Source of the DNA: Colwellia sp. TT2012
GTDB lineage: Bacteria > Pseudomonadota > Gammaproteobacteria > Enterobacterales > Alteromonadaceae
Assembly (NCBI RefSeq): GCF_001440345.1
Contig: NZ_LJYX01000021.1
Span: 496,001 to 560,000 of the forward strand
Length of the DNA: 64,000 nucleotides
Direction of reading: 5' to 3'
Shown: in pieces, positions 1-64,000 of the stretch
How positions within the stretch are numbered: position 1 is the stretch's first letter
Layout: every line of letters begins with the position of its first letter
Notes under the pieces: generated by a model
The model's input: the letters and a program-made list of their open reading frames with translations, nothing else
The model's database searches: none
What the model was told of the DNA's origin: nothing
Position numbers and translations under genes: made by a program

Positions 1-60
1 TCGTTGCTGTGGATAAATGTTTCGCTCAGCTATAAGTTCACAGTCTTTGTTGTGATATAA
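1..60 (+). CDS. possible 3' end of a gene cut by the window start
   Basis: Frame 1 is open from the first base to a TAA at 58-60 and would encode a hydrophobic tail of 19 residues. A strong hairpin with a T-run follows directly, as expected after a gene end. The piece is too short to assign a family, and chance openness over 60 bases is quite possible. Confidence 0.25.
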   Translation, partial: SLLWINVSLSYKFTVFVVI

Positions 61-95
61 AAAAGCGGCTTAAATAAATTTAAGTCGCTTTTTTT
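61..95. terminator. rho-independent terminator
   Basis: A long hairpin with arms around CTTAAAT / ATTTAAG, extended by AAAAGCG / CGCTTTT, is followed by a T-run on the plus strand. The A-run on the left makes it potentially bidirectional, so it could also end the minus-strand gene at 164-556. Confidence 0.75.
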
Positions 96-163
96 ATTTA
101 ATTTTTAAACTTTTCTTAGTTATCAAGCCTGAAATTTAGCACTATCCCTTGACAGCGTTGACA

Positions 164-556
164 TCAAATAACCAATAAATTAAGTTCACCTTGCAGCCAA
201 TCATAACCTTGCTGCCAGCCCAGTTCTAACGCTGAAAACGCCTTTAAGTTCAAATCGTCTATCGCTCTCAGGGACATCACATCGTCAATTATTTTGTGGT
301 CTGCCGCTTTATATATAATCACAGCAATGGCGATTAATTTTTCATGTGAGGCCATACTCATCTTGGCCTCAAAAGTAAATTTATAACTATGTAGCTTATT
401 GATCAGTAAGGCAAAGTGATCACTCAGGTGCTGACTAATAAAAGCATCGAATTCGTCAAGCATCTCCATTGAGACTTCGATACCCTCAGTTATAATGATT
501 TCAGCAATACCATCACTTAATACATTGACTGTTGCAAAGCTTAGTTGATGCTTCAT
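164..556 (-). CDS. SpoIIAA/STAS-like small cytosolic protein
   Basis: A protein of about 130 residues with no signal peptide or membrane segment. Its alternating strands and helices, and the segment reading FALLINKLHSYKF after an acidic N-terminal half, resemble the SpoIIAA-like (STAS-fold) proteins common in marine gammaproteobacteria. A second protein of the same general type lies at 60609-60989. The ATG at 556 is preferred over an upstream in-frame GTG at 571 because a GGAG-type ribosome site sits in front of it. Function unknown; family assignment is by general resemblance only. Confidence 0.55.
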   Translation of the reverse strand: MKHQLSFATVNVLSDGIAEIIITEGIEVSMEMLDEFDAFISQHLSDHFALLINKLHSYKFTFEAKMSMASHEKLIAIAVIIYKAADHKIIDDVMSLRAIDDLNLKAFSALELGWQQGYDWLQGELNLLVI

Positions 557-659
557 GGTTACCTGCTCCACCTACTCTGTTTATTTTTTGTACTCTATAG
601 TAAAACTAGCACCTTTGCCAATAGTTGCTTTATTTAATGTACCGCGTGCTAAATAGTCA

Positions 660-1892
660 CTATAAAAACTGATCAAATAATTGCACTTGTACCATTTCAC
701 CCGCTTGTACCTTACCTTGTGCACTTGGCAAAATAATATAGCAGTTAGCCTTAGCTAAGCTAGATAAGATACCCGAGCCTTGCGCACCAGTTGAACTGAC
801 CACATTTTCACCTTGTGCGTTCACAGATAAAACACCGCGTTGAAAATCCATGCGCCCAGGAGATTTACGTAGGTCACTGCTGCATTTCACCCTTAAATGG
901 GTACGCTTTAACGGCTGGGCATTTTGCATCTTAGTTAAAGCCGGCAAAGCTAATTGATGAAAGGTCACTAAAGCGGATACTGGATTGCCCGGTAAACCAA
1001 AAAATAAACTATTGCTTAGCTTACCAAAAGCAAAGGGTTTACCTGGTTTCATCGCTATTTTCCAAAAAGCAATTTCGCCCAGTTCATCCAGCACAGTTTT
1101 AGTGTAATCCGCATCGCCAACCGAAACACCACCAGTAGAAATCACTGCATCTGCTTGTTTATCTGCACTGATAAAAGCGGCTTTTATTGCCTGAAAGTCA
1201 TCTTCAATAATACCAAAGTCAATCACCTCTATATCGAGCTTTTGCAACATGGCGGCTAAGACAAAACTGTTAGACTCATAAATATCACCAACTCGCAGTG
1301 CTTGTCCTGGTCGTTTCAATTCATCTCCCGTGGCAATTAACGCCACCTTTAATTTGCGATAAACCTTAACTTCAGCGACTCCCAATGACGCAAGTACACC
1401 AATATCAACCGCGGTCAACTTATGACCAGATTGCAATACTTGTTGACCGAGTTTAATATCTTCACCGGCATTACGTACATGAGAGCCAAAAATTTTATCG
1501 GCTAAGAAAGTAATTTTTTCTCCATCAGCGCTAACGTTTTCTTGCATCTCTACCGAATCACAACACGTTGGCATTTTAGCCCCAGTCATAATACGAATAC
1601 ACTCTCCGGGCTGGCAAACACCTTGAAAAGGTGCGCCGGCCATAGAACGACCAACAAGTCTTAGCGTTTTATTAGCCGCTAAACTATTAATCGAAAAAGC
1701 ATAACCATCCATAGCGGAGTTATCATGAGGGGGGACATTTAATGGACTAGTAATTTCTTGAGCTAAAACATAGTTCAGGGCTTGCTCAATGGACAAGGTT
1801 AGTGTTTCGGTGACCGGTGACACTTGCGCTAGCATATTCGCTAAGGCTTGTTCAAAAGGTAAAAGCCCTGGAGCGGAACAACAATCAGACAT
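660..1892 (-). CDS. moeA: molybdopterin molybdenumtransferase MoeA
   Basis: MoeA inserts molybdate into adenylylated molybdopterin, the last common step of molybdenum cofactor synthesis, in the cytosol. The 410-residue product has the normal family length. It carries the N-terminal substrate motif PPHDNSAMDGYAF (about residues 53-65), the central MoCF-binding stretch ATGDEL and STGGVSVGDADYT, and KPGKPFAFG with GLPGNPVS, both typical of MoeA. It is transcribed away from moaA across a shared 473-bp intergenic region that contains an FNR-type palindrome, so the two halves of the pathway may be co-regulated. It stands alone on its strand. Confidence 0.95.
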   Translation of the reverse strand: MSDCCSAPGLLPFEQALANMLAQVSPVTETLTLSIEQALNYVLAQEITSPLNVPPHDNSAMDGYAFSINSLAANKTLRLVGRSMAGAPFQGVCQPGECIRIMTGAKMPTCCDSVEMQENVSADGEKITFLADKIFGSHVRNAGEDIKLGQQVLQSGHKLTAVDIGVLASLGVAEVKVYRKLKVALIATGDELKRPGQALRVGDIYESNSFVLAAMLQKLDIEVIDFGIIEDDFQAIKAAFISADKQADAVISTGGVSVGDADYTKTVLDELGEIAFWKIAMKPGKPFAFGKLSNSLFFGLPGNPVSALVTFHQLALPALTKMQNAQPLKRTHLRVKCSSDLRKSPGRMDFQRGVLSVNAQGENVVSSTGAQGSGILSSLAKANCYIILPSAQGKVQAGEMVQVQLFDQFL

Positions 1893-2062
1893 AAAAACTC
1901 ACTTAGATACATTACAATTACTTGGTACCATAAATTTCACTCTAAACTAGGCCAATTTGCAAGCCTCTTCAGAAAATACCACTCAATAAATCAATCCATT
2001 TGCTATTGATTTAGTATCGCTTAACTAGCCACACAAATAATAGCGATATAAGCGCAATTTTA

Positions 2063-2076
2063 TTGATTAGGATCAA
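2063..2076. promoter_or_regulatory. FNR-type binding site
   Basis: TTGATTAGGATCAA is an exact match to the FNR/EtrA consensus TTGAT-N4-ATCAA. It lies between divergent moeA and moaA, about 290 bp before moaA and 171 bp before moeA. FNR activates anaerobic respiration genes, many of whose enzymes need molybdenum cofactor, so the context fits. The site itself is seen; its function and which promoter it serves are inferred. Confidence 0.7.
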
Positions 2077-2278
2077 TAAGTAGGTCAACAAAAAAAATTA
2101 CCATATCGCCAGCAGAGTAATATATCCGCGTTTCCCTGAACTTGCATCTTGAAGTAAAGCGGGTATATACTAAATTTGAACAGAACTTTATTTATAACAC
2201 CGAGCTATCACAGCTAACATTACTGTATTTTCCGGCTAAATTAAGTCAGCTTATTGAAGGTATTCATGTTGTGATATG

Positions 2279-2360
2279 CCGCAACTAAGTCCATGTATTT
2301 AATGGGCTTTAGTTGCCAGGGTTAACAAGGAAACGCGTTAGCCTCCCTACATTTGGAAAG
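2279..2360 (+). ncRNA. candidate Moco (molybdenum cofactor) riboswitch leader of moaA
   Basis: The last 85 bases before moaA fold into two hairpins: GCAACTAAG paired with TTTAGTTGC (2281-2316), then GGGTTAAC opposite GTTAGCCTCCC around a GGAAACG loop, followed by GGAAAGG next to the ribosome site. A structured leader with GGAAACG and GCCTCCC stretches directly before moaA is what the Moco RNA motif looks like in other gammaproteobacteria. I am working from memory of that motif and have not run a covariance model. Confidence 0.45.
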
Positions 2361-2365
2361 GTGAC

Positions 2366-3337
2366 ATGTTAACAGACAATTTTGGCCGTAGGTTTTATTA
2401 TCTACGCCTATCCATTACTGACGTGTGCAATTTTAGCTGCACTTACTGCTTACCTGATGGTTATCAGTGTGATCAACCACGTGATTTTTTATCACTATCT
2501 GAAATCAAACGTTTAACTAAAGCTTTCGCCGAGCTCGGCACAGAGAAGATCCGCATTACCGGTGGTGAGCCGGCTCTGCGGAAAGACTTACCTGAAATCA
2601 TTCAAATTTGTAAAGAAACACCCGGTATAAAGAGAGTAGCCATTACCAGTAATGGTTTTAAATTACCCGACCACTTGCCTCATTGGTTAGATGCCGGCAT
2701 TGATGCCATCAATATCAGTATAGATAGCTTAGATCCTCGTCAATTTCATGCCATAACAGGGCACGATAAACTCAAGACCATTCTCAAAGGTATTGATATG
2801 GGCTTAGCTGATGGCAGAGCATCCATTAAAGTTAATACCGTATTAATGCGTGAATACAGCGGCCGAGATATTCAAAGCTACCTGGATTGGCTAAAAGATA
2901 CTCCTATCACTTTACGTTTTATCGAGTTAATGCAAACCGGTGATAATAAAGATTTTTTTGATTCACAACATGTGCAAGGTTCACGCATCAAACAGAATTT
3001 AATTCTTGATGGCTGGCTGCCTGTTATTCAAAATAAATCAGCAGGTCCGGCACAAGAGTTTTATCACCCTGATTATCAAGGTAAAGTTGGCTTGATCATG
3101 CCCTACGCCAAAGATTTTTGTAATAGCTGTAATCGTTTAAGAATTAGCTCAAGCGGTAAGTTGCATTTATGTTTATTTGGTGAAGAAGGCTTATCATTGC
3201 GGGAACAATTGCAAAGTGATGATATCGCTCCATTACAAGAAAAAATAGTTGCTTTACTTGGTGATAAAAAAGCGACCCATTACTTACATGAAAAACTGAC
3301 TGGGGCAACTAAACACCTTGCCATGCTTGGGGGTTAG
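2366..3337 (+). CDS. moaA: GTP 3',8-cyclase MoaA
   Basis: A radical SAM enzyme that converts GTP to 3',8-cyclo-GTP, the first step of molybdopterin synthesis, working with MoaC. The N-terminal 4Fe-4S motif CNFSCTYC has cysteines at 21, 25 and 28. The second cluster is formed by CNSCNRLRISSSGKLHLC near residue 255, and the protein ends in the conserved GG pair. Length (323) is normal. The start is preceded by GGAAAGGTGAC. It is the first gene of the moa-mod operon, with mobA starting two bases after its stop. Confidence 0.96.
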   Translation: MLTDNFGRRFYYLRLSITDVCNFSCTYCLPDGYQCDQPRDFLSLSEIKRLTKAFAELGTEKIRITGGEPALRKDLPEIIQICKETPGIKRVAITSNGFKLPDHLPHWLDAGIDAINISIDSLDPRQFHAITGHDKLKTILKGIDMGLADGRASIKVNTVLMREYSGRDIQSYLDWLKDTPITLRFIELMQTGDNKDFFDSQHVQGSRIKQNLILDGWLPVIQNKSAGPAQEFYHPDYQGKVGLIMPYAKDFCNSCNRLRISSSGKLHLCLFGEEGLSLREQLQSDDIAPLQEKIVALLGDKKATHYLHEKLTGATKHLAMLGG

Positions 3338-3339
3338 CG

Positions 3340-4005
3340 ATGAACTTTCAAGCTATTGACTGTTTAGGTGTAGTACTCGCTGGCGGTTTATCTTCACGTA
3401 TGGGGCAAGATAAAGCCCAACTAACACGTGTAAAAAGCGCAAGTAATACCACGGCACAACCTGCAACAAGTATGCTAGATTTTTCTAAACAACTGCTTAG
3501 GGATGCGGGTATAAAAGATATTGTCGTCAGTGGTGATAACCATCAAATTCCTGATTGTGTGCCACAGGCTGGCCCTGTTGGTGGAATTTATAGTGTTTTA
3601 GCCCATTACCCAGAACACTTACAACCCAAAGCATTATTAATCTTGCCCGTTGATTTACCTTTAATGACCGCAACAAATTTAGCAAAACTACGTCAAACCG
3701 GTGAGCTGAGTCAGCAAGCTGTTTTTTTCAGTGATAGCCAAAAACAAGCGCATCACATCCCATTATATTTGCCCAACAATGCTTTTTTGCAATTGTTTCT
3801 AGCACAAGCATTCCAACGGGAAAAATTACTGGCTAACTTCAATGAAAATAGCAATAAAAACGGTAATAAAAACAATAAAAATGGCCCTTCAGTGAGGGCC
3901 CTGTTAGCGCAAGTGCCTCACAAAACCATTACCAGCCAAACTAATCGAATACTATTTAATAGCAATACGCCGGAACAATGGCAACAAGCACAGCAACAGT
4001 TTTAG
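3340..4005 (+). CDS. mobA: molybdenum cofactor guanylyltransferase MobA
   Basis: MobA links GMP to Mo-molybdopterin to make the guanine dinucleotide cofactor used by DMSO-reductase-family enzymes. The nucleotide-binding loop reads VVLAGGLSSRMGQDKAQL (residues 10-27), and the metal-binding acidic site follows in LILPVDLPLM. An Asn/Lys-rich low-complexity insert occurs near residues 167-182. It directly follows moaA. Its final codons, encoding a Gln-rich tail, belong to the first unit of the 71-bp tandem repeat that fills the gap before moaB. Confidence 0.92.
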   Translation: MNFQAIDCLGVVLAGGLSSRMGQDKAQLTRVKSASNTTAQPATSMLDFSKQLLRDAGIKDIVVSGDNHQIPDCVPQAGPVGGIYSVLAHYPEHLQPKALLILPVDLPLMTATNLAKLRQTGELSQQAVFFSDSQKQAHHIPLYLPNNAFLQLFLAQAFQREKLLANFNENSNKNGNKNNKNGPSVRALLAQVPHKTITSQTNRILFNSNTPEQWQQAQQQF

Positions 4006-4437
4006 AGCGCACGTATTGATGAGCAATACACTCACTGTCAGAGAATCAATGGTGACAAGCACAGCAACAATTTTAGAACGAACGTATTGATTAGCAATAC
4101 ACTCACTGTCAGAGAATCAATGATGACAAACACAGCAACAGTTTTAGAGCGCACGTATTGATGAGCAATACACTCACTGTCAGAGAATCAATGGTGACAA
4201 GCACAGCAACAATTTTAGAACGCACGTATTGATTAGCAATACACTCACTGTCAGAGAATCAATGATGACAAACACAGCAACAGTTTTAGAGCGCACGTAA
4301 TGATTAGCAATACACTCACTGTCAGAGAATCAATGGCGACAAGCACAGCAACAGTTTTAGAACGCACGTATTGATTAGCAAGACACTCACTGTCAGAAAA
4401 TCAATGGCAACAAGCGCAGCAACAATTTTAATTTACA
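3985..4437 (+). repeat. 71-bp tandem repeat derived from the mobA 3' end
   Basis: The string CAGCAACA recurs at 3991, 4062, 4133, 4204, 4275 and 4346 and as a variant at 4417, an exact 71-base period for more than six units. Each unit contains a copy of the end of mobA with its TAG, then TTGATGAGCAATACACTCAC and TCAGAGAATCAATGG. Alternate units share the same variants (GTTTTAGAGC or ATTTTAGAAC), which points to duplication of two-unit blocks. There are no unique spacers, so it is not a CRISPR array. No conserved ORF crosses it. Confidence 0.93.
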
Positions 4438-4459
4438 ACATTTAGTAAAGGATAAACCT

Positions 4460-5053
4460 ATGTCAGCACATAGCGGCAATACTTTCATTCCCTTAAACAT
4501 CGCGATTTTAACGGTATCAGATACACGTACACAAGAGAACGATACGTCTGGACAAGCGCTGGTTGAGCGTTTAACACAAGCGGGCCACAAGCTAGCCGAT
4601 AAAGCCATCGTCATTGATGATATTTATCAACTGCGTGCACAAGTTTCGAAATGGATTGCCGATGACAGCATTCACGCCATTATATCTACCGGCGGTACCG
4701 GCTTTACCGACCGTGATAATACACCTGAAGCATTAACGCCACTATTTGACAAAGCGATAGAAGGCTTTGGTGAGATTTTTCGCCATGTTTCCTTAATGGA
4801 AATAGGCACCTCAACCATTCAATCCCGTGCTTTTGGCGGCATCGCCAACAAAACGGTAGTCTTGTGTGTACCTGGCTCAACTAACGCTTGTAAAACGGCT
4901 TGGGATAAAGTGATTAAAGAACAACTTGATGCCAGTCATCGCCCATGTAACTTTGTCCCTCACCTCAATATCACGGCAGAGCCCTCAGCGAGTAAAGCGT
5001 CATCAACAAGTAAAGAGACTGCAACCATTGAAAAGTGCGAGAGTCGCGGCTAA
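4460..5053 (+). CDS. moaB: MoaB/Mog-type molybdopterin adenylyltransferase
   Basis: A MoCF-biosynthesis-domain protein. Members of this family adenylylate molybdopterin, although the role of MoaB itself in bacteria is less certain than that of Mog. It shows the domain's characteristic [12 protein letters not shown] near residue 20 and [16 protein letters not shown] near residue 74, with [10 protein letters not shown] further on. A Ser/Thr-rich tail of roughly 25 residues makes it longer (197) than a usual MoaB (about 170). Its TAA overlaps the moaC ATG as TAATG. Confidence 0.9.
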
Positions 5054-5562
5054 TGACAACTAATACTGCTAACACTTCCGACACACCTGAATTAAGTCAC
5101 CTGAACCAACAGGGTGAAGCGAACATGGTCGATGTCACGGAAAAAGCCATCACCTCACGCACCGCAACCGCACAAGGTTTTATCAAAATGAACCGAGCGA
5201 CCTTTGAATTAATCACCACAGGTAAACATAAAAAGGGGGATGTATTTGCTGTTGCTCGTATTGCTGGTATACAAGCCGCGAAAAAGTGCAGCGATTTAAT
5301 TCCTTTATGTCACCCGTTAATGTTAACTAAGGTGCAAGTAGACTTCACCCTTGATAGTGAAAACAGTCAAATACAAGTGAATAGTTTATGTCGTTTAACC
5401 GGACAAACTGGCGTTGAAATGGAAGCGTTAACCGCTGTCTCTATTGCTTGTTTAACCTTATTTGATATGTGCAAAGCCGCCGATCCGGCCATGGAAATTC
5501 ATGGTATCAAAGTCTTAACAAAAGAAGGTGGCAAGTCGGGTCATTGGCAAACACCAAAGTAA
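5053..5562 (+). CDS. moaC: cyclic pyranopterin monophosphate synthase MoaC
   Basis: MoaC rearranges 3',8-cyclo-GTP into cyclic pyranopterin monophosphate. Family hallmarks are all visible: [16 protein letters not shown], the LIPLCHPLM segment, [22 protein letters not shown] and a final [10 protein letters not shown] place the start at the ATG overlapping the moaB stop (TAATG), giving 169 residues; an upstream in-frame ATG at 5035 would overlap moaB by 19 bases. The last codons are the first unit of a 96-bp tandem repeat that continues beyond the stop. Confidence 0.95.
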
Positions 5563-5760
5563 GTGTCCGTGTTTCCATTGGAAATTCACTGCACTGTACA
5601 CTAACAAGTCTTAACAAAAGAAGGCGGCAAGTCGGGTCATTGGCAAACACCAAAGTAAGTGTCCGTGTTTCCATTGGAAATTCACTGCACTGTACACTAA
5701 CAAGTCTTAACAAAAGAGGGTGGCAAGTCTGGTCATTGGCAAAGCCCTTCAGCTTAACCT
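5512..5760 (+). repeat. 96-bp tandem repeat derived from the moaC 3' end
   Basis: AGTCTTAACAAAAGA starts at 5512, 5607 and 5703, a period close to 96 bases. Each unit repeats the moaC C-terminal coding segment ([10 protein letters not shown]), its stop, and downstream DNA including GTGTCCGTGTTTCCATTGG. There are two full units and a third partial one that decays after about 50 bases. The extra units keep the reading frame of the moaC tail but have no start and are not expected to be translated as MoaC. Confidence 0.92.
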
Positions 5761-6142
5761 AGCCGAACTAAATTTGAGGCTCTGTTCCATCATACTGTTG
5801 TCCACAGGGCAACTATATGACTTAATAGGAAGTGTTGCTGAAGTGATAAAAGCGAGCTTCACAAACAAGACGGTATATGGATATACCTTACTATACAGTG
5901 CAGACGGTACAGGAAGCACCTTATGCGGATAATGCAGGAGCAATTATCCTGAGCATACTGTCCTGATGTTTGTGCCGAGCCCCATGGATGGGATTATATC
6001 GCGGTGACAGACGTTACATGGATGTAACTTATTAGAGATTGCAGGATGCACATTCCCCTGATGTCAAAGAGCGTGTACGCGTATCGCTTGTTTACTCAAC
6101 AACACTAAACTACAACAGAGCCACACTTTAAGAGAAAATATT
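5761..6142 (+). other. intergenic region between moaC repeats and moaD
   Basis: No convincing gene. The stretch has scattered short inverted sequences, for example GTTACATGGATGTAAC and CCCCATGGATGGG, which look like fragments of a dispersed intergenic repeat. Together with the upstream tandem units it separates moaC from moaD by 580 bases, unusual inside a moa operon, so moaD may be read from an additional promoter. Confidence 0.4.
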
Positions 6143-6391
6143 ATGATTAAAATTGTTTTTTTTGCCGCGTTAAGAGAGCAGCTAGCTTGTGCTGAACTGT
6201 CTTTAAATGCTGAAGGTGTGAAAACTGTCGGTGACGTGAAACAGCGCTTAAGTGATAAAAATTCACAATGGCAACAAACGTTTAGCAAGGCATCACTGTT
6301 ATCGGCGGTGAATCATGACATGGTTGATGACAGTCATTTAGTAAAGTCTGGTGATGAAGTTGCCTTTTTTCCTCCTGTGACCGGTGGATAA
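6143..6391 (+). CDS. moaD: molybdopterin synthase small subunit MoaD
   Basis: A ubiquitin-fold sulfur carrier of 82 residues ending in the essential Gly-Gly (tail FFPPVTGG), which MoeB adenylylates and which is then thiocarboxylated. Together with MoaE it converts cyclic pyranopterin monophosphate to molybdopterin. A ribosome site AAGAGAAAATATT lies before the ATG. moaE follows immediately. Confidence 0.95.
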   Translation: MIKIVFFAALREQLACAELSLNAEGVKTVGDVKQRLSDKNSQWQQTFSKASLLSAVNHDMVDDSHLVKSGDEVAFFPPVTGG

Positions 6392-6394
6392 GTG

Positions 6395-6877
6395 ATGACC
6401 AGCCAAGACCCTTTTAAAGAAATATCCATCCAAACTGAGGACTTTAGCTTAGCGGATGAAGTGGCTTTACTTGAGAAAAACAACCTAACCGATGGCGCTG
6501 TCGTTACTTTCACTGGCAGAGTTAGAAATAACAATAATGGTAATAGCGTCACTAGCTTAACGCTAGAGCATTACCCAGGTATGACTGAAAAATCTTTAGC
6601 TAAAATTATCAAACAAGCTAAAGAGCAATGGCACATAGGTAGAGTCAAAGTGATTCATCGCATTGGCGAACTTCACATAGGTGAACAAATTGTCTTTGTT
6701 GGCGTGACCAGCAAACATCGACAAGATGCTTATGCAGCTAATGAATTCATCATGGATTATTTAAAAGTTAAAGCACCGTTTTGGAAGAAAGAAAAAATAA
6801 CCAATGCCGGGAAAACCTCCGAAAATTGGTTAGCTGCTAAAAGCAGCGATACTGATAAAGCCGACCTTTGGAGCTAG
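6395..6877 (+). CDS. moaE: molybdopterin synthase catalytic subunit MoaE
   Basis: The catalytic partner of MoaD. Conserved features are VTFTGRVRNNN near residue 40, LEHYPGMTEKSL, the HRIGELHIGE stretch and KVKAPFWKKE, whose lysines line the active site. The ATG at 6395 is preferred to the GTG at 6392 because GGTGGATAAG in front serves as ribosome site. modA starts one base after its stop, so molybdenum cofactor synthesis and molybdate uptake are apparently one transcript. Confidence 0.95.
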   Translation: MTSQDPFKEISIQTEDFSLADEVALLEKNNLTDGAVVTFTGRVRNNNNGNSVTSLTLEHYPGMTEKSLAKIIKQAKEQWHIGRVKVIHRIGELHIGEQIVFVGVTSKHRQDAYAANEFIMDYLKVKAPFWKKEKITNAGKTSENWLAAKSSDTDKADLWS

Positions 6878-6878
6878 C

Positions 6879-7679
6879 GTGTTACGTTTTCTTTTAGTCA
6901 CCGCCTTTACCATTAGTTTACTGTGGGTAACCAGTAGCCAAGCCCAACAAAATAACGCGGATGACAGCGATAGTGATGATAACAACACACCGCTACGTAT
7001 TGCCGTTGCCGCTAATTTCACCCCGGTATTAAAAGTATTACTTAAAGAGTTCAGCAAACAAACTGGTATCAACAGCCAAATAATCAGTGGTGCCAGTGGT
7101 GCCATGTTTTTACAAATAAAACACGGCGCGCCCTTTGATATTTTTCTCAGTGCCGACAGTCGCCGGCCAAAAGAACTTGAGCAAGACGGTTTTGCCCGCA
7201 AAAATAGTCGTAAAACCTACGCCATAGGTCAGCTAGCATTCTATACCACGACTATGCCTTCACTTGAGCAATTATCTATTGACCTAGAAAAAAAACCACC
7301 ACAACGCTTTGCTATTGCCAACCCTGATATTGCCCCCTACGGTAAAGCGGCCAAAGAAGCATTGCAACACTTAGGTTTATGGTCAACTTTGCAACATAAA
7401 TTAATAACAGGCATTAATATCGGACAAACCTTTGCACAATTACGCAGTAAAGCCGTTACCCGTGGTATTGTTGCCAATAGCCAGCTAGTGCTAAACAACT
7501 TATCTGGCGTACTTATCCCAACGAGTTACCATCAGCCGATTGAGCAACAGTTAATTATAATTCGCGCCAGTAAGCGACAAGCCGCAGCGAAAAGTTTAAG
7601 TGATTTTTTACTCTCCGCCAAGAGCCAGGCAACCATAGTCAGTTATGGCTATGCACCAACACCAAGAGCTAAGGGTTAA
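6879..7679 (+). CDS. modA: molybdate ABC transporter substrate-binding protein ModA
   Basis: The periplasmic molybdate-binding protein. A GTG start is used, followed by an N-terminal signal peptide (residues 1-22, ending SSQA). The mature part has the ModA signatures VAVAANFTPVLK, SGASGAMFLQIKHGAPFDIF and LSADSRRPKELEQDG, and ANPDIAPYGKAAKE. An Asp/Asn-rich linker follows the signal peptide. modB begins on the base after its stop. Confidence 0.93.
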   Translation: MLRFLLVTAFTISLLWVTSSQAQQNNADDSDSDDNNTPLRIAVAANFTPVLKVLLKEFSKQTGINSQIISGASGAMFLQIKHGAPFDIFLSADSRRPKELEQDGFARKNSRKTYAIGQLAFYTTTMPSLEQLSIDLEKKPPQRFAIANPDIAPYGKAAKEALQHLGLWSTLQHKLITGINIGQTFAQLRSKAVTRGIVANSQLVLNNLSGVLIPTSYHQPIEQQLIIIRASKRQAAAKSLSDFLLSAKSQATIVSYGYAPTPRAKG

Positions 7680-8402
7680 ATGATAAATTCTGACTTACAA
7701 GCACTGATAACCACCTTAGAAATGGCGACATTAACCACGATAATTTTATTGCTTATCGGTACCCCTCTTGCTTGGTATCTGGCCAAAATGACCAGTCGAT
7801 TTAAGGTTATCATCGAGGCTGTAGTGGCTTTACCCTTAGTATTACCGCCAACAGTATTAGGCTTTTATTTATTGATTGCCTTTTCCCCGGAATACTTACC
7901 CGGACAAATGTGGCAGCAAGCGACGGGGCAACAATTAGCCTTTAGTTTTTCAGCCATCGTTATTGGCTCGGTTTTGTACTCACTGCCTTTTGTGGTTCAG
8001 CCACTGCAAAAAGCCTTTGAACAATTAGGTGACTCGCTCTTAGAAGCTGGGGCGCTACTTGGCGCCGGCCCTATTGACCGATTTTTTACTATTGTATTGC
8101 CGTTAACAAAAGCCAGTTTTATCACCGCAGCCAGTCTAGGTTTTGCCCATACAGTGGGTGAATTTGGTATTATCTTGATGATTGGCGGTAATATACCTGG
8201 AGAAACACGGGTACTTTCTATTGCGCTGTTTGATCATGTCGAAGCCTTTGATTATGCCCGAGCGCACCTACTATCCATCAGCTTATTAATAAGTTCTATG
8301 GTGTTATTAGCCGCTATCTATTGGTTAAATTTACCCAAAAGAAACAAACCTAAAGATTTAACGGTTAACACTAAGCGAGAAGAGCAAAGCGCCGATGAAT
8401 GA
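7680..8402 (+). CDS. modB: molybdate ABC transporter permease ModB
   Basis: Inner-membrane permease of the molybdate importer. The 240-residue protein has about five membrane segments and the EAA loop that docks on ModC, seen as LEAGALLGAGPIDRFFTIVLP near residue 120. LALPLVLPPTVLGFYLL-type sequence (here VALPLVLPPTVLGFYLL) is typical of ModB. The 3' end overlaps modC by eight bases. Confidence 0.93.
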   Translation: MINSDLQALITTLEMATLTTIILLLIGTPLAWYLAKMTSRFKVIIEAVVALPLVLPPTVLGFYLLIAFSPEYLPGQMWQQATGQQLAFSFSAIVIGSVLYSLPFVVQPLQKAFEQLGDSLLEAGALLGAGPIDRFFTIVLPLTKASFITAASLGFAHTVGEFGIILMIGGNIPGETRVLSIALFDHVEAFDYARAHLLSISLLISSMVLLAAIYWLNLPKRNKPKDLTVNTKREEQSADE

Positions 8403-9564
8403 TTTTCCTATAAATAATGCGGCTTTGAATAGTCTTACTAACCATAAAGCGCCTCAGCTCAATATAAATATTAACATTAGTTATCAACAATTCGATTTAG
8501 CCATTGCGTTGCCCATACCCTTAAAGGGCATCACTGGTATTTTTGGCCACTCGGCCTCAGGCAAGTCAACCCTACTGCGTGCCATTGCTGGTCTAGAAAC
8601 AACACTGACGGGTGAGATAACCTTAGTTGATACTTCTTTAATCAGTAAGCGTTTAGTCAGTAAAACTTTAGTCAACAGCGAACAAGGTATATACCTCAAA
8701 CCCGAGCAGCGCCAAGTTGGCTTAGTGTTTCAAAATAGTCGTTTGTTTAGCCATTTAACGGTACTGGGCAACCTAGAGTATGCGGTCAAACGTTGTAAAA
8801 ATAGTCGGCTGTCATTAGCTGAGGTCATTAAACTTACTGAGTTAAGTGCCTTACTGGATCAGGAGGTAAATCAGCTCTCCGGTGGTCAACAACAAAGAGT
8901 CGCCTTAGCCAGAGCTATTCTAGCCGAACCCAAGTTATTATTACTTGATGAGCCGTTAAGTGCCCTGGACCGACACAGTAAAATCCAACTGCTAAAAATG
9001 ATGCTTAACATTCAAAAGCAGCTAAGTTTACCTATGTTATACGTCAGCCACTCTTTAGATGAATTACAGCAAGTTTGTGACACCTTATTAGTACTAGCAC
9101 AAGGTAAGGTGGTTAGTTTTGGTAATATTCATCACGTTATTCATCAGCTCAATAATAACCCTGAATGTGACCTTATCCAGCAACAAACCAGTTTATCACT
9201 GCCGATAAAAACCTTTAATAATGGTCATGGCTTAACCGCTTTAGCGTTAAATGCCCAACAAGATATTTTTCTTAGCTGTGATCAGGCCTTTGAGCAGCAA
9301 ACTCAGTTGCGCTGCTTTATTTTGGCCAGTGATATTAGTATTATCCTAACGGAGCCAACCAATAGCTCTATCGTTAATCACCTCTTTGGCACGATAAAAC
9401 AAATTAATCCTCAGCAGAATAATGTTCTATTGACGGTTATTTGTGGTTCACAAGATTTTTTTGTCACTATCAGTGCCTTTTCTCAACAAAAGTTATCGCT
9501 AACCCTCAGACAACAGGTATATTTGCAGTTTAAAGCCAGTGCTGTGCGTACTTTTATCCATTAA
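8395..9564 (+). CDS. modC: molybdate ABC transporter ATP-binding protein ModC
   Basis: ATPase of the molybdate importer. It has Walker A GHSASGKST near residue 52, signature LSGGQQQR, and Walker B LLLLDEPLSALD, followed by a C-terminal region of some 130 residues that should contain the molybdate-binding TOBE/Mop-type domain found in ModC. At 389 residues it is slightly longer than the usual 350-370. The overlap with modB suggests translational coupling. Confidence 0.92.
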   Translation: MNDFPINNAALNSLTNHKAPQLNININISYQQFDLAIALPIPLKGITGIFGHSASGKSTLLRAIAGLETTLTGEITLVDTSLISKRLVSKTLVNSEQGIYLKPEQRQVGLVFQNSRLFSHLTVLGNLEYAVKRCKNSRLSLAEVIKLTELSALLDQEVNQLSGGQQQRVALARAILAEPKLLLLDEPLSALDRHSKIQLLKMMLNIQKQLSLPMLYVSHSLDELQQVCDTLLVLAQGKVVSFGNIHHVIHQLNNNPECDLIQQQTSLSLPIKTFNNGHGLTALALNAQQDIFLSCDQAFEQQTQLRCFILASDISIILTEPTNSSIVNHLFGTIKQINPQQNNVLLTVICGSQDFFVTISAFSQQKLSLTLRQQVYLQFKASAVRTFIH

Positions 9565-9593
9565 CTCTGATAAGAAATAAACTAGGAATACAC

Positions 9594-10343
9594 GTGTTAA
9601 GTAATCAAGAGCAAGTTAAATACTCCCGGCAAATTATGTTGGCTAAGATTGGCACCTCAGGACAAATGGCATTGCGCAACGCAAAAGTGCTTATTTTAGG
9701 TGTTGGCGGTTTAGGTAATCCAGCCAGTTTATATTTAGCGGCCGCAGGTGTCGGCACCCTTTATCTCGCCGATGGCGATTGCATAGAGCTCAGTAACTTA
9801 CCCAGACAAATTCTCTTTAGTGAAAGTAATATTGCTGAAAATAAAGCGGATGTCGCCGCGGAAAAATTACAACAACAATTTCCTGATGTAACGATTGAAG
9901 CTATTGATGAAATGCTTGATGAAGAGTTATGTGATTATTATCTGCCCCAAGTCGATTTAGTGCTCGATTGCTCAGACAATATTGCCACACGCTACTTAAT
10001 CAACCAAGCCTGTGTCCAGCATAAAGTACCACTGATAGTGGGCGCTGCTACTGGCTTTGATGGCCAACAACTCACTATAGACCCGCGTGATGACAACAGT
10101 GCTTGTTACCATTGTCTTTTTCCTGCCAGTGAAAAATCGCCCGCCAATAATTGTCAAACGGTTGGTATCATAGGCCCAGTATTAGCCATGATTGCTGGTA
10201 TGCAATGTTTACAAGCCATTAAGCTATTAACGGGAAATAAAGTACAGCTGAACCAACTTAACTTACTTGATGGTTTAGCCAATCAATGGCAGCAATTTAC
10301 CATAAAAAAACAAGCAAGTTGCACCGTTTGTGGCTCAAGCTAG
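9594..10343 (+). CDS. moeB: MoaD adenylyltransferase MoeB (ThiF/HesA family)
   Basis: MoeB activates the MoaD C-terminus by adenylylation. It shows the Rossmann motif LILGVGGLGNPASLYLAAAG, the nucleotide-binding DGD and SNLPRQILF segments, and zinc-binding cysteine pairs CYHC and CTVC. A GTG start at 9594 is preceded by AGGAATACAC. It is the last gene of the moa-mod cluster. ThiF is a close relative, but the operon position favours MoeB. Confidence 0.88.
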   Translation: MLSNQEQVKYSRQIMLAKIGTSGQMALRNAKVLILGVGGLGNPASLYLAAAGVGTLYLADGDCIELSNLPRQILFSESNIAENKADVAAEKLQQQFPDVTIEAIDEMLDEELCDYYLPQVDLVLDCSDNIATRYLINQACVQHKVPLIVGAATGFDGQQLTIDPRDDNSACYHCLFPASEKSPANNCQTVGIIGPVLAMIAGMQCLQAIKLLTGNKVQLNQLNLLDGLANQWQQFTIKKQASCTVCGSS

Positions 10344-10356
10344 GATTAGTTACCTA

Positions 10357-10923
10357 TTAATAACTGCCTAAACTAAATTGACACTCGGCACTGCTAATGA
10401 TTAGCTCAGTGCCATTTTTACTTTTAATTTCTTGAGCAATATCAACCCACTGATAATAAACATTACGATGAACCTTCGCTGTTAGGTTGCGTCGTACGGT
10501 TACATAAAGATCACCATTTTCACTGATGATTAATGGATGTTGTTCATCTAGGGTAAATTCGTCGTCTAAGTTGGTGCTAACCTGCATAACCGTTTTTTCT
10601 TCATCAAGCCAGCGCCATTGAGTGAGCATAAAAGGTGCATCATCTACCTGAATTTTCACTTTCTCTACTGGCGTCACTAAAAAGTACTCCGCAGTAGCTT
10701 TGCTTACTCCTTTATTTACCTCTGTGTTTACCTCCTTAATGAGCACGGAAGCAAATAGCTTTACCAGTGCTAAGCGCTTAAAGATAGTACCGTGGTAATA
10801 CCAATCACCATTGGCTTTTATCTGGATATCAATTTCACCACAATAAGGTGGATTCCATGACTCGACTGGTGGTAATGATTTTTTACTGCCAGCTAGTTGA
10901 GCTGAAATTTTATCTAATGACAT
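10357..10923 (-). CDS. DUF1285 family protein
   Basis: A 188-residue cytosolic protein matching the DUF1285 pattern: PPVESWNPPYCGEIDIQI near the N-terminus, the GDWYYHGTIFKR segment typical of the family, FLVTPVEKVKIQVDDAPF in the middle, and a conserved NVYYQWVD near the end. The family is widespread in proteobacteria and has no firmly established function that I know of. It converges with moeB and is transcribed as a single gene. Confidence 0.75.
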   Translation of the reverse strand: MSLDKISAQLAGSKKSLPPVESWNPPYCGEIDIQIKANGDWYYHGTIFKRLALVKLFASVLIKEVNTEVNKGVSKATAEYFLVTPVEKVKIQVDDAPFMLTQWRWLDEEKTVMQVSTNLDDEFTLDEQHPLIISENGDLYVTVRRNLTAKVHRNVYYQWVDIAQEIKSKNGTELIISSAECQFSLGSY

Positions 10924-11157
10924 AATGGCGGCATATCCTTACAAAAAAGCGCTGCAATGGCTAAAATGGGTTAGCTTAACCCTATTACGCGATAAGTGCA
11001 TTTGATTATAATTAATATCATGCTAACTTATTGCCCGATACATTTTTTTAACATTTGAGCCAATGCCAACAGTATTGGCTTACAATAACCCCCCAGTCTA
11101 TTACGTTACTTACCGCTCAGGAAGAATTTAATCGAATTGGTCTAACAAGGAATATAG

Positions 11158-13317
11158 ATGAAAATAGCCTTCACTAAGACTAAGCTAAGCTTAATAGTCT
11201 CCTCTGCTCTGCTTATCGCAGCGTGCAGTAATCAAAATAATGAAAGCACTAATACCATGGCAAATATAAACGCCCCTGTCGCTAAAAAAGTACCTCATGA
11301 AATGATTATTCATAATCACACTCGTGTCGATAATTATTACTGGATGCGTGATGACAGTCGAACTAACCCAGAGATCTTAGCGCATTTAGCCGCAGAGAAT
11401 GATTATACTAAGGCACAGTTAAAACATACCGAGGCGATGCAAGAACAGATCTTTCAAGAGATCAAAGCTCGCATTGAAAAAGACGATAACTCAGTAGCCA
11501 CTAAAACCGGCGATTATTACTATTCACGCCAAATGCACGGCGAGAATGAGTACCCTATCTACGTTAGGTCAACTGACTTTCAAGGCAGTAATCTGGAAGT
11601 TTTACTGGACGTTAATGAATTAGCCAAAGCACACGACTACTACCAAGTGACGGGTTTAACAGCCAGTCCAAATGGCAAGTTATTAGCCTACGGTGAAGAT
11701 ACCTTGAGTCGTCGAGTCTATACGGTTCAGTTTAAAGACATTGCCGGTAACACCCTACTTGCCGATAAACTTACCGGCACCAGTGGTGGCATTGTTTGGG
11801 GTAATGACAATAAAACCGTTTATTACATCAAAAAAGACCCACAAACCTTATTAGGTTACCAAGTATTTCGTCATATCTTAGGCACAGCCCAAGCTGATGA
11901 TGAAATGGTCTACGAAGAAAGTAATAAAGCTTACTATACCAGTATCAGTAAATCTAAAGATGGCAGCAGTGTCTTTATTTGGCATTCAAGTACAGAAGCA
12001 AGTGGTGTGTCAGTCATTGATGCTAATAACGCTAAAGCCATGCCTCAAAAATTCATTGAGCGTGAGGAAGACCATGAATATTCAATCTCTAAGTTAAATG
12101 ATTGGTATTACATCCATACTAACTGGCAAGCAACCAACTTTCGTTTAATGAAAGTTGATAAAAACCATCTTGGTGATAAAAGCCAATGGCAAAATGTTAT
12201 TCCAGCCAATGATGCCGTTAAGCTTGAAAACTTTGAGTTATTCACCGACCACCTTGTTTATCAACAACGTGAAAATGGCATCAGCCGAGTAACTATCCAG
12301 CAACTTTCAACGGGTAAAGAGCAACAGCTAAGCTTTAATGACACCGCCTATACCTTGCACTTATATGGTAATAATGAAATAGGCAATAAAGCATTACGTC
12401 TTTACTACACTAGCTTTACTACGCCGGGTACCGATTATGATATTGATTTATCCTCGTTAGTTAAAAGCAAATTAAAACAAACTAAAGTATTAGGTGACTT
12501 TGACAGTAACAACTATGCCTCTGAACGTATTTTTATTACGGCACGTGATGGTAAAAAAGTACCAGTATCATTGGTTTATCGCAAAGATATCTTCAAAAAA
12601 GATGGCACTAATCCATTATATCAATATGCCTATGGTTCGTACGGTAACACCATAGACCCTTACTTCTCTGTCAGTCGTTTAAGCTTGCTTGACCGTGGTT
12701 TTGTCTATGCCATTGCTCATATTCGTGGTTCAGAAATGCTTGGCCGACCTTGGTATGAAGACGGTAAAAAACTGACAAAAATGAATACCTTTACTGACTT
12801 TATTGATGTCACTAAAGCCTTAACAGCACAAGGTTACGGCGATAAAGATAAGGTATTCGCTGCGGGTGGTAGTGCCGGTGGTTTACTGATGGGCGCAGTG
12901 ATTAATATGGCACCTGAGCTTTATCAAGGCATTGCTGCAGCAGTTCCTTTTGTTGATGTAGTAACTACTATGCTTGATGAAAGCATTCCACTAACAACCA
13001 ATGAGTTTAAAGAATGGGGCAACCCAAAAGAAAAAGTTTATTATGATTATATGTTGTCATACTCACCGTATGATCAAGTGAAAACCCAAGACTATCCTAA
13101 CATCCTAGTCACCACAGGATTACATGACTCACAAGTACAGTATTTTGAGCCAATGAAATGGGTTGCTAAGTTGCGTGAATATAAAACAGATGACAACCTA
13201 TTAGTCTTTAAAACCGATATGGAAGCAGGACACGGTGGCGCCTCAGGGCGATTCAAACGTATTCATAATACGGCCTTACAATATAGCTTCTTTATTGACT
13301 TACTTAATAAGAGTTAA
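11158..13317 (+). CDS. oligopeptidase B-like S9 peptidase, lipoprotein
   Basis: A prolyl-oligopeptidase-family serine peptidase of 719 residues that cleaves short peptides, probably after basic residues as oligopeptidase B does. An N-terminal lipoprotein signal with lipobox LIAAC (residues 19-23) places it at the envelope, unlike the cytosolic E. coli enzyme. The beta-propeller domain comes first. The catalytic domain has GGSAGG around residue 572 (nucleophile Ser) and EAGHGGASGRF near 691 (His). The gene is monocistronic and ends at a strong terminator. Confidence 0.88.
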   Translation: MKIAFTKTKLSLIVSSALLIAACSNQNNESTNTMANINAPVAKKVPHEMIIHNHTRVDNYYWMRDDSRTNPEILAHLAAENDYTKAQLKHTEAMQEQIFQEIKARIEKDDNSVATKTGDYYYSRQMHGENEYPIYVRSTDFQGSNLEVLLDVNELAKAHDYYQVTGLTASPNGKLLAYGEDTLSRRVYTVQFKDIAGNTLLADKLTGTSGGIVWGNDNKTVYYIKKDPQTLLGYQVFRHILGTAQADDEMVYEESNKAYYTSISKSKDGSSVFIWHSSTEASGVSVIDANNAKAMPQKFIEREEDHEYSISKLNDWYYIHTNWQATNFRLMKVDKNHLGDKSQWQNVIPANDAVKLENFELFTDHLVYQQRENGISRVTIQQLSTGKEQQLSFNDTAYTLHLYGNNEIGNKALRLYYTSFTTPGTDYDIDLSSLVKSKLKQTKVLGDFDSNNYASERIFITARDGKKVPVSLVYRKDIFKKDGTNPLYQYAYGSYGNTIDPYFSVSRLSLLDRGFVYAIAHIRGSEMLGRPWYEDGKKLTKMNTFTDFIDVTKALTAQGYGDKDKVFAAGGSAGGLLMGAVINMAPELYQGIAAAVPFVDVVTTMLDESIPLTTNEFKEWGNPKEKVYYDYMLSYSPYDQVKTQDYPNILVTTGLHDSQVQYFEPMKWVAKLREYKTDDNLLVFKTDMEAGHGGASGRFKRIHNTALQYSFFIDLLNKS

Positions 13318-13356
13318 TCAATAGTAAGAAAAGCTATTTAGCTTAGCCAAAATAAG

Positions 13357-13393
13357 CATCCTCACCTAGGTACAGCAAGGTGAGGATGTTTTT
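13357..13393 (+). terminator. rho-independent terminator after the oligopeptidase gene
   Basis: Eleven-base arms CATCCTCACCT and AGGTGAGGATG pair perfectly around a ten-base loop and are followed by TTTTT. It lies 40 bases after the stop of the peptidase gene. Confidence 0.92.
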
Positions 13394-14217
13394 CTGCAGC
13401 AACAACACCCTAATATTAACATCAGTTAGTAGTGAACCTGGTAACCACATGATTTCAGGGAATTGAAGCAGGCTATAACTCAGGATTAGCGGCGACTCTT
13501 GATGTCTTGATATTAGTGCCGGTCAATTACCTTATTGTTGAGCAGGTTAAAAGCATCTTTTCCGCTAAGGCTGCCAGTAAAAATAGCAGTGATAGACAAG
13601 TGGCCTAACCCAATAGAGTATGATGAACTAACATTAATAGACTTGATTGACTTAATTTTACAAAAAAGGTTATTATCTAATTGAGTGCTGTAAATTGCAA
13701 TATGACTTTATATGAACAAAGTAAGGCTGATAACTATTCGCTAGTTGAACCACCAGACTAAGTACTTTATTATTTAGACAGATTGCAGATGTCTTTAGTC
13801 AATGCTGTTGATTAAAGGCTAATTTGACAGCAGATTTAACTGATAGACAATATATTTAGTAGGTTGGTAAATGAGATTAAGAAAAAAGAAACTTATGTTA
13901 CGAAAAAATAAAAATCACTTAAAAATAAGGGTGTTACGCTCGATGAAACGGCGAAATATTGCTCATTTTTATAAATTAGATGAAAAAACCATTAGTTAGC
14001 CCGCAGAGCCATCCCAAGTAAACGTAAGTACACTTTCAAACTCTGCTCTCAATTATCTTATCAAAAACGGGTTATCATAACGGCACTTTACCCTTTAGCC
14101 ACGTCAAAGCCGGATATTTTTTTGATAGCCCTATTGAGCCAAATCCGCATAATAACGACAACAATTATTCGTGTTATGCTGCAACCATATTCTCCACATT
14201 TTCTAAAGAGTACCGCT
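13394..14217 (+). other. 824-bp intergenic region
   Basis: No recognisable gene. The only candidate is a plus-strand ORF of 42 very basic residues at 13871-13999, with GGTTGG-type upstream sequence; it is short and of low complexity and I do not call it a gene. The last 130 bases should hold the promoter of the following dehydrogenase. Confidence 0.4.
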
Positions 14218-15645
14218 ATGCCACAGACATTTTCTCGTTATTCCTCCATCGCCCTTGTTAAAGAAATAGAATCACCTGAAAACCCTGGCGGTTTAGAAAA
14301 ACGTGTGGCCTTAGTACCTAGTGATGTCGGTCAACTGGTATCAGCGGGCATTAAAGTCTATGTGGAAATGGGCGCAGGAGAAGGGGTTGACTTTAGTGAT
14401 GAAGAATACATTAAACATAACGCTATTATGCAAACAGCTGAGCAGATATATAAAGATAAAGCGCTGATTATTAAGTTTAAAGGGCCTGCTCTTAGTTCCA
14501 TAGAGCAGATGAGTGCAGCTTGTACACTATTATGTATGGCACATTTCAACTCCTATCCAGACAGAGCAAAACTTCTCCAAGACAGTCGTATTAATGTTAT
14601 TGCCATGGAAGAGATTTGTGAGTCACCAAAACAAGACTCGGATGAGCGAATTCTTGGCCGTGTCGCCATGAATGCTGCCTTAACCCCCTTCTTTAACGAC
14701 AATACTATTGGCGGATTACGAGTAAGAATTATTGGCTGGAGTGAGCGTTTACGCGGTGCTATTAATCGTTGTGGTAATCGTAGCCCTCGATCTTTACAAG
14801 TTATCCAGCCATCACTTGCCTTTGAAGAACTAGAGGCCACTGGCACTAATGCATTATATTTTTACGACAGTAAAAGCTTTAAAGATCCCCAAGGCATACT
14901 ACAAAAACTACGCGCATTAAAAACCCATACTTTTGATATTAATGACTTTGAAATAAAGCAAGGTCAGCAAGCCATCGCTGATTATCAAGCAAGCCATCCA
15001 CCGGCACAATTTGGCCTACGCCGTATTCAATGCCTACATGAAACCGGACGAGCCGGAGCAAGGTATGGCATGGGTTTATTAGCTGACTATAAGCCGTCGA
15101 TAAAAAAAGCCAATATCAAGGCGGTTATTCTTGGTTATGGTAATGTCGCCCAAGGCGCTTTGGATGAATTGCATCAGCAAGGCATTAAACACATCCATGT
15201 TTTAGGCCGAGCTCAAACGGCTAAAAGCCGTATTGATTATTGGCTCAAAGATGCTGATATTATCATCAATGGCGCTGAACAATCCGTTGAGTTAAGAGGC
15301 AAAAACTTCCTGATCAGTAATAAGCACCTCAAAGAGTTAATCCCTGAAAATTCGGTGGTTATTGATTTAGTCGGTGGCAGCCCAACCAATAGAAGCCCAG
15401 TTGAAGCGGTGTTGAGCTGTAGCTTTTTAACAGCACCTTATTTTGTTCAAGATGGCGTACTAGTCTCCTCTTTATGGGGTTGGCCGATGATGGGCATGAT
15501 GCGTGAAACCGCCATTCGTTATTCAGGACAAATTGTTGAGGTATTAATTGGCAAGGAAAAACTTATTGAAGGCCTAGGTTTACTCAGCCCTGGTGTTAAA
15601 CCAGCCTTAGTTTGTGGACCTTTTTCAGACACCCCTAAGGATTAG
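14218..15645 (+). CDS. alanine dehydrogenase/transhydrogenase-fold enzyme, saccharopine dehydrogenase-like
   Basis: An NAD(P)-dependent enzyme with an AlaDH/PNT N-terminal domain (motifs EIESPENPGGLEKRVALVPS and YVEMGAGEGVDFSDEEY) and a C-terminal Rossmann domain with VILGYGNVAQGALDEL near residue 330. The layout is that of lysine-forming saccharopine dehydrogenases and their bacterial relatives; the substrate cannot be read from the sequence. The start at 14218 leaves 475 residues; an ORF extension to 14122 adds an unconserved hydrophobic stretch that I regard as untranslated. Single gene. Confidence 0.7.
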   Translation: MPQTFSRYSSIALVKEIESPENPGGLEKRVALVPSDVGQLVSAGIKVYVEMGAGEGVDFSDEEYIKHNAIMQTAEQIYKDKALIIKFKGPALSSIEQMSAACTLLCMAHFNSYPDRAKLLQDSRINVIAMEEICESPKQDSDERILGRVAMNAALTPFFNDNTIGGLRVRIIGWSERLRGAINRCGNRSPRSLQVIQPSLAFEELEATGTNALYFYDSKSFKDPQGILQKLRALKTHTFDINDFEIKQGQQAIADYQASHPPAQFGLRRIQCLHETGRAGARYGMGLLADYKPSIKKANIKAVILGYGNVAQGALDELHQQGIKHIHVLGRAQTAKSRIDYWLKDADIIINGAEQSVELRGKNFLISNKHLKELIPENSVVIDLVGGSPTNRSPVEAVLSCSFLTAPYFVQDGVLVSSLWGWPMMGMMRETAIRYSGQIVEVLIGKEKLIEGLGLLSPGVKPALVCGPFSDTPKD

Positions 15646-15795
15646 TCATCTTATGTTTAGCCATTGTCCTCGTGACGAGAGCAATGGTGATAACTAGCAA
15701 AACAAATACTCGCTGACTTAGCTGTAGATTAATTAGACAAAGATGATAAAACAAAAGCAATTATGGATAAATACCATTAAAAGCAAAGATTTTCC

Positions 15796-15825
15796 TTGTC
15801 ATGCTAGGCATAAATGCACTACAAT
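15796..15825 (+). promoter_or_regulatory. promoter of the tRNA-His/tRNA-Pro unit
   Basis: A -35 hexamer TTGTCA (15796-15801) and a -10 hexamer TACAAT (15820-15825) are separated by 18 bases. The following CGCCGCGC is a GC-rich discriminator of the kind seen in stringently controlled stable-RNA promoters. Transcription would begin near 15832, about 65 bases before the first tRNA. Confidence 0.7.
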
Positions 15826-15896
15826 CGCCGCGCTGTTAAGTAGCAGCACATATATTTATTGCTCCTAGCATAAAGTATATCTCAGTACACCTCAGT

Positions 15897-15973
15897 GGTG
15901 GCTATAGCTCAGTTGGTAGAGCCCCGGATTGTGATTCCGGTTGTCGAGGGTTCAAGTCCCTTTAGCCACCCCA
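15897..15973 (+). tRNA. tRNA-His (anticodon GUG)
   Basis: A complete cloverleaf with acceptor stem GTGGCTA / TAGCCAC, anticodon stem CCGGA / TCCGG around loop TTGTGAT, GGTTCAAGTCC T-arm and encoded CCA. The extra 5' G at 15897 opposite C at 15970 is the hallmark of tRNA-His. Confidence 0.97.
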
Positions 15974-16018
15974 TTTTTATCTCCCCATATTTTAAAATAT
16001 AAACTACGAAAAAATAAT

Positions 16019-16095
16019 CGGTGATTAGCGCAGCTTGGTAGCGCACTTGGTTTGGGTCCAAGGGGTCGCAAGTTCGAATCTTGCATCACCGACCA
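16019..16095 (+). tRNA. tRNA-Pro (anticodon UGG)
   Basis: Acceptor stem CGGTGAT / ATCACCG, anticodon stem CTTGG / CCAAG with loop TTTGGGT, T-arm AGTTCGAATCT and encoded CCA at 16093-16095. It lies 45 bases after tRNA-His in the same transcript. The accessory island begins just downstream. Confidence 0.97.
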
Positions 16096-16135
16096 CTTTT
16101 AAGTTAAATATCCTCCTAAAAATACTGACGGTGGC

Positions 16136-16333
16136 GTTAAGGAACTTTTCAGCCCCTTCAAAAGTTCCGGTTCTTGTGCCATCACATGGCAGCTCTAACT
16201 CTTGGTTATTCGTATTTAGCTTGAACGTCTTAGCTCCCCAAATATGTTTGATTAGACACAACACTTTGCTGTTCGTTAAGTTGGTTATAGCAAATTCGTT
16301 TTTTTCTAAGTTAGACCATGATAGTAAAAGCAT
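16136..16333 (-). pseudogene. truncated copy of the 74-residue inovirus gene
   Basis: Starting at 16333 the first 69 or so codons match the intact gene at 36445-36669 almost perfectly (for example NLEKNEFAITNLTNSKVLC and LELPCDGTRTGTFE), including its ribosome site. The 3' end is replaced by unrelated DNA that runs antisense into tRNA-Pro, so the natural stop is lost. The reading frame stays open only by reading through the tRNA genes and I treat it as broken. Confidence 0.75.
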
Positions 16334-16702
16334 TCTGTTAGTTCCTTGATGGCTTCAATTTAATGTGTACCCGTCGCGTAGCGACATAGGGGTGCGCGCT
16401 TAATTTGATGCTAATCAAACAGAGTGAGAGAATAATTTTGTCAATGAAAATCACGGAGTGTCTGGGTTATTTTCGTCTTTTTGAAAATGTTCTAGAAACC
16501 GTTATTTTACTTTACTAAATTAGGCTTGAAGCTCTTTGGAACCGTCTATTGAACTTTCTTTTGAACTTTGGGTGTGTTTGTTTAGGTAGCGAACAACGAG
16601 TTCCGAGGGCGAAGCCTGAGCAACGAGGAAGAGTAGAGAGCGGAGATGATAAACCCCCGTCATGTATTACGGGGGTAGATTCCACCATACTATGCAGCTT
16701 TT
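16136..16702 (+). repeat. direct repeat R1: copy of the inovirus right-end region
   Basis: This stretch closely matches 36462-37043 (R2). Both contain the same truncated or full small gene, the stretch GGGGTGCGCGCTTAATTTGA, the GAAGCCTGAGCAACGAGGAA segment and a perfect hairpin CCCCCGT-loop-ACGGGGG (16654-16675 here). R1 begins 40 bases after tRNA-Pro, so it looks like the leftover right end of a related filamentous phage or an ectopic recombination product. Confidence 0.88.
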
Positions 16703-16900
16703 CGTTCATGTTGCTTGGTTCTATTGGTTATTACTGAGAATTGTTTTTGTATAAAGAAGGGGATTCACCTCACAATAAACTATTATGTTTCCTCAACAGC
16801 AGCTATTATTTGTATACTTTTAACTCTCATATTTTTGTTGTATAATCGTAAAGGACTTAGATTTTTAATATAATAATTTATTAATATTAAGGTGGCTATT

Positions 16901-17047
16901 ATGAGTCAAGAAGAAGCTAAAACAATCATAGACAAATTAAAAGAACATACAGTTGAAAATACATCAAGTGTAGAGAAAGCACGCGCTGCTCTAGTTGCAG
17001 CTGGCTTGATTAAAGATGATGGTACTCCAGAAACTCAGTATGTATAA
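16901..17047 (+). CDS. small antitoxin-like protein, 48 residues
   Basis: Not in a family I can name. The 48-residue protein (begins MSQEEAKTIIDKLKEHT) is acidic and helical, has a consensus TATAAT -10 element at 16841-16846, and a good AAGGTGG ribosome site. Its last two codons overlap the start of the next gene by eight bases. A short gene directly in front of an ADP-ribosyltransferase-like toxin gene is the usual place for its antitoxin; that role is inferred from position only. Confidence 0.65.
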   Translation: MSQEEAKTIIDKLKEHTVENTSSVEKARAALVAAGLIKDDGTPETQYV

Positions 17048-17648
17048 AAACCACCCATCTTTAGTTTTAGGTTTTCATGCGTGTGAAAGGGTAATAGGAG
17101 AAGATATATTAAGTGGAAATAAAGGTTTTAAAGCAAGCGAAAACAGCTTTGACTGACTAGGTACTGGTATGTACTTTTGGGAAAACAGTCCCGAAAGAGC
17201 TAATGCCTACGGAATAGAACTTAAAGAAGCCCGTAAAAAGCTTAAAGACCCAATGGTTATAGGTGCAGTAATACATCTCGGTAGGTGTTTTAATCTACTA
17301 GAAGCGCAATGCCTTAGTGTACTTAAGGCGAACTACGAATCTATGAAGAGTGTATACGCCCTCCTCAAACTACCCCTCCCCACTAACGAAACAGCTTATA
17401 CAGGCGATAGCGATAAACTATTTAGAAAATTGGACTGTGCTGTTATCCAGTATATGCACTGTGAATTACTTAAACAAAATGAGAAACCCTTTGATACTGT
17501 AAGAGCCGCCTTCTGGGAAGGTGATTCACTTTACCCTGATGCAGGTTTTAAGGAAAAAAATCATATTCAGCTTTGCGTTATAAATCCAAATAGTATCAAG
17601 GGTTATTTCAGACCCTTAATAAAAGATGAAGGTTATGCAAGCGTATAA
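17040..17648 (+). pseudogene. ADP-ribosyltransferase-fold toxin gene interrupted by an internal TGA
   Basis: In one frame from ATG 17040 the product reads LVLGFHACERVIGEDIL, then SENSFD, then TGA (17154-17156), then LGTGMYFWENSPERANAYG, and continues to 17648 without another stop. The His of FHAC and the GxGxYFWE.P.RA block are the NAD-binding motifs of PARP/ART-like toxins. Relatives have Trp after FD, so TGG has become TGA, a single-base nonsense mutation between the two motifs. A restart at ATG 17169 would lack the first motif. The overlap with the preceding small gene suggests a toxin-antitoxin pair whose toxin is now dead. Confidence 0.75.
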
Positions 17649-17663
17649 CTTCCTGTTAAAGAA

Positions 17664-17751
17664 AAGTAACAAGTAATTCAAGAGGATAATTGACAGTTTC
17701 ATTCCTTTACTGCGTTCAATTATATCAAACCACTTAATTGAACATTATTAC
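17664..17751 (+). repeat. attC-like cassette recombination site, degenerate
   Basis: AGTAACAAG at the left and ACATTATTAC at the right form the outer arms. Inside, GATAATTGA pairs with TCAATTATATC, leaving one unpaired A, as in integron attC sites. The right core is ATTAT rather than GTTAT, so one key base is lost. It starts some 15 bases after the broken toxin gene and abuts the integrase remnant. A plain terminator hairpin is the alternative. Confidence 0.5.
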
Positions 17752-17752
17752 T

Positions 17753-18318
17753 CGAACTTATCATGCAGCTTATGGGGAAAAATCTGTGTATAAACTTGCC
17801 AAAGAATATTCAAGTTTCTATGTCCTGTGACTTGTGCCACTTCTTCAATGCTATAACCTTTCTCAAATAACCTAGATGCACCCTCTCGCCTTAAGTCATG
17901 ATATCTTAGGTGTTATACCCAAATCATTCCTAACACGCTGAAAACCTGCTGTTACAGACCTAGGGTTATAGGGGATATTCTATCATCCGTTTCTGTCTGC
18001 TTTTTTACTAAGTCATATGAACCAGCTAACAATGGCACGATCATATGATTACCCTCTTTTTTCCTTGGGTCTTTCCTGTCTCGTACAATTACTGTTTTAT
18101 GTGCATGGTTTAAGTCTTTCCATTCGATTTTACCAACTTCTCCTATTCTCATGCAGGTGAATATAGAAAAATTTAGAATATCAACAAAGGGAATTTTACT
18201 GTCCTGCCTTTTTGTTAATGCTGCAATTAACTTATCGAGTTCATTATCAGTAGGCCTGCGTGTTCGATTTTGACTCTACCTTGAAAAAAACCGCTAACTT
18301 CATTTCAATTAGTACAGG
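17753..18318 (-). pseudogene. remnant of the dusA-type integrase (copy 1)
   Basis: The minus strand encodes the C-terminal half of the integrase intact at 39825-40895, with recognisable segments such as RIGEV.KIEWKDLNHAHKTV and RDRKDPRKKEGNHMIVPLL. The frame is broken near 17912 (two bases lost relative to the intact gene) and elsewhere. The gene stops abruptly at 18318, where the sequence switches within the word TACAGG to an unrelated repeat, so the N-terminal half and the adjoining dusA end have been deleted. Confidence 0.9.
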
Positions 18319-18360
18319 TCATGTATTACGGAGGTATATTCCAGCAAAAAATGCGGCTTT
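18319..18360 (+). repeat. third copy of the R1/R2 tail motif
   Basis: TCATGTATTACGG, GGTATATTCCA and AAAATGCGGCTTT match the tails of R1 (from 16660) and R2 (from 37001). Here the left arm of the hairpin is missing because it is fused directly to the integrase remnant. In all three places the next gene to the right is an accessory gene on the plus strand. Confidence 0.75.
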
Positions 18361-18548
18361 GGCTAATAATCGAGTATTTCATCGATATTTACTTAAAATT
18401 ATTCACTTTCGTCGCATGACTGAAAAGTATGCATAATAAGCTGTTATATTTTTACCTCCACCAAAGTAAACGTAAAATCCTATATTTAAGTTGAAGTGTT
18501 TTTGTTTTGTTATAAACTCAAATTAATGTTTTTAAGTTTTGGTGCGTT

Positions 18549-19904
18549 ATGGCAAGAATTAGAGTTCCTATTCCTTTTACCGAATTGATGGAAAAAGTGT
18601 CCAATGAAGTTTTTATTCCGCTTTTATCTAAATATAAAGCGACGGATCTACAAGGTAATTATTTACATTGGGATAAATTTAAATGGAAAGTAGATACTGG
18701 TGATGATGAGGATGCGGCTTGGATTGCAACCAAGATATCTAGAAATTCCACTAAAAAATACATTGCAAAATTACAGGGAAAGAATGAAGGGGAGCTATTT
18801 AGTTATTGCGTACCTGATTCGCTATTTTCTCAATTACATTATATAGATACACTCACTGGCGGAGGTCACTCTATAGGTGATGGTGCATTTATTACTACAC
18901 GTGAAAAAGATAAATATTTGGTTAAAAACTTAATAATGGAAGAGGCAATAACATCTTCACAATTAGAAGGTGCTTCTACAACAAGAAAAGTTGCCAAAGA
19001 TATGCTGGAAAATAATAGAAAGCCTATTAATAAATCAGAGCAAATGATCTTTAATAATTACCTTTTAATGAAGAAGGTAGTTGAACGTAAAGATGAAGAT
19101 TTATCTATTGGATTAATTCTCGAACTACATTCTATTGCTACTTTCGAAGCAATAGATAATGATGCTATTTCAGGTGAGTTAAGAATAGATAATGATATAA
19201 CAATTAGAAATGGTTATAACGAAGTAGCGCATGAGCCGCCCTCCTTTGAATCACTTAAAGAAAGACTAACTTTATTATGCCAATTTGCTAACGAATGTAG
19301 TGATGGAAAAAATTCTGATACATTTATTCATCCATTAATTAAAGCAATAACTCTTCATTTTATGATCGGCTATATTCACCCCTTTGGTGATGGTAATGGC
19401 CGGACAGCAAGAGCATTGTTTTATTGGTTTATGCTTAGAAGTGGATATTGGCTATTTGAATATGTTTCAATTAGTAAGCTTATTCAAGAAAAAAGAAGTG
19501 ACTATGATGCGGCTTATATTTATACAGAATCTGATGACTTAGATTTAACATATTTTATCTACCATCAAGTTGATATTGTGATAAAAGCTGTAGATGCTTT
19601 GCAGAAACATATAGCAAGTAAAAAGGGTGAGTTCTATCAATTTATGGAATGGATTGATAAAAGCCCTTTATCTAAAAAATTAAAAAGAACGCAACTTGAA
19701 TTACTCAAAGATGCAATCAAAGAACCAGGGAAAATATTTACTGCTAAGCAAGTATCTGCTGAGTTTGATATTAATCAAAACACGGCTCGTACATACCTAA
19801 ATGGGTTAGTTGATGAAGACTTACTTATATCAACTAGAAGTAAAAAAGGAAAAATGATTCTTTATTTAGCACCATCAGGTCTACGGGATAAGTTAAAAAT
19901 ATAA
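18549..19904 (+). CDS. Fic family protein (AMP-transferase fold), class II
   Basis: The core Fic motif HPFGDGNGRTAR lies near residue 277, with all the catalytic residues of FIC-mediated AMPylation. An N-terminal inhibitory helix motif SSQLEG near residue 135 matches (S/T)xxxE(G/N), so the enzyme should be self-inhibited like other class II Fic proteins. A winged-helix-like C-terminal domain contains FTAKQVSAEFDINQNTARTY. It has no antitoxin partner beside it. Its stop codon lies within an attC-like site, and GTTATATTT at 18441-18450 upstream could be the preceding cassette boundary, so it is probably cassette cargo. Confidence 0.9.
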   Translation: MARIRVPIPFTELMEKVSNEVFIPLLSKYKATDLQGNYLHWDKFKWKVDTGDDEDAAWIATKISRNSTKKYIAKLQGKNEGELFSYCVPDSLFSQLHYIDTLTGGGHSIGDGAFITTREKDKYLVKNLIMEEAITSSQLEGASTTRKVAKDMLENNRKPINKSEQMIFNNYLLMKKVVERKDEDLSIGLILELHSIATFEAIDNDAISGELRIDNDITIRNGYNEVAHEPPSFESLKERLTLLCQFANECSDGKNSDTFIHPLIKAITLHFMIGYIHPFGDGNGRTARALFYWFMLRSGYWLFEYVSISKLIQEKRSDYDAAYIYTESDDLDLTYFIYHQVDIVIKAVDALQKHIASKKGEFYQFMEWIDKSPLSKKLKRTQLELLKDAIKEPGKIFTAKQVSAEFDINQNTARTYLNGLVDEDLLISTRSKKGKMILYLAPSGLRDKLKI

Positions 19905-19988
19905 CAAGTTACTCGAGCGGAAAATAATATTTGATCATCGTGCCGCGATTATAGCCAATTATTATTTTCCGTTTCACAAAGCGTTATT
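19899..19988 (+). repeat. attC-like cassette recombination site after fic
   Basis: The outer arms ATATAAC and GTTATTC enclose a perfect 12-base inverted repeat, CGGAAAATAATA (19918-19929) and TATTATTTTCCG (19960-19971). The left core overlaps the fic stop codon, as is typical in integron cassettes. The integrase remnant begins directly after the right core. Confidence 0.65.
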
Positions 19989-19989
19989 C

Positions 19990-21051
19990 ATCAAACTTGT
20001 CATGCAGATTATGCGGAAATAACTGAGTATAAACTTGCCAAAGGATATTCAAATTTCTATGGCCCTGTAACTTGTGCCACCTCTTCAATGCTATAACCTT
20101 TCTCAAACAGCCTAGACGCAGCCTATCACCTTAAATCATGATATCTTAGGTCAGTTTATACACTAAGTCCGTCCTAACACGCTGAAAACCTGCTGTTACA
20201 GACCTAGGGTTATAAGGTAAGATTCTATCATCAGTTTCTGCCTGCTTTTTTACTAAGTCATATGAACCAGCTAACAATGGTACGATCATATGATTACCCT
20301 CTTTTTTCCTTGGGTCTTTCCTGTCTCGTACGATTACTGTTTTATGTTCATGGTTTAAGTCTTTCCATTCTATTTTGCAAACTTCGCCAATTCTCATGCA
20401 GGTAAGTATTGAAAAGTTAAGAATATCAACAAAGGGAATATTACTTCCTTGCTTGTTCTGTCTTTCAGTTAATGCGGCTGTTAACTTTTCCAGTTCATCT
20501 TCTGTAGGTCTACGTGTTCGTTTTTGGCTCTTACCGACTAACTTCATTTCAATTAGTACGGGTACAGCATCTTCAAAAATTTTCCAGTTGGCCGTTACAT
20601 CAAAAACAGGTAAAGCTATTTTCATTACACTTCGTAAATAGGCAATGTCATGATAAATGGTTGCACCACCAGCCCCTGCCCCTCTCCGCATTTTACAGTG
20701 AGTTATTAAATCACTGCTTTTAAGCTGGTTTGATAATACATCTGCTATTGGGCAATCTCTTAGCATTTTCACCACGTATTGCTTAGTTCTACCAGTAGCC
20801 GCCCACAAATCAACGTCATTGATAAATAGGTCTAGTAATTCACCAATTGATATCACCTTATCTTGAGCTGTAATACTATTTAGCTCTACAGCCTCTCTGC
20901 GTATTTTGCCCCATGTTTTGGCTAATTCTTTTTTACTGAATGTTTTAGATTCTCTATGTATAATTACACCATTCTTTTTTACGCGAATTGTGCAACGGTA
21001 GCTAAAGTCTCCGTTAGCCTTTTGGCGTTTATCAATTGTTACTGATGCCAT
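19990..21051 (-). pseudogene. decayed dusA-type integrase (copy 2)
   Basis: From the ATG at 21051 the first 270 or so residues match the intact copy at 39825-40895 closely (for example the shared stretches IYHDIAYLRSVMKIA and QKRTRRPTEDELEKL). The catalytic domain is then destroyed: the frame shifts near 20150, and in the segment equivalent to HDLRREG the codons after DLR are TGA TAG. The Tyr, second Arg and His box are therefore unavailable. An upstream run of in-frame codons to 21099 is not part of the conserved protein. Confidence 0.9.
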
Positions 21052-21157
21052 TGTATTATCCTTAATCGTCCTAGCCAAAATGGGGCGCATTTGGAACACC
21101 TTAAACGGAAATTCAACGAAAGTACAGGCGATTCAAGGCGATTTAGGGTATAACCAA

Positions 21158-21247
21158 ATGACTACAATTACGACTCCAAAGCTATATAAATCAAGGCCTA
21201 CAATAGATCATAGGCTAAGTGTAGCGCCTATGCTAGATTGGACGTAA
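21158..21247 (+). pseudogene. dusA: 29-codon duplicate of the dusA 5' end (old attachment site)
   Basis: ATG 21158 opens a short frame that ends IDHRLSVAPMLDWT followed by TAA. The same residues HRLSVAPMLDWT occur at the beginning of intact dusA at 41002. DNA identity is high over 21212-21243 against 41056-41087 (29 of 32 bases) and stops right after CTAGATTGGAC. This is the scar expected when an integrase attacks the 5' end of dusA and supplies a replacement start. Confidence 0.9.
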
Positions 21248-22085
21248 ATCACTATATTTACTAGCCTCCCCTCACTCATGGAACCCTATTGGAACCATTG
21301 AAAATAAAGGAATATAAAAAGGGCCCCAAATCGAACGCCAACTGCATAGTTAATTCTGTATTCCTCGCTGAAAACTTCTTATATAGATCACTTGGATACG
21401 AAAACTGACGTTTCACTAATTAGTTTCTCTGACTTCTTTGTGCGCATTGCGGACTTTAGCTTCAAAATATTTTCCCTATATTTTCTAATGAATCACTCAC
21501 ATGATGTTACTAAGACGTCTTAGTAACACACCTTAAGCAAGTATGAACGATTATAACTAATTGAAATTACTGTGATTAATGTGTTATTACATTAACTTGT
21601 TACTGAGGCCTCTTAGTAACATCCAATTATTTATATAAAATTTACAGTGTACGGTTTCTAATATATTGATACTATGGGATATTAATATTTATGGTGCGCA
21701 CATTACTAAGACGTATCCATAATAAGCTGTTGAACTAAACCGCTTCGCGGGGAGCGACAGCTACCCGAATTTCTCTGCATTTCAGCCACATCTTACGTGT
21801 TAAAAATAGGTAGTAATAGGTTGCAGGGTGAACTAAAGTAGAAAAATAGAAAATGGATTGATCGAATCAGAGTTGATGCTGAAAAGTGTTTAAAAGGGAA
21901 TTATTTAACTCGAAGCCCCCTGAAAAACAATACCCATATTGCATAACTAGTGCCAACTAGAACGCTCTGATTACGGCTCAGTCCAACAGGACATTTATCT
22001 CTCATGCTTCGACAAGAGATAAATGCTTAATTGTTATACATTTCATCTAATTTTGTGCTCTATATAAGTCATTAAGGAAAACAAC
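21248..22085 (+). other. 838-bp non-coding cassette leader
   Basis: No gene seen. It holds a perfect 22-bp palindrome with arms GTTACTAAGAC / GTCTTAGTAAC (21506-21527) and a near-palindromic relative at 21599-21620. TTTCTAA...ACTATGGGATATTAAT and CCATAATAAG..TGTTGAAC (about 21655-21735) also occur at 25480-25570, so part of it is the same leader as in front of the DUF5677-like gene. GTTGAAC near 21733 fits the GTTRRRY cassette core. Confidence 0.55.
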
Positions 22086-23480
22086 TTGAAACTACATTTA
22101 AGTAACTTGGATGAACTTCTCCAAAAGGTTAGGAATTCCCATTCAAAGAACTATTTAAATGAAGCAATTGCTTCATACAGAATAGGTGCATATCGAGCTG
22201 CATTAATTACCACATGGATTGCTGTATGTGTTGATATTATAGAGAAAATAAAAGAATTGAGTTTAGGCGGCGATCCAATTGCGAAGCGATTAGAAGAACG
22301 TTTAAACGGTATTAATTCAAATGATCCTTCTTCGATGCTTTCTTTTGAAAGAGACATTTTAGATATGGCTTGCGATGAACTGCAATTGATATCTGCAATC
22401 GAAAAGTCACACTTAGAAAGACTTAAAAATGACAGAAATGTTTGTGCACACCCAACCTTTTCAGAGGATGGAAATCAGTTCACGCCATTAGCTGAACTTG
22501 CACTTTCATATGTAGTTCAAGCATCAAATTACCTTTTAATTCATGCGCCAGTTAAAGGAAAAGTGGTAATCCAACGCTTATTTGATTTAATTAATGAACC
22601 TTCTTTTCCGGAAAACTCAGAAAAAGCGTTCACTGTACTTTCATCCGAAAATAATTTAGGTAGAGCGAGGGAAAGTAGTATACGCAATTTATCTTTAATT
22701 TTATTAAAAAGAGTTTTTCGTGATGAAAATGGGATTAGCACTGAACTTTTAAATCGTATTTCTGCTTCTCTTGGGGCAATAGAGCGAATAGCACCTGATG
22801 TCTACAATGAAGTAATGGATAATAAATTTGGAACTATGCTTTCGATCGCCACAGATATTCAATTAATGCGAGTATTTCAATTCCTAATTACAAGAGATGT
22901 TTGGGGGAATATTGACGATGCTGAAAAAATCAGAATAGAAGGTTTAATTCAATCAATGTCTGTTGATGATCTTATAAAATACGGTGTGACAAAACTCTCA
23001 GAGTTAAATTATGAAATAAAGTCGAAGTTAATACCTGTAATTCAACAACTTAAGAATCCACAAAAATATACTTTGTTTTCATCATTCCCTTCTAAAACCT
23101 TTAAAAAGGAGGCGATAGACTTATTTATAGACTCAAGAAGTTTTGATAGTGCTGAGTTGAGAGGAGCAAATATTTTAATTCCTATCGCAAAGCATTTTAA
23201 TGACGATGACTTTAACCAAATATTTGAAGGGGCTTTAAGTAACACAGGCTCATATGGTCATAATCAGATCCTTTATGCTGGAGATATAGGTTCATTTTTT
23301 GCAAACTTATATCAAGAATCAAAAAACTGTGAAGTTGATTATAAAAGTCTTTGGAAAGGGTTTAAAGACAAATTAGAAGCTAAAGGTGTCGATTATCCAC
23401 CTTTAGATGAATTACTTATTGTCGACCAAATAATTGAAAAAGAGGTAGTACAAGAAGAAGTTACAACACCTGCGCTCTAA
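22086..23480 (+). CDS. HEPN-domain protein of unknown role
   Basis: A 464-residue soluble protein. The N-terminal 160 residues are helical and resemble a HEPN domain: AYRAALITTWIAVCVDIIEK early on, then LERLKNDRNVCAHP, which has the RX4H (R-NVCA-H) motif of HEPN ribonucleases. The rest is helical without a motif I recognise. It starts with a TTG or ATG-type codon after AAGGAAAACAAC. It ends just before a good attC-like site, so it is the cargo of a cassette. HEPN nucleases act in toxin-antitoxin and phage-abortive systems, but the activity here is inferred. Confidence 0.6.
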   Translation: MKLHLSNLDELLQKVRNSHSKNYLNEAIASYRIGAYRAALITTWIAVCVDIIEKIKELSLGGDPIAKRLEERLNGINSNDPSSMLSFERDILDMACDELQLISAIEKSHLERLKNDRNVCAHPTFSEDGNQFTPLAELALSYVVQASNYLLIHAPVKGKVVIQRLFDLINEPSFPENSEKAFTVLSSENNLGRARESSIRNLSLILLKRVFRDENGISTELLNRISASLGAIERIAPDVYNEVMDNKFGTMLSIATDIQLMRVFQFLITRDVWGNIDDAEKIRIEGLIQSMSVDDLIKYGVTKLSELNYEIKSKLIPVIQQLKNPQKYTLFSSFPSKTFKKEAIDLFIDSRSFDSAELRGANILIPIAKHFNDDDFNQIFEGALSNTGSYGHNQILYAGDIGSFFANLYQESKNCEVDYKSLWKGFKDKLEAKGVDYPPLDELLIVDQIIEKEVVQEEVTTPAL

Positions 23481-23482
23481 AT

Positions 23483-23579
23483 ACATAACAAGCGTTTCAA
23501 CAGGACAAATAACCGTTGCTTTTGCTCCTGCGTCGCTATTATAACCAACTATTATTTGCCCGTTAAACGGGCGTTATAT
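23483..23579 (+). repeat. attC site of an integron-type cassette
   Basis: The best of the set. ACATAAC (23483-23489) and GTTATAT (23573-23579) are the outer cores. CGTTT pairs with AAACG, and GGACAAATAA pairs with TTATTTGCC, leaving an unpaired A, which is the extrahelical-base arrangement that integron integrases recognise. The order and length (97 bp) match chromosomal integron sites of vibrios and relatives. Confidence 0.75.
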
Positions 23580-23653
23580 GCCTGAGTAATTAGGTTGTAC
23601 GTTATATTAATAATTTTTTATTTAAAACAATAAACCTTCAATAAGGAAGTTCA

Positions 23654-25111
23654 ATGAGTCGCTGGATCGAACAGTTTGAAAATCACCCTTTTCAAACCAC
23701 TTGGAAAGAAATCATTAAAGTAACCGAAAATGTTGATGTTGATGATAGTACTGTTGTTACCAGCGTTGAGGATGTAGCCAGACTTAAAAAGGTGATAACT
23801 TATTTAAATGGATTGTTAGATGCGTGCGATCCTGAATTGATACCACAATCAACATGGCAAAACTTTCATACTCAAACCACCCCTTGCTTGCAGCAAATTA
23901 CTACCTATCAAAGCAATAGAAATATTGCTCATATAACGCAAGCCAATGCTCATTTAGATAACTTATTAACATACCTAAGACCGTATCAGGTTGTTGTAGG
24001 GAAAGCTGCTAAATCTGCAAGTGCATCGTTTATTACTTATACAAAAACCATAAATTCTAATCTTACTTCTTTTCAAGACCAAGCTAGATCAATTTTGATA
24101 GAAATTGGTGAGTATAAAGATAAAGCTTTAAGTGATGCTGAAGAATCAAGCTTGTCGAGTGTGCGAATTAAAGAATTAGCGGCGGGTTACTTTGATGATA
24201 CAGAGGAAGAAAGTTTAAGCTCAAAAATTAATAGATTTGAAACGCAACTTGAGGAAAACTATGAAAAGATCAAGAGTTATAAAGTTGAATTGATTGATGG
24301 TGACTCTGGTAATGAGTCTATCGCATCAGAAATAAAAAGTGCACTTAAGATTGCCGAAATTGACTCTGAAACCATAAAGAGTCTAATGAATGACGTAAAA
24401 ACAAAACTTTCTGATTTTAAAGGTTATTATACTGATGTGTTTGGCTTGAAAAATGATGAGGGTGAATTTGAAGGCGGACTTAAAGATGAAATAACTGCTA
24501 GAGAAAAACATCTTGAAGAATTTAAAAAGCAACAAGAAATCAAATATAAAACTCTTAATGATGAAATTGAAAGTCTCTTACCCGGTGCGACAAGTGCTGG
24601 TTTAGCTTCTGCATACCATGAATTAAAAGAATCATTTGATACACCAATTAAAAATTATTCAAAATTGTTTTATGGATCCATTACAGCCTTGATGCTGGTT
24701 TCGTTTATATCCATAACTCAAGAATTAGGATTATTTTTTATTAAGTTTGTGGATGTATCGGATTTTAGTAAATTAACTTCAAATATATTATTTAAGCTAC
24801 CTATTATTATTCCTATATTATGGCTTACTTTGTTTGTATCAAAAAGGCGTAGTGAAGCATTAAGGCTTCAACAGGAATACGCGCATAAGGAAGCTTTAGC
24901 AAAATCATATCAAAGTTTCAAAATACAAATTGAAGCTTTAGAGCAGGCCGACCCTGAATTAATGAAAAAACTATTAAACTCTACCATCGATGCAGTTTCT
25001 AAAAATGCTTCTGATACTCTTGATAAAAATCATGGAGATAAAACGCCTGTTCATGAAGGCGTTGATGGTTTAATTAGCTCTATAGAAAAAATTAAAAAAG
25101 TATTTCTATAG
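23654..25111 (+). CDS. coiled-coil membrane protein, unknown function
   Basis: A 485-residue protein I cannot assign to a family. The first 320 residues are soluble and rich in heptad-like helices. Two hydrophobic segments follow, FYGSITALMLVSFISI near 340 and ILFKLPIIIPILWLTLFV near 375. A final 100 residues, partly coiled-coil (RRSEALRLQQEYAHKEALA), complete it. With both long parts probably on the same side, it resembles membrane-anchored sensors or effectors found in defence islands. AAGGAAG precedes the start. It is the only gene between two attC-like sites. Confidence 0.6.
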   Translation: MSRWIEQFENHPFQTTWKEIIKVTENVDVDDSTVVTSVEDVARLKKVITYLNGLLDACDPELIPQSTWQNFHTQTTPCLQQITTYQSNRNIAHITQANAHLDNLLTYLRPYQVVVGKAAKSASASFITYTKTINSNLTSFQDQARSILIEIGEYKDKALSDAEESSLSSVRIKELAAGYFDDTEEESLSSKINRFETQLEENYEKIKSYKVELIDGDSGNESIASEIKSALKIAEIDSETIKSLMNDVKTKLSDFKGYYTDVFGLKNDEGEFEGGLKDEITAREKHLEEFKKQQEIKYKTLNDEIESLLPGATSAGLASAYHELKESFDTPIKNYSKLFYGSITALMLVSFISITQELGLFFIKFVDVSDFSKLTSNILFKLPIIIPILWLTLFVSKRRSEALRLQQEYAHKEALAKSYQSFKIQIEALEQADPELMKKLLNSTIDAVSKNASDTLDKNHGDKTPVHEGVDGLISSIEKIKKVFL

Positions 25112-25129
25112 ATCTTAAATAAGTGGCTT

Positions 25130-25233
25130 GGAGTAACTATAAGGGTTTTCAAGTCGGACAAAAAACAGTTGGCTGTTTCACTCCGTTCACAATTTTAGCC
25201 AACTGCAATTTTCGGCTTAAAACGGTGTTATCG
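25130..25233 (+). repeat. attC-like site after the coiled-coil gene
   Basis: GAGTAAC at the left and GTTATCG (25227-25233) at the right are the outer cores. GTTTTCAAG faces CTTAAAAC, CGGACAAAA faces TTTTCGG with an unpaired base, and CAGTTGGC pairs with GCCAACTG. This is the standard layered attC fold. Confidence 0.65.
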
Positions 25234-25601
25234 ATACAAAAGCTAATCCAAATCAACGTTACAGATTAAAAGCTAATGTCCGTTGTGTGGTAAGAGTGAT
25301 CCTTAGCGTGTGATCAATAACCAACTACAAACAGCTCACCGCTAATGACTTCTTGGTGCGCATTGAAGACATTAGAGTTAAGTTTTTTGCCATATATTTT
25401 CTAATGAATTATTGGTGTCTTATTGCTGAGAATTCACAGTAACATCCAAACTCTAACAAAAATAAAATATTTGTAGTTTCTAAATATTTGAAACTATGGG
25501 ATATTAATGTGAATTAAATAAAGGTTATGGGGCGGACATTACTGGAAAGTCTCCATAATAATTGTTAGAAATTTATTGGAATTGGGAACATGAAGTAAAG
25601 T
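25227..25601 (+). repeat. shared cassette leader (copy 1) before the DUF5677-like gene
   Basis: The stretch beginning GTTATCGATACAAAAGCTAA is repeated with small changes at 26599 and 28039. Its middle, GGTGCGCATTGAAGACATTAG and CATATATTTTCTAATGAATTA, recurs at 21436 and 26744. No ORF is conserved in it, so it is probably promoter-bearing cassette DNA. Confidence 0.65.
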
Positions 25602-26534
25602 ATGCAGAGATCTTTTATTGAAAAATATGCTGATAACCGACGATTAAAAAGAATGCTAAAAGATCTCCCCGAATCATCAACCCTGAAATACAAAAATGTT
25701 AAGGATTTCGTTGATACCTATAGGGTACTTTTTACAAGAACTAGCAAAATTTGTCATAAGTTGATTAGTAGTATGGAGCTTAAAGAGTTATATTCGCCTT
25801 CAATGCTTATACCTGCAACATTAACCCTACATTATTTATTTGAACGAGTAGTAGTTACACCTTTCCATGTAATAAATACTTTTACTCGAGATCCAATGTA
25901 TGCGCATTCAGATATAGCTGCACTAAATCGAGGGCTTTTTGAATCAGCTGTAAACGCATGCTTTTTAGTTTCTAAAGATAATGACTTGAGATTTAAGAAA
26001 TTTTTCGCTACGTCTTTAAAACAAGAGCATCACATTCAAAAGTCTATGGATAAATGGATTGATTCAGAGAACCCTAAGATTAAAATGACTTCTAATAAAC
26101 AACGTAATATCAAAAACGCTACAAATAATAAAGTCGTTGAAGAGTTAAAGGATCTTATAGGTGATGTTGGCCAATTCCCTAATATTTGGGAACGATGTGA
26201 AGCGTTAGGAGAGGATTGGATGTTTGACTATGATAGTAAGTATCGTGGGTTATCAGCTTGGCAACATGGAGATGTCAGTCGTGTTTTTATAACACATAGT
26301 ATGAAGCAATTAGATTCATCTGAAGCTGAACGGCCTGTATTTGAATCGATGGCGCAATGCTCTTGGGCATGGGATATTATGTTTAAATACGCTTTTACTA
26401 TACAAAAAGTATGTAATCTTCCGGAAATAAGTGAAGAGCTTGCATATTTAAATCACATAGGTTATCAAGCTATGAAAAAAAATCTGAGTTCAGCGGTTAA
26501 TAAATTTCAAGGTTCTGTTGAAGAAAGTGCCTAA
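25602..26534 (+). CDS. DUF5677-like protein
   Basis: A 310-residue soluble protein. The central part ALNRGLFESAVNACFLV, followed by a downstream WQHGDVSRVF, has the layout I associate with DUF5677 proteins: a helical domain with an E-rich first helix and a late aromatic-His motif. That family is thought to be HEPN-like, but the RX4H motif is not clear here. It lies between shared leader repeats and a site ending in GTTATCG, so it is cassette cargo. Function unknown. Confidence 0.5.
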   Translation: MQRSFIEKYADNRRLKRMLKDLPESSTLKYKNVKDFVDTYRVLFTRTSKICHKLISSMELKELYSPSMLIPATLTLHYLFERVVVTPFHVINTFTRDPMYAHSDIAALNRGLFESAVNACFLVSKDNDLRFKKFFATSLKQEHHIQKSMDKWIDSENPKIKMTSNKQRNIKNATNNKVVEELKDLIGDVGQFPNIWERCEALGEDWMFDYDSKYRGLSAWQHGDVSRVFITHSMKQLDSSEAERPVFESMAQCSWAWDIMFKYAFTIQKVCNLPEISEELAYLNHIGYQAMKKNLSSAVNKFQGSVEESA

Positions 26535-26535
26535 T

Positions 26536-26605
26536 CGGGTAGCCAGAGGTATCTAGCCTCCAGCCCCACACCACCCTATATGCGGCTCCGCACATGGCGT
26601 TATCG
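26536..26605 (+). repeat. divergent cassette end with GTTATCG core
   Basis: The right core GTTATCG (26599-26605) is identical to the sites at 25227 and 28039, but the left half is unlike an attC: it reads AGCCAGAGGTATCTAGCCTC and CCACACCACCC, with a TGCGGCTCCGCA hairpin. It may be an attC in which the left arm has been replaced. Confidence 0.35.
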
Positions 26606-26977
26606 ATATAAAATCTAATCCAAATCACCGCTACTGATTAAATGCTAATGTCAGCAAAGTGGTACTTACCGCCCTTAGCATCTGATGTTAAAAAATCAGT
26701 AAATTTCAAATGAAGTAGCCCTTTTGCTAAGGGTAACTTTGTGCGCATTAGAGACATTAACTAAATGTTATTTGTCATACTTTTTCTAATGTTTAAGTGC
26801 TAATAACATGAACGAAGGCAAAAGCCTCTATTTCATGTTTTCATTTAATTAGTCAATAGTCTAATAAGTTGATTCTTTTGTCTTTATCTATATTCTATGT
26901 AACCATATTATTATGAAAGAGCGCAAAGCCAATATTTAAACAAGGGTTTTTACCTTACAATATGCGGTTAGGCTTTA
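26599..26977 (+). repeat. shared cassette leader (copy 2)
   Basis: GTTATCGATATAAAATCTAA to about 26680 repeats the leader at 25227, and TTGTGCGCATTAGAGACATT at 26744 repeats the middle block. The rest is AT-rich and unique. There is no gene in it. Confidence 0.6.
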
Positions 26978-27457
26978 ATGGAGAGTTCCGTGGACGTTGA
27001 GTTAAATTGGAGAGCTATTTCTGCCGTTATCACCACAATTGCAGTGATTGTTGCGTTAATTCCTTTATATCAAAGTGGGCTCAGAAATAAGGCAAAAGCT
27101 AAAAACCTTAGAATCAGGATTGCTGCTAAAATATTTTCGTTAAAACCGACCTTAGTTTCTATTTGTGAAGGTAAAGATTACAAATTTAATCCTCTTGTTA
27201 TTTTCACACCCACTAAATTAGATGAGTTTCTATCTGACTTAACAGGGCTAATGAAAGAAGCTGAGGTTTTAGAGCCAGATGAACAAGATTTACTTTCTAG
27301 TTATTATATTAATGTTGAACTAATGATCCCCTTAATTAAAGGAGAGCAGCTTGAAAAAAAAGGTGCCGAAAGTATTCAAATGATAGCGGATAGGCTCACG
27401 AATACTATGGAAGATTATGGTCTCTTGCATAGTGAACCGCATCAGCCTTGGAAATAA
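26978..27457 (+). CDS. small membrane-anchored protein, unknown
   Basis: A 159-residue protein with one N-terminal membrane segment (AISAVITTIAVIVALIPLY, residues 12-30), followed by a soluble helical domain. No family recognised. A GGAGAGTTCC-type sequence surrounds the start, so an internal ATG or GTG could be the true one. GCCTAAC right after the stop looks like a cassette left core but has no partner before the next gene, so the site between the two genes may be deleted. Confidence 0.6.
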   Translation: MESSVDVELNWRAISAVITTIAVIVALIPLYQSGLRNKAKAKNLRIRIAAKIFSLKPTLVSICEGKDYKFNPLVIFTPTKLDEFLSDLTGLMKEAEVLEPDEQDLLSSYYINVELMIPLIKGEQLEKKGAESIQMIADRLTNTMEDYGLLHSEPHQPWK

Positions 27458-27530
27458 AGCCTAACAAATAAGAATAGGTGTCAGCGCAATCACTGTAGTT
27501 GTATTCCAATAAATTATTTTAGAGGCATAA

Positions 27531-28022
27531 ATGATCGACCCAACAGAGTGGATATGTAATAAAGAAAGCACTTATTCTAATTTAAGCCCAGATGAGAAAA
27601 AAGCTATCGGTGAATTTTTCCTAATATGGAGCTACTTTGAATCGGAAGTTTTGAGCTGTAATGGGAATAGAACTAGCTTTACAAGTTTAGCTAGCGCTTT
27701 ACTAGATTCTGAAAAAATATCAGATATAGGGTTGGATGAACTTGTTGTCTATTTTCAGAACCGATATGTCTCTGGTGGTGTATTCAATGATAAGTATGAT
27801 GCTTTAGAACTCGAAAAAAGTCGAAACCCACCTGAAGTAGATGAAATGTTATTAAATGGAACTAGCCAGCAGGTAACAAAGTTAATTGGCTGTTTATTCA
27901 TTGTTTATCGCTTTAGAAATAACCTATTTCATGGTCCTAAATGGCGTTATAAGCTTTCCGAACAAGAAAGTAACATGAGTAAAGCTTGCCAGTTTATGAT
28001 TAAAATTATAGATAATACATAA
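27531..28022 (+). CDS. HEPN-like small protein
   Basis: A 163-residue soluble helical protein. Near the C-terminus, YRFRNNLFHGPKW carries R-NNLF-H, the RX4H motif of HEPN domains, and the N-terminal FFLIWSYFESEV fits the first HEPN helix. This is the second RX4H protein in the cassette region, after 22086-23480. GAGGCATAA precedes the ATG. A ribonuclease or toxin role is inferred from the family only. Confidence 0.55.
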   Translation: MIDPTEWICNKESTYSNLSPDEKKAIGEFFLIWSYFESEVLSCNGNRTSFTSLASALLDSEKISDIGLDELVVYFQNRYVSGGVFNDKYDALELEKSRNPPEVDEMLLNGTSQQVTKLIGCLFIVYRFRNNLFHGPKWRYKLSEQESNMSKACQFMIKIIDNT

Positions 28023-28045
28023 CAAGTGACTATGGTTAGTTATCG
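28018..28045 (+). repeat. collapsed attC site
   Basis: CATAACAAG at the stop codon and GTTATCG (28039-28045) have the two outer cores of an attC site, but only about 15 bases lie between them. The folded stem has been lost by deletion. The leader copy GTTATCGATACAAAATCTAA follows directly and extends to about 28115. Confidence 0.5.
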
Positions 28046-28192
28046 ATACAAAATCTAATCCAAATCAACGCTACTTGTTAAAAGCTAATGTCAGCAATGT
28101 GGTAAAAGTGACCACAACTTAGATTGCTATATAGTTAATAGGCTTAGTAGTGATTTTATGAGCTAGGCCAAAAACTAATAAGAGAACATTAA

Positions 28193-28909
28193 ATGAATCG
28201 CTACATAAAAAACATCATTGCCATAGTAATCTTATCTCTTATTTCAACCGCTACTTATGCCGCAACCAATAAGGTTGTTAGCTTTAGTACAGCTAAGAAA
28301 AAGATGTATTCTAAAGTGTTCAATAATACAGGTGATACGCTATATTGTGGTTGTAATTGGTCAGCTAGAAAGACAGATTTAAATAGTTGTGGCCTACAAA
28401 GTTTCTTCCCTAAAAAACAAAGAAAACGTGCTCTTAGAACAGAAGCAGAACATATTATCCCTGCATCTTGGATGCTTAAAGTTAACAACAAAACAAGGCA
28501 ATGTGCCATTGATTCTAAAGCAGTAAAAGACAGTGCGCGTAAATATTGTCAAAAGCATGATTTAGATTATAAACAAGCCCATAACGATTTAGTAAATTTG
28601 TACCCTGCTGTGGGTCAAGTCAATGCTGACCGTTCTAATAAGCCATTTGTCGATGTTGCTAAGAACAAAGTTAAGACCTACGGAAAATGTGATATTGAAA
28701 TAGGTTCAAGAGGAATTGTGCCACCTTCCGATAAGAAAGGTGATATTGCTAGAGTCGCTTTTTATATGACAGAAGCCTACGGAGTTACTTATTCACAAAG
28801 GCAGCTTCAGTTGTTCAAGCAATGGGATAGACAAGATCCCATTTCAGCACAAGAAAGGGCACATAACAGGCGTGTTGTTAAAGTTCAGGGCTTTGGATTA
28901 AAGCAATAA
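28193..28909 (+). CDS. secreted endonuclease I (EndA/Dns family)
   Basis: A periplasmic or secreted non-specific nuclease. A signal peptide (residues 1-22, ending TYA) leads into the endonuclease I domain with the catalytic RTEAEHIIPASWM around residue 80 and the metal-binding LVNLYPAVGQVNADRSNKPF around 141. Cysteines at 51, 53 and elsewhere fit the disulfide-bonded family. Host relatives (endA, dns) are core genes, but this copy is behind a cassette leader, so it may be an acquired extra copy. It ends about 90 bp before the inovirus repressor. Confidence 0.85.
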   Translation: MNRYIKNIIAIVILSLISTATYAATNKVVSFSTAKKKMYSKVFNNTGDTLYCGCNWSARKTDLNSCGLQSFFPKKQRKRALRTEAEHIIPASWMLKVNNKTRQCAIDSKAVKDSARKYCQKHDLDYKQAHNDLVNLYPAVGQVNADRSNKPFVDVAKNKVKTYGKCDIEIGSRGIVPPSDKKGDIARVAFYMTEAYGVTYSQRQLQLFKQWDRQDPISAQERAHNRRVVKVQGFGLKQ

Positions 28910-29001
28910 ACTTATACGGGCGAGTAAACGTCCCCCTACCTTCTAAAGATAATAGGATGTAAAACAGAGAATAGAACAACAAGAAAGCTTAGTTTTTGAA
29001 A

Positions 29002-29613
29002 TTACATTCTTTGTCCTGACCAAACTACTCGTCCAATAATTTCCATATCTGTTCCATCTAGGTTTGCTTTATTGATTTCCCAAGATTCGTAGATTTTATT
29101 GTCTGATTTCACTTTGATAATTCCGTTAGGCAACATTTGTAAGCGTTTAACGAGTAAGTTTTGCTCGTGTCGCATTACATAAATCCCATCACTTAAGCCA
29201 TTAAAATGCTTATTCACCATTATCATGGCACCGTTCTTTAATGTCGGGTACATACTGTCACCATCTACTAACATCAAAAACACATCATTGGCGTTTACAC
29301 CAATTTCTTTATTTAACCACTCTGGCTCGAAGCTAATTAAGTTAGCTTGCTCTTCTACTTCTATCAACGCCCCTACTCCTGCCGAAGCTGATATTTCATA
29401 AAAAGGAAGGCTAATACGAGTATCAATATTTACGTTTGAATCGGTTTGGATTGAAAGTTCTGCCTTTCGGAATGCACTGGCAGGAATTTTTTTCCGACCT
29501 CTCCATGTTCTTATTGTGGTTGGAGAAACCCCTAGCGCTTCAGATAACTCACTAATCCTACTCGTTTTAGTTGTTTTAAATAAATCATCTAATTGTTTAT
29601 CAAAATCATCCAC
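29002..29613 (-). CDS. LexA/CI-type phage repressor (HTH plus S24 peptidase)
   Basis: A 203-residue regulator. The N-terminal HTH reads ISELSEALGVSPTTIRTW (about residues 18-35). The C-terminal S24 domain has the self-cleavage pair: Ser in VDGDSMYPTLKNG and Lys in LLVKRLQ. A GVGA-like segment (SAGVGALIEVEE) fits a cleavage region. Such repressors are inactivated by RecA after DNA damage. It is divergent from the PrtN-like gene and probably binds the operators in the 134-bp gap. Confidence 0.9.
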   Translation of the reverse strand: MDDFDKQLDDLFKTTKTSRISELSEALGVSPTTIRTWRGRKKIPASAFRKAELSIQTDSNVNIDTRISLPFYEISASAGVGALIEVEEQANLISFEPEWLNKEIGVNANDVFLMLVDGDSMYPTLKNGAMIMVNKHFNGLSDGIYVMRHEQNLLVKRLQMLPNGIIKVKSDNKIYESWEINKANLDGTDMEIIGRVVWSGQRM

Positions 29614-29644
29614 ACTATTTTCCTTTAAAATAAAGTTGCAAAAC

Positions 29645-29686
29645 GCTCCATTATGAAATAGTATCTTTATGGAGCGATACGGAGCG
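29645..29686. promoter_or_regulatory. operator cluster between repressor and activator genes
   Basis: GCTCCAT (29645-29651) and ATGGAGC (29669-29675) form an inverted repeat, and a further GGAGCG follows at 29681. Placement between the divergent repressor and lytic genes suggests repressor binding; the identity of the binder is inferred. Confidence 0.6.
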
Positions 29687-29747
29687 GTTAGAGTCTATTG
29701 CAGTCGCTTTGAATTGCTTTAACCCTAAATGATTACATAGGTGATAT

Positions 29748-30005
29748 ATGAATACAAATTTCGCACTTCTAGCTCGCTTTGAATCTCCAGTAATAGAACT
29801 GAAAGACGTTTGCCAGGAGTTCTTCGGTATTACCGTAAAAACGGCTAAGCAAAAAATTAAAGGCCAAGATTTCCCTGTACCTACTTTCAGCTTAATCAAA
29901 TCTGAGCGCTCTCCTGTATTTATAAAAGTAGAAGATTTAGCGAATTATATCGACAAACAATATCAAATTGCCTCGAAAGAATGGCAACAAGTGCATACGG
30001 CTTAA
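29748..30005 (+). CDS. PrtN-like pyocin activator family protein
   Basis: An 85-residue protein with the PrtN-family pattern: LLARFESPVIELKDVCQEFFG, then KTAKQKIKGQDFPVPTF and VEDLANYIDKQ. PrtN activates pyocin genes in Pseudomonas after DNA damage; phage-borne homologues are usual first lytic genes. It is divergent from the S24 repressor, so the pair could form an SOS-responsive switch. The next gene starts four bases after its stop. Confidence 0.8.
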   Translation: MNTNFALLARFESPVIELKDVCQEFFGITVKTAKQKIKGQDFPVPTFSLIKSERSPVFIKVEDLANYIDKQYQIASKEWQQVHTA

Positions 30006-30009
30006 TGTT

Positions 30010-30210
30010 ATGCGCATTGAAATTTACTACGAGAGCGACCCCATCATGGGCGTAAATGTCACTTACGACTTTAACGGAAAACGTCATTATGATTTTTTCA
30101 GTTCTCTGTATCTATTCAATGTGTGGGCTTCATCTGAATTTTATAATTCTGAATTAATTGAAATTACTAACAGCAATTATCCGCAGTTAGCGCAGCAAGG
30201 GAAACTCTAA
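30010..30210 (+). CDS. small inovirus protein, unknown
   Basis: A 66-residue protein starting MRIEIYYESDPIMGV. No family recognised. The ATG at 30010 follows the PrtN-like stop directly, and its TAA overlaps the ATG of the replication gene (TAATG), which indicates a real translated gene in the early operon. It could be a replication accessory protein. Confidence 0.7.
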   Translation: MRIEIYYESDPIMGVNVTYDFNGKRHYDFFSSLYLFNVWASSEFYNSELIEITNSNYPQLAQQGKL

Positions 30211-31409
30211 TGAAAGTTAGCAATAAAAAAGATGTTTATACCCAAACTGCTGAGGCTTTAATGGCTCACGAAAAATCTGATGCTATCAAAATAGATCACT
30301 TAGCTTTTGCTTTTCCTATTACTGCACTTCGTCATTGTCGTACAGCCGGGGCTGCTAATTTACAAATGGACTTAGTCACCGGTTATAAGAAATCATTTTT
30401 TACTAACAAGGACGTTCCCCAAATAACGCGTATTAAACGCTATGGTATTTACCCAAAGCCACCTGTAATCAAATCTAGTCGGGCTTTAGGTATTGCTGAA
30501 TATGAAGCGCATAAAGATAAAGTCGCTGAATTAATGACTGACTTTTACGAAAGAACATTAAAAGTTTGGGTAAATAGCGTATTAGGTTTTGAAATGTCAC
30601 CTATGCGTGGTCGTGGTTTACATGGCTATAAAGACTCAATGACCTTACGTTCTAATGGCGTAGAAGTTGGCTTCATTGGCCTAGGTGGTCAACGCGATAC
30701 CATTTACTTTCAAATTTCGGGTACTGGCTGTAAGTCATTATTCAGCCATATAACGCCATTCGTTATGCATCACTGGCTATCCAAAGTATTTACCGTCACC
30801 AAGTTAAGTCGTGTCGATTTAGCCTTTGATGATTATGACGAAAACTTTGATTGCGACTATGCCGAAAAAGCTTACAAGGACGGTTGGTTTAGAACCTCCA
30901 ATAGAGGGCAGTCGCCAACCATTAACCCTAATAACAAATACACCTACGATAGCGACTTGAACAAAGTTTTCACGCAAGAAATGGTTTGTGTCGGCTCTCG
31001 TACCTCGCTTATTTATTGGCGCATATATAACAAGAAATTAGAGCAAGGCATTAAACAAGATAACTTTTCTTGGTATCGCTCTGAGGCTGAATTAAAGAAA
31101 TGGTCTGTTGATTGTTTACTTAACTTAGCCGCTACGTTTGCTGGCCTATGCCCTTTCGCTGCCTCTGTTGATTTAGACAAAGGCGTAAGAACTAGGTCAA
31201 TGAGTAAAGTAAAAGAGGTTTGTCTTGATGTAGCTTCTCGCGTTCGTCACGTTCGCCGCTCTGCTGGTAAAGCCTTGGGCGATATCTTAGAAATATTTCA
31301 AGGCGATATTGCACACACAATGGGTTTAATTTTACCCGAAGAAACAGGCGGTAAACTCGGAATACCGCCAACCTATCAACAATTAATCAACAAAGTTATA
31401 GAGGTTTAA
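30210..31409 (+). CDS. inovirus replication initiation protein (RstA/Rep_trans-like)
   Basis: A 399-residue protein with LSRVDLAFDDYDENFDCDY near residue 200 and GVEVGFIGLGGQRDTIYFQ before it, the pattern of the replication initiation factor family to which RstA of CTX phage belongs. Such proteins nick the plus strand and start rolling-circle replication; the catalytic tyrosine is not identified by eye. It is the longest early gene and is coupled to the preceding gene by TAATG. Confidence 0.8.
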   Translation: MKVSNKKDVYTQTAEALMAHEKSDAIKIDHLAFAFPITALRHCRTAGAANLQMDLVTGYKKSFFTNKDVPQITRIKRYGIYPKPPVIKSSRALGIAEYEAHKDKVAELMTDFYERTLKVWVNSVLGFEMSPMRGRGLHGYKDSMTLRSNGVEVGFIGLGGQRDTIYFQISGTGCKSLFSHITPFVMHHWLSKVFTVTKLSRVDLAFDDYDENFDCDYAEKAYKDGWFRTSNRGQSPTINPNNKYTYDSDLNKVFTQEMVCVGSRTSLIYWRIYNKKLEQGIKQDNFSWYRSEAELKKWSVDCLLNLAATFAGLCPFAASVDLDKGVRTRSMSKVKEVCLDVASRVRHVRRSAGKALGDILEIFQGDIAHTMGLILPEETGGKLGIPPTYQQLINKVIEV

Positions 31410-31410
31410 C

Positions 31411-31767
31411 ATGTCGAATAAAATCATTTTATGTGGTCTGCAAATTACCAGTTTTCCTGAAAGTAAAAACCCTGATGCTGAATCAGCATTATTACTAATG
31501 CTTTATCCCTTGGAAAACGTAAACGCGCCAAAATTCAAACGTAAAGCGGTAGGCCAATCAACTGAAACGCCCTTTGGTAAACAGTCGTTATGCATTAACG
31601 CTAAATACGCTCACCTACTTATTGATACTGGTGCCTTTGTTTCAAACAAAGAGTATGACCTTGTCGTGGGTTTCAACACGGACACTTTTGAAAATGAGAT
31701 TTCAAAAATCACACCGGTTGACCCTGCTGTTAAAAAGCATTTTGACGAATGTTTGAGTAGTAAATAA
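31411..31767 (+). CDS. candidate single-stranded DNA-binding protein (pV/RstB analogue)
   Basis: A 118-residue protein immediately after the replication initiator, the usual place of the ssDNA-binding protein in inoviruses. The sequence is beta-rich with alternating charged and hydrophobic residues and no signal peptide. No conserved motif lets me confirm the assignment, so it is based on size and position. Confidence 0.55.
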   Translation: MSNKIILCGLQITSFPESKNPDAESALLLMLYPLENVNAPKFKRKAVGQSTETPFGKQSLCINAKYAHLLIDTGAFVSNKEYDLVVGFNTDTFENEISKITPVDPAVKKHFDECLSSK

Positions 31768-31769
31768 TT

Positions 31770-32027
31770 ATGTCAGTTTGCGTATTTATACATAGCTCTG
31801 GAACTTTAAAAGTATCTGCGGAAACTGACTGTACAGAATTTGTTTTATTGAATCAGGTTGAATTTCAAAATTTACAATCTGGCTCATTACAACAAATGAA
31901 TGAAACTCTGCACTTACTTTTTGCGTTTGATGCAGAGTTATTTGGAGTCGTTGAGGGGGCTATGATTTTTGCTTTCTTAACATCACATTTCGGTGGACGT
32001 GTTGTTCGCTGGTTAGGTAAATCTTAA
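31770..32027 (+). CDS. small membrane protein before the coat gene
   Basis: An 85-residue protein with a soluble N-terminal half and one membrane segment (LFGVVEGAMIFAFLTSHFGG, residues 57-76), ending with a basic tail RVVRWLGKS. In filamentous phages this position holds small structural or assembly proteins such as pIX/pVII-like caps. No family recognised. Confidence 0.65.
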   Translation: MSVCVFIHSSGTLKVSAETDCTEFVLLNQVEFQNLQSGSLQQMNETLHLLFAFDAELFGVVEGAMIFAFLTSHFGGRVVRWLGKS

Positions 32028-32038
32028 AGGATAAAAAC

Positions 32039-32254
32039 ATGAAAAAATTTTTAAAGCATAATAAAACTCGTTTAGCTGTTGCGGCTACTGCTGCTCTTGG
32101 CTCTGTTGCTGCTCAAGCTGCTGACCACACGGCTTTGATTACTACTGCTGCAACTGAAGGTAACGGTAACGTAACTGCGGTAATTTCTGCTGTTATCGGT
32201 ATTGCGATTCTTAGCTTTGGTATTGGCGCAATGATTTCTTGGTTCAAGAAATAA
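32039..32254 (+). CDS. inovirus major coat protein (pVIII-like)
   Basis: A 71-residue precursor with a long leader peptide ending AQA (about residue 27) and a mature protein of about 44 residues: a short acidic or polar part, a membrane helix (VISAVIGIAILSFGIGAMIS) and a basic end WFKK. This is the exact architecture of filamentous phage major coat proteins. AAAGGATAAAAAC precedes the ATG, and a terminator follows, as behind gene VIII in Ff phages. Confidence 0.88.
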   Translation: MKKFLKHNKTRLAVAATAALGSVAAQAADHTALITTAATEGNGNVTAVISAVIGIAILSFGIGAMISWFKK

Positions 32255-32324
32255 GTGGTCACAACAATCTTACTCGCTTGTTGCTTTTACTATTGCATGG
32301 TTGAGGGCTTTACAAGCGGAATCA

Positions 32325-32350
32325 GGACTTCTTAGAAGTCCTTTTTTTTC
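32325..32350 (+). terminator. terminator behind the coat gene
   Basis: GGACTTC-TTA-GAAGTCC followed by eight T residues. Filamentous phages characteristically terminate strongly after the coat gene to give high coat but low adsorption-protein expression. Confidence 0.92.
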
Positions 32351-32370
32351 ACTAAAATTTGAGTTTTATT

Positions 32371-33768
32371 ATGCTTCGTTTTTTAGTTTTAATTTTTTTG
32401 TTTTTTAGTTTTGAATCTTTTTCTGCTTATTATACCGTTACTTCATCAACTGATGGAGAGGTTCCCGTTGGTGTTACTTGTATTGCTTCTAGGCAAAATA
32501 ATCCTCCTTGCACTGATTTATTGCCGCCTGAATATTTGGGAAAACTTCTTATAAATACGGGGAGAGGTGGCGGTGGCACTACTGTTTCGTTGATAGGCTA
32601 TTATCTACGCCCTGACTGCGGAAACTGTTCATCTGTTGCTTATTATATATATTTTGATGCAATACTTTCTTGTACTTCTGCCGAACAATGTGAGCCCATA
32701 GCTGAAAAGCAATGCACTCAATTATCACAAACAATGATTAATTTTAATTATGTTTCTCCTGATGTTTTTACTTATGAATGTTTAGAAGAGATTACCCAAT
32801 CCCAAGAGTGTGAGAATACAGTTATTCAACAATGTATTTCTAATGGTGGTTTTGCTTCTTCTGATTTTACTGATGATGGTCAGGGCTTAACTCAATGCTC
32901 TGGTATTTGTGGCGATGGTTCAATAGCTGGTGCTGAACCTGAACCTGATTGTTCTGTTTATCCTTTTTGTGATGCTTCTATTCCACCAAGCGATTTAGAT
33001 TTTGGCTCTGGTGGCTCTGGCTCTAATGTAGCCCCACCGAGTACAACAACTGCCGACACTGAACATGAAATAGATTATGAGGCTGACGGCTCTATGGTTG
33101 ACCCAACCGCGCCATTTTCAGCAATTCAAGGTGACAAGCTTATTAATGAGGTTGTTAAAAGTCGTAATGATAATACAACTAATTTATTAGCGACTACTCA
33201 AGCAACTAATCAAACCATCGTCGAAAAATCTGACGATATTCAACAAACTATTTCTAATTCTGCGAATGGCATTATTGATGCCGTTAATAATATTTTGCCT
33301 TTTCATGATGGCAACATTGTTCAGGGAATGGAGCAATTTAGCGTTAAAATTGATAATTTAGCTGATATTTTTGGCAATTTAAAAGAAGATTTTGGAGAGT
33401 TAAAAAATGATTTAGATACTGATTTAGGTAGTGATTACGTTCACACCACGTTAAATGCTGATTTTTCTGGTTTTGATGTTTTGTTTAGTGCTGATTCTGG
33501 CATTAAATTAGAAGAACTAGTAAAGGACTTACAGCTTGTCATTAAAACTGAAAGCTTTGATTTTCAAGCCTCATTAAACGAGTTGGTTTCTATCGGTTCG
33601 CCCTCTGTTGGTGAATATGAACAAAAGTCTCTTGATTTAGGTGGTTGGGGTACTTTTGATATATCCCTTTCACGATTCACAACGCTTTTCGGCGGCTTGG
33701 GTAACATCATTTATTTTCTTGCTGCCATGACAGCAATGACCATTGTTTTAGGTGGTATTAGATTATGA
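32371..33768 (+). CDS. inovirus adsorption protein (pIII-like)
   Basis: A 465-residue protein with a signal peptide (MLRFLVLIFLFFSFESFSA), a cysteine-rich N-terminal domain (several CxxC/CxxxC patterns up to about residue 210), an Asp/Ser/Gly-rich linker, a coiled middle (QTIVEKSDDIQQTISNSANG) and a C-terminal membrane anchor ending in VLGGIRL. This matches pIII, which binds the pilus or Tol complex. The upstream in-frame start at 32359 would precede the ribosome site. Its stop overlaps the next ATG. Confidence 0.8.
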   Translation: MLRFLVLIFLFFSFESFSAYYTVTSSTDGEVPVGVTCIASRQNNPPCTDLLPPEYLGKLLINTGRGGGGTTVSLIGYYLRPDCGNCSSVAYYIYFDAILSCTSAEQCEPIAEKQCTQLSQTMINFNYVSPDVFTYECLEEITQSQECENTVIQQCISNGGFASSDFTDDGQGLTQCSGICGDGSIAGAEPEPDCSVYPFCDASIPPSDLDFGSGGSGSNVAPPSTTTADTEHEIDYEADGSMVDPTAPFSAIQGDKLINEVVKSRNDNTTNLLATTQATNQTIVEKSDDIQQTISNSANGIIDAVNNILPFHDGNIVQGMEQFSVKIDNLADIFGNLKEDFGELKNDLDTDLGSDYVHTTLNADFSGFDVLFSADSGIKLEELVKDLQLVIKTESFDFQASLNELVSIGSPSVGEYEQKSLDLGGWGTFDISLSRFTTLFGGLGNIIYFLAAMTAMTIVLGGIRL

Positions 33769-34175
33769 GAATTTTAATTTTTTTATTATGTATGAGTGTT
33801 TCTTTTAGCGCTTTAGCAGGAGATTCCAGCGCAGGTTTTTTCGGTTTTTTTGGGGCTGTTGAGGTGTTTTTTTCTGATGTTATGGAATTTATAACGGTTG
33901 TTATCCCTACCAAAATCACTGAGTTTATTTTCTGGTTTAAGCTTTATATGGCCTACCTTAAATTTTATTTTATTCTTGAAGCTTTACGTTTTTCTCATGA
34001 ACTGGCTTTGACCTTTGTTCAACAACTTAACATCAGTGAAGTTATCAATGTTGCTATTTCTAACCTCCCTAATGACTTACAAAAAGCCGCTAGTGATATG
34101 CGTGTTTTTGATTCTTTAAGCCTAATTGTTGAGGCGCTTATTACTCGCTTTGTTTATTCGGTGGTGACTCACTAA
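33765..34175 (+). CDS. inovirus minor coat protein (pVI-like)
   Basis: A 136-residue protein with a signal-like N-terminus and long hydrophobic stretches (IFWFKLYMAYLKFYFILEA among them), typical of pVI, which anchors pIII at the virion end. The start overlaps the adsorption-protein stop by ATGA, and its TAA overlaps the next small ORF. Confidence 0.7.
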   Translation: MRILIFLLCMSVSFSALAGDSSAGFFGFFGAVEVFFSDVMEFITVVIPTKITEFIFWFKLYMAYLKFYFILEALRFSHELALTFVQQLNISEVINVAISNLPNDLQKAASDMRVFDSLSLIVEALITRFVYSVVTH

Positions 34176-34261
34176 TGATTAAATTCTTTTATTTATCTGC
34201 TCGCTTATTTGGTTTGATTGTTTTGTCGTTTCTTGTTTTATTTTATATGCAAAGGGGTTAA
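34175..34261 (+). CDS. 28-residue hydrophobic peptide between pVI-like gene and zot
   Basis: ATG 34175 overlaps the previous stop (TAATG) and the frame runs to TAA 34259-34261, giving MIKFFYLSARLFGLIVLSF followed by a hydrophobic end and MQRG. It has one membrane helix with basic flanks, the size of a pVII/pIX-type cap protein. It is too short for standard ORF calling. The coupling to both neighbours supports translation. Confidence 0.65.
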   Translation: MIKFFYLSARLFGLIVLSFLVLFYMQRG

Positions 34262-34263
34262 TT

Positions 34264-35631
34264 GTGGCTACTAAAGTTTTTCATGGTGCTCCAGGCTCTT
34301 ACAAATCATCAATGGCCATGTGGTTTGAGATTGTTCCGGCGCTCCGTTCTGGTCGTGTCGTTGTCACCAATCTACAAGGTATTAAGAATTTAGAAGATAT
34401 ACAGCGGGAATTGAAAGAGGTTTTTCCGAGTACCGCTAGGCTATTACGAATCAGCATAGGTAATGATAAAGGGTTGGCCTTGATGCGTAACTTTTTTCAC
34501 TGGTTACCTATTGGCGCTATGATTTTCCTTGATGAAATCCAAGATATTTACCCTAATGATAAATCGTTTAAAGCTGCTGATTATGATTATAAAGGCGAGG
34601 GTCTTTTTGATGAACTTTTGCCGCCTGAATTTAAAGAGATTTATCATACTGAGCAAAGAAAGATAAAGTCGAATGTAGATATCGAAGAGTATTTAGATGA
34701 TATAGGCGAGAGCCTTTTCGATGAACGGGATTATTTAAGATACCCAAGAACATTACGCGAATGCTTTATGAGGCATAGACATTATAACTGGGATATTTTA
34801 ATCGCTACGCCTGACATTAAGGAAATCGCTGCCTTTATTCGTTCTGTTTGTGAAGTTGCTTATCATCACTCCTCTAAAGATGCGATCCCAATTCCATACT
34901 ATAAGCGACGGCCGCGCATTTGTGAGCACTCGCCAAAAACTAACGGTACGTCTGTCGGTAAAAACGACATCATTACATTTAAAAAGGTTCCTCTCGATGT
35001 TTTCAAACTTTATAAGTCCACAGCAACAGGAAAATCTACTAAGTCGGGCGCTGGTCAGTCGCCTATTACTCCTACTATTGTTGTTGGCTTCGCCTGTATT
35101 GTTGCCTATCTGGTGTTTATGGTTTTCTTTTTCTTCGGCGATGAAAGCGCTCAAACTTCTGAATCGTTGGCGAGTGATTTACCTAATGCGATATTACAAG
35201 ATACGCAAATTAAAGCGCTTTTTAATCAAAATGATAAGGTTCCCGCTAAAGGTTCTCAGCAAGGTTCTCAGCAGATTAATAATTTTAGTTTTCGTAATGC
35301 TAGCGTTTCGGTTGTTACTGCGCCTAATAATTTTGTAGCGCTGCCATTTAATGCTCAAAAGATGTATGTGAATGCGGTTAATACCGTTTATCTCAACAAG
35401 TTCAAAGTCACTAGGGATTATGTCTTTACTGTTTATATAGATGGTGAAGAGCTTAATGTAGGCTCTGAATCACTTATTGCTATGGGCTATAGGATTTTTT
35501 ATAAGTCTGATTGTCTGCTTGAATTAAGGTCAAATAAGCATAGTAATTATATTTATTGTGAGCCAAGCAGACCGAATAAAGCTTTTAATGAAAGGGCTAA
35601 TTCAAGTGCGGTAAAAATGAAGTTGATTTAA
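34264..35631 (+). CDS. zot: Zot/pI-like phage assembly ATPase
   Basis: The 455-residue protein has the Zot domain with Walker A GAPGSYKSS (residues 8-16), a Walker B MIFLDEIQDIYP near 94, and one membrane segment near 275-300 (GFACIVAYLVFMVFFFF), with a periplasmic C-terminal part. It drives virion extrusion through the inner membrane. A GTG start at 34264 lies two bases after the 28-residue peptide. Confidence 0.9.
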   Translation: MATKVFHGAPGSYKSSMAMWFEIVPALRSGRVVVTNLQGIKNLEDIQRELKEVFPSTARLLRISIGNDKGLALMRNFFHWLPIGAMIFLDEIQDIYPNDKSFKAADYDYKGEGLFDELLPPEFKEIYHTEQRKIKSNVDIEEYLDDIGESLFDERDYLRYPRTLRECFMRHRHYNWDILIATPDIKEIAAFIRSVCEVAYHHSSKDAIPIPYYKRRPRICEHSPKTNGTSVGKNDIITFKKVPLDVFKLYKSTATGKSTKSGAGQSPITPTIVVGFACIVAYLVFMVFFFFGDESAQTSESLASDLPNAILQDTQIKALFNQNDKVPAKGSQQGSQQINNFSFRNASVSVVTAPNNFVALPFNAQKMYVNAVNTVYLNKFKVTRDYVFTVYIDGEELNVGSESLIAMGYRIFYKSDCLLELRSNKHSNYIYCEPSRPNKAFNERANSSAVKMKLI

Positions 35632-35867
35632 GGTTTATTGATTACTCAGGGGGTAAGGTGATTGCGGTTTTGGGTAGGGTTAGGATGGGTTCAGGCATTC
35701 TCCCAAAACATCAGGCTCATTGTTAAAGTACATTTCTGCCAAGCACGTTATTCAGATTACGTTTTTTTACGCTTTAGTACCAAAGTCGTTTAACCTGGCG
35801 AAACCGGTAGCAACATTTTGGTACCAATTCATTCGCCTGGAACACTTGCCAGGAGAAGTTTTTGGTA
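35632..35867 (+). other. non-coding region between convergent inovirus operons
   Basis: No convincing gene. It contains CCTGG..CCAGG pairs and two copies of TTTTGGTAC(C/T)A, giving weak inverted structures between the zot stop and the end of the minus-strand operon. The phage replication origin or packaging signal might be here, but I see no definite motif. Confidence 0.35.
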
Positions 35868-36116
35868 CTAATCAGTTAAAATATCGAGGGCTTGTTGTAA
35901 TCCTTTTTGCTGTTGCTTAATATTTTTAATCTCTTCTAGTATATCTTCTAGCCTTTCCAGCTTCTTTTTAGTTTTCCTTAAATCGTTAACGACTGAAACA
36001 TGATTAACGATAGCTTTCTTTGCTGCTCCAGCTGCGGTTGCTTCACTGTAGTGTTGCTTGAGTTCGTCAACGAACTCGACGAACTCAGGTTCTGATTCAT
36101 TAATTTTTATTAGCAT
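35868..36116 (-). CDS. small coiled-coil protein of the minus-strand inovirus operon
   Basis: An 82-residue protein with a predicted coiled coil: KTKKKLERLEDILEEIKNI and QQKGLQQALDILTD form the C-terminal half. No family recognised. The ATG at 36116 overlaps the TAA of the 45-residue gene before it (TAATG), so I prefer it to the upstream in-frame ATG at 36146. Confidence 0.65.
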   Translation of the reverse strand: MLIKINESEPEFVEFVDELKQHYSEATAAGAAKKAIVNHVSVVNDLRKTKKKLERLEDILEEIKNIKQQQKGLQQALDILTD

Positions 36117-36253
36117 TAGTTTTCTTCTCCACATGGGCAAGTCCAAGTTTCACTACTGTAGTTAGATACTGGATTATAAAAAGCTTCTACATGATGCAGT
36201 GTTTCGCTGTCGCAGCTGTCGCAGTGGCATAGCTCTCTGGTTTCATTAATCAT
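36116..36253 (-). CDS. 45-residue zinc-ribbon-like protein
   Basis: The protein begins MINETRELCHCDSCDSETLH and ends TWTCPCGEEN. Cys pairs CHC/DSC and CPC, with His in between, suggest a small zinc-binding fold. The start overlaps the previous stop (ATGA) and the stop overlaps the next start (TAATG). It is too short for standard ORF calling but is embedded in a fully coupled operon. Role unknown; regulatory or DNA-binding function is possible. Confidence 0.65.
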   Translation of the reverse strand: MINETRELCHCDSCDSETLHHVEAFYNPVSNYSSETWTCPCGEEN

Positions 36254-36441
36254 TGGTTAATTCCTTTTATACGACCTGTTTTAATATTTCTAACAATTGA
36301 TGGTACTAAGTTACGGTTTTCACAGCATATTGTAGCCATAAGTTTTAAATCATCTGCACAATAATCAGGTATCCAAAGAGTGATTTTCTTTAAGCCTTTG
36401 TCGCGCATTGTTTGCTCATACATAGCATTTCGTGAAGTCAT
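36250..36441 (-). CDS. small DNA-binding-like protein (ribbon-helix-helix candidate)
   Basis: A 63-residue basic protein with KKITLWIPDYCADDLKLMA, a beta-strand-then-helix pattern like ribbon-helix-helix repressors, and a basic tail. It would be the regulator of the minus-strand operon. The start lies four bases beyond the previous stop, and its TGA overlaps the next ATG. Confidence 0.55.
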   Translation of the reverse strand: MTSRNAMYEQTMRDKGLKKITLWIPDYCADDLKLMATICCENRNLVPSIVRNIKTGRIKGINQ

Positions 36442-36444
36442 GTT

Positions 36445-36669
36445 TTAGCCCTCGTCACTGGTGACGGTGGCGTTAAGAAACTTTTCAGCCACTTCAAAAG
36501 TTCCTGTTCTTGTTCCATCACATGGCAGCTCTAGCTCTTGGGTATTCGTATTTAGCTTGAACGTCTTAGCTCCCCAAATATGTTTGATTAGACACAACAC
36601 TTTGCTGTTCGTTAAGTTGGTTATAGCAAATTCGTTTTTTTCTAAGTTAGACCATGATAGTAAAAGCAT
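36445..36669 (-). CDS. first gene of the minus-strand inovirus operon, 74 residues
   Basis: A 74-residue protein without a recognised family (contains NLEKNEFAITNLTNSKVLC and LELPCDGTRTGTFE). A nearly identical truncated copy stands next to tRNA-Pro at 16136-16333. Its conservation through the duplication supports its being a real gene. Upstream DNA (R2) is shared with R1 and should carry the promoter. Confidence 0.65.
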   Translation of the reverse strand: MLLLSWSNLEKNEFAITNLTNSKVLCLIKHIWGAKTFKLNTNTQELELPCDGTRTGTFEVAEKFLNATVTSDEG

Positions 36670-37043
36670 TCTGTTAGTTCCTTGATAGCTTCAATTTAAT
36701 GTGTACCCGTTTCGTAGAAACATAGGGGTGCGCGCTTAATTTGATGCTAATCAAACAGAGTGAGAGAATAATTTTGTCAATGAAAATCAAGGAGTGTCTG
36801 AGGTTATTTTCGTCTCTTTGAAAATGTTCTTAGAAACCTTTATTTTACTTTACTAAATTAGGCTTGAAGCTCTTTGGAACCTTCTTTTGAACTTTTGTTT
36901 GTTTTTGTTTGTTCGTTTTTTTTATTGGTTTTGGTAGCGAACGACGAGGACGAGGGCGAAGCCTGAGCAACGAGGAAGAGTGGAGAGCGGAAAACCCCCG
37001 TCATGTATTACGGGGGTAGATTCCACCAAACAATGCGGCTTTA
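36462..37043 (+). repeat. direct repeat R2 (partner of R1)
   Basis: Includes most of the 74-residue gene and its upstream region, and ends with the hairpin CCCCCGT (36995-37001) / ACGGGGG (37010-37016) and the tail GGTAGATTCCACCA. The sequence between R1 and R2 is 20 kb. Small insertions and differences of a few percent show that the copies are not recent. Confidence 0.88.
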
Positions 37044-37397
37044 GCTCAATACCCTTGTTTTTTATCTATATAATACTTATCCCACTCACTAATGTGAGGG
37101 ATAAGTCTTCAGGGGAACCTATATAACTATTCATTGTCAAAGCTTACAGTGATTTGTATATTAAATTTGTCTTCATGTAGTTAATACACAAAATAGCCGT
37201 TTAATATAGGAGCTCATATTTGACCTGAAATTGTTTAAAATTAGGTAAATAACGGTACTAATTAAATACATTATCCATAAGCAACTTTTACTATATATGT
37301 TACACTTAATGTTACATTAAATGTTACGCATCTTGTGTAAGGTGTGTTACCTTTTAACTGCTTTAGTTTTGCATTCAAATAACCTACTAGGAATATA
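37044..37397 (+). other. promoter region of the three-gene operon
   Basis: No gene. The AT-rich upstream part is followed by an iteron array before the next operon (described separately). CTAGGAATATA precedes the first start codon. Confidence 0.5.
37298..37350. promoter_or_regulatory. TGTTAC iterons upstream of the three-gene operon
   Basis: TGTTAC occurs at 37298, 37310 and 37322, exactly 12 bases apart, and again at 37345. A spacing close to one helical turn puts the sites on one face of the DNA, as for a cooperative repressor. The second gene of the operon contains a helix-turn-helix and is the natural candidate binder. Confidence 0.65.
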
Positions 37398-38267
37398 ATG
37401 AAATTTAACAATTCACCACATCTTTTTACCCAAACCAAACTTGTGTTTGATAAAGATTTTGCGACATTGTCAGAAGAGTTATACAACTTGTTGCATGTTG
37501 ATTTTTCTCAAATAAATTTTGGCCAATTAATTGAAAATGATGAAACCTCACATACAATAAATATAGGTTTATCTGGAGGACATACAACTCAATCTTTAAA
37601 ACGTGTTGGCTACCGGAATGACAATATAGATTTTATTGTTGTTTTTGGTCGAAATATGATTGAAATAAATACCACAAATTACATTGATAAATCGACATTT
37701 AAAAATGATGTAGACCAAATATTAAGTATTTTTCGGAAGCATAAATTTATTGATGCTATGAATCTCACAGAGGTAACAGTGTCAAATGTTAATTTGTTTA
37801 TGGCATGTTCTGGATTAAAAGTTAAAGATATGTTTGATGAACATGTAGTTCTCCCCTTCTCGCAATTAACTTCAAAAGAAGATGAGTGTGCGAGATATGG
37901 CCGACATAATTACGTTCAAGTCATAGACAAAGGAATCGTTAAACTAAATATTGATATAGAGCAGCATAGTGTAGATATACATAATGTTTATAAGAATGGA
38001 GGTTCGTGTAAGCTTATTCCTGATTCCTTAGGTGAGAATAATGCAGACTTCACTCTTAATATAGATATCAAGAAATATCTCGAAATTTCAGACAGTGATG
38101 ATAGTTATGTAATTCTTACTTCTTCTGCTTCTATGATCATGAGTTCACCATTCGGAAGCTTGGAGGGAACGGATTTCACAACAAATGTAGAAAAACTAGG
38201 TGGCTATAGTAGAGGCGTATTTGAAGAGTTTAGGTCTATTGAAAAAACCAACCAAGTATGGAAATAA
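37398..38267 (+). CDS. TIGR04255-like protein, first gene of an unknown operon
   Basis: A 289-residue cytosolic protein. N-terminal FNNSPHLFTQTKLVFD, a middle beta-rich part and IDFIVVFGRNMIEINTTNY resemble the sporadically distributed TIGR04255 family, of unknown function. No catalytic motif is evident. It is followed nine bases later by the second gene and preceded by the iterons. The operon lies between the inovirus right end and the intact integrase, the usual location for variable defence cargo. Confidence 0.45.
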   Translation: MKFNNSPHLFTQTKLVFDKDFATLSEELYNLLHVDFSQINFGQLIENDETSHTINIGLSGGHTTQSLKRVGYRNDNIDFIVVFGRNMIEINTTNYIDKSTFKNDVDQILSIFRKHKFIDAMNLTEVTVSNVNLFMACSGLKVKDMFDEHVVLPFSQLTSKEDECARYGRHNYVQVIDKGIVKLNIDIEQHSVDIHNVYKNGGSCKLIPDSLGENNADFTLNIDIKKYLEISDSDDSYVILTSSASMIMSSPFGSLEGTDFTTNVEKLGGYSRGVFEEFRSIEKTNQVWK

Positions 38268-38276
38268 GGAGGTCAA

Positions 38277-38834
38277 ATGAACAGTTATAATTTAGGCAAC
38301 TTAACTAATGAATTTCCAATTTATTCGCTTGATAATATAGTAAATATTCGGCGCCCTTCAATTGAGGTTCATATTAAGAATATTAACAATCATGTAGTTT
38401 ACATTCTTAATGAAACAGATAAGTGTTTATCAATAAAAAGTGAACTTAATACTTTTAAAATTCTTGATCTTGTTATCAGAGCAAAGTCAGTATTAGGGAT
38501 GGGGAAAATAGATGTATCAAAACATTTGAAAATTTCTCGTCAGACGCTTGAACGCCATATATTAGGTAGAACCATTGACGCTAAAATAATTCCAAAGTAT
38601 GAATTTTTAAATGATATTATCAATACATTAGAATCTCAATTTGGCACTAAAATTTCAGACTATAGTGGTAATATTATAGTTGATGGCACAACCTTTCGTG
38701 AATATTTCAAATCAGGTGCAACCGACCTTATTGATAAAGCGAAAAAACTTTTAGCTAAAACTGAAAATGCCAGTGTTGCGCCCTACCAGACTCCAAATAG
38801 AAATCGAACAATTGGAGTTGGTAAGCAAGGATGA
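38277..38834 (+). CDS. helix-turn-helix protein, second gene of the operon
   Basis: A 185-residue protein. The segment MGKIDVSKHLKISRQTLERH (about residues 79-98) is a good helix-turn-helix. The surroundings are helical and beta-mixed, with no family recognised. It has a strong ribosome site (GGAGGTC). The third gene overlaps its stop (ATGA). A repressor or antitoxin role is plausible. Confidence 0.55.
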   Translation: MNSYNLGNLTNEFPIYSLDNIVNIRRPSIEVHIKNINNHVVYILNETDKCLSIKSELNTFKILDLVIRAKSVLGMGKIDVSKHLKISRQTLERHILGRTIDAKIIPKYEFLNDIINTLESQFGTKISDYSGNIIVDGTTFREYFKSGATDLIDKAKKLLAKTENASVAPYQTPNRNRTIGVGKQG

Positions 38835-39688
38835 TGAATAGCAAGGAGTTAAGACAAGGCGATATATTAAAATTCATAAGCGCTCCAAATAAGGATGAAA
38901 TTCAGATAATAAAAGATGGACGACTTGGGGCTTTTAGCCAAAGCCCTTTTGACATCGAAAATTGTCTGCTTGTTTTATCTCAAGATTGCACTATCTCAGG
39001 TAATGGAAAGCATGTTGAACTTATTCAAATAAAACCTAAAGATCAGTCACAATATAATATAGAGCAGGGCTTATCCACTGGTAAGGATTATAATAGACTG
39101 ATTTTTACAGATTCAAACGGTAATATTTGGCTTGGGGAACCGCATCTTATTACAGCTATCAAGCATGATAGATATAATAAAACTTTAATAGATTCTTTAG
39201 AAAAGCATTCTAAACTTACCAATAACAGTATGACAACTGTGCTGAACTGGCGTATTGGCTATTATAACAGAGAGCCTTTTCCACATAACTTTAACTCTTG
39301 GTTTAGTACTGTACTTGTGGAAGGTGATTTTATATCAAGATTAACCGATCTCCATGAGGTGATTAGAGATATACATATCTGGGTATCCCCCGAAAAAGAA
39401 GAATATGCAAAAAAATACCATGTAGCTATTACAGCCGTAACTTATGCTCAAGAGCTTCATGATAGTCCTGCCAGTAAGTTAATGGATGAACTGATAAAAA
39501 GCTTAGCAGATAAATATTGTTCTGAATTGGTTATGTTAGCTATAGAACAAGAGGTAATTGATATTGAACTACCTCAAAATGTTACTGTACTTCCTGTCAC
39601 ACCAAGTGATGAATTCACTTTTGCGAATGCTGATGTAATGCGCAGGTTTAATCTTAATTATATTTGCAATAAAGCAATTCTTGAATAG
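38831..39688 (+). CDS. unknown protein with SQDCTI motif, third gene of the operon
   Basis: A 285-residue soluble protein. RQGDILKF near the start and LVLSQDCTISGNGKHVELI near residue 47 recall a family of uncharacterised proteins with a QDCD motif found sporadically in bacteria. IGYYNREPFPHNFNSWF follows. I cannot assign a reaction. Translational overlap with the HTH gene and a shared operon suggest that the three proteins act together. Confidence 0.45.
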   Translation: MMNSKELRQGDILKFISAPNKDEIQIIKDGRLGAFSQSPFDIENCLLVLSQDCTISGNGKHVELIQIKPKDQSQYNIEQGLSTGKDYNRLIFTDSNGNIWLGEPHLITAIKHDRYNKTLIDSLEKHSKLTNNSMTTVLNWRIGYYNREPFPHNFNSWFSTVLVEGDFISRLTDLHEVIRDIHIWVSPEKEEYAKKYHVAITAVTYAQELHDSPASKLMDELIKSLADKYCSELVMLAIEQEVIDIELPQNVTVLPVTPSDEFTFANADVMRRFNLNYICNKAILE

Positions 39689-39824
39689 TCATACGTAGAA
39701 GTGTTCAAATTAGCTATATCGATAGACAATTATCAAAAGTGCAAAACTTTTTGATTACTCATACTTACTCTAATTATCAATTTCATCTTTATTAAATGAT
39801 CCCTACAGACTCCCTGATATTACT

Positions 39825-40895
39825 CTAAGAATCTAATTTAAATTTATCATGCAACTTATGAGGGAATAGCTGAGTATACACTTGCCATAATATATTCAAA
39901 TTTCTATGGCCTGTCACCTGCGCGACCTCTTCAATGCTATAACCTTTCTCAAAGAGCCTAGATGCGCCCTCTCGTCTTAAGTCATGGTATCTTAGGTCAG
40001 TTATACCTAAATCATTCCTAACACGCTGAAAACCTGCTGTGACAGACCTAGAATTATAAGGAAATATTCTATCATCCGTTTCTGACTGCTTTTTCACTAA
40101 GTCATATGAACCGGCAAGCAATGGCACGATCATATGGTTACCTTCTTTTTTCCTTGGGTCTTTCCTGTCTCGTACAATTACTGTTTTATGTGCATGGTTT
40201 AAGTCTTTCCATTCGATTTTACAAACTTCTCCTATTCTCATGCAGGTAAGTATTGAAAAGTTAAGAATATCAACAAATGGAATATTACTTCCTTGCTTGT
40301 TCTGTCTTTCAGTTAATGCGGCTGTTAACTTTTCCAGTTCATCTTCTGTAGGTCTACGTGTTCGTTTTTGGCTTTTACCGACTAACTTCATTTCAATTAG
40401 TACAGGTACAGCATCTTCAAAGATTTTCCAGTTGGTCGTTACATCAAAAACAGGCATCGCTATTTTCATTACACTGCGTAAATATGCAATATCATGATAA
40501 ATAGTTGCTCCTCCAGCCCCTGCTGCTCTTCGCATTTTACAATGAGCTATTAAATCACTGCTTTTAAGCTGGTTGGATAGTACATCTGCTATTGGACAAT
40601 CTCTTAGCATTTTCACCACGTACTGCTTAGTTCTGCCAGTAGCCGCCCACAAATCAGCATCATTAAAGTACAGATCTAATAGTTCGCCAATTGTAATTAT
40701 TTTGTCTTGTTTAATTATGCTATTTAGCTCGGCTTTTTCTTTTTGTATTTTGCCCCATGTTTTAGCTAATTCTTTTTTACTGAAAGTTCGTGTTTCTCTA
40801 TGTATAATTACACCATTCTTTTTTACGCGTACAGTGCAACGAAAACTAGCGTCTCCATTTGCTCTTATGCGTTTATCAATTGTTACTGATGCCAT
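39825..40895 (-). CDS. dusA-associated tyrosine integrase (intact)
   Basis: A 356-residue site-specific recombinase. The catalytic residues are complete: Arg in SILTCMRIGEVCKIEW, His304-x-x-Arg307 (HDLRR), His330 (GHRN) and Tyr340 (VYTQL). It sits 107 bases before dusA and points away from it, the arrangement reported for integrases that use the 5' end of dusA as their attachment site. Two decayed relatives lie at 17753-18318 and 19990-21051. It is likely to be functional. Confidence 0.93.
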   Translation of the reverse strand: MASVTIDKRIRANGDASFRCTVRVKKNGVIIHRETRTFSKKELAKTWGKIQKEKAELNSIIKQDKIITIGELLDLYFNDADLWAATGRTKQYVVKMLRDCPIADVLSNQLKSSDLIAHCKMRRAAGAGGATIYHDIAYLRSVMKIAMPVFDVTTNWKIFEDAVPVLIEMKLVGKSQKRTRRPTEDELEKLTAALTERQNKQGSNIPFVDILNFSILTCMRIGEVCKIEWKDLNHAHKTVIVRDRKDPRKKEGNHMIVPLLAGSYDLVKKQSETDDRIFPYNSRSVTAGFQRVRNDLGITDLRYHDLRREGASRLFEKGYSIEEVAQVTGHRNLNILWQVYTQLFPHKLHDKFKLDS

Positions 40896-41001
40896 TGTAT
40901 TATCCTTAATCGTCCTACTAAAAATGGAACACTATTGGAACACCGTATATGGAAACTCAACGAAAGTACAGGCGATACAAGGCTATTCGGAGTATAACTT
41001 A

Positions 41002-42012
41002 ATGACCACAAACAAGGCCTCAAAGCCAGTAAACACAAGCTCTACAATCAATCACAGGCTAAGCGTTGCGCCCATGCTAGATTGGACCGATAAACATTGT
41101 CGTTACTTTTATCGACTAATGTCACAACACACTGTGCTTTACACAGAAATGATAACTACTGGCGCTATTTTACACGGTAAAGGTAATTATTTAACCTATA
41201 ACGATGCGGAACACCCTTTAGTATTACAACTTGGTGGCAGTGATGTTAAAGCAATGACTGAATGCGCAAAAATCGCCGAACAATATGGCTATGATGAAAT
41301 TAATATCAATGTCGGTTGTCCATCAGATAGAGTACAAAACGGTCGCTTCGGTGCATGTTTAATGGCTGAGCCATCTTTAGTTGCCGAGTGTGTTGATCAA
41401 ATGCAAGCAGCGACTAATATCCCCGTTACCGTAAAATCACGTATAGGTATTGATGATCTAGACTCTTACGAATTTTTGCATACCTTTATCGAGCAGGTGG
41501 CACAAGCCGGTTGCCAACATTTCATAATCCATGCAAGGAAAGCTTGGTTAACGGGGTTAAGCCCTAAACAGAACCGTGATGTTCCCCCGCTAGACTATAA
41601 ACGGGTCTACCAGTTGAAGAGTGATTTTGATGCCTTAGAAATATCCATTAACGGTGGTATCAAGTCTTTCTCTGAGGCTAATGAACATCTTCAACATATT
41701 GATGGAGTGATGATAGGCCGTGAGATATATAACAGCCCCTATATGCTAGTCGATGCTGATAGTGATATATACCAATCAAATGAAGGTAAATTATCAAGAA
41801 CAGAAGTTATTGAGTTAATGGTTCCCTATATCAATAATACGGTTAAGGATGGTGGTAGGGCTTGGCACATATTGCGCCACATGCTTGGCCTTTGTAATGG
41901 TTTAACCGGGGCGCGTAAATTTAGGCAGCACTTGAGTGAATGTGCCGGTAAAGATGGGGCAGACGGGCAAGTGCTTCTTGATGCATTTTCTAAGGTGACC
42001 TTGTCTGAATAA
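41002..42012 (+). CDS. dusA: tRNA-dihydrouridine synthase A
   Basis: An FMN enzyme that reduces uridines 20/20a in the D-loop of tRNAs. Signatures are SVAPMLDWTDKHCRYFYRL, ININVGCPSDRVQNGRFGACLM (catalytic Cys within NVGCPS), VTVKSRIGID and INGGIKS. The ATG at 41002 gives 336 residues. The ORF extends upstream through the integrase promoter region, but that part is not DusA. The first 20 or so codons were supplied by the last inserted element, so the native 5' end and promoter have been replaced. Confidence 0.95.
   Translation: MTTNKASKPVNTSSTINHRLSVAPMLDWTDKHCRYFYRLMSQHTVLYTEMITTGAILHGKGNYLTYNDAEHPLVLQLGGSDVKAMTECAKIAEQYGYDEININVGCPSDRVQNGRFGACLMAEPSLVAECVDQMQAATNIPVTVKSRIGIDDLDSYEFLHTFIEQVAQAGCQHFIIHARKAWLTGLSPKQNRDVPPLDYKRVYQLKSDFDALEISINGGIKSFSEANEHLQHIDGVMIGREIYNSPYMLVDADSDIYQSNEGKLSRTEVIELMVPYINNTVKDGGRAWHILRHMLGLCNGLTGARKFRQHLSECAGKDGADGQVLLDAFSKVTLSE
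41056..41087. other. dusA attachment site (att) core
   Basis: The 32 bases from AGGCTAAGCGTTGCGCC through ATGCTAGATTGGAC are repeated at 21212-21243 with three differences. Similarity upstream covers the integrase promoter, while downstream sequences are unrelated. The crossover must lie within or near this core. Confidence 0.8.
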
Positions 42013-43154
42013 GGTCCTGATTATCTCAATTTCGGGAATTGATGTCCCGTTATTGAGAGCCTGTGCTTTATAACGTATGTGAATTAAACCATTCTAGAAC
42101 AAATTTAACTATAAAATAGTAGTTATGACCAAACCATTACCTATCTAAAAAATACATCTTAACCTTATAGCCCTGATTAAAATAAATAATCAATAAATTC
42201 ATATAGATATAAAATATTAGCGATCATGGCACAACCTTTGTAACACTTATGGCAACTTAGTAATAACTACTAACACTTTCGCACAAAAATTCGTACGAAT
42301 ATTATACGCAAAAGATTACAAGGAATAAAGGAATAACAATGTTAGATTTAAACACTTTATTTATATTAACAATGATCCCTGGCTCTGCCATGCTTCTCAC
42401 TTCAATGATTGTCGGTGTTTTTGAATCAAAGCACTAAGCCCCTAAATTCAACGTTAGTTTTGACCCGCTAAGTTTTATGTTGCGTTTTTTATGCAAGAAA
42501 TATGAACTGACTTATGCACTAAGTATTATGGTTGATCACCATGAATATAAAGCTATATCAATGCGAAAATTCACCTGAACCATGACATTAAAATACCTTA
42601 TTATAATGTCATCGGTGTTTTTCAAGTCAGTTGTCACCTCATGGTTAAGAGACCTCGAAATAAACCCCATAAACATACTAATTCCGGCGAAATTACGCTT
42701 AGGTGGTTTATAACTTAAATTTGATTGAATAAAAATGTATCAGTAACACAGCAAATTATTTGAATTGAATTTATGGGTTTATTAGAGTGATATTTTAAAT
42801 CCGCTAGTGAATTTCATCACAGCATTATTATACTTTCGGTTTTCACCTAAAAGTTGATAGTTTACTTGCAAACACCCCCGTACTCCCCTTTAAAACACCA
42901 CTAAACAAGTAATTCCTCGTTAAATACGATTAATAGACGCAAAGCCAGAACGCAAGGTAACCTATTGTTTATATTCGCAATTAAAAACCAATCGAAACAA
43001 AAGTGAAGCTTAAATGAAGCGTTACTAATTGTTTGCTGGTTTTTTATTGGTTACACCCATAAATCGCTTGGCGGTAAGGGTAATTACGAACAACGGATTG
43101 AGTAAAAATAACGGCAAGTTCAGGTATGCTATCCTGCGCCTAAACCGCTAAAAT
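42013..43154 (+). other. 1.1-kb intergenic region downstream of dusA
   Basis: Apart from the 32-codon ORF at 42339-42437 I see no gene. It contains an inverted repeat ATGACATT / AATGTCAT near 42582-42614 and CTCAAT / ATTGAG arms just after dusA that may act in termination. Confidence 0.4.
42339..42437 (+). CDS. putative 32-residue membrane peptide
   Basis: ATG 42339 is preceded by AAGGAATAAAGGAATAAC, a plausible double ribosome site, and the product has one hydrophobic helix (TLFILTMIPGSAMLLTSMIV) between charged ends. Too short for standard calling. Single-helix small proteins are common, but conservation cannot be judged from one sequence. Confidence 0.4.
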   Translation: MLDLNTLFILTMIPGSAMLLTSMIVGVFESKH

Positions 43155-44648
43155 TTATCGAATAAATAGCTTATATACCAGCTGATGAATCTTAGTGCCA
43201 AAGGGTGGAAATAATAAAGTGGTAAAGTTTATGCGACCACGTGACAGCACTGATTTTGCATGTGAAAAAGTTTTAAAGCCTTCAATGCCATGATATTGCC
43301 CCATACCTGAAGCGCCAATGCCACCAAAGGGCAGATCATCATTAGCGACATGAAAAGCGGCATCATTAATACACACACCGCCAGCATGGGTTTTTAGTAG
43401 TATCCGTTGTTGAAAGGCTTTGTTAAAACTACAAATATAAAGTGCTAGTGGTCTAGGTTTGTTGTTGACGTAATCAATGGCGTCATTGATGTCATCATAA
43501 GCAACAATAGGCAGTATTGGCCCAAAAATTTCTTCTTGCATCACTAACATATCATCCTTGGTATTAGTCACCAGCGTTAGTGGCATTTTGCGCAGTTCGT
43601 TATGCTCACCAAGCTCGACCTTAGCAATAAGCGGAATGATATTAGCGCCCTTGTCTCTGGCATCCTGCAGTAAATTATCTAAGCGTAACTTTTGCCCGTC
43701 ATTGATAATACTGGTGCAATCTTGATTGTTATTAATACTGGGATACATAGCTTGGTAGCGTGTTTTAAATGCCTGAATAAGTGCCTCAACCTTTGCTTTC
43801 GGGCATAAAATATAATCAGGAGCAACACAAGTTTGTCCTGAGTTAAGTGTTTTCCCCAAAATAAGACGACTGACCGCAGTATTAATATCAATACTATTAT
43901 CAATGATTACTGGTGATTTTCCGCCCAACTCTAACGTCACCGGCACTAAGTTTTCTGCCGCCGCTTTCATCACCAACTTGCCAACAGCTGTGGAGCCAGT
44001 GAAAAACAAATGATCAAAAGCTAACTTAGAAAAAGTAGCCGCCATTTTTGCATCTCCACTAACAATCGCCACTTGCTCTTTGGCAAAAACATTGCTTATT
44101 AGCTCGGCCAATAAAGCGGTGGTATTAGGGGTGAATTCAGACATTTTTATCATGGCGGTATTACCCGCCGCTAGTGCTGCCGTTAAGGGTCCAAATGATA
44201 AAAATACCGGGTAATTCCACGGCGCGATAATACCAATGACGCCTTTAGGCTGATAAATAACGAAGGCTTTGGCTGGCTGAAACAAGAGTCCCACATGTTT
44301 CTTTTCTTTTTTCATCCAGCGCTTGAGGCGCTTAATAGTATAATTAATGCCCATGACCGTACTGAGGATATCGCCAAGTTTAGAATCATCAGCGCTGCGA
44401 TGGCCAAAATCCTTCGATATAGCCTCAATAAAAGCTTGCTGATTATCGATAAGCAAACATTTTAACTTATGCAAATCAGTAATTCTTTGCTGGTAACTTG
44501 GATAAGTGTTTTGCAAAAAATAACTTTTTTGGCCACTAAAACATTGCGCTAAGGCGGCACTGCTCGAAATATCATTACTGGACGAATGTGGCAGTTGCGT
44601 TGAAAAATCTTCTGTTACTTCGAGTGCTGTAGCGACACCATTCATCAT
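43155..44648 (-). CDS. coniferyl aldehyde dehydrogenase-like enzyme
   Basis: An aldehyde dehydrogenase of 497 residues, oxidising aldehydes to acids with NAD(P). It has NYPVFLSFGPLTAALAAGNT (substrate/cofactor region), TLELGGKSP (general base Glu) and NSGQTCVAPDYIL (catalytic Cys). The C-terminal extension with a hydrophobic end matches the membrane-associated coniferyl/fatty aldehyde dehydrogenase subfamily. The gene is followed on the other strand by a decayed GMC alcohol oxidase, which would supply aldehydes, so the two may have been a pathway. Confidence 0.82.
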   Translation of the reverse strand: MMNGVATALEVTEDFSTQLPHSSSNDISSSAALAQCFSGQKSYFLQNTYPSYQQRITDLHKLKCLLIDNQQAFIEAISKDFGHRSADDSKLGDILSTVMGINYTIKRLKRWMKKEKKHVGLLFQPAKAFVIYQPKGVIGIIAPWNYPVFLSFGPLTAALAAGNTAMIKMSEFTPNTTALLAELISNVFAKEQVAIVSGDAKMAATFSKLAFDHLFFTGSTAVGKLVMKAAAENLVPVTLELGGKSPVIIDNSIDINTAVSRLILGKTLNSGQTCVAPDYILCPKAKVEALIQAFKTRYQAMYPSINNNQDCTSIINDGQKLRLDNLLQDARDKGANIIPLIAKVELGEHNELRKMPLTLVTNTKDDMLVMQEEIFGPILPIVAYDDINDAIDYVNNKPRPLALYICSFNKAFQQRILLKTHAGGVCINDAAFHVANDDLPFGGIGASGMGQYHGIEGFKTFSHAKSVLSRGRINFTTLLFPPFGTKIHQLVYKLFIR

Positions 44649-44672
44649 TTTTTATCCTTTAGTAAATATATA

Positions 44673-44939
44673 TATACCCAAACCACCTGAAGATGCAGGT
44701 TTTAGCTGGCATTAGAAATGCCTTTAGGCAAGGCTTTGATTGAAGAGAATAGTTATTCTATTGTCGAAATCAATAACGTCGCATAAAGCGTTTCTAAACC
44801 AACCCTTCGGGGACGTCTGAGTAAACCATGTTCTTCGTTACCTCCTTTTTTAAGGGAATAACCCTTAATAAAATGAGGCGCCTTGATCATGAATTGCTCA
44901 AGCGTGCTGAAACACACACCTTCAAGTGGCTTGGGTATA
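44673..44939. repeat. MITE-like element with TATACCCAA termini
   Basis: The ends TATACCCAAACCACCTGAAG and the reverse complement of CTTCAAGTGGCTTGGGTATA differ at two positions out of 20. The 267-bp interior has no ORF and contains hairpins. Such non-coding inverted-repeat elements are dispersed in Colwellia and relatives; I see only one complete copy in the window. Confidence 0.75.
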
Positions 44940-45148
44940 ACTGGAGCAATCGCAATATTAAGTGCACATCAGCCTTAGTGCACTTATCATAGGGAAAATG
45001 AGCCTAAAAGTCAGCATTTAGACGAAATCAGCATAGAAACCCCTCTTTTATGAGAGCAAAGAAAACAGTACCTTTCCTATAGCTATCTCACTGATAAAGC
45101 GTTAATTTAGTTATCTGGTACGATCAGTAACCTTGTCTAAAGGATTAA

Positions 45149-46749
<1,601 letters not shown>

Positions 46750-46943
46750 CATTGGTTAATACTGCTAACTAGACTAGACCACTTCATATCGATTAAATAT
46801 CAAACTACTTTTTCTATCATTTATCTATAATTTCACTTTTTAGATAAATGATAGGACGCTGAGTCACAGTTTCACTTAAATTCCTTCCTGAAAAAGCACA
46901 CAGCTTTTCAAAAAAATATGGACGATAACGAGAAGGAATACCA

Positions 46944-48689
46944 ATGAAGATTAAAAGCAGTACCCCGTTTTGCACAACATTTGTAATCATATCTGCAGTA
47001 ATAATGCTAACCAGTTTTAGTTTCCCTTTATTTGCGGGCAGCAATGCCATTGAGCCACCTATGGTAACAATACCAGCAGGTGACTTTTTAATGGGGAGTG
47101 ATAATGGTAATGCCAATGAATTACCTGTTCACAAAGTTAATATACCTAGTTTCCAAATGGCTAAATATGAAGTGACCGTCAGGGAATATGGTCAATTTAT
47201 TAAAGCAACAGGTTATGCTCCTGTTGGAGAGTATGCTGATTCATGTATGACATGGGAACGGAAAACAGAAAATAATAGTTATGGTATAACCGGTGCGAAA
47301 GGAGGTTGGAATGATACCTTTATTGCGCAAAATGACTTTCATCCCGTACTTTGCGTTAACACTATCGATATCCAAGCCTATATTGATTGGCTATCGACAG
47401 AGACCGGGGAAAAATATCGCCTACCGAGTGAATCTGAATGGGAATATGCCGCTCGTGCCGGCACGACTGCTAAATATTTTTTTGGTGACGATGAAGCTGA
47501 ATTGTGTCGCTATGGCAATGTTTTTGATCAAACGGGCCAAATGGCTTTTAAACAAAAATATTCTTTAGATGGCACCTATGCACAATGTGATGATAAAGCA
47601 GAATATACTACAGTTGTTGGCATGTACCAACCTAATCCATATGGCCTCTATGACACTCTTGGCAATGTTGGTGAAATACTCGCAGACTGTGAACATAAAA
47701 CCTACCAAGGTGCACCAAGTGATGGTTCAGCTTGGACAAGTGAGTGCGACTCATTTGGTCCTAATAGTAAAATGCAGATCCATCGTGGTCGCGCTTATGG
47801 TCAATGGTCAGAACCGTCAAGCCTAAGCTCTTCAAGCCGCGGACACATAGGTCTTGATTTGCGCAGTAGTTTAGGTGAAGGCTTTCGCTTAGCCCTAGAT
47901 GCTGCTGATAACAAACAAGTTAAACAGCCAATATCAACAATAAAGTTTTCTAAATCCTTAGCCATTGCACAAGAACAAGAAGCCTTACGTCGCATAAAAT
48001 TAACGCCGTTTCCTACGGCACCAATCGGATTAACGCTTAACAATGAAATGAATAATGGCACACATCGCTTATCTTGGCACGCAAACAGCGAACCAGTAGT
48101 AACCGGATACAATATTTACCGAAGTGAAACAGTAGGTGGTAAATATTCACTGCTAGCCGCAAACATTAATACCTTGCAATATACCGACACAACACTGCAC
48201 ACCCGCAAACATAGCTATGTTATAGCCGCAACTAATAGTGATAAGACCAGCTTATACAGTCAACCAGTGACAACAGCAGACATGGTAAAAAATATCTCCT
48301 TAACTATTCAGGCCGAAGATTTTAATTTTATGCAAGGTATGGCCGTGGGTACTATAGCTGACAAAGAAGATACGGGTGGCGGTTTAAACTTAACTGGAGA
48401 TGGCGGAATCAACAAAGGCAATTGGACAGATTACTTAATTAATGTTGAGTCGAGCGGTTTTTATAAATTGAATTACCGTATAGCAAGTGCCGATGGTAGC
48501 GATGGCTTTGAGCTATTGCTCAATGACAAAGTACGAGCAACGTTCGCAGTTCCTATTACAGGCGGATGGCGAAAATGGCAAACAGCTTCAGGAGAGAAAA
48601 TGTATATTGAAGCAGGCCAATATAAAGTACGTATCAAAGCGATAGCAAGTGGCTGGAAACTTAATTGGTTTAGTTTTGTTGAGAGTTAA
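46944..48689 (+). CDS. secreted FGE-sulfatase (SUMF1-like) protein with FN3 and CBM6-like domains
   Basis: A 581-residue exported protein. After a signal peptide (residues 1-31) comes a formylglycine-generating-enzyme-like domain with PAGDFLMGSDNGNANELPVH, KYEVTVREYGQF, LPSESEWEYAARAGT and GLYDTLGNVGE. About residues 360-455 resemble a fibronectin type III domain (GYNIYRSE), and the C-terminal 130 resemble a CBM6 carbohydrate-binding module (IQAEDF..., GNWTDYLINVESSGFYKL). The FGE-fold is often used non-catalytically. No sulfatase gene lies beside it, so a carbohydrate-binding role is as likely as sulfatase activation. Confidence 0.8.
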   Translation: MKIKSSTPFCTTFVIISAVIMLTSFSFPLFAGSNAIEPPMVTIPAGDFLMGSDNGNANELPVHKVNIPSFQMAKYEVTVREYGQFIKATGYAPVGEYADSCMTWERKTENNSYGITGAKGGWNDTFIAQNDFHPVLCVNTIDIQAYIDWLSTETGEKYRLPSESEWEYAARAGTTAKYFFGDDEAELCRYGNVFDQTGQMAFKQKYSLDGTYAQCDDKAEYTTVVGMYQPNPYGLYDTLGNVGEILADCEHKTYQGAPSDGSAWTSECDSFGPNSKMQIHRGRAYGQWSEPSSLSSSSRGHIGLDLRSSLGEGFRLALDAADNKQVKQPISTIKFSKSLAIAQEQEALRRIKLTPFPTAPIGLTLNNEMNNGTHRLSWHANSEPVVTGYNIYRSETVGGKYSLLAANINTLQYTDTTLHTRKHSYVIAATNSDKTSLYSQPVTTADMVKNISLTIQAEDFNFMQGMAVGTIADKEDTGGGLNLTGDGGINKGNWTDYLINVESSGFYKLNYRIASADGSDGFELLLNDKVRATFAVPITGGWRKWQTASGEKMYIEAGQYKVRIKAIASGWKLNWFSFVES

Positions 48690-48781
48690 ATTGTATTAGT
48701 TCAATTGGTATTAGTTCCGACTTGTGGTGGCATTCAGGCTTGAATGTCACCTACCTGTTAATTTATCGATTAAATCAGTAA

Positions 48782-50632
48782 TCAAAGTGGATATAACCCC
48801 AGTTTACGTAAACGCGGCTCAGCAAACATTAACCAATACGGCGTAGCATCTTTCTTCAAAAAACGAATATAACTTTCTGTTGCTAAGTTATTATCAACAG
48901 CACTTAATTCAATCATAATAAGCGCAGCATCTAAGGACGTCCATAGCTCTCCAGATAAAACCGTTTCGCTATAGGCTTGTTTAGCTAAGGTTATAGCCTC
49001 TTGAGGTTTGTGCCAAGATTGGAATACGCCAGCAAGTATAATTTTTTCCTTAGGGGTCAGCGGACCTTCATTTTCAAATAAATTAACAGCGTCAGAAACA
49101 CGATTATTGCGAGTTAATATACTAGATAAATGGAACTGTGCTCTTTCTTTACTCCACCATTCTTGTTCTGGTGTGAACAACTCAATTACCCACCGATAAA
49201 ATTTCTCTGCCTCAATGTCATCTCCAGCCAATTCAGCATAATACCCTTGTTGAAAATATATATTCGAATAATGCTCATTTGGAAATTTGTGGATATCGAT
49301 TATTCGTTTTGCTTCTACTAAGTAATAATCTCGATCGGCAATCTTTTTTAACTTATTGGCATAAACAGCCAGCGAGATGAATTGATTAATTTGTTGAAAA
49401 TGCGCACTTTCTGCTTTTAGTAAGGTAATAGATTCCAAAAGTGTTTGTTTTAACGCAATATAATTTCCGTCATAAAAGAATAACTGTGCGACTTTGCTCG
49501 CTACATTTACAAGCCCTTCGATATCGTTGATAGCAGAAAAATTGGTTGTCGCCTTGTTTAGCTCAATCCTTGCTTCAATATAATTTTCTTGTTGAATAAG
49601 CATTATACTATTCAACATATAGGCCTCAGCTAAATACTTTTTATTACCCGCTTTAGTGGTGAATGACTTTAGCTGCTCAGTTAACAATGATGCTTCGTTT
49701 AATAAACTTAGATTCAGCGCGCTTTGTATATAATGTTGTAAGACAATTACATTGTTGGGAAACTTATCATGCATCAATTGCAGTTTGGCATGAATACGTT
49801 TTAAATTGTCTTTGTGAGTCAGTAAAAATTCAGAACCTATTACTACGTTAATATGTTGAGCTAGCTTAGTCGCGGCATTCTCTAGAGAGTTAGCATTAAT
49901 AACGCCTTGCCAAAAATTATTTTCTACCAATAAGTTAAATGTTATAAAAAATTCTGACTTATATTTTTTAACTTTGGTCGACAAAATTAAATCAGCATTT
50001 TCATTCTTTTTTTCAGTGGGAACTAATAAACTAGGGCTAGCTTGTAATTCGCTAAAACTCTTACCATATTTGCCCAATATTACTGAGAATGTTTCTTTTT
50101 CATTCAAAGCTTTGATTAACTCTTGATTATACGACTTCCCACTCACTTCATTAACATGTGCATTTTTTGAGTTATTAACCTCAATGGGCATTAATGCAAT
50201 AACAGGTTTATCGGTAGCTAATGGTTGATGTTTAAAAAGCGAAACAACAATAGAGATGATTATTGCAAAGCTCGCTAACAAAGCAAAGTATTTAAATCTT
50301 TTACTATTTTTTTCTTGTGATACTGCTGCTTTCTGCTCTAGAGGTTGCTCTAATGGTATCTGCCATTGGTAACCTTTTTTTGGGTGAGTCGCAATGGCAT
50401 CATCACCAAATATACTGCGAAGATTACTAATGTTTTGAAAAATAGACTGCTCAGAAACACTTTTATCCGCCCATACATTTTCGAGAATTTGCTCTTTGCT
50501 GAAAACTCTTTGAGGATCACTCAACAATAATGTGAGTAACTTAGCTTCATTAGCACGGAGGTTGACCGTTTGTTCCATTTTGATTAGAACGAGTTGGTCG
50601 CTCTTAAATAGAAAACCTCTAAAATAATAATT
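48782..50632 (-). CDS. CadC/ToxR-like membrane transcription regulator with TPR-like periplasmic domain
   Basis: The N-terminal part is an OmpR-type winged helix: NLRANEAKLLTLLLSDPQRV, KEQILENVWAD and NISNLRSIFG followed by THPKKGYQW. A membrane helix (KYFALLASFAIIISIVVSL) comes after about 150 residues, and the long C-terminal part is helical and repeat-rich. This is the single-pass, membrane-integrated one-component regulator architecture. The start at ATG 50632 yields 616 residues; an upstream TTG start at 50698 has no clear ribosome site. The regulated genes are unknown. Confidence 0.75.
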   Translation of the reverse strand, partial: NYYFRGFLFKSDQLVLIKMEQTVNLRANEAKLLTLLLSDPQRVFSKEQILENVWADKSVSEQSIFQNISNLRSIFGDDAIATHPKKGYQWQIPLEQPLEQKAAVSQEKNSKRFKYFALLASFAIIISIVVSLFKHQPLATDKPVIALMPIEVNNSKNAHVNEVSGKSYNQELIKALNEKETFSVILGKYGKSFSELQASPSLLVPTEKKNENADLILSTKVKKYKSEFFITFNLLVENNFWQGVINANSLENAATKLAQHINVVIGSEFLLTHKDNLKRIHAKLQLMHDKFPNNVIVLQHYIQSALNLSLLNEASLLTEQLKSFTTKAGNKKYLAEAYMLNSIMLIQQENYIEARIELNKATTNFSAINDIEGLVNVASKVAQLFFYDGNYIALKQTLLESITLLKAESAHFQQINQFISLAVYANKLKKIADRDYYLVEAKRIIDIHKFPNEHYSNIYFQQGYYAELAGDDIEAEKFYRWVIELFTPEQEWWSKERAQFHLSSILTRNNRVSDAVNLFENEGPLTPKEKIILAGVFQSWHKPQEAITLAKQAYSETVLSGELWTSLDAALIMIELSAVDNNLATESYIRFLKKDATPYWLMFAEPRLRKLGLYPL

Positions 50633-50739
50633 CATATAATAGTCAGTATAATCTTTACTTAATTGCTGGCATTTTACCTTCCCATCACCAAAAGACAAGC
50701 TTGTTCAGATTCTTATATAAAACCATCATGTTGAATCAG

Positions 50740-51681
50740 TTAATACTCATCCCAATAAGGAGTATCACCAAAGCGCTGAGCAATAAAATCTATCAGTAAC
50801 CGACAACGTTCGGATAAAAACCGAGTTTGCGGGTAAACCGCGTAGGCATGTATTATTGGCAATTGATATTGGCTCATCAGCGGCACTAACTGCCCTGCTT
50901 GTATTGCTTGATAACTAATAAAACTGGGTAGATAACACACGCCTTTACCCTTAATAGCCATGGCTTTTAAAAAGTCGCCATTGTTCGCTGTCATTATGGT
51001 ATTAAGTGGCACCGTATGTGCTTTACCTTTAGCATCGGTAAGGCTTATTTTCCCTTGCGCATTTTGACTTTGTGCCAGGTGACTGTGGCTTTGACCAATA
51101 TTACCGTACTGTAAATAATCCAAATTATTAAGCTGTGCCAAAGTTTCAATAGAGCCATGCTTTTTAACAAAATCAGGGCTAGCACATAATACATGGCGAA
51201 TGGGGGTTAAGCGCCTGGCTTGTAAACTGGAGTCTTTTAACTCCGCGATACGTATGGCTAATTCATAGCCTTCTGCTAATAAATCGATATGACGGTCAAC
51301 AAAATCAATGTGTAACTTTAACTTAGGATGCAATTGAGAAAACTCATCAATCACTGGTGTTAAATGTAATAAGCCAAATGATAACGGCATAGTGATCTTT
51401 AATGTGCCTGACAAGGATGTTTTCACCCCGTGGGTTAGCGCATTTAGCTCAGCAACTTCATCAATAATGGTTATCGCCCGCTGATAATATAGCGAGCCTG
51501 CTTCGGTCAGCGCGGATTTACGTGTTGTTCTCGACAGCAGTTGTGTACCGAGTCTATTTTCTAATTCTTTTAAGCGTTTACTCACCGCTGATTTAGCCAT
51601 ATTGAGCTGTTCAGCCGCCTTGCCTATACCGCCCGCATCCACAATACGTACCAGTAACGCCATATCTTCTAACTGTCCCAT
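50740..51681 (-). CDS. LysR family transcription regulator
   Basis: A 313-residue regulator: HTH ALLVRIVDAGGIGKAAEQLNMAKSAVSKRLKEL (read in the first 38 residues, shown here only as AEQLNMAKSAVSKRLKEL), then a substrate-binding domain. It diverges from the DoxX-pirin-yqjG group and probably controls it. Confidence 0.92.
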   Translation of the reverse strand: MGQLEDMALLVRIVDAGGIGKAAEQLNMAKSAVSKRLKELENRLGTQLLSRTTRKSALTEAGSLYYQRAITIIDEVAELNALTHGVKTSLSGTLKITMPLSFGLLHLTPVIDEFSQLHPKLKLHIDFVDRHIDLLAEGYELAIRIAELKDSSLQARRLTPIRHVLCASPDFVKKHGSIETLAQLNNLDYLQYGNIGQSHSHLAQSQNAQGKISLTDAKGKAHTVPLNTIMTANNGDFLKAMAIKGKGVCYLPSFISYQAIQAGQLVPLMSQYQLPIIHAYAVYPQTRFLSERCRLLIDFIAQRFGDTPYWDEY

Positions 51682-51712
51682 ATTATACTCATGTTAGCTA
51701 TTGTTCTCTTTT

Positions 51713-51729
51713 AGAGAACTATCTTTTAA
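51713..51729. promoter_or_regulatory. palindromic LysR operator candidate
   Basis: GTTCTCT-TTT-AGAGAAC is a perfect 7-base inverted repeat with a TTC...GAA (T-N11-A-like) core, located 32 bases in front of the LysR gene, in the divergent region. LysR proteins typically bind such sites. Confidence 0.6.
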
Positions 51730-51863
51730 AAATACTACTGTTTATTGAAATTAGTTCAACAACTAAACTGTAGTTACATCTTGAGAAGAATGAAACGAAG
51801 CAGACTAATAAAGAGTAAATTCATTAATCATTACTTTGACCACAACTAAATTTGGAGCACACC

Positions 51864-52277
51864 ATGAACAGCCACAGCATAAAAAACATTACCACACTAC
51901 AACAAATCAGCGCCCCAGTAGGTCGTGTACTATTAGCCACTATTTTCTTTATGTCAGGCTTAACTAAAATAACCGCCTATGTCGGCACGCAAGGCTATAT
52001 GGAAGCCATGGGTGTACCTGGCATGTTACTACCGCTCGTAATCGCCTTAGAAGTCCTTGGTGGTCTTGCCATTATGCTTGGCTGGCAAACCAGATTAGTG
52101 GCCTTTGCTTTAGCGGGTTTTAGTATCCTCTCCGCCATGTTATTTCACGCTGACTTTAGCGATCAAATGCAAATGGCTATGTTTATGAAAAATATTGCCA
52201 TTGCCGGTGGCTTTTTAATGTTAGTAGCACAAGGTCCTGGCGCTTATGCTCTCGATAACCGCGCTAGCAGTAAATAG
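51864..52277 (+). CDS. DoxX family membrane protein
   Basis: A 137-residue protein with four membrane segments; GRVLLATIFFMSGLTKITAY near the start and ALEVLGGLAIMLGWQTRLVA in the middle are typical of DoxX. DoxX-type proteins are small quinone-linked membrane proteins tied to oxidative stress. The ATG at 51864 follows TTTGGAGCACACC. It leads a group with pirin and a glutathionyl-hydroquinone reductase, all likely in quinone or electrophile stress. Confidence 0.82.
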   Translation: MNSHSIKNITTLQQISAPVGRVLLATIFFMSGLTKITAYVGTQGYMEAMGVPGMLLPLVIALEVLGGLAIMLGWQTRLVAFALAGFSILSAMLFHADFSDQMQMAMFMKNIAIAGGFLMLVAQGPGAYALDNRASSK

Positions 52278-52336
52278 ACCCGCCCTCTGCCCTGGTAAAC
52301 CACAAAAAAAAACAACTTGATAAAATGGAGTTACAG

Positions 52337-53209
52337 ATGAAAGCCAGAACACTCATTAAAACTTTTTCCGGCATTGATACCGCTGACGGTGATGGCGTTA
52401 AGCTTACCCGCATAATTGGTTCTCCCCAATTGAACATGCTTGATCCGTTTTTATTGCTCGATTGCTTTGAAAGCGACCAAGCAGAAGACTACATCGGTGG
52501 TTTTCCTGAACATCCACATCGAGGTTTTGAAACGGTAACCTATTTACTCGATGGTAAAATGCGTCATAAAGACAATGCCGGCCATGAAGGTGTAATTGAA
52601 CCCGGTGGCGTGCAATGGATGACAGCAGGGCGCGGCATATTGCACTCTGAAATGCCTGAGCAAAAAGATGGCTTACTGCGCGGCTTTCAATTGTGGGTCA
52701 ACCTACCAAGATCTGCCAAAATGACGGCACCACGTTATCAAGAATTTGCCCCCGAAACCATAGCGGTTGAACAGTTAAAAAATGGTGGCAGAGTTAAAGT
52801 GATTGCTGGTAAAACCGACCAAGGCACTATTGGGCCAGTAAAAAATGACTACGTTTTCCCCACCTATATGGATATTATTTTGCCCCTAGGCAGCAGCTTT
52901 AACCAAGGCATAACTAAAGGCCATAACGCTTTTATTTACCTGCTTGAGGGCGAGGTCCTTATTAAAGGTGAGAGCAACAGTAACAGCGTTCTAACTAGTA
53001 ACGGAGCACAAACATTGACGGCTAAAAAGTTAGGCATACTCAGTGATGGCGAGCAAGTTAACATAACAGCTACTAAACAAGGCAGTCGATTTTTATTAAT
53101 CGCTGGCAAACCATTGAACGAGCCTGTAGCCCGTGGCGGTCCTTTTGTTATGAATAGCCAAGCGGAAATACAGCAAGCTTTTGTTGATTACCAAGCTGGA
53201 CTTTTTTAA
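52337..53209 (+). CDS. pirin family protein
   Basis: A 290-residue bicupin. The metal site pattern FPEHPHRGFETVTYLLDGKM is complete. Further on come GGVQWMTAGRGILHSEMPE and FQLWVNLP, which are typical of pirins; some act as quercetinases. The ATG at 52337 (MKARTLIK) is the usual pirin start, with GGAG just upstream. The gene follows doxX and precedes yqjG. Confidence 0.9.
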   Translation: MKARTLIKTFSGIDTADGDGVKLTRIIGSPQLNMLDPFLLLDCFESDQAEDYIGGFPEHPHRGFETVTYLLDGKMRHKDNAGHEGVIEPGGVQWMTAGRGILHSEMPEQKDGLLRGFQLWVNLPRSAKMTAPRYQEFAPETIAVEQLKNGGRVKVIAGKTDQGTIGPVKNDYVFPTYMDIILPLGSSFNQGITKGHNAFIYLLEGEVLIKGESNSNSVLTSNGAQTLTAKKLGILSDGEQVNITATKQGSRFLLIAGKPLNEPVARGGPFVMNSQAEIQQAFVDYQAGLF

Positions 53210-53295
53210 TAATATCAATCCGTATAAAATCATTTAAAACTAAACAAGCAGTACATTTTCAATACAGTATTTTTAAAATTTTTTGGAGCAAAAGT

Positions 53296-54309
53296 ATGGG
53301 ATTATTAGTAGACGGTAAATGGCAAAACCAATGGTACGACACTAAATCATCGGGCGGCCGTTTTGAACGTAAAGCCTCCAGTTTTCGTCATTGGATAACC
53401 CGCGACGGCAGTGCTGGCCCGTCTGGCATTGGCGGCTTCAAAGCCGAGGCCAATCGCTATCACCTGTATGTGTCACTGGCATGTCCTTGGGCACATCGCA
53501 CCATCATTTATCGTAAACTCAAGGGCTTAGAAGAAATGATTTCAATGTCAGTGGTCAATGCTTTTATGGGCGATGAAGGCTGGACTTTTGCACCCGGTGA
53601 AGGCGTTATTGCCGACCCTATTTTTAATGCCACTAACGTCCATGAAATTTATACGGCGGCACAAGTAGATTATACTGGTCGTGTCACTGTGCCTATTTTA
53701 TGGGATAAAAAAACTAATACCATAGTGAGTAACGAGTCAGCAGAAATTATTCGTATGTTTAACTCCGCCTTTGATCAAGCCGGCGCGCTGCCAGGTGATT
53801 TTTCTCCGCCAGAATTATTGGCTGAAATTGATGAGCTAAATGACTTTATTTACCCCACCATTAATAACGGTGTTTATCGTGCCGGTTTTGCCACTACGCA
53901 AGAAGCTTATGACGAAGCAGTGATCGAAGTATTTGCGGCCCTAGATAACATAGAAACACGCTTAACTAAACGTCGTTACCTAACTGGTAATACTATTACC
54001 GAAGCAGACTGGCGCTTATTTACTACCTTAGTTCGTTTTGATGCCGTCTATGTTGGTCACTTTAAATGTAACTTACGCCGCATTGTTGATTACCCCAATA
54101 TTTGGGCTTATCTGCGCGATTTATATCAAGTACCCGGTATTGCTGACACAGTTGCTATGGACTACATCAAAGCGCATTACTATGGCAGTCACGAAACCAT
54201 TAACCCAACACGGGTAATTCCTGCTGGACCAGTACTAGATTTTACTAGTAAACATCATAGGGAGAAGCTTAGTTCAGCTAACTTAGCTGCAGAAAATTCA
54301 GTTGCGTAA
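53296..54309 (+). CDS. yqjG: glutathionyl-hydroquinone reductase (YqjG/PcpF family)
   Basis: A 337-residue Xi-class glutathione transferase that reduces glutathionyl-hydroquinones. The catalytic Cys lies in LACPWAHRTI near residue 63. Long N-terminal loop (FRHWITRDGSAGPSGIGGF) and PAGPVLDF near the end are typical. In this group it probably protects from quinone damage with DoxX and pirin. Confidence 0.88.
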   Translation: MGLLVDGKWQNQWYDTKSSGGRFERKASSFRHWITRDGSAGPSGIGGFKAEANRYHLYVSLACPWAHRTIIYRKLKGLEEMISMSVVNAFMGDEGWTFAPGEGVIADPIFNATNVHEIYTAAQVDYTGRVTVPILWDKKTNTIVSNESAEIIRMFNSAFDQAGALPGDFSPPELLAEIDELNDFIYPTINNGVYRAGFATTQEAYDEAVIEVFAALDNIETRLTKRRYLTGNTITEADWRLFTTLVRFDAVYVGHFKCNLRRIVDYPNIWAYLRDLYQVPGIADTVAMDYIKAHYYGSHETINPTRVIPAGPVLDFTSKHHREKLSSANLAAENSVA

Positions 54310-54332
54310 AGTTACTAACAATAATTGAATTA

Positions 54333-54365
54333 ACAGCCTTTATACTTGTTAAGTATAAAGGCTGT
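54333..54365. terminator. hairpin after the glutathionyl-hydroquinone reductase gene
   Basis: Fifteen-base arms ACAGCCTTTATACTT and AAGTATAAAGGCTGT around GTT. A T-run is absent, so termination is likely but not certain; it may be a stabilising 3' hairpin. Confidence 0.55.
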
Positions 54366-54624
54366 TGCATCGCTGATGTGAACGACAAAACTAATTCAAC
54401 CGGTGCAGTAGCTACCATTACCTGCCATTGATTTATAAATAATTAAACCTTAACAAATCTCACCACTGCTAGTTACACATGTTGAGCGTCATAAACCATG
54501 AGTACTACGACAGAATATCGGTTTTAGCTGCTCTGTACAATAAGCATTCATAACACGATACGGTCTTAATTTGTTGTTAAAAAGCATCCAATCGAACGAT
54601 CACTTTGATAGGTTGGTGTCACTT

Positions 54625-54775
54625 CGGCAATCATGTCTCCGCGGAAATGGTCACCCGCTACTATGCTCGAGAGTTAGTTCTCATCCATATTGGCGCTGCA
54701 GTTTTCCATGGCTTAACTAAAAAAGATGGGGTTTTTCTTGATACTCGCGATCTTATTGAAATAAAATTCGAATGA
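54625..54775 (+). pseudogene. fragment resembling the C-terminus of a cytochrome b561-type protein
   Basis: In one frame the plus strand reads RYYARELVLIHIGAAVFHGL, then TKKDGVFLDTRDLIEIKFE and a TGA. The H(I/V)xAAxFH...KDGV pattern is that of the last helix of small cytochrome b561 proteins. There is no start codon or preceding domain, so it is a remnant at best. Confidence 0.4.
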
Positions 54776-54791
54776 TTTGACAAAAATGATA

Positions 54792-55183
54792 TTACTTGTC
54801 TTTATTTTTGCAAAAAATGGACATCACCAGATCACCCAATTTATTGCGGATATCGTTTTTCGTTAAAGTAAAATCTGCACCGATTAAATTTGCAACATGT
54901 AAAATAGTAGCGGTATCATTTTTTTTAAAGTACTCCCTGATACAGCGATTATGGGCACATCACTTATTTCTTTAATAAACTCGATAACTTCATAACCGTT
55001 GGTATTGGGCATTTCAATATCAGTAATAACTAAATCGGGTTGAAATAAAAGTAATTTATTTTTGGCCTCAACAGCACAAGAAAATTTTCTAATATTTAGC
55101 GGAGCATTGACTTCTTTTGATAATATTTCTTCGGTAATTTTGAGCGCTACTTTAGAGTCATCTATGATCATAATGTTAAACAT
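54792..55183 (-). pseudogene. single-domain response regulator with a frameshift in an A8 tract
   Basis: From ATG 55183 the receiver domain reads FNIMIIDDSKVALKI, DLVITDIEMPNTNGYEVIEF (phospho-acceptor Asp in VITDIEMP) and PIIAVSGSTLKK. After eight A residues (about 54930-54937) the frame runs into a stop at 54884. With one extra A it would continue as NDTATILHVANLIGADFTLT and end at 54792, giving the normal domain end. Either a natural loss, a sequencing error, or ribosome slippage on the A-run. It neighbours c-di-GMP genes. Confidence 0.65.
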
Positions 55184-55264
55184 TTGTTATGTCCTTATCT
55201 TTACCATGACTTAAAAAACAACTTAAGTGCTTCATTTTAAATCTGATAAACAATGTTTACATGC

Positions 55265-56494
55265 CTATGGGCAAGTTGCACAACACCACTTTAATGCATC
55301 ATGATAGTTCATCAATAACATCTCTTCTGATATATCGTGTTTAGCCATGATGGTACAGGGTTCGTATTGGTTGTCTGAGAATTCATAATGCTTTACTATT
55401 TCGAGTGCATCATGTAATAGCCCTGTTTTTCTTACTAAGGCCGTTTTTATTTCCTCTGCTAAGGGTAAATCCATAATTATTTTTTCAAAGGGGCTATTGA
55501 GAATCGCACCTATGTGGCTCATGATACCGGTAATAAAGGCTAATCCTCTTATTTTAAAAAAGGCTGGAGAAAAAGATATATATTCCATCATTTTACCGCG
55601 CACTAATGACTCTCTTAAAAGTTCACTATTACAATCAGAGGATAACTTTGACATAGCGATAATAGCGATAAATTGTTTAATTTTATCGGTTCCCAAAAAA
55701 GTAACCGCTTGCTTTATAGAGGTAATTTCTACTCGATTTTTTTCTATTTCCAAATTGACTAATTTTAGCACTCCATTCACTAAACTTACATCCTGAGAAA
55801 TTATTTCAGCTAAAGTATCAAAGTTCATCTCTAGCTGACACACTTCGGCAAATAGCAGCAGCAAATTTAGCTTAACAGGCTTAATAAAATGACCAACGCT
55901 TATTTCTGGTTTGTGAAAAAAATAACCTTGAAAATAATCAATACCTATTTGGATTAGCATATTAAACTGTTCATGAGTTTCAATTCTTTCGACAACAATT
56001 TTTATCTTTTTATCAGCGATAAACTGGCTATTTTTTAAGGCTGCTATTTGCTCAAATGGAATGTCTTCTCTATCAACCTTAATAATGGATATATAGGGAA
56101 ACAACTGTTCCCACTTAGGTGAAAAATCATAATCATCTAATGCTAAGATATAGCCTTTTTTATATAAAGCTGATACTACTTTAATAACATCAGGCGTAAC
56201 ATTAATAGTTTCTAACAGCTCCAAAACTACAGCGTTTCTATCTAACACTAAGGGTACATTGGCTAATAAAGTTTTTTCATCAAAATTGATAAAAGCTTTT
56301 TTTTGCGAGCAAAGATTGCTTAAGTCACCATAAAGGTGGTTTTGTAAAATAATTTGCGTGGTGGCTTTTTCTGGCTCTGAACAACTATAAAAATTATCTA
56401 AACTATTACGATATAAAAGTTCATAAGCATAGGTATTCTGGTTATGATCAAAAATAGCTTGGCGAGCAACAAATTTATTTTTAATCTCTTCCAT
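55265..56494 (-). CDS. EAL-HDOD signalling protein (YuxH family)
   Basis: A 409-residue cytosolic protein. The N-terminal EAL-type domain has VVLELLETI in place of the EAL motif, with LALDDYDF and VERIETHEQF partly conserved, so c-di-GMP hydrolysis is doubtful. The C-terminal HDOD domain follows (LVNGVLKLVNLEIEKNRVEI, AVTFLGTDKI). Such proteins act as c-di-GMP or signal-responsive adaptors. The receiver gene is just downstream. Confidence 0.82.
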   Translation of the reverse strand: MEEIKNKFVARQAIFDHNQNTYAYELLYRNSLDNFYSCSEPEKATTQIILQNHLYGDLSNLCSQKKAFINFDEKTLLANVPLVLDRNAVVLELLETINVTPDVIKVVSALYKKGYILALDDYDFSPKWEQLFPYISIIKVDREDIPFEQIAALKNSQFIADKKIKIVVERIETHEQFNMLIQIGIDYFQGYFFHKPEISVGHFIKPVKLNLLLLFAEVCQLEMNFDTLAEIISQDVSLVNGVLKLVNLEIEKNRVEITSIKQAVTFLGTDKIKQFIAIIAMSKLSSDCNSELLRESLVRGKMMEYISFSPAFFKIRGLAFITGIMSHIGAILNSPFEKIIMDLPLAEEIKTALVRKTGLLHDALEIVKHYEFSDNQYEPCTIMAKHDISEEMLLMNYHDALKWCCATCP

Positions 56495-56805
56495 GACACG
56501 TTTCCCAGTTTTTATTTTTTACTATGAATTTAGTCTAGTCACTATTTAGCTAATAACAAAAAAAGTAGCTAAATAAAACAAATTGAAGAGGCGACATGAA
56601 TCAAAATAAAAGTTCATCAAGACATTAAAGAGGTCAACTCTAATATGTTTAGAGATACCACGCATTTTTCACGCTACCGAGGTGATATTGCTTACACCGA
56701 CTTCTTAGTTAACGAGTATGCGAAGGTTTTGTAGCTCCTTAGCTTGAGTTAGCGAAAACTAACTCAACTCTTTGTCAGCTGCAAGTGAGTATGGTGTGCA
56801 AAAGC
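56495..56805 (-). other. intergenic region between EAL-HDOD and sensor cyclase genes
   Basis: No gene recognised. A 29-codon plus-strand frame at about 56647-56733 is too short and unsupported. The region separates two minus-strand signalling genes, so the EAL-HDOD gene has its own promoter here. Confidence 0.35.
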
Positions 56806-59800
56806 CTATTTATTATCCGAGGGTTTTTTATAATAAATCACACCTTGCTCAACCTGAGCTTGCAAGTCAACTGAACTTTGTAGATAGAATAACTCAGGGT
56901 TTTCAATGTTCTTTTCAAATAAACTAACCCAAGTATTTCTACCATTATTTTTCGCTTCATAGAGCGCAATATCAGCTAAGTTCATGGTTTGTTGCCAAGT
57001 ATAGGCATCTATCTGTTTTCTAATAAATGGAAAACTGGTCAAACCCATTGAACAGGTCATGTTAATTTTGTGCCCATTTTCAAGGTCAAACTCAAAATTC
57101 TCAATATTTTTTCTAATTCTTTCCGCTAACAGCTGTAATTCTACTTGTTTGTTAAAGCGAGTGACAATAACAAACTCCTCTCCACCCCAGCGAATCACCC
57201 AGTCAAGGGCTCTACAGGAGCTTTTTAATAGTTCAACGAGTCTAATAAGTACAATATCTCCTGCCTCATGGCCAAAGTTATCATTTACAGACTTAAAATG
57301 ATCTGCATCAATCATAATAAAACCGAGGTTAGTGTATTTATGGTCAAAATGCTCTCGCTGCAATTGCGCAATCTCTTGGTCAATAAACTGACTCATAAAT
57401 CGCCTATTATGCGCATTGGTGAGTTGATCGGTTAACGTTATTTCTTCTAAGCGCATTAATGCTTGATTAAGGCTTTCATTCTTCTCGTTAAGTTCTTTGG
57501 TGCGCGCTAAGACCTTGCGTTCCAACTTGACGTTACTAACACGTACCAGCATTATTTTTTGCAACTGAAGACGAACGCCCCCCCCGACAATAGCAAGAAC
57601 AATCAATACATAAAGACTATAAGCCCACCAAGTTCGCCACGGCGCAGGTTCAATAATGATGTCAATAGATCGCCCTTGATGATTCCAAACACCTTGGCCA
57701 TTTCTCGCTTTAACTTGAAAAGTATATTTACCCGCAGGTAAGTTGGTGTAGGTTGCTGTTCTGTGATCTGAGTCAGTTTCAATCCAGCTTTCATTAAAAC
57801 CTTCTAAATGGTATTGGAACAAACTCTCACTACTATTCAAAAAATCCAAAACAGAAAACTTAAATGAAAACACATTATCTTTATGGCTTAAAGTAATGGC
57901 TTTGGTGTGATTAATTGCTTTTGTTAATATGCCTTGTTCAGTAATCTTAACGCTTTGATTAAGCATTAAAAAATCAGTAAAAAAAACAGTAGGCGGCGTG
58001 CTATCCAATACGATATTTTCAGGATAAAAAGCACAGTAATTTTCTATGCCAAAAAATATTTTTCCGTCATCTGATTGATGATAAGCGCCCTGAGAAGCTC
58101 CAGCACAGCCCGCGCTTGCACCAACAAAATTACTAAATTTTTCGCTCACAGGATCAAATAAAGAAATCCCTAATTCTCCCAACCAAACTTTATCATTTCT
58201 ATCCACCATTACCGCGAGTATCCTATCGGTTATCAAACCATCTTTTTCTCGATAGTGGGTAAATTTTTCACTAATAATATCAAATTTATTTAAACCACTC
58301 TCAGTACCAATCCACAATATGTCTTTAGAGTCTAGCGCTAAAGAATAAACAATATTATTGCTTAAAGAGTTAACATCATCAGCACTATTTTGGTAACGAG
58401 AAAACTGTTGACTGTTATGGTTAAACTTATTAAGTCCGCCCCCCGAAGTACCGATCCAAAGCGAGCCATCGTGACTGTTCATAAGAGTATTTATACTATT
58501 ATGACTGATACTATTTACATCATCTAAATCATGTAAAAAACGGCTAAACTTATTAGAATTATCAGCCTTTCGATTAAGACCATGTTGAGTGCCTACCCAA
58601 AGTAAACCTTTACTGTCTTCATGAATGGTTACAATAAAACTATCACTTAAACTGCTGCTATCTTCTGCGTGGTGATAAAATCGAGTAAAACTATTATCCT
58701 TCTTATTTAACAGATTTAAGCCGTTACTGGTACCTATCCAGAGGTTGCCACGAGAATCTTCAAAAATAGCTTTGATATAGTTATTACTGAGACTCATTGG
58801 ATTATCAGGGTCATGAGTAAAAAGAATAAATTGCTTGGTTATAGAATCTAAACTATATAAGCCTGATTGCATGCCGATCCAAGTTGTGCCCGACTTATCT
58901 ACAAACAAAGCGCGCAGATAACCTTTAGCTAAACCTGCTGGGTTATTTTTATCATAGCTAACCCGACCAAATTTTTTAATATCAGGGGAGAATTGAGTTA
59001 TGCCTTCACCAAAAGTACCTAACCATATGAAGCCATTTTTATCTTGAATAATGGACCAAATATTATTACTTGAAATACTATTGTCATCTTCATAATTATG
59101 AAGATAATGCTCAAAATGTTTTTTTTTCGGGTCGAATAAGTTAAGCCCTCCTTTATGAGTACCAACCCAGAGTGAGCCTAACTTATCTTCAAAAATAGCA
59201 AAGATTTCATCACTACTTATACTAGTATTTTGCTCTTTATTATGACGAAAGTGTTCAAATGTTTGAGAATCGCGATTAAATTTATTTAATCCTCCGCCTC
59301 GAGTGCCAACCCAAAGGGTTTCATTTGAATCCTCGAAAATCGTATAAACTTTATTATTACTTAGGCTATTAGGGTTATCCTCGTTATGTTGATAATGTTT
59401 GAAATTACCCGTTTCTTTATCAAACTGATTAAGTCCACCATTTCTAGTGCCGACCCAGATAACACCACTATTATCTTCGATGACAGTGTAGACAAGATCA
59501 TCTGATAAACTATTAGGGTCTTGAGGAATATTTTTAAAGTGGTTGAATTGCGCTGTTTTTGGGTTGAAACTGTTTAGACCCCCTCCCCAAGTACCTAACC
59601 ATAAGACTCCATCTTGCGCTTCAATAATAGACATCACCACATCACGGCTTAAACTATTTATGTCATGTGGGTTATGAGCATAAGTATGAAAAGCTTCTTT
59701 TTCCTCATCATAACGTGACAAACCGCCATCGGTACCCACCCACATCCCCCCAGATTTATCAAAGAATATAGCATTAACATAGTTGTTTGGTAAGGTGGTA

Positions 59801-60117
59801 TTGTCTAAGGGAAGATGAACAAACTCTTTATATTGATGACCATCAAAGCGATATAAACCGTTTTGAGTGGCAGTCCAAATATATCCGTGCTTATCTTGTA
59901 AAACTTTGAGAACAAAAGTGTTTGGTATTGCTAATTCATTTACATAGTTATTGAAATGGAGGTGGCCTCTTTGTGCTAAAGTTGTGGTGGAGACTGACAG
60001 TAAGATAAACACTGTTAGTAAGTTAGTCCAAATGAATTTCAATAGAGCAAAAGAGTTTAGCCAATTAATAAAAGGCTTATTACTGAGCGTTAATGCATTG
60101 CTGAAGGCATTACTCAT
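56806..60117 (-). CDS. sensor diguanylate cyclase with beta-propeller (Reg_prop) and Y_Y_Y domains
   Basis: An 1103-residue membrane enzyme. After an N-terminal membrane or signal segment come about a dozen Reg_prop repeats of type LWVGTxxGGLNxF (residues 60-720), forming two seven-bladed-type propellers in the periplasm. A Y_Y_Y domain near 755-845 (YHLEGFNESWIETD, YTNLPAGKYTFQVKAR) is followed by a membrane helix and the GGDEF domain, with RWGGEEFVIV. The inhibitory site RALD precedes GGEEF by five residues, so feedback by c-di-GMP is expected. It resembles hybrid two-component sensors but with cyclase output; the ligand is unknown. Confidence 0.9.
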   Translation of the reverse strand: MSNAFSNALTLSNKPFINWLNSFALLKFIWTNLLTVFILLSVSTTTLAQRGHLHFNNYVNELAIPNTFVLKVLQDKHGYIWTATQNGLYRFDGHQYKEFVHLPLDNTTLPNNYVNAIFFDKSGGMWVGTDGGLSRYDEEKEAFHTYAHNPHDINSLSRDVVMSIIEAQDGVLWLGTWGGGLNSFNPKTAQFNHFKNIPQDPNSLSDDLVYTVIEDNSGVIWVGTRNGGLNQFDKETGNFKHYQHNEDNPNSLSNNKVYTIFEDSNETLWVGTRGGGLNKFNRDSQTFEHFRHNKEQNTSISSDEIFAIFEDKLGSLWVGTHKGGLNLFDPKKKHFEHYLHNYEDDNSISSNNIWSIIQDKNGFIWLGTFGEGITQFSPDIKKFGRVSYDKNNPAGLAKGYLRALFVDKSGTTWIGMQSGLYSLDSITKQFILFTHDPDNPMSLSNNYIKAIFEDSRGNLWIGTSNGLNLLNKKDNSFTRFYHHAEDSSSLSDSFIVTIHEDSKGLLWVGTQHGLNRKADNSNKFSRFLHDLDDVNSISHNSINTLMNSHDGSLWIGTSGGGLNKFNHNSQQFSRYQNSADDVNSLSNNIVYSLALDSKDILWIGTESGLNKFDIISEKFTHYREKDGLITDRILAVMVDRNDKVWLGELGISLFDPVSEKFSNFVGASAGCAGASQGAYHQSDDGKIFFGIENYCAFYPENIVLDSTPPTVFFTDFLMLNQSVKITEQGILTKAINHTKAITLSHKDNVFSFKFSVLDFLNSSESLFQYHLEGFNESWIETDSDHRTATYTNLPAGKYTFQVKARNGQGVWNHQGRSIDIIIEPAPWRTWWAYSLYVLIVLAIVGGGVRLQLQKIMLVRVSNVKLERKVLARTKELNEKNESLNQALMRLEEITLTDQLTNAHNRRFMSQFIDQEIAQLQREHFDHKYTNLGFIMIDADHFKSVNDNFGHEAGDIVLIRLVELLKSSCRALDWVIRWGGEEFVIVTRFNKQVELQLLAERIRKNIENFEFDLENGHKINMTCSMGLTSFPFIRKQIDAYTWQQTMNLADIALYEAKNNGRNTWVSLFEKNIENPELFYLQSSVDLQAQVEQGVIYYKKPSDNK

Positions 60118-60275
60118 GATAACTATTCAGTTTAAATATCAATTGAATAATAATAATAACCACCTTAAAAATCAGTTTGTGCTACTGAACTTTATTGTAG
60201 GCAATTAAAGCTAACTTGCCATTTTATACTGAGAACTAATCAGTAAAGCTTTAATGATTTTTCTGGATATTTATC

Positions 60276-60490
60276 TCAACAAAGCAAGGGTTTGCTTGCA
60301 TCATTATTTAATCTCACATATGAGCCAGCATCAACAATCACTAACTCCATATGATAGACACCATTGCCTAAGGTGATACCTTGTACTTCATCGACAATTT
60401 TAATTTGCTGCGTACCAGTGAAGTCGCGAAAATTTACCGTAATGGTATCAACTAAATTGCCATTTTTATCCGTAAAGTTCTCTATAATAA
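60276..60490 (-). pseudogene. gene fragment of unknown family
   Basis: The minus strand is open as ENFTDKNGNLVDTITVNF through GVYHMELVIVDAGSYVRL to a TGA at 60276. Coding-like composition but no start, and a double stop just upstream. It looks like the tail of a secreted beta-rich protein. Confidence 0.45.
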
Positions 60491-60608
60491 TTTATTACTT
60501 GCCATTATAATCATGGCTGGTGCATAGGCTATGTCACGTATATTGATATAGATATAAACAAGTATAGCTAGTGTGGTTAAGCTTAGGTCAATATTGAAAG
60601 AGGAGTTT

Positions 60609-60989
60609 TTAACTTAAGGTTTGCAGCCAATTCATCGCATCTTTTTCATTATCAAAACTTCGTGTTTGTTGCGATGCTCTTGAGGGAGACAACTTGTTAA
60701 TAACATCTAAGGTGGTATTTGAGGTGATAACCATGGCTTTGGCGATGAGCTTTTGTTGATTCAACCAAACATTATAGTGTTCCAATTCTTGATAAGCTTC
60801 AGGGGTACCACCCAAAAATTCAAGGTTATTAATCAATATAGAAAAGCTGGTATCTTGTAAGTCATTAACAATAGCCTCTATACCACTAGTATACTGCTGT
60901 GCGCCGTATTCATTAAAAGCACCGACATTGCGGACAACGATAATATTTCCCTTTAGGCTAATAGAGACTTCACCATGTTCAATACCCAT
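60609..60989 (-). CDS. SpoIIAA/STAS-like protein
   Basis: A 126-residue protein with MGIEHGEVSISLKGNIIVV at the start, followed by SFSILINNLEFLGGTPEA and a C-terminal helix. The STAS-like fold is suggested by alternating strands. General layout is like that of the gene at 164-556. Monocistronic. Function unknown. Confidence 0.6.
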   Translation of the reverse strand: MGIEHGEVSISLKGNIIVVRNVGAFNEYGAQQYTSGIEAIVNDLQDTSFSILINNLEFLGGTPEAYQELEHYNVWLNQQKLIAKAMVITSNTTLDVINKLSPSRASQQTRSFDNEKDAMNWLQTLS

Positions 60990-61093
60990 ACATTACCTCT
61001 AGCCCAAGAATTGCATGTAAGTTATAGCACAATTACTTCAAAACTGTATAAGAAAGTACTCACTTAGTTCGAGTCTTAAGGCAGATAAGGACA

Positions 61094-61127
61094 CAAAAAA
61101 AGCGTAATAATCAACCTATTACGCTTT
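61094..61127 (-). terminator. terminator of the DUF4097 gene
   Basis: Arms AAAGCGTAATA and TATTACGCTTT surround a seven-base loop; on the minus strand the hairpin is followed by a run of T residues. It lies about 100 bases after the end of the adjoining minus-strand gene. Confidence 0.85.
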
Positions 61128-61227
61128 GTTATTTTCACTAAAAATCGTGCTAAAAAGTTTTACTAACAAGCTTTATTAAATAGCTTTACTAAGAGTATTG
61201 CCGCTGGTTAGCTAGCATACTTTGCTC

Positions 61228-62010
61228 TTATATTTTTTTAATACGGACACTGCCACCACTGGTTTTTAATACCAACTCAGGTCCACCGCCATTGATGGTG
61301 CCTTCAATTGAACGTTTAGTGGTTTTGCCATTGACGGTAAACTCACTTGAGACACGACCACCGCTAGTTTTAGCCGAAAGGTTTACCGCAACATCTTTAG
61401 CTAAATAAGCGGTAATTGAACCACCCGATGTTTTCACCTTAGTGTCTTTCGTTGGATTGCTAGGAAATTTCAGTTTAATGCTGCCACCTGAGGTTTTAGC
61501 ATTAATTTGTCCAATGATATTATCCAGGTCTAAACTGCCACCCGAGGTTTTAATATCAACATCACCTTGTAGATCTTCTAAAGAAATTGAGCCGCCAGAA
61601 GTGTAGGCATCAACTTTACCGGTGAGGTTTTCAATTTCAATAGAGCCACCACTGGTATTAAGATCGACATTATAGTTTTGTGGCAAAGTTACTTTATAAG
61701 TAACTTTTATATGGTTACTGCCAAAGCTGAAGCCACTACGCTCAAAATCCCCTTTAATGCTGACATTATCACCACTTTTTATGAAGCTAACCTCCATATC
61801 ATCTTCATTTTTTCCGCTAATTTCTACTGTAATCAATACAATTTCTTTCGCATGAGTGTCAATATCAATGGCACCAACATCCGTTTCAATTTTTAATAAG
61901 CCGCCACTGGCAACAGTAAACTCTTTATTAATGGTTTTAGCTTGTATACCAACAGTCACTAACAGCAGAGCAATTGGGGCATATTTAAAAGTATTTTTAA
62001 CGCTGAACAT
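61228..62010 (-). CDS. DUF4097-type beta-helical exported protein
   Basis: A 260-residue protein with a signal peptide (residues 1-24, ending GIQA). The rest is a series of strands in which TSGGS recurs (at least six times, e.g. VDAYTSGGSISLEDLQGD), the typical beta-helix spacing of the DUF4097 adhesin-like family. Probably periplasmic; the function is unknown. Confidence 0.85.
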   Translation of the reverse strand: MFSVKNTFKYAPIALLLVTVGIQAKTINKEFTVASGGLLKIETDVGAIDIDTHAKEIVLITVEISGKNEDDMEVSFIKSGDNVSIKGDFERSGFSFGSNHIKVTYKVTLPQNYNVDLNTSGGSIEIENLTGKVDAYTSGGSISLEDLQGDVDIKTSGGSLDLDNIIGQINAKTSGGSIKLKFPSNPTKDTKVKTSGGSITAYLAKDVAVNLSAKTSGGRVSSEFTVNGKTTKRSIEGTINGGGPELVLKTSGGSVRIKKI

Positions 62011-62172
62011 AGGGTATCTCCATATATTTTTTTATTAGTTTGATTCGTTAATGTTTAGTGAGATGACGCAATAACAAAAAAGGTTTAAATTTAATTTATA
62101 ATTTATGGATATTTAATTTATATCGGTAATGAAAACTAAATATTTGTCTCGGTTGCCCATGAGATTAAGCCT

Positions 62173-63207
62173 TTAGACTAGCCATGAGTTTAAGAAAAAA
62201 CCACCACAAATTAACATAATAAACAGTATCAAGGCCAAGATAAGCGGCTTAGGCCCGGCCTTTTTAATGCTGGCCCACTGGGTTTGCGCACCGAGTGCCG
62301 CCATCGCCATGGCTAAAGAAAACTGACTGGCGAAACTCAATACGGCTTTCAGTGACTCGGGTAAAATAACCACACTATTAATCATCGCAGTTGCCATAAA
62401 ACCAAAAACAAACCATGGGATAGTAATAACACTTTTTTCACGCTGAGCTTTATTGTCACTGGTACCGCCATTAGCAGTGCTAGCGATACGGCTATCGTTT
62501 CGATTGCTAAGATGACACAGTACTGAGCTAAGCATTAAAATAAATGGCGCTAACATCATCACACGAATAAGTTTAACAACCACTGCCGTTTGCATGGTTT
62601 CATCATTAATACTTTGTCCAGCAGCAACCGCCTGCGCTACTTCATGGGCGGTACTGCCGATATAAATACCAAAAGATTGCTCTCTCATATCCACCCATTG
62701 ATAAATAAATGGGTAACTAAACATGGCTAAGGTACCAAAAAGTACCACTGTCGCTATGGCAATAGTTACCTGTTCTTGTTTTGGTTTAAGCACAGATTCG
62801 GTCGCCAGAATAGCCGCTGCTCCACAAATAGCGCTGCCGGCAGCGATTAAGATAGCAACGTCACGATGCAGTTTTAATACCTTGATACCCACAAAAGTAC
62901 CGACAGAAAATACGGTACAAATAACGACTAAATCAACAACAACGGCTTGCCAACCTACCGCCAATATTTGCTGAAGACTCAGACTAAAACCAAATAAAAC
63001 AATACCCGCCCTCAGTAATTTTTGTTTACAAAAGGTCGAAAATTGTTGCTCTCTTTTGTCCTCAACTCTTAGTGAAATGTGACCATAAAGCATGCCAAAA
63101 ACAATCGCTAACGGCAGGGCACTCAAACCAAAAGCGGATACTTGCTCTATTTTTGCTAAGGCTATTGCCAACAAGGTAATAACGGGCAGAACTATATAGG
63201 TAGGCAT
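62173..63207 (-). CDS. yeiH: YeiH/UPF0324 family membrane transporter
   Basis: A 344-residue protein with about ten membrane helices. Conserved features are GIVLFGFSLSLQQILAVGW, GSAICGAAAILATESV and the IGSTAHEVAQAVAAG segment typical of this family of putative sulfur-compound exporters. It is divergent from a LysR gene, as yeiH is next to yeiE in E. coli. Confidence 0.87.
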   Translation of the reverse strand: MPTYIVLPVITLLAIALAKIEQVSAFGLSALPLAIVFGMLYGHISLRVEDKREQQFSTFCKQKLLRAGIVLFGFSLSLQQILAVGWQAVVVDLVVICTVFSVGTFVGIKVLKLHRDVAILIAAGSAICGAAAILATESVLKPKQEQVTIAIATVVLFGTLAMFSYPFIYQWVDMREQSFGIYIGSTAHEVAQAVAAGQSINDETMQTAVVVKLIRVMMLAPFILMLSSVLCHLSNRNDSRIASTANGGTSDNKAQREKSVITIPWFVFGFMATAMINSVVILPESLKAVLSFASQFSLAMAMAALGAQTQWASIKKAGPKPLILALILFIMLICGGFFLNSWLV

Positions 63208-63436
63208 AAGGCAGCTCTTTTCTGAAAAATAACGAATAAATAGCTAATAAATAGCTGGCAACGAGTTATCACTCTATGGAATATAATATAAGGCAAAGTT
63301 TACAATAAGAATAATGGATATATTTAATGTATAGTATTCAAAAAACCGAACTGTTCTTTTATTTAAATAACAGTTCGCTACGATCAACTAAGGCCAACTA
63401 TTGCTAAGGCCTAATATTGCTGCAGGAAACTTAGTC

Positions 63437-64000
63437 ATGAGTATTTCGATAAAGAAGCTACAACTATTTGAAGCCACAGCACGCTTAGGTAAACTCAGCA
63501 AAGCCGCCAATGAGCTGGCGTTAAGCCAATCTGCCGCCAGTCAAGCATTGAAAGAATTAGAGCAAAGTTTAGGTTATCCGCTATTTGAACGGGTTGGTCG
63601 AGATTTAGTGATCACAGAAAATGGCCTTAAATCCCTACCTAAAGTCCGCCAGATAGCGGATTTACTTGAAAGTTTGCAGCTTGCCAATTTAAATACCATG
63701 AGCGGTATCTTGCGCATTGTCGCCAGCGCCACCATAGCCACTTATTTACTGCCTAAATTAATTGCTAAATTTGTAAAAAATTACCCTGAAGTAGTACCTG
63801 AAATACATATAGGTAATACCCAAATGGTGATAGATCATTTAGACAAGGGCAAAGCCTCTATTGGTTTGATAGAAGGGCCAGCAGTGCATAGGCATTTACA
63901 AATTACCTCTTGGCAAGAAGATAAATTACAGATTTTTTGTCCGCCAAGTCATCCGTTAGCAAAAAAAGCGCGGATCAATCTAGAACAACTGCAACAGCAA
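63437..64000 (+). CDS. LysR family regulator, cut by the window end
   Basis: The first 188 codons are present. The N-terminal HTH reads KLSKAANELALSQSAASQAL, and the start of the substrate-binding domain follows (GILRIVASATIATYLLPKL). Its position beside yeiH matches the YeiE/CysB-like regulator of that transporter. No ribosome site beyond TGCAGGAAAC. The C-terminal third lies outside the window. Confidence 0.9.
   Translation, partial: MSISIKKLQLFEATARLGKLSKAANELALSQSAASQALKELEQSLGYPLFERVGRDLVITENGLKSLPKVRQIADLLESLQLANLNTMSGILRIVASATIATYLLPKLIAKFVKNYPEVVPEIHIGNTQMVIDHLDKGKASIGLIEGPAVHRHLQITSWQEDKLQIFCPPSHPLAKKARINLEQLQQQ

Follow-up and report, generated by a model that had tools for sequence, protein, structure and literature searches.

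Integrons are usually viewed either as large sedentary arrays or as structures carried by transposons and plasmids. In Tn402-type integrons, inverted repeats flank the structure, one beside the intI 3' end and the other behind the final cassette, and an integron mobilization unit is a MITE-bounded integron with short inverted ends and no transposase of its own. The portions of the literature accessible to us further describe dusA islands, in which a tyrosine integrase lies at the 5' end of dusA and imperfect direct repeats serve as att sites (PMC4482086, PMC8409611), delta-attI-type cassettes, in which an attI fragment replaces attC behind the gene (PMC12901181), and gene-less promoter cassettes of Vibrio (PMC11014356). 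Integrons in dusA islands are absent from the 'integron' passages of PMC4482086 and PMC8409611, and among the best-ranked of up to 1,142 papers in literature searches, with subscription journals mostly beyond reach, none dealt with Colwellia integrons or with an integron inside a dusA island.

We analyzed a stretch of 64,000 nucleotides from Colwellia sp. TT2012 (hereafter, the window). It contains dusA (40573–42012, plus strand; PF01207, 5.6e-88) and an intact dusA-associated integrase (39825–40895, minus strand; PF00589, 2.3e-22). The att core within dusA (41068–41087; 41057–41089 at its widest) is repeated at 21224–21243, where, together with a TGGAAC-n-TTGGAAC arm, it forms the distal dusA attachment copy (21213–21300, plus strand); shuffles gave no such repeat. 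With its integrase beside dusA and an att repeat derived from the dusA 5' end, this island resembles those described in the accessible parts of PMC4482086 and PMC8409611, but the Colwellia islands differ in carrying attI-led integron cassettes. Two older integrase copies lie at lower coordinates than the distal copy: a degraded second dusA-type tyrosine integrase (20146–21099, minus strand; PF00589; 85% identical to the intact copy, with two stops over the full length) and the C-terminal remnant of another (17734–18320, minus strand), recognized from repeats D1/D3/D12 and by alignment. Together with the intact integrase and the second att core, these copies bear out the preliminary description, which had placed the cassettes in dusA-integrase islands. 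Relatives of the intact integrase adjoin dusA in 9 fetched genomes. On sequence grounds, we consider it fairly probable that dusA islands here carry decayed, attI-led integron modules whose cargo is predicted to act against phages. The region 21436–28105 would comprise three short decayed modules, lacking an integrase gene and arranged in a row at the distal end of the dusA island, and two further cassettes (17169–17752 and 18549–19991) would lie at the 3' ends of the two older integrase copies.

Four plus-strand sites in the window are genuine attC sites, for which recombination by IntI is predicted: 17664–17752 (36.0 bits, E 9.8e-7), abutting the 3' end of the first dusA-integrase remnant; 19899–19991 (34.9 bits, E 1.9e-6), abutting the 3' end of the second dusA integrase; 23483–23581 (80.7 bits, E 1.2e-18); and 25135–25235 (62.8 bits, E 7.4e-14). 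They were matched by a covariance model of our own, R1, trained on 13 attC sites from three other loci of this genome (L010, L011 and L012), none of them from the window, and run with filters off over both strands of the whole 64 kb; the E-values are rough. The proposal of integron-type folded sites behind genes thus holds for four sites, all on the plus strand and scoring 34.9–80.7 bits, including those at 23483 and 25135. Minus-strand matches at three of the four (24.0, 15.7 and 14.9 bits) mirror the same palindromes. R''/R' cores with a GTT crossover and L arms are recognized by the model at four of the five sites originally reported, the fifth being a remnant. This last site (28018–28045, plus strand; TAACAAG...GTTATCGATAC) can be kept as a collapsed attC on its context, but its score is that of noise: the corresponding match, 28017–28043, the next on the plus strand after the four attC, reaches 12.0 bits (E 2.4).

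Single-strand folding of these sites is uneven. The bottom strand of 23485–23580 folds in an attC shape (z -2.73; 1 of 200 shuffles equal), with the top strand also stable (z -2.59), and 19900–19990 folds strongly both ways (z -3.14 bottom, -2.97 top), whereas folding by itself makes no convincing case for 25129–25235 (z -1.61 bottom, -2.00 top) or 17643–17760 (z -1.96 bottom, -1.31 top). The weak folding at 25130 and 17664 relative to shuffles is what ordinary terminators or chance hairpins might produce, an interpretation that we nevertheless regard as highly improbable given E-values of 1e-18 to 2e-6 under a model whose training sites all lie elsewhere. Moreover, the window sites align clearly with attC of the array, being of the same type as those of the genome's own integron, and the simple terminators that the preliminary description had named as the competing explanation were found at neither 23483 nor 25130 in a scan of 21200–28300, a span that lies beyond the sites at 17664 and 19899.

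All genes with attC sites are on the plus strand, so that the uniform orientation noted at the outset stands. The cassettes at the two older integrase copies presumably carry a gene with no Pfam family above cut-off (17169–17648) and a Fic-domain gene, predicted to be a SoFic-like defense gene (18549–19904; PF02661, 9.9e-16; PADLOC SoFic, 1.2e-41). Within the modules lie a PD-T7-3-like predicted anti-phage cassette gene (22086–23480; PADLOC, 1.1e-34), a 485 aa cassette gene with no Pfam match (23654–25111), a DUF5677 cassette gene (25602–26534; PF18928, 4.4e-10), and two open reading frames taken as presumed cassette genes (26978–27457 and 27531–28022), all on the plus strand. At E <= 1e-20 across 39 genomes, the PD-T7-3-like gene and the DUF5677 gene were each found in their own genome only. 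A group II intron remnant suspected at 26535–26600 had no Rfam match and is not claimed. The non-coding stretches between cassettes could drive the next gene from a putative promoter, as Vibrio promoter cassettes do according to the accessible parts of PMC11014356, but unlike those cassettes, the Colwellia stretch includes attI, to which relatives add relics of intI; a promoter scan of 21200–28300 gave no support, with 18 promoters found against 29.1 expected from shuffles.

With two or more attC, genes in one orientation, and no intI nearby, the locus resembles a CALIN as outlined in the sources at hand. The absence of an integron integrase from the locus, already remarked in the preliminary description, was confirmed, as none of the 14 TIGR02249 matches in the genome (E <= 0.001) falls on the window's contig; hence, a complete integron, with a functional intI beside attI, is not what the locus contains. 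Weak TIGR02249 matches are unspecific, occurring in 14 of 14 control genomes at E <= 0.001, in four of them at E <= 1e-20, and in none over the cut-off. However, because an intact IntI is encoded elsewhere in the genome, which contains at least 150 attC, the lack of an integrase characterizes the locus rather than the cell.

Unlike the CALINs of those sources, the window also has attI-like sites and end motifs that bracket blocks. The two attI-like sites are at 21652–21731 (plus strand; crossover between G21729 and T21730) and 25472–25566 (plus strand; crossover between G25564 and T25565), the model matches ending at 21727 and 25561, respectively, and being extended to GTT. Palindromes occur upstream of the first site, at 21503 and 21596. 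The first site is homologous to the region upstream of the intact gene for a second-type integrase, intI-B, in a related locus (L113), and homology to this region identifies both sites as putative attI leading cassettes. The earlier reading as an attC cluster lacking an integrase was therefore correct about attC without a nearby intI but incomplete: since the two attI-like sites precede cassettes, the locus consists of attI and cassettes without intI, not of an attC cluster alone. The mixture of attI and attC in one array recalls delta-attI-type cassettes as far as the accessible parts of PMC12901181 describe them, except that attI in the window precedes the gene, as in the integron platform. 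When 34 distinct attI sites were aligned on GTT, leaving out beforehand the 15 of 54 model hits without GTT at the expected place, conservation extended up to G/TTA (column majority 0.45–1.0) and then fell to a majority of ~0.3–0.5, with one column at 0.71, a fall that is favored because the finding model ends there. Palindrome class, compared by eye, equaled attI core class in 19 of the 20 rows with both elements, L075 being unclear, after 14 of the 34 distinct sites without a palindrome or attI core by the pattern used had been dropped; the attI core and the adjacent TTACT(A/G)AG palindromes seem to vary together.

The attI-like sites fall into a recurrent order set by two end motifs, L1b and L1a, all on the plus strand in the window. 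Module 1 extends from L1b at 21436–21493 (nhmmer) to L1a at 25227–25293, which begins at the attC crossover (GTTATCGATAC); module 2, from L1b at 25352–25409 (nhmmer model match) to L1a at 26599–26664, with no recognizable attC before it; and module 3 (26737–28105), from L1b at 26737–26791, with no attI recognized after it, to L1a at 28039–28105 (model match), terminating on the collapsed attC remnant. Accordingly, attI is recognizable in modules 1 and 2 only, and attC in module 1 only. Successive pairs of these motifs in fetched Colwellia loci (n = 84) comprised 47 b-a, 27 a-b, 7 a-a and 3 b-b, that is, alternation in 74 of 84. An attC match (E <= 0.01) ends at the start of L1a in 18 of 30 loci, sampled through an internal 17-mer (30 of 55 matches), and 12 of 30 have none at the boundary. 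The alternation replaced an earlier reading of a single circle-moving unit, in the order attC, L1a-L1b-attI, gene, with the order L1b, attI, cassettes, L1a. That reading had been weakened by the absence of an empty attI–L1a junction from 232 fetched loci and was dropped because only 16 of 74 L1a lead into L1b. No exact junction occurs among the matches listed for genomes G000–G029, and at <= 2 mismatches the matches listed number at least 192, compared with 127 for a reversed control.

The same order, with its integrase intact, is found in L113: L1b (4227–4281), intI-B (4294–5244, minus strand), attI (5479–5570), attC (6380, 6785 and 7122) and, by eye, a collapsed attC followed by L1a (8233). 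There are four intact IntI-B proteins, 39–42% identical to the main IntI, and they retain the residues known to be catalytic. Neither L1a nor L1b lies beside the intact intI-B in the three other loci (L109, L110 and L112), and upstream of intI-B the attI model fits fully in L113 only, partially in L109 and L110 (contig end), and not in L112. Relics of intI-B, counted only at a likeness to the main IntI of at least 40%, adjoin L1b in L033 and L119. The general module plan would start with an L1b end and continue through attI and at least one attC-bearing gene to an L1a end; ancestrally, intI-B would have lain between L1b and attI.

These observations bear on the possibility that the locus is a plain CALIN, formed when cassettes of the large integron were put into secondary (attG) sites of the island by IntI in trans, with the attI-like sites, L1a and L1b representing cassette leader DNA. 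We find this rather unlikely, although the intact IntI and the at least 150 attC of the genome would supply the means. Each of two integrase copies has an attC placed precisely at its 3' end, as a single preferred insertion site would produce, and genome G011 adds a weak third case (L193, 14325–14411; 23.9 bits, E 0.005). Furthermore, L1a mostly has no L1b and attI behind it: among 74 distinct copies, L1b follows within 200 bp in 16 and attI within 600 bp in 11, so that module parts often occur apart, which also counts against the reading as modules. In favor of that reading, all 39 of 39 genomes, the own one included, match the leader in some part, a few only at E ~1e-4. Moreover, this leader holds attI with palindromes of the kind found upstream of intI-B in L113, where the gene is intact, and relics of intI-B stand beside L1b in two loci. 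Insertion in trans gives a good account of the sites at 17664 and 19899 but a poor one of 21436–28105.

Going beyond the reading of decayed attI-led modules, and compatible with it, is the idea that the modules are transposon-like mobile integrons, in which CATTGCGGACATTAGC and GCTAATGTCCGCAATG, the imperfect inverted motifs at the outer edges of L1b and L1a, would serve as terminal inverted repeats for a transposase or for IntI-B. We advance this tentatively. It fits the inverted motifs at both outer edges, the absence of an opposite-strand L1b from 29 sampled loci, and the alternation in 74 of 84 pairs, but the repeats are alike over only ~15 inner bases, and no transposase was found among the scanned cassette open reading frames (Pfam, PADLOC). 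One comparison of occupied and empty sites is consistent with insertion: an L1b...L1a block (L047) lies between two genes in G000, and G023 has an L1b end in the corresponding position, whereas the gap between these genes is 208 bp in G019 and ~227 bp in G009, which are without the block. Even so, no target duplication was seen in this single comparison, the exact block ends being blurred because another repeat adjoins the block, and no attI or attC match lies inside it. The imperfect motifs recall Tn402-type integrons, with their inverted repeat at the intI 3' end and another after the last cassette, but the Colwellia modules have a different repeat, are dispersed in the chromosome, and show neither transposition genes nor a demonstrated target duplication. 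As in integron mobilization units, short candidate inverted ends surround an integron without its own transposase, the differences being that the Colwellia modules form many diverged copies across the genus and that their ends adjoin attI and the intI 3' end.

The association with dusA islands extends to other genomes. In three of the four islands where the distal end was found, an attI-like site stands no more than ~410 bp from the att copy there, at 409 bp in the window, 163 bp in G012 and 166 bp in G016, and none was found inward of the distal att in G021; the distal att copies of G016 and G021 are weak, with 3 of 19 core bases differing. Between its dusA integrase and distal att copy, the G012 island holds attI and two attC, with a further attC (L196, 18489–18579) beyond the distal att and outside the island, whereas the G016 island has a degenerate attI only. 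In G010 and G029, attI and attC lie on the side of the integrase that faces the island, the distal end not being seen there. Given attI in these four islands, degenerate in G016, the placement in the window is not a one-off.

Under the reading of decayed attI-led modules, cassettes would have been captured at attI either by IntI-B before its loss or by the cell's other IntI acting in trans, and the dusA integrase would move the island, so that the modules and the two predicted anti-phage genes may pass between strains. It is possible, albeit speculative, that Colwellia harbors compact integrons with inverted-repeat ends, L1b...L1a, mostly integrase-less, that spread as units, stand in tandem, have attI ahead of every small group of cassettes, and travel with dusA islands, that is, dispersed, many-copy mobile integrons as opposed to one large sedentary array. 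Within this one genus, many small attI-led modules appear to be kept apart from the main array, some of them enclosed in islands that have an integrase of their own and bear predicted anti-phage cargo. The natural series of loci with intact intI-B, with its relics, and without intI allows the study of attI specificity, because the attI core seems to change in step with the palindromes near it. If the modules indeed dock for a trans-supplied integrase, the islands could load and unload defense genes of the host's store and export them.

The window corresponds to positions 496001-560000 of contig C156 in an assembly of 4.42 Mb, and the preliminary description of integron-like cassettes without an integron integrase inside its dusA islands was confirmed. 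A covariance model (R1) built on 13 attC sites from arrays adjoining IntI recovered four of the attC sites reported in the window; by folding alone, only those at 23483 and 19899 stood out, each on both strands. The genome as a whole contains at least 150 R1 matches, a floor because as many were listed as R1 had scored: all 150 sites scored, out of 2,700 candidates, matched. The same genome encodes a full-length IntI on contig C216 (457 bits), and a second with one stop on C197. Another 12 matches are weaker and fall short of the cut-off; six of these, 40-97% like the main IntI, look like relics, and weak matches were present in all 14 control genomes too.

Elsewhere in the genome, copies of repeats from the cassette block lie beside IntI relics. 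Three related genomes carry four intact integrases between them (loci L109, L110, L112 and L113), which share 39-42% identity with the main IntI; the one in L112 is putatively of the type shared by the other three. All four loci have a CTGTAT...ATACAG palindrome near the intI start, which we take to be a LexA box. Compared with the regions upstream of these integrases, the attI regions of the window matched fully in L113, partially in L109 and L110, and not in L112. When 34 distinct attI sites were aligned on the crossover, conservation dropped after G|TTA. In 19 of the 20 sites that also have an upstream palindrome TTACTnAG....CTnAGTAA, its core, read by eye, is the attI core, in classes of 13, 3 and 3 sites with one ambiguous; attI sites of related genomes do not count as independent. 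At 18403-18446, ahead of the Fic gene, the repeat search found a degenerate attI tail (CATAATAAGCTGTTA), where the attI model gave no match. Separately, tyrosine-recombinase genes 27-29% like IntI lie antisense between attC sites in L043 (2898-3629) and L038 (15858-16472), and are possible cassette-borne recombinases.

The modules have defined ends, a left motif (L1b) and a right motif (L1a), with consensus edges, delimited by eye, of GTGCGCATTGCGGACATTAGC and GCTAATGTCCGCAATGTGGTA, respectively, that are inverted copies over ~15 bases. The L1b end adjoins the second-type integrase gene, intI-B, in L113 and its relics in L033 and L119. The attC crossover coincides with the start of L1a: in 12 loci drawn from the first matches, homology begins with GTTA in 11 and TTTA in one. 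In a second sample, 30 of 55 matches of an internal 17-mer in 17 of the 39 genomes (no more than two from any one), an attC match ends at the L1a start in 18, and GTTAT is read in 17 of the 30; collapsed and unrelated contexts are among the 12 loci lacking such an attC match, and the 17-mer read backwards gave no match. Of 84 pairs of consecutive motifs on one strand, 74 alternate between L1b and L1a, counted in loci picked for having these motifs, with overlaps removed by sequence only. Gaps from L1b to L1a span 0.46-6.6 kb (median 1.4 kb), and those from L1a to L1b are at most 74 bases in 21 of 27. Yet after 74 distinct L1a copies, L1b follows within 200 bp in only 16 and attI within 600 bp in only 11.

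L113 holds a complete module with an intact intI-B, its last attC collapsed, and a second L1a 334 bp further on. Modules also occur in a row, four in L189, three in L119, and three in L050, the last without L1a in the stretch covered. In genome G000, an L1b...L1a block, with no attI or attC match inside, lies between two genes that from their sequence are presumably ahpC and oxyR; the same intergenic spot measures 208 bp in G019 and ~227 bp in G009, and in G023 an L1b end, placed by eye, occupies the position of the block. The exact ends of the G000 block are masked by another dispersed repeat beside it. This repeat, at ~7576-7960 of L047, has many partial matches in the Colwellia sp. TT2012 genome and its relatives.

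The islands of the window are arranged in tandem. Its three dusA-type integrase copies, a remnant at 17734-18320, a second at 20146-21099 and a third adjoining dusA at 39825-40895, are versions of one integrase; the dusA att core recurs as a copy at 21224-21243, and the leftmost outer island end was not found. An attC abuts the 3' end of the first two copies and none that of the third. The island of G011 carries a single weak attC (L193, 14325-14411; 23.9 bits), likewise at the integrase 3' end; the sites at 17664 and 19899 are placed alike, and the position is a possible insertion hot spot.

Relatives of the integrase occur in 14 of 39 genomes, our own included (E <= 1e-60), and loci from nine of the other 13 were compared, those of G006, G023 and G029 on 6-7 kb contigs and the other six covering ~12-19 kb on the island side. 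G012 has an attI and two attC between the integrase and the distal att, with a third attC beyond it; G016 has a degenerate attI alone. On the island side of the integrase, G010 has an attI with five attC and G029 an attI with two, the distal end not being seen in either; no attI or attC was found in the island-side stretches covered in G022, G021, G006 and G023. Where the distal att is readable, the distance inward from it to the start of the attI-like site is 409 bp for the window, 163 bp for G012 and 166 bp for G016. No such site lies inward of it in G021, and the distal att copies of G016 and G021 are weak.

As cargo, the gene at 22086 matches PD-T7-3 and the Fic gene matches SoFic in PADLOC, both being names of candidate defence families. 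Filamentous prophage genes occupy 29002-35631, with products including an S24 repressor, a replication initiator, a ssDNA-binding protein, and Ace-like and Zot-like proteins. Direct repeats of ~580 bp at 16126-16701 and 36462-37042 (pieces 72-98% alike), matched also in the viral contig L079, are possibly the ends of prophage copies. In L079, an IMG/VR contig with Zot-region similarity, an attC is followed by L1a and an endonuclease I gene (12178-13123); this stretch is 91% alike to 28039-28916 of the window, with the same junction present in a different contig. A molybdenum/tungsten cofactor riboswitch (62.1 bits) lies at 2186-2379.

The earlier interpretation as a cluster of attC sites lacking an integrase held in part: the local absence of intI stands, and the locus is best read as attI-led integron modules without intI, borne by dusA islands. 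What is new is a recurring module with defined ends, possibly a mobile unit, and its reappearance in islands.
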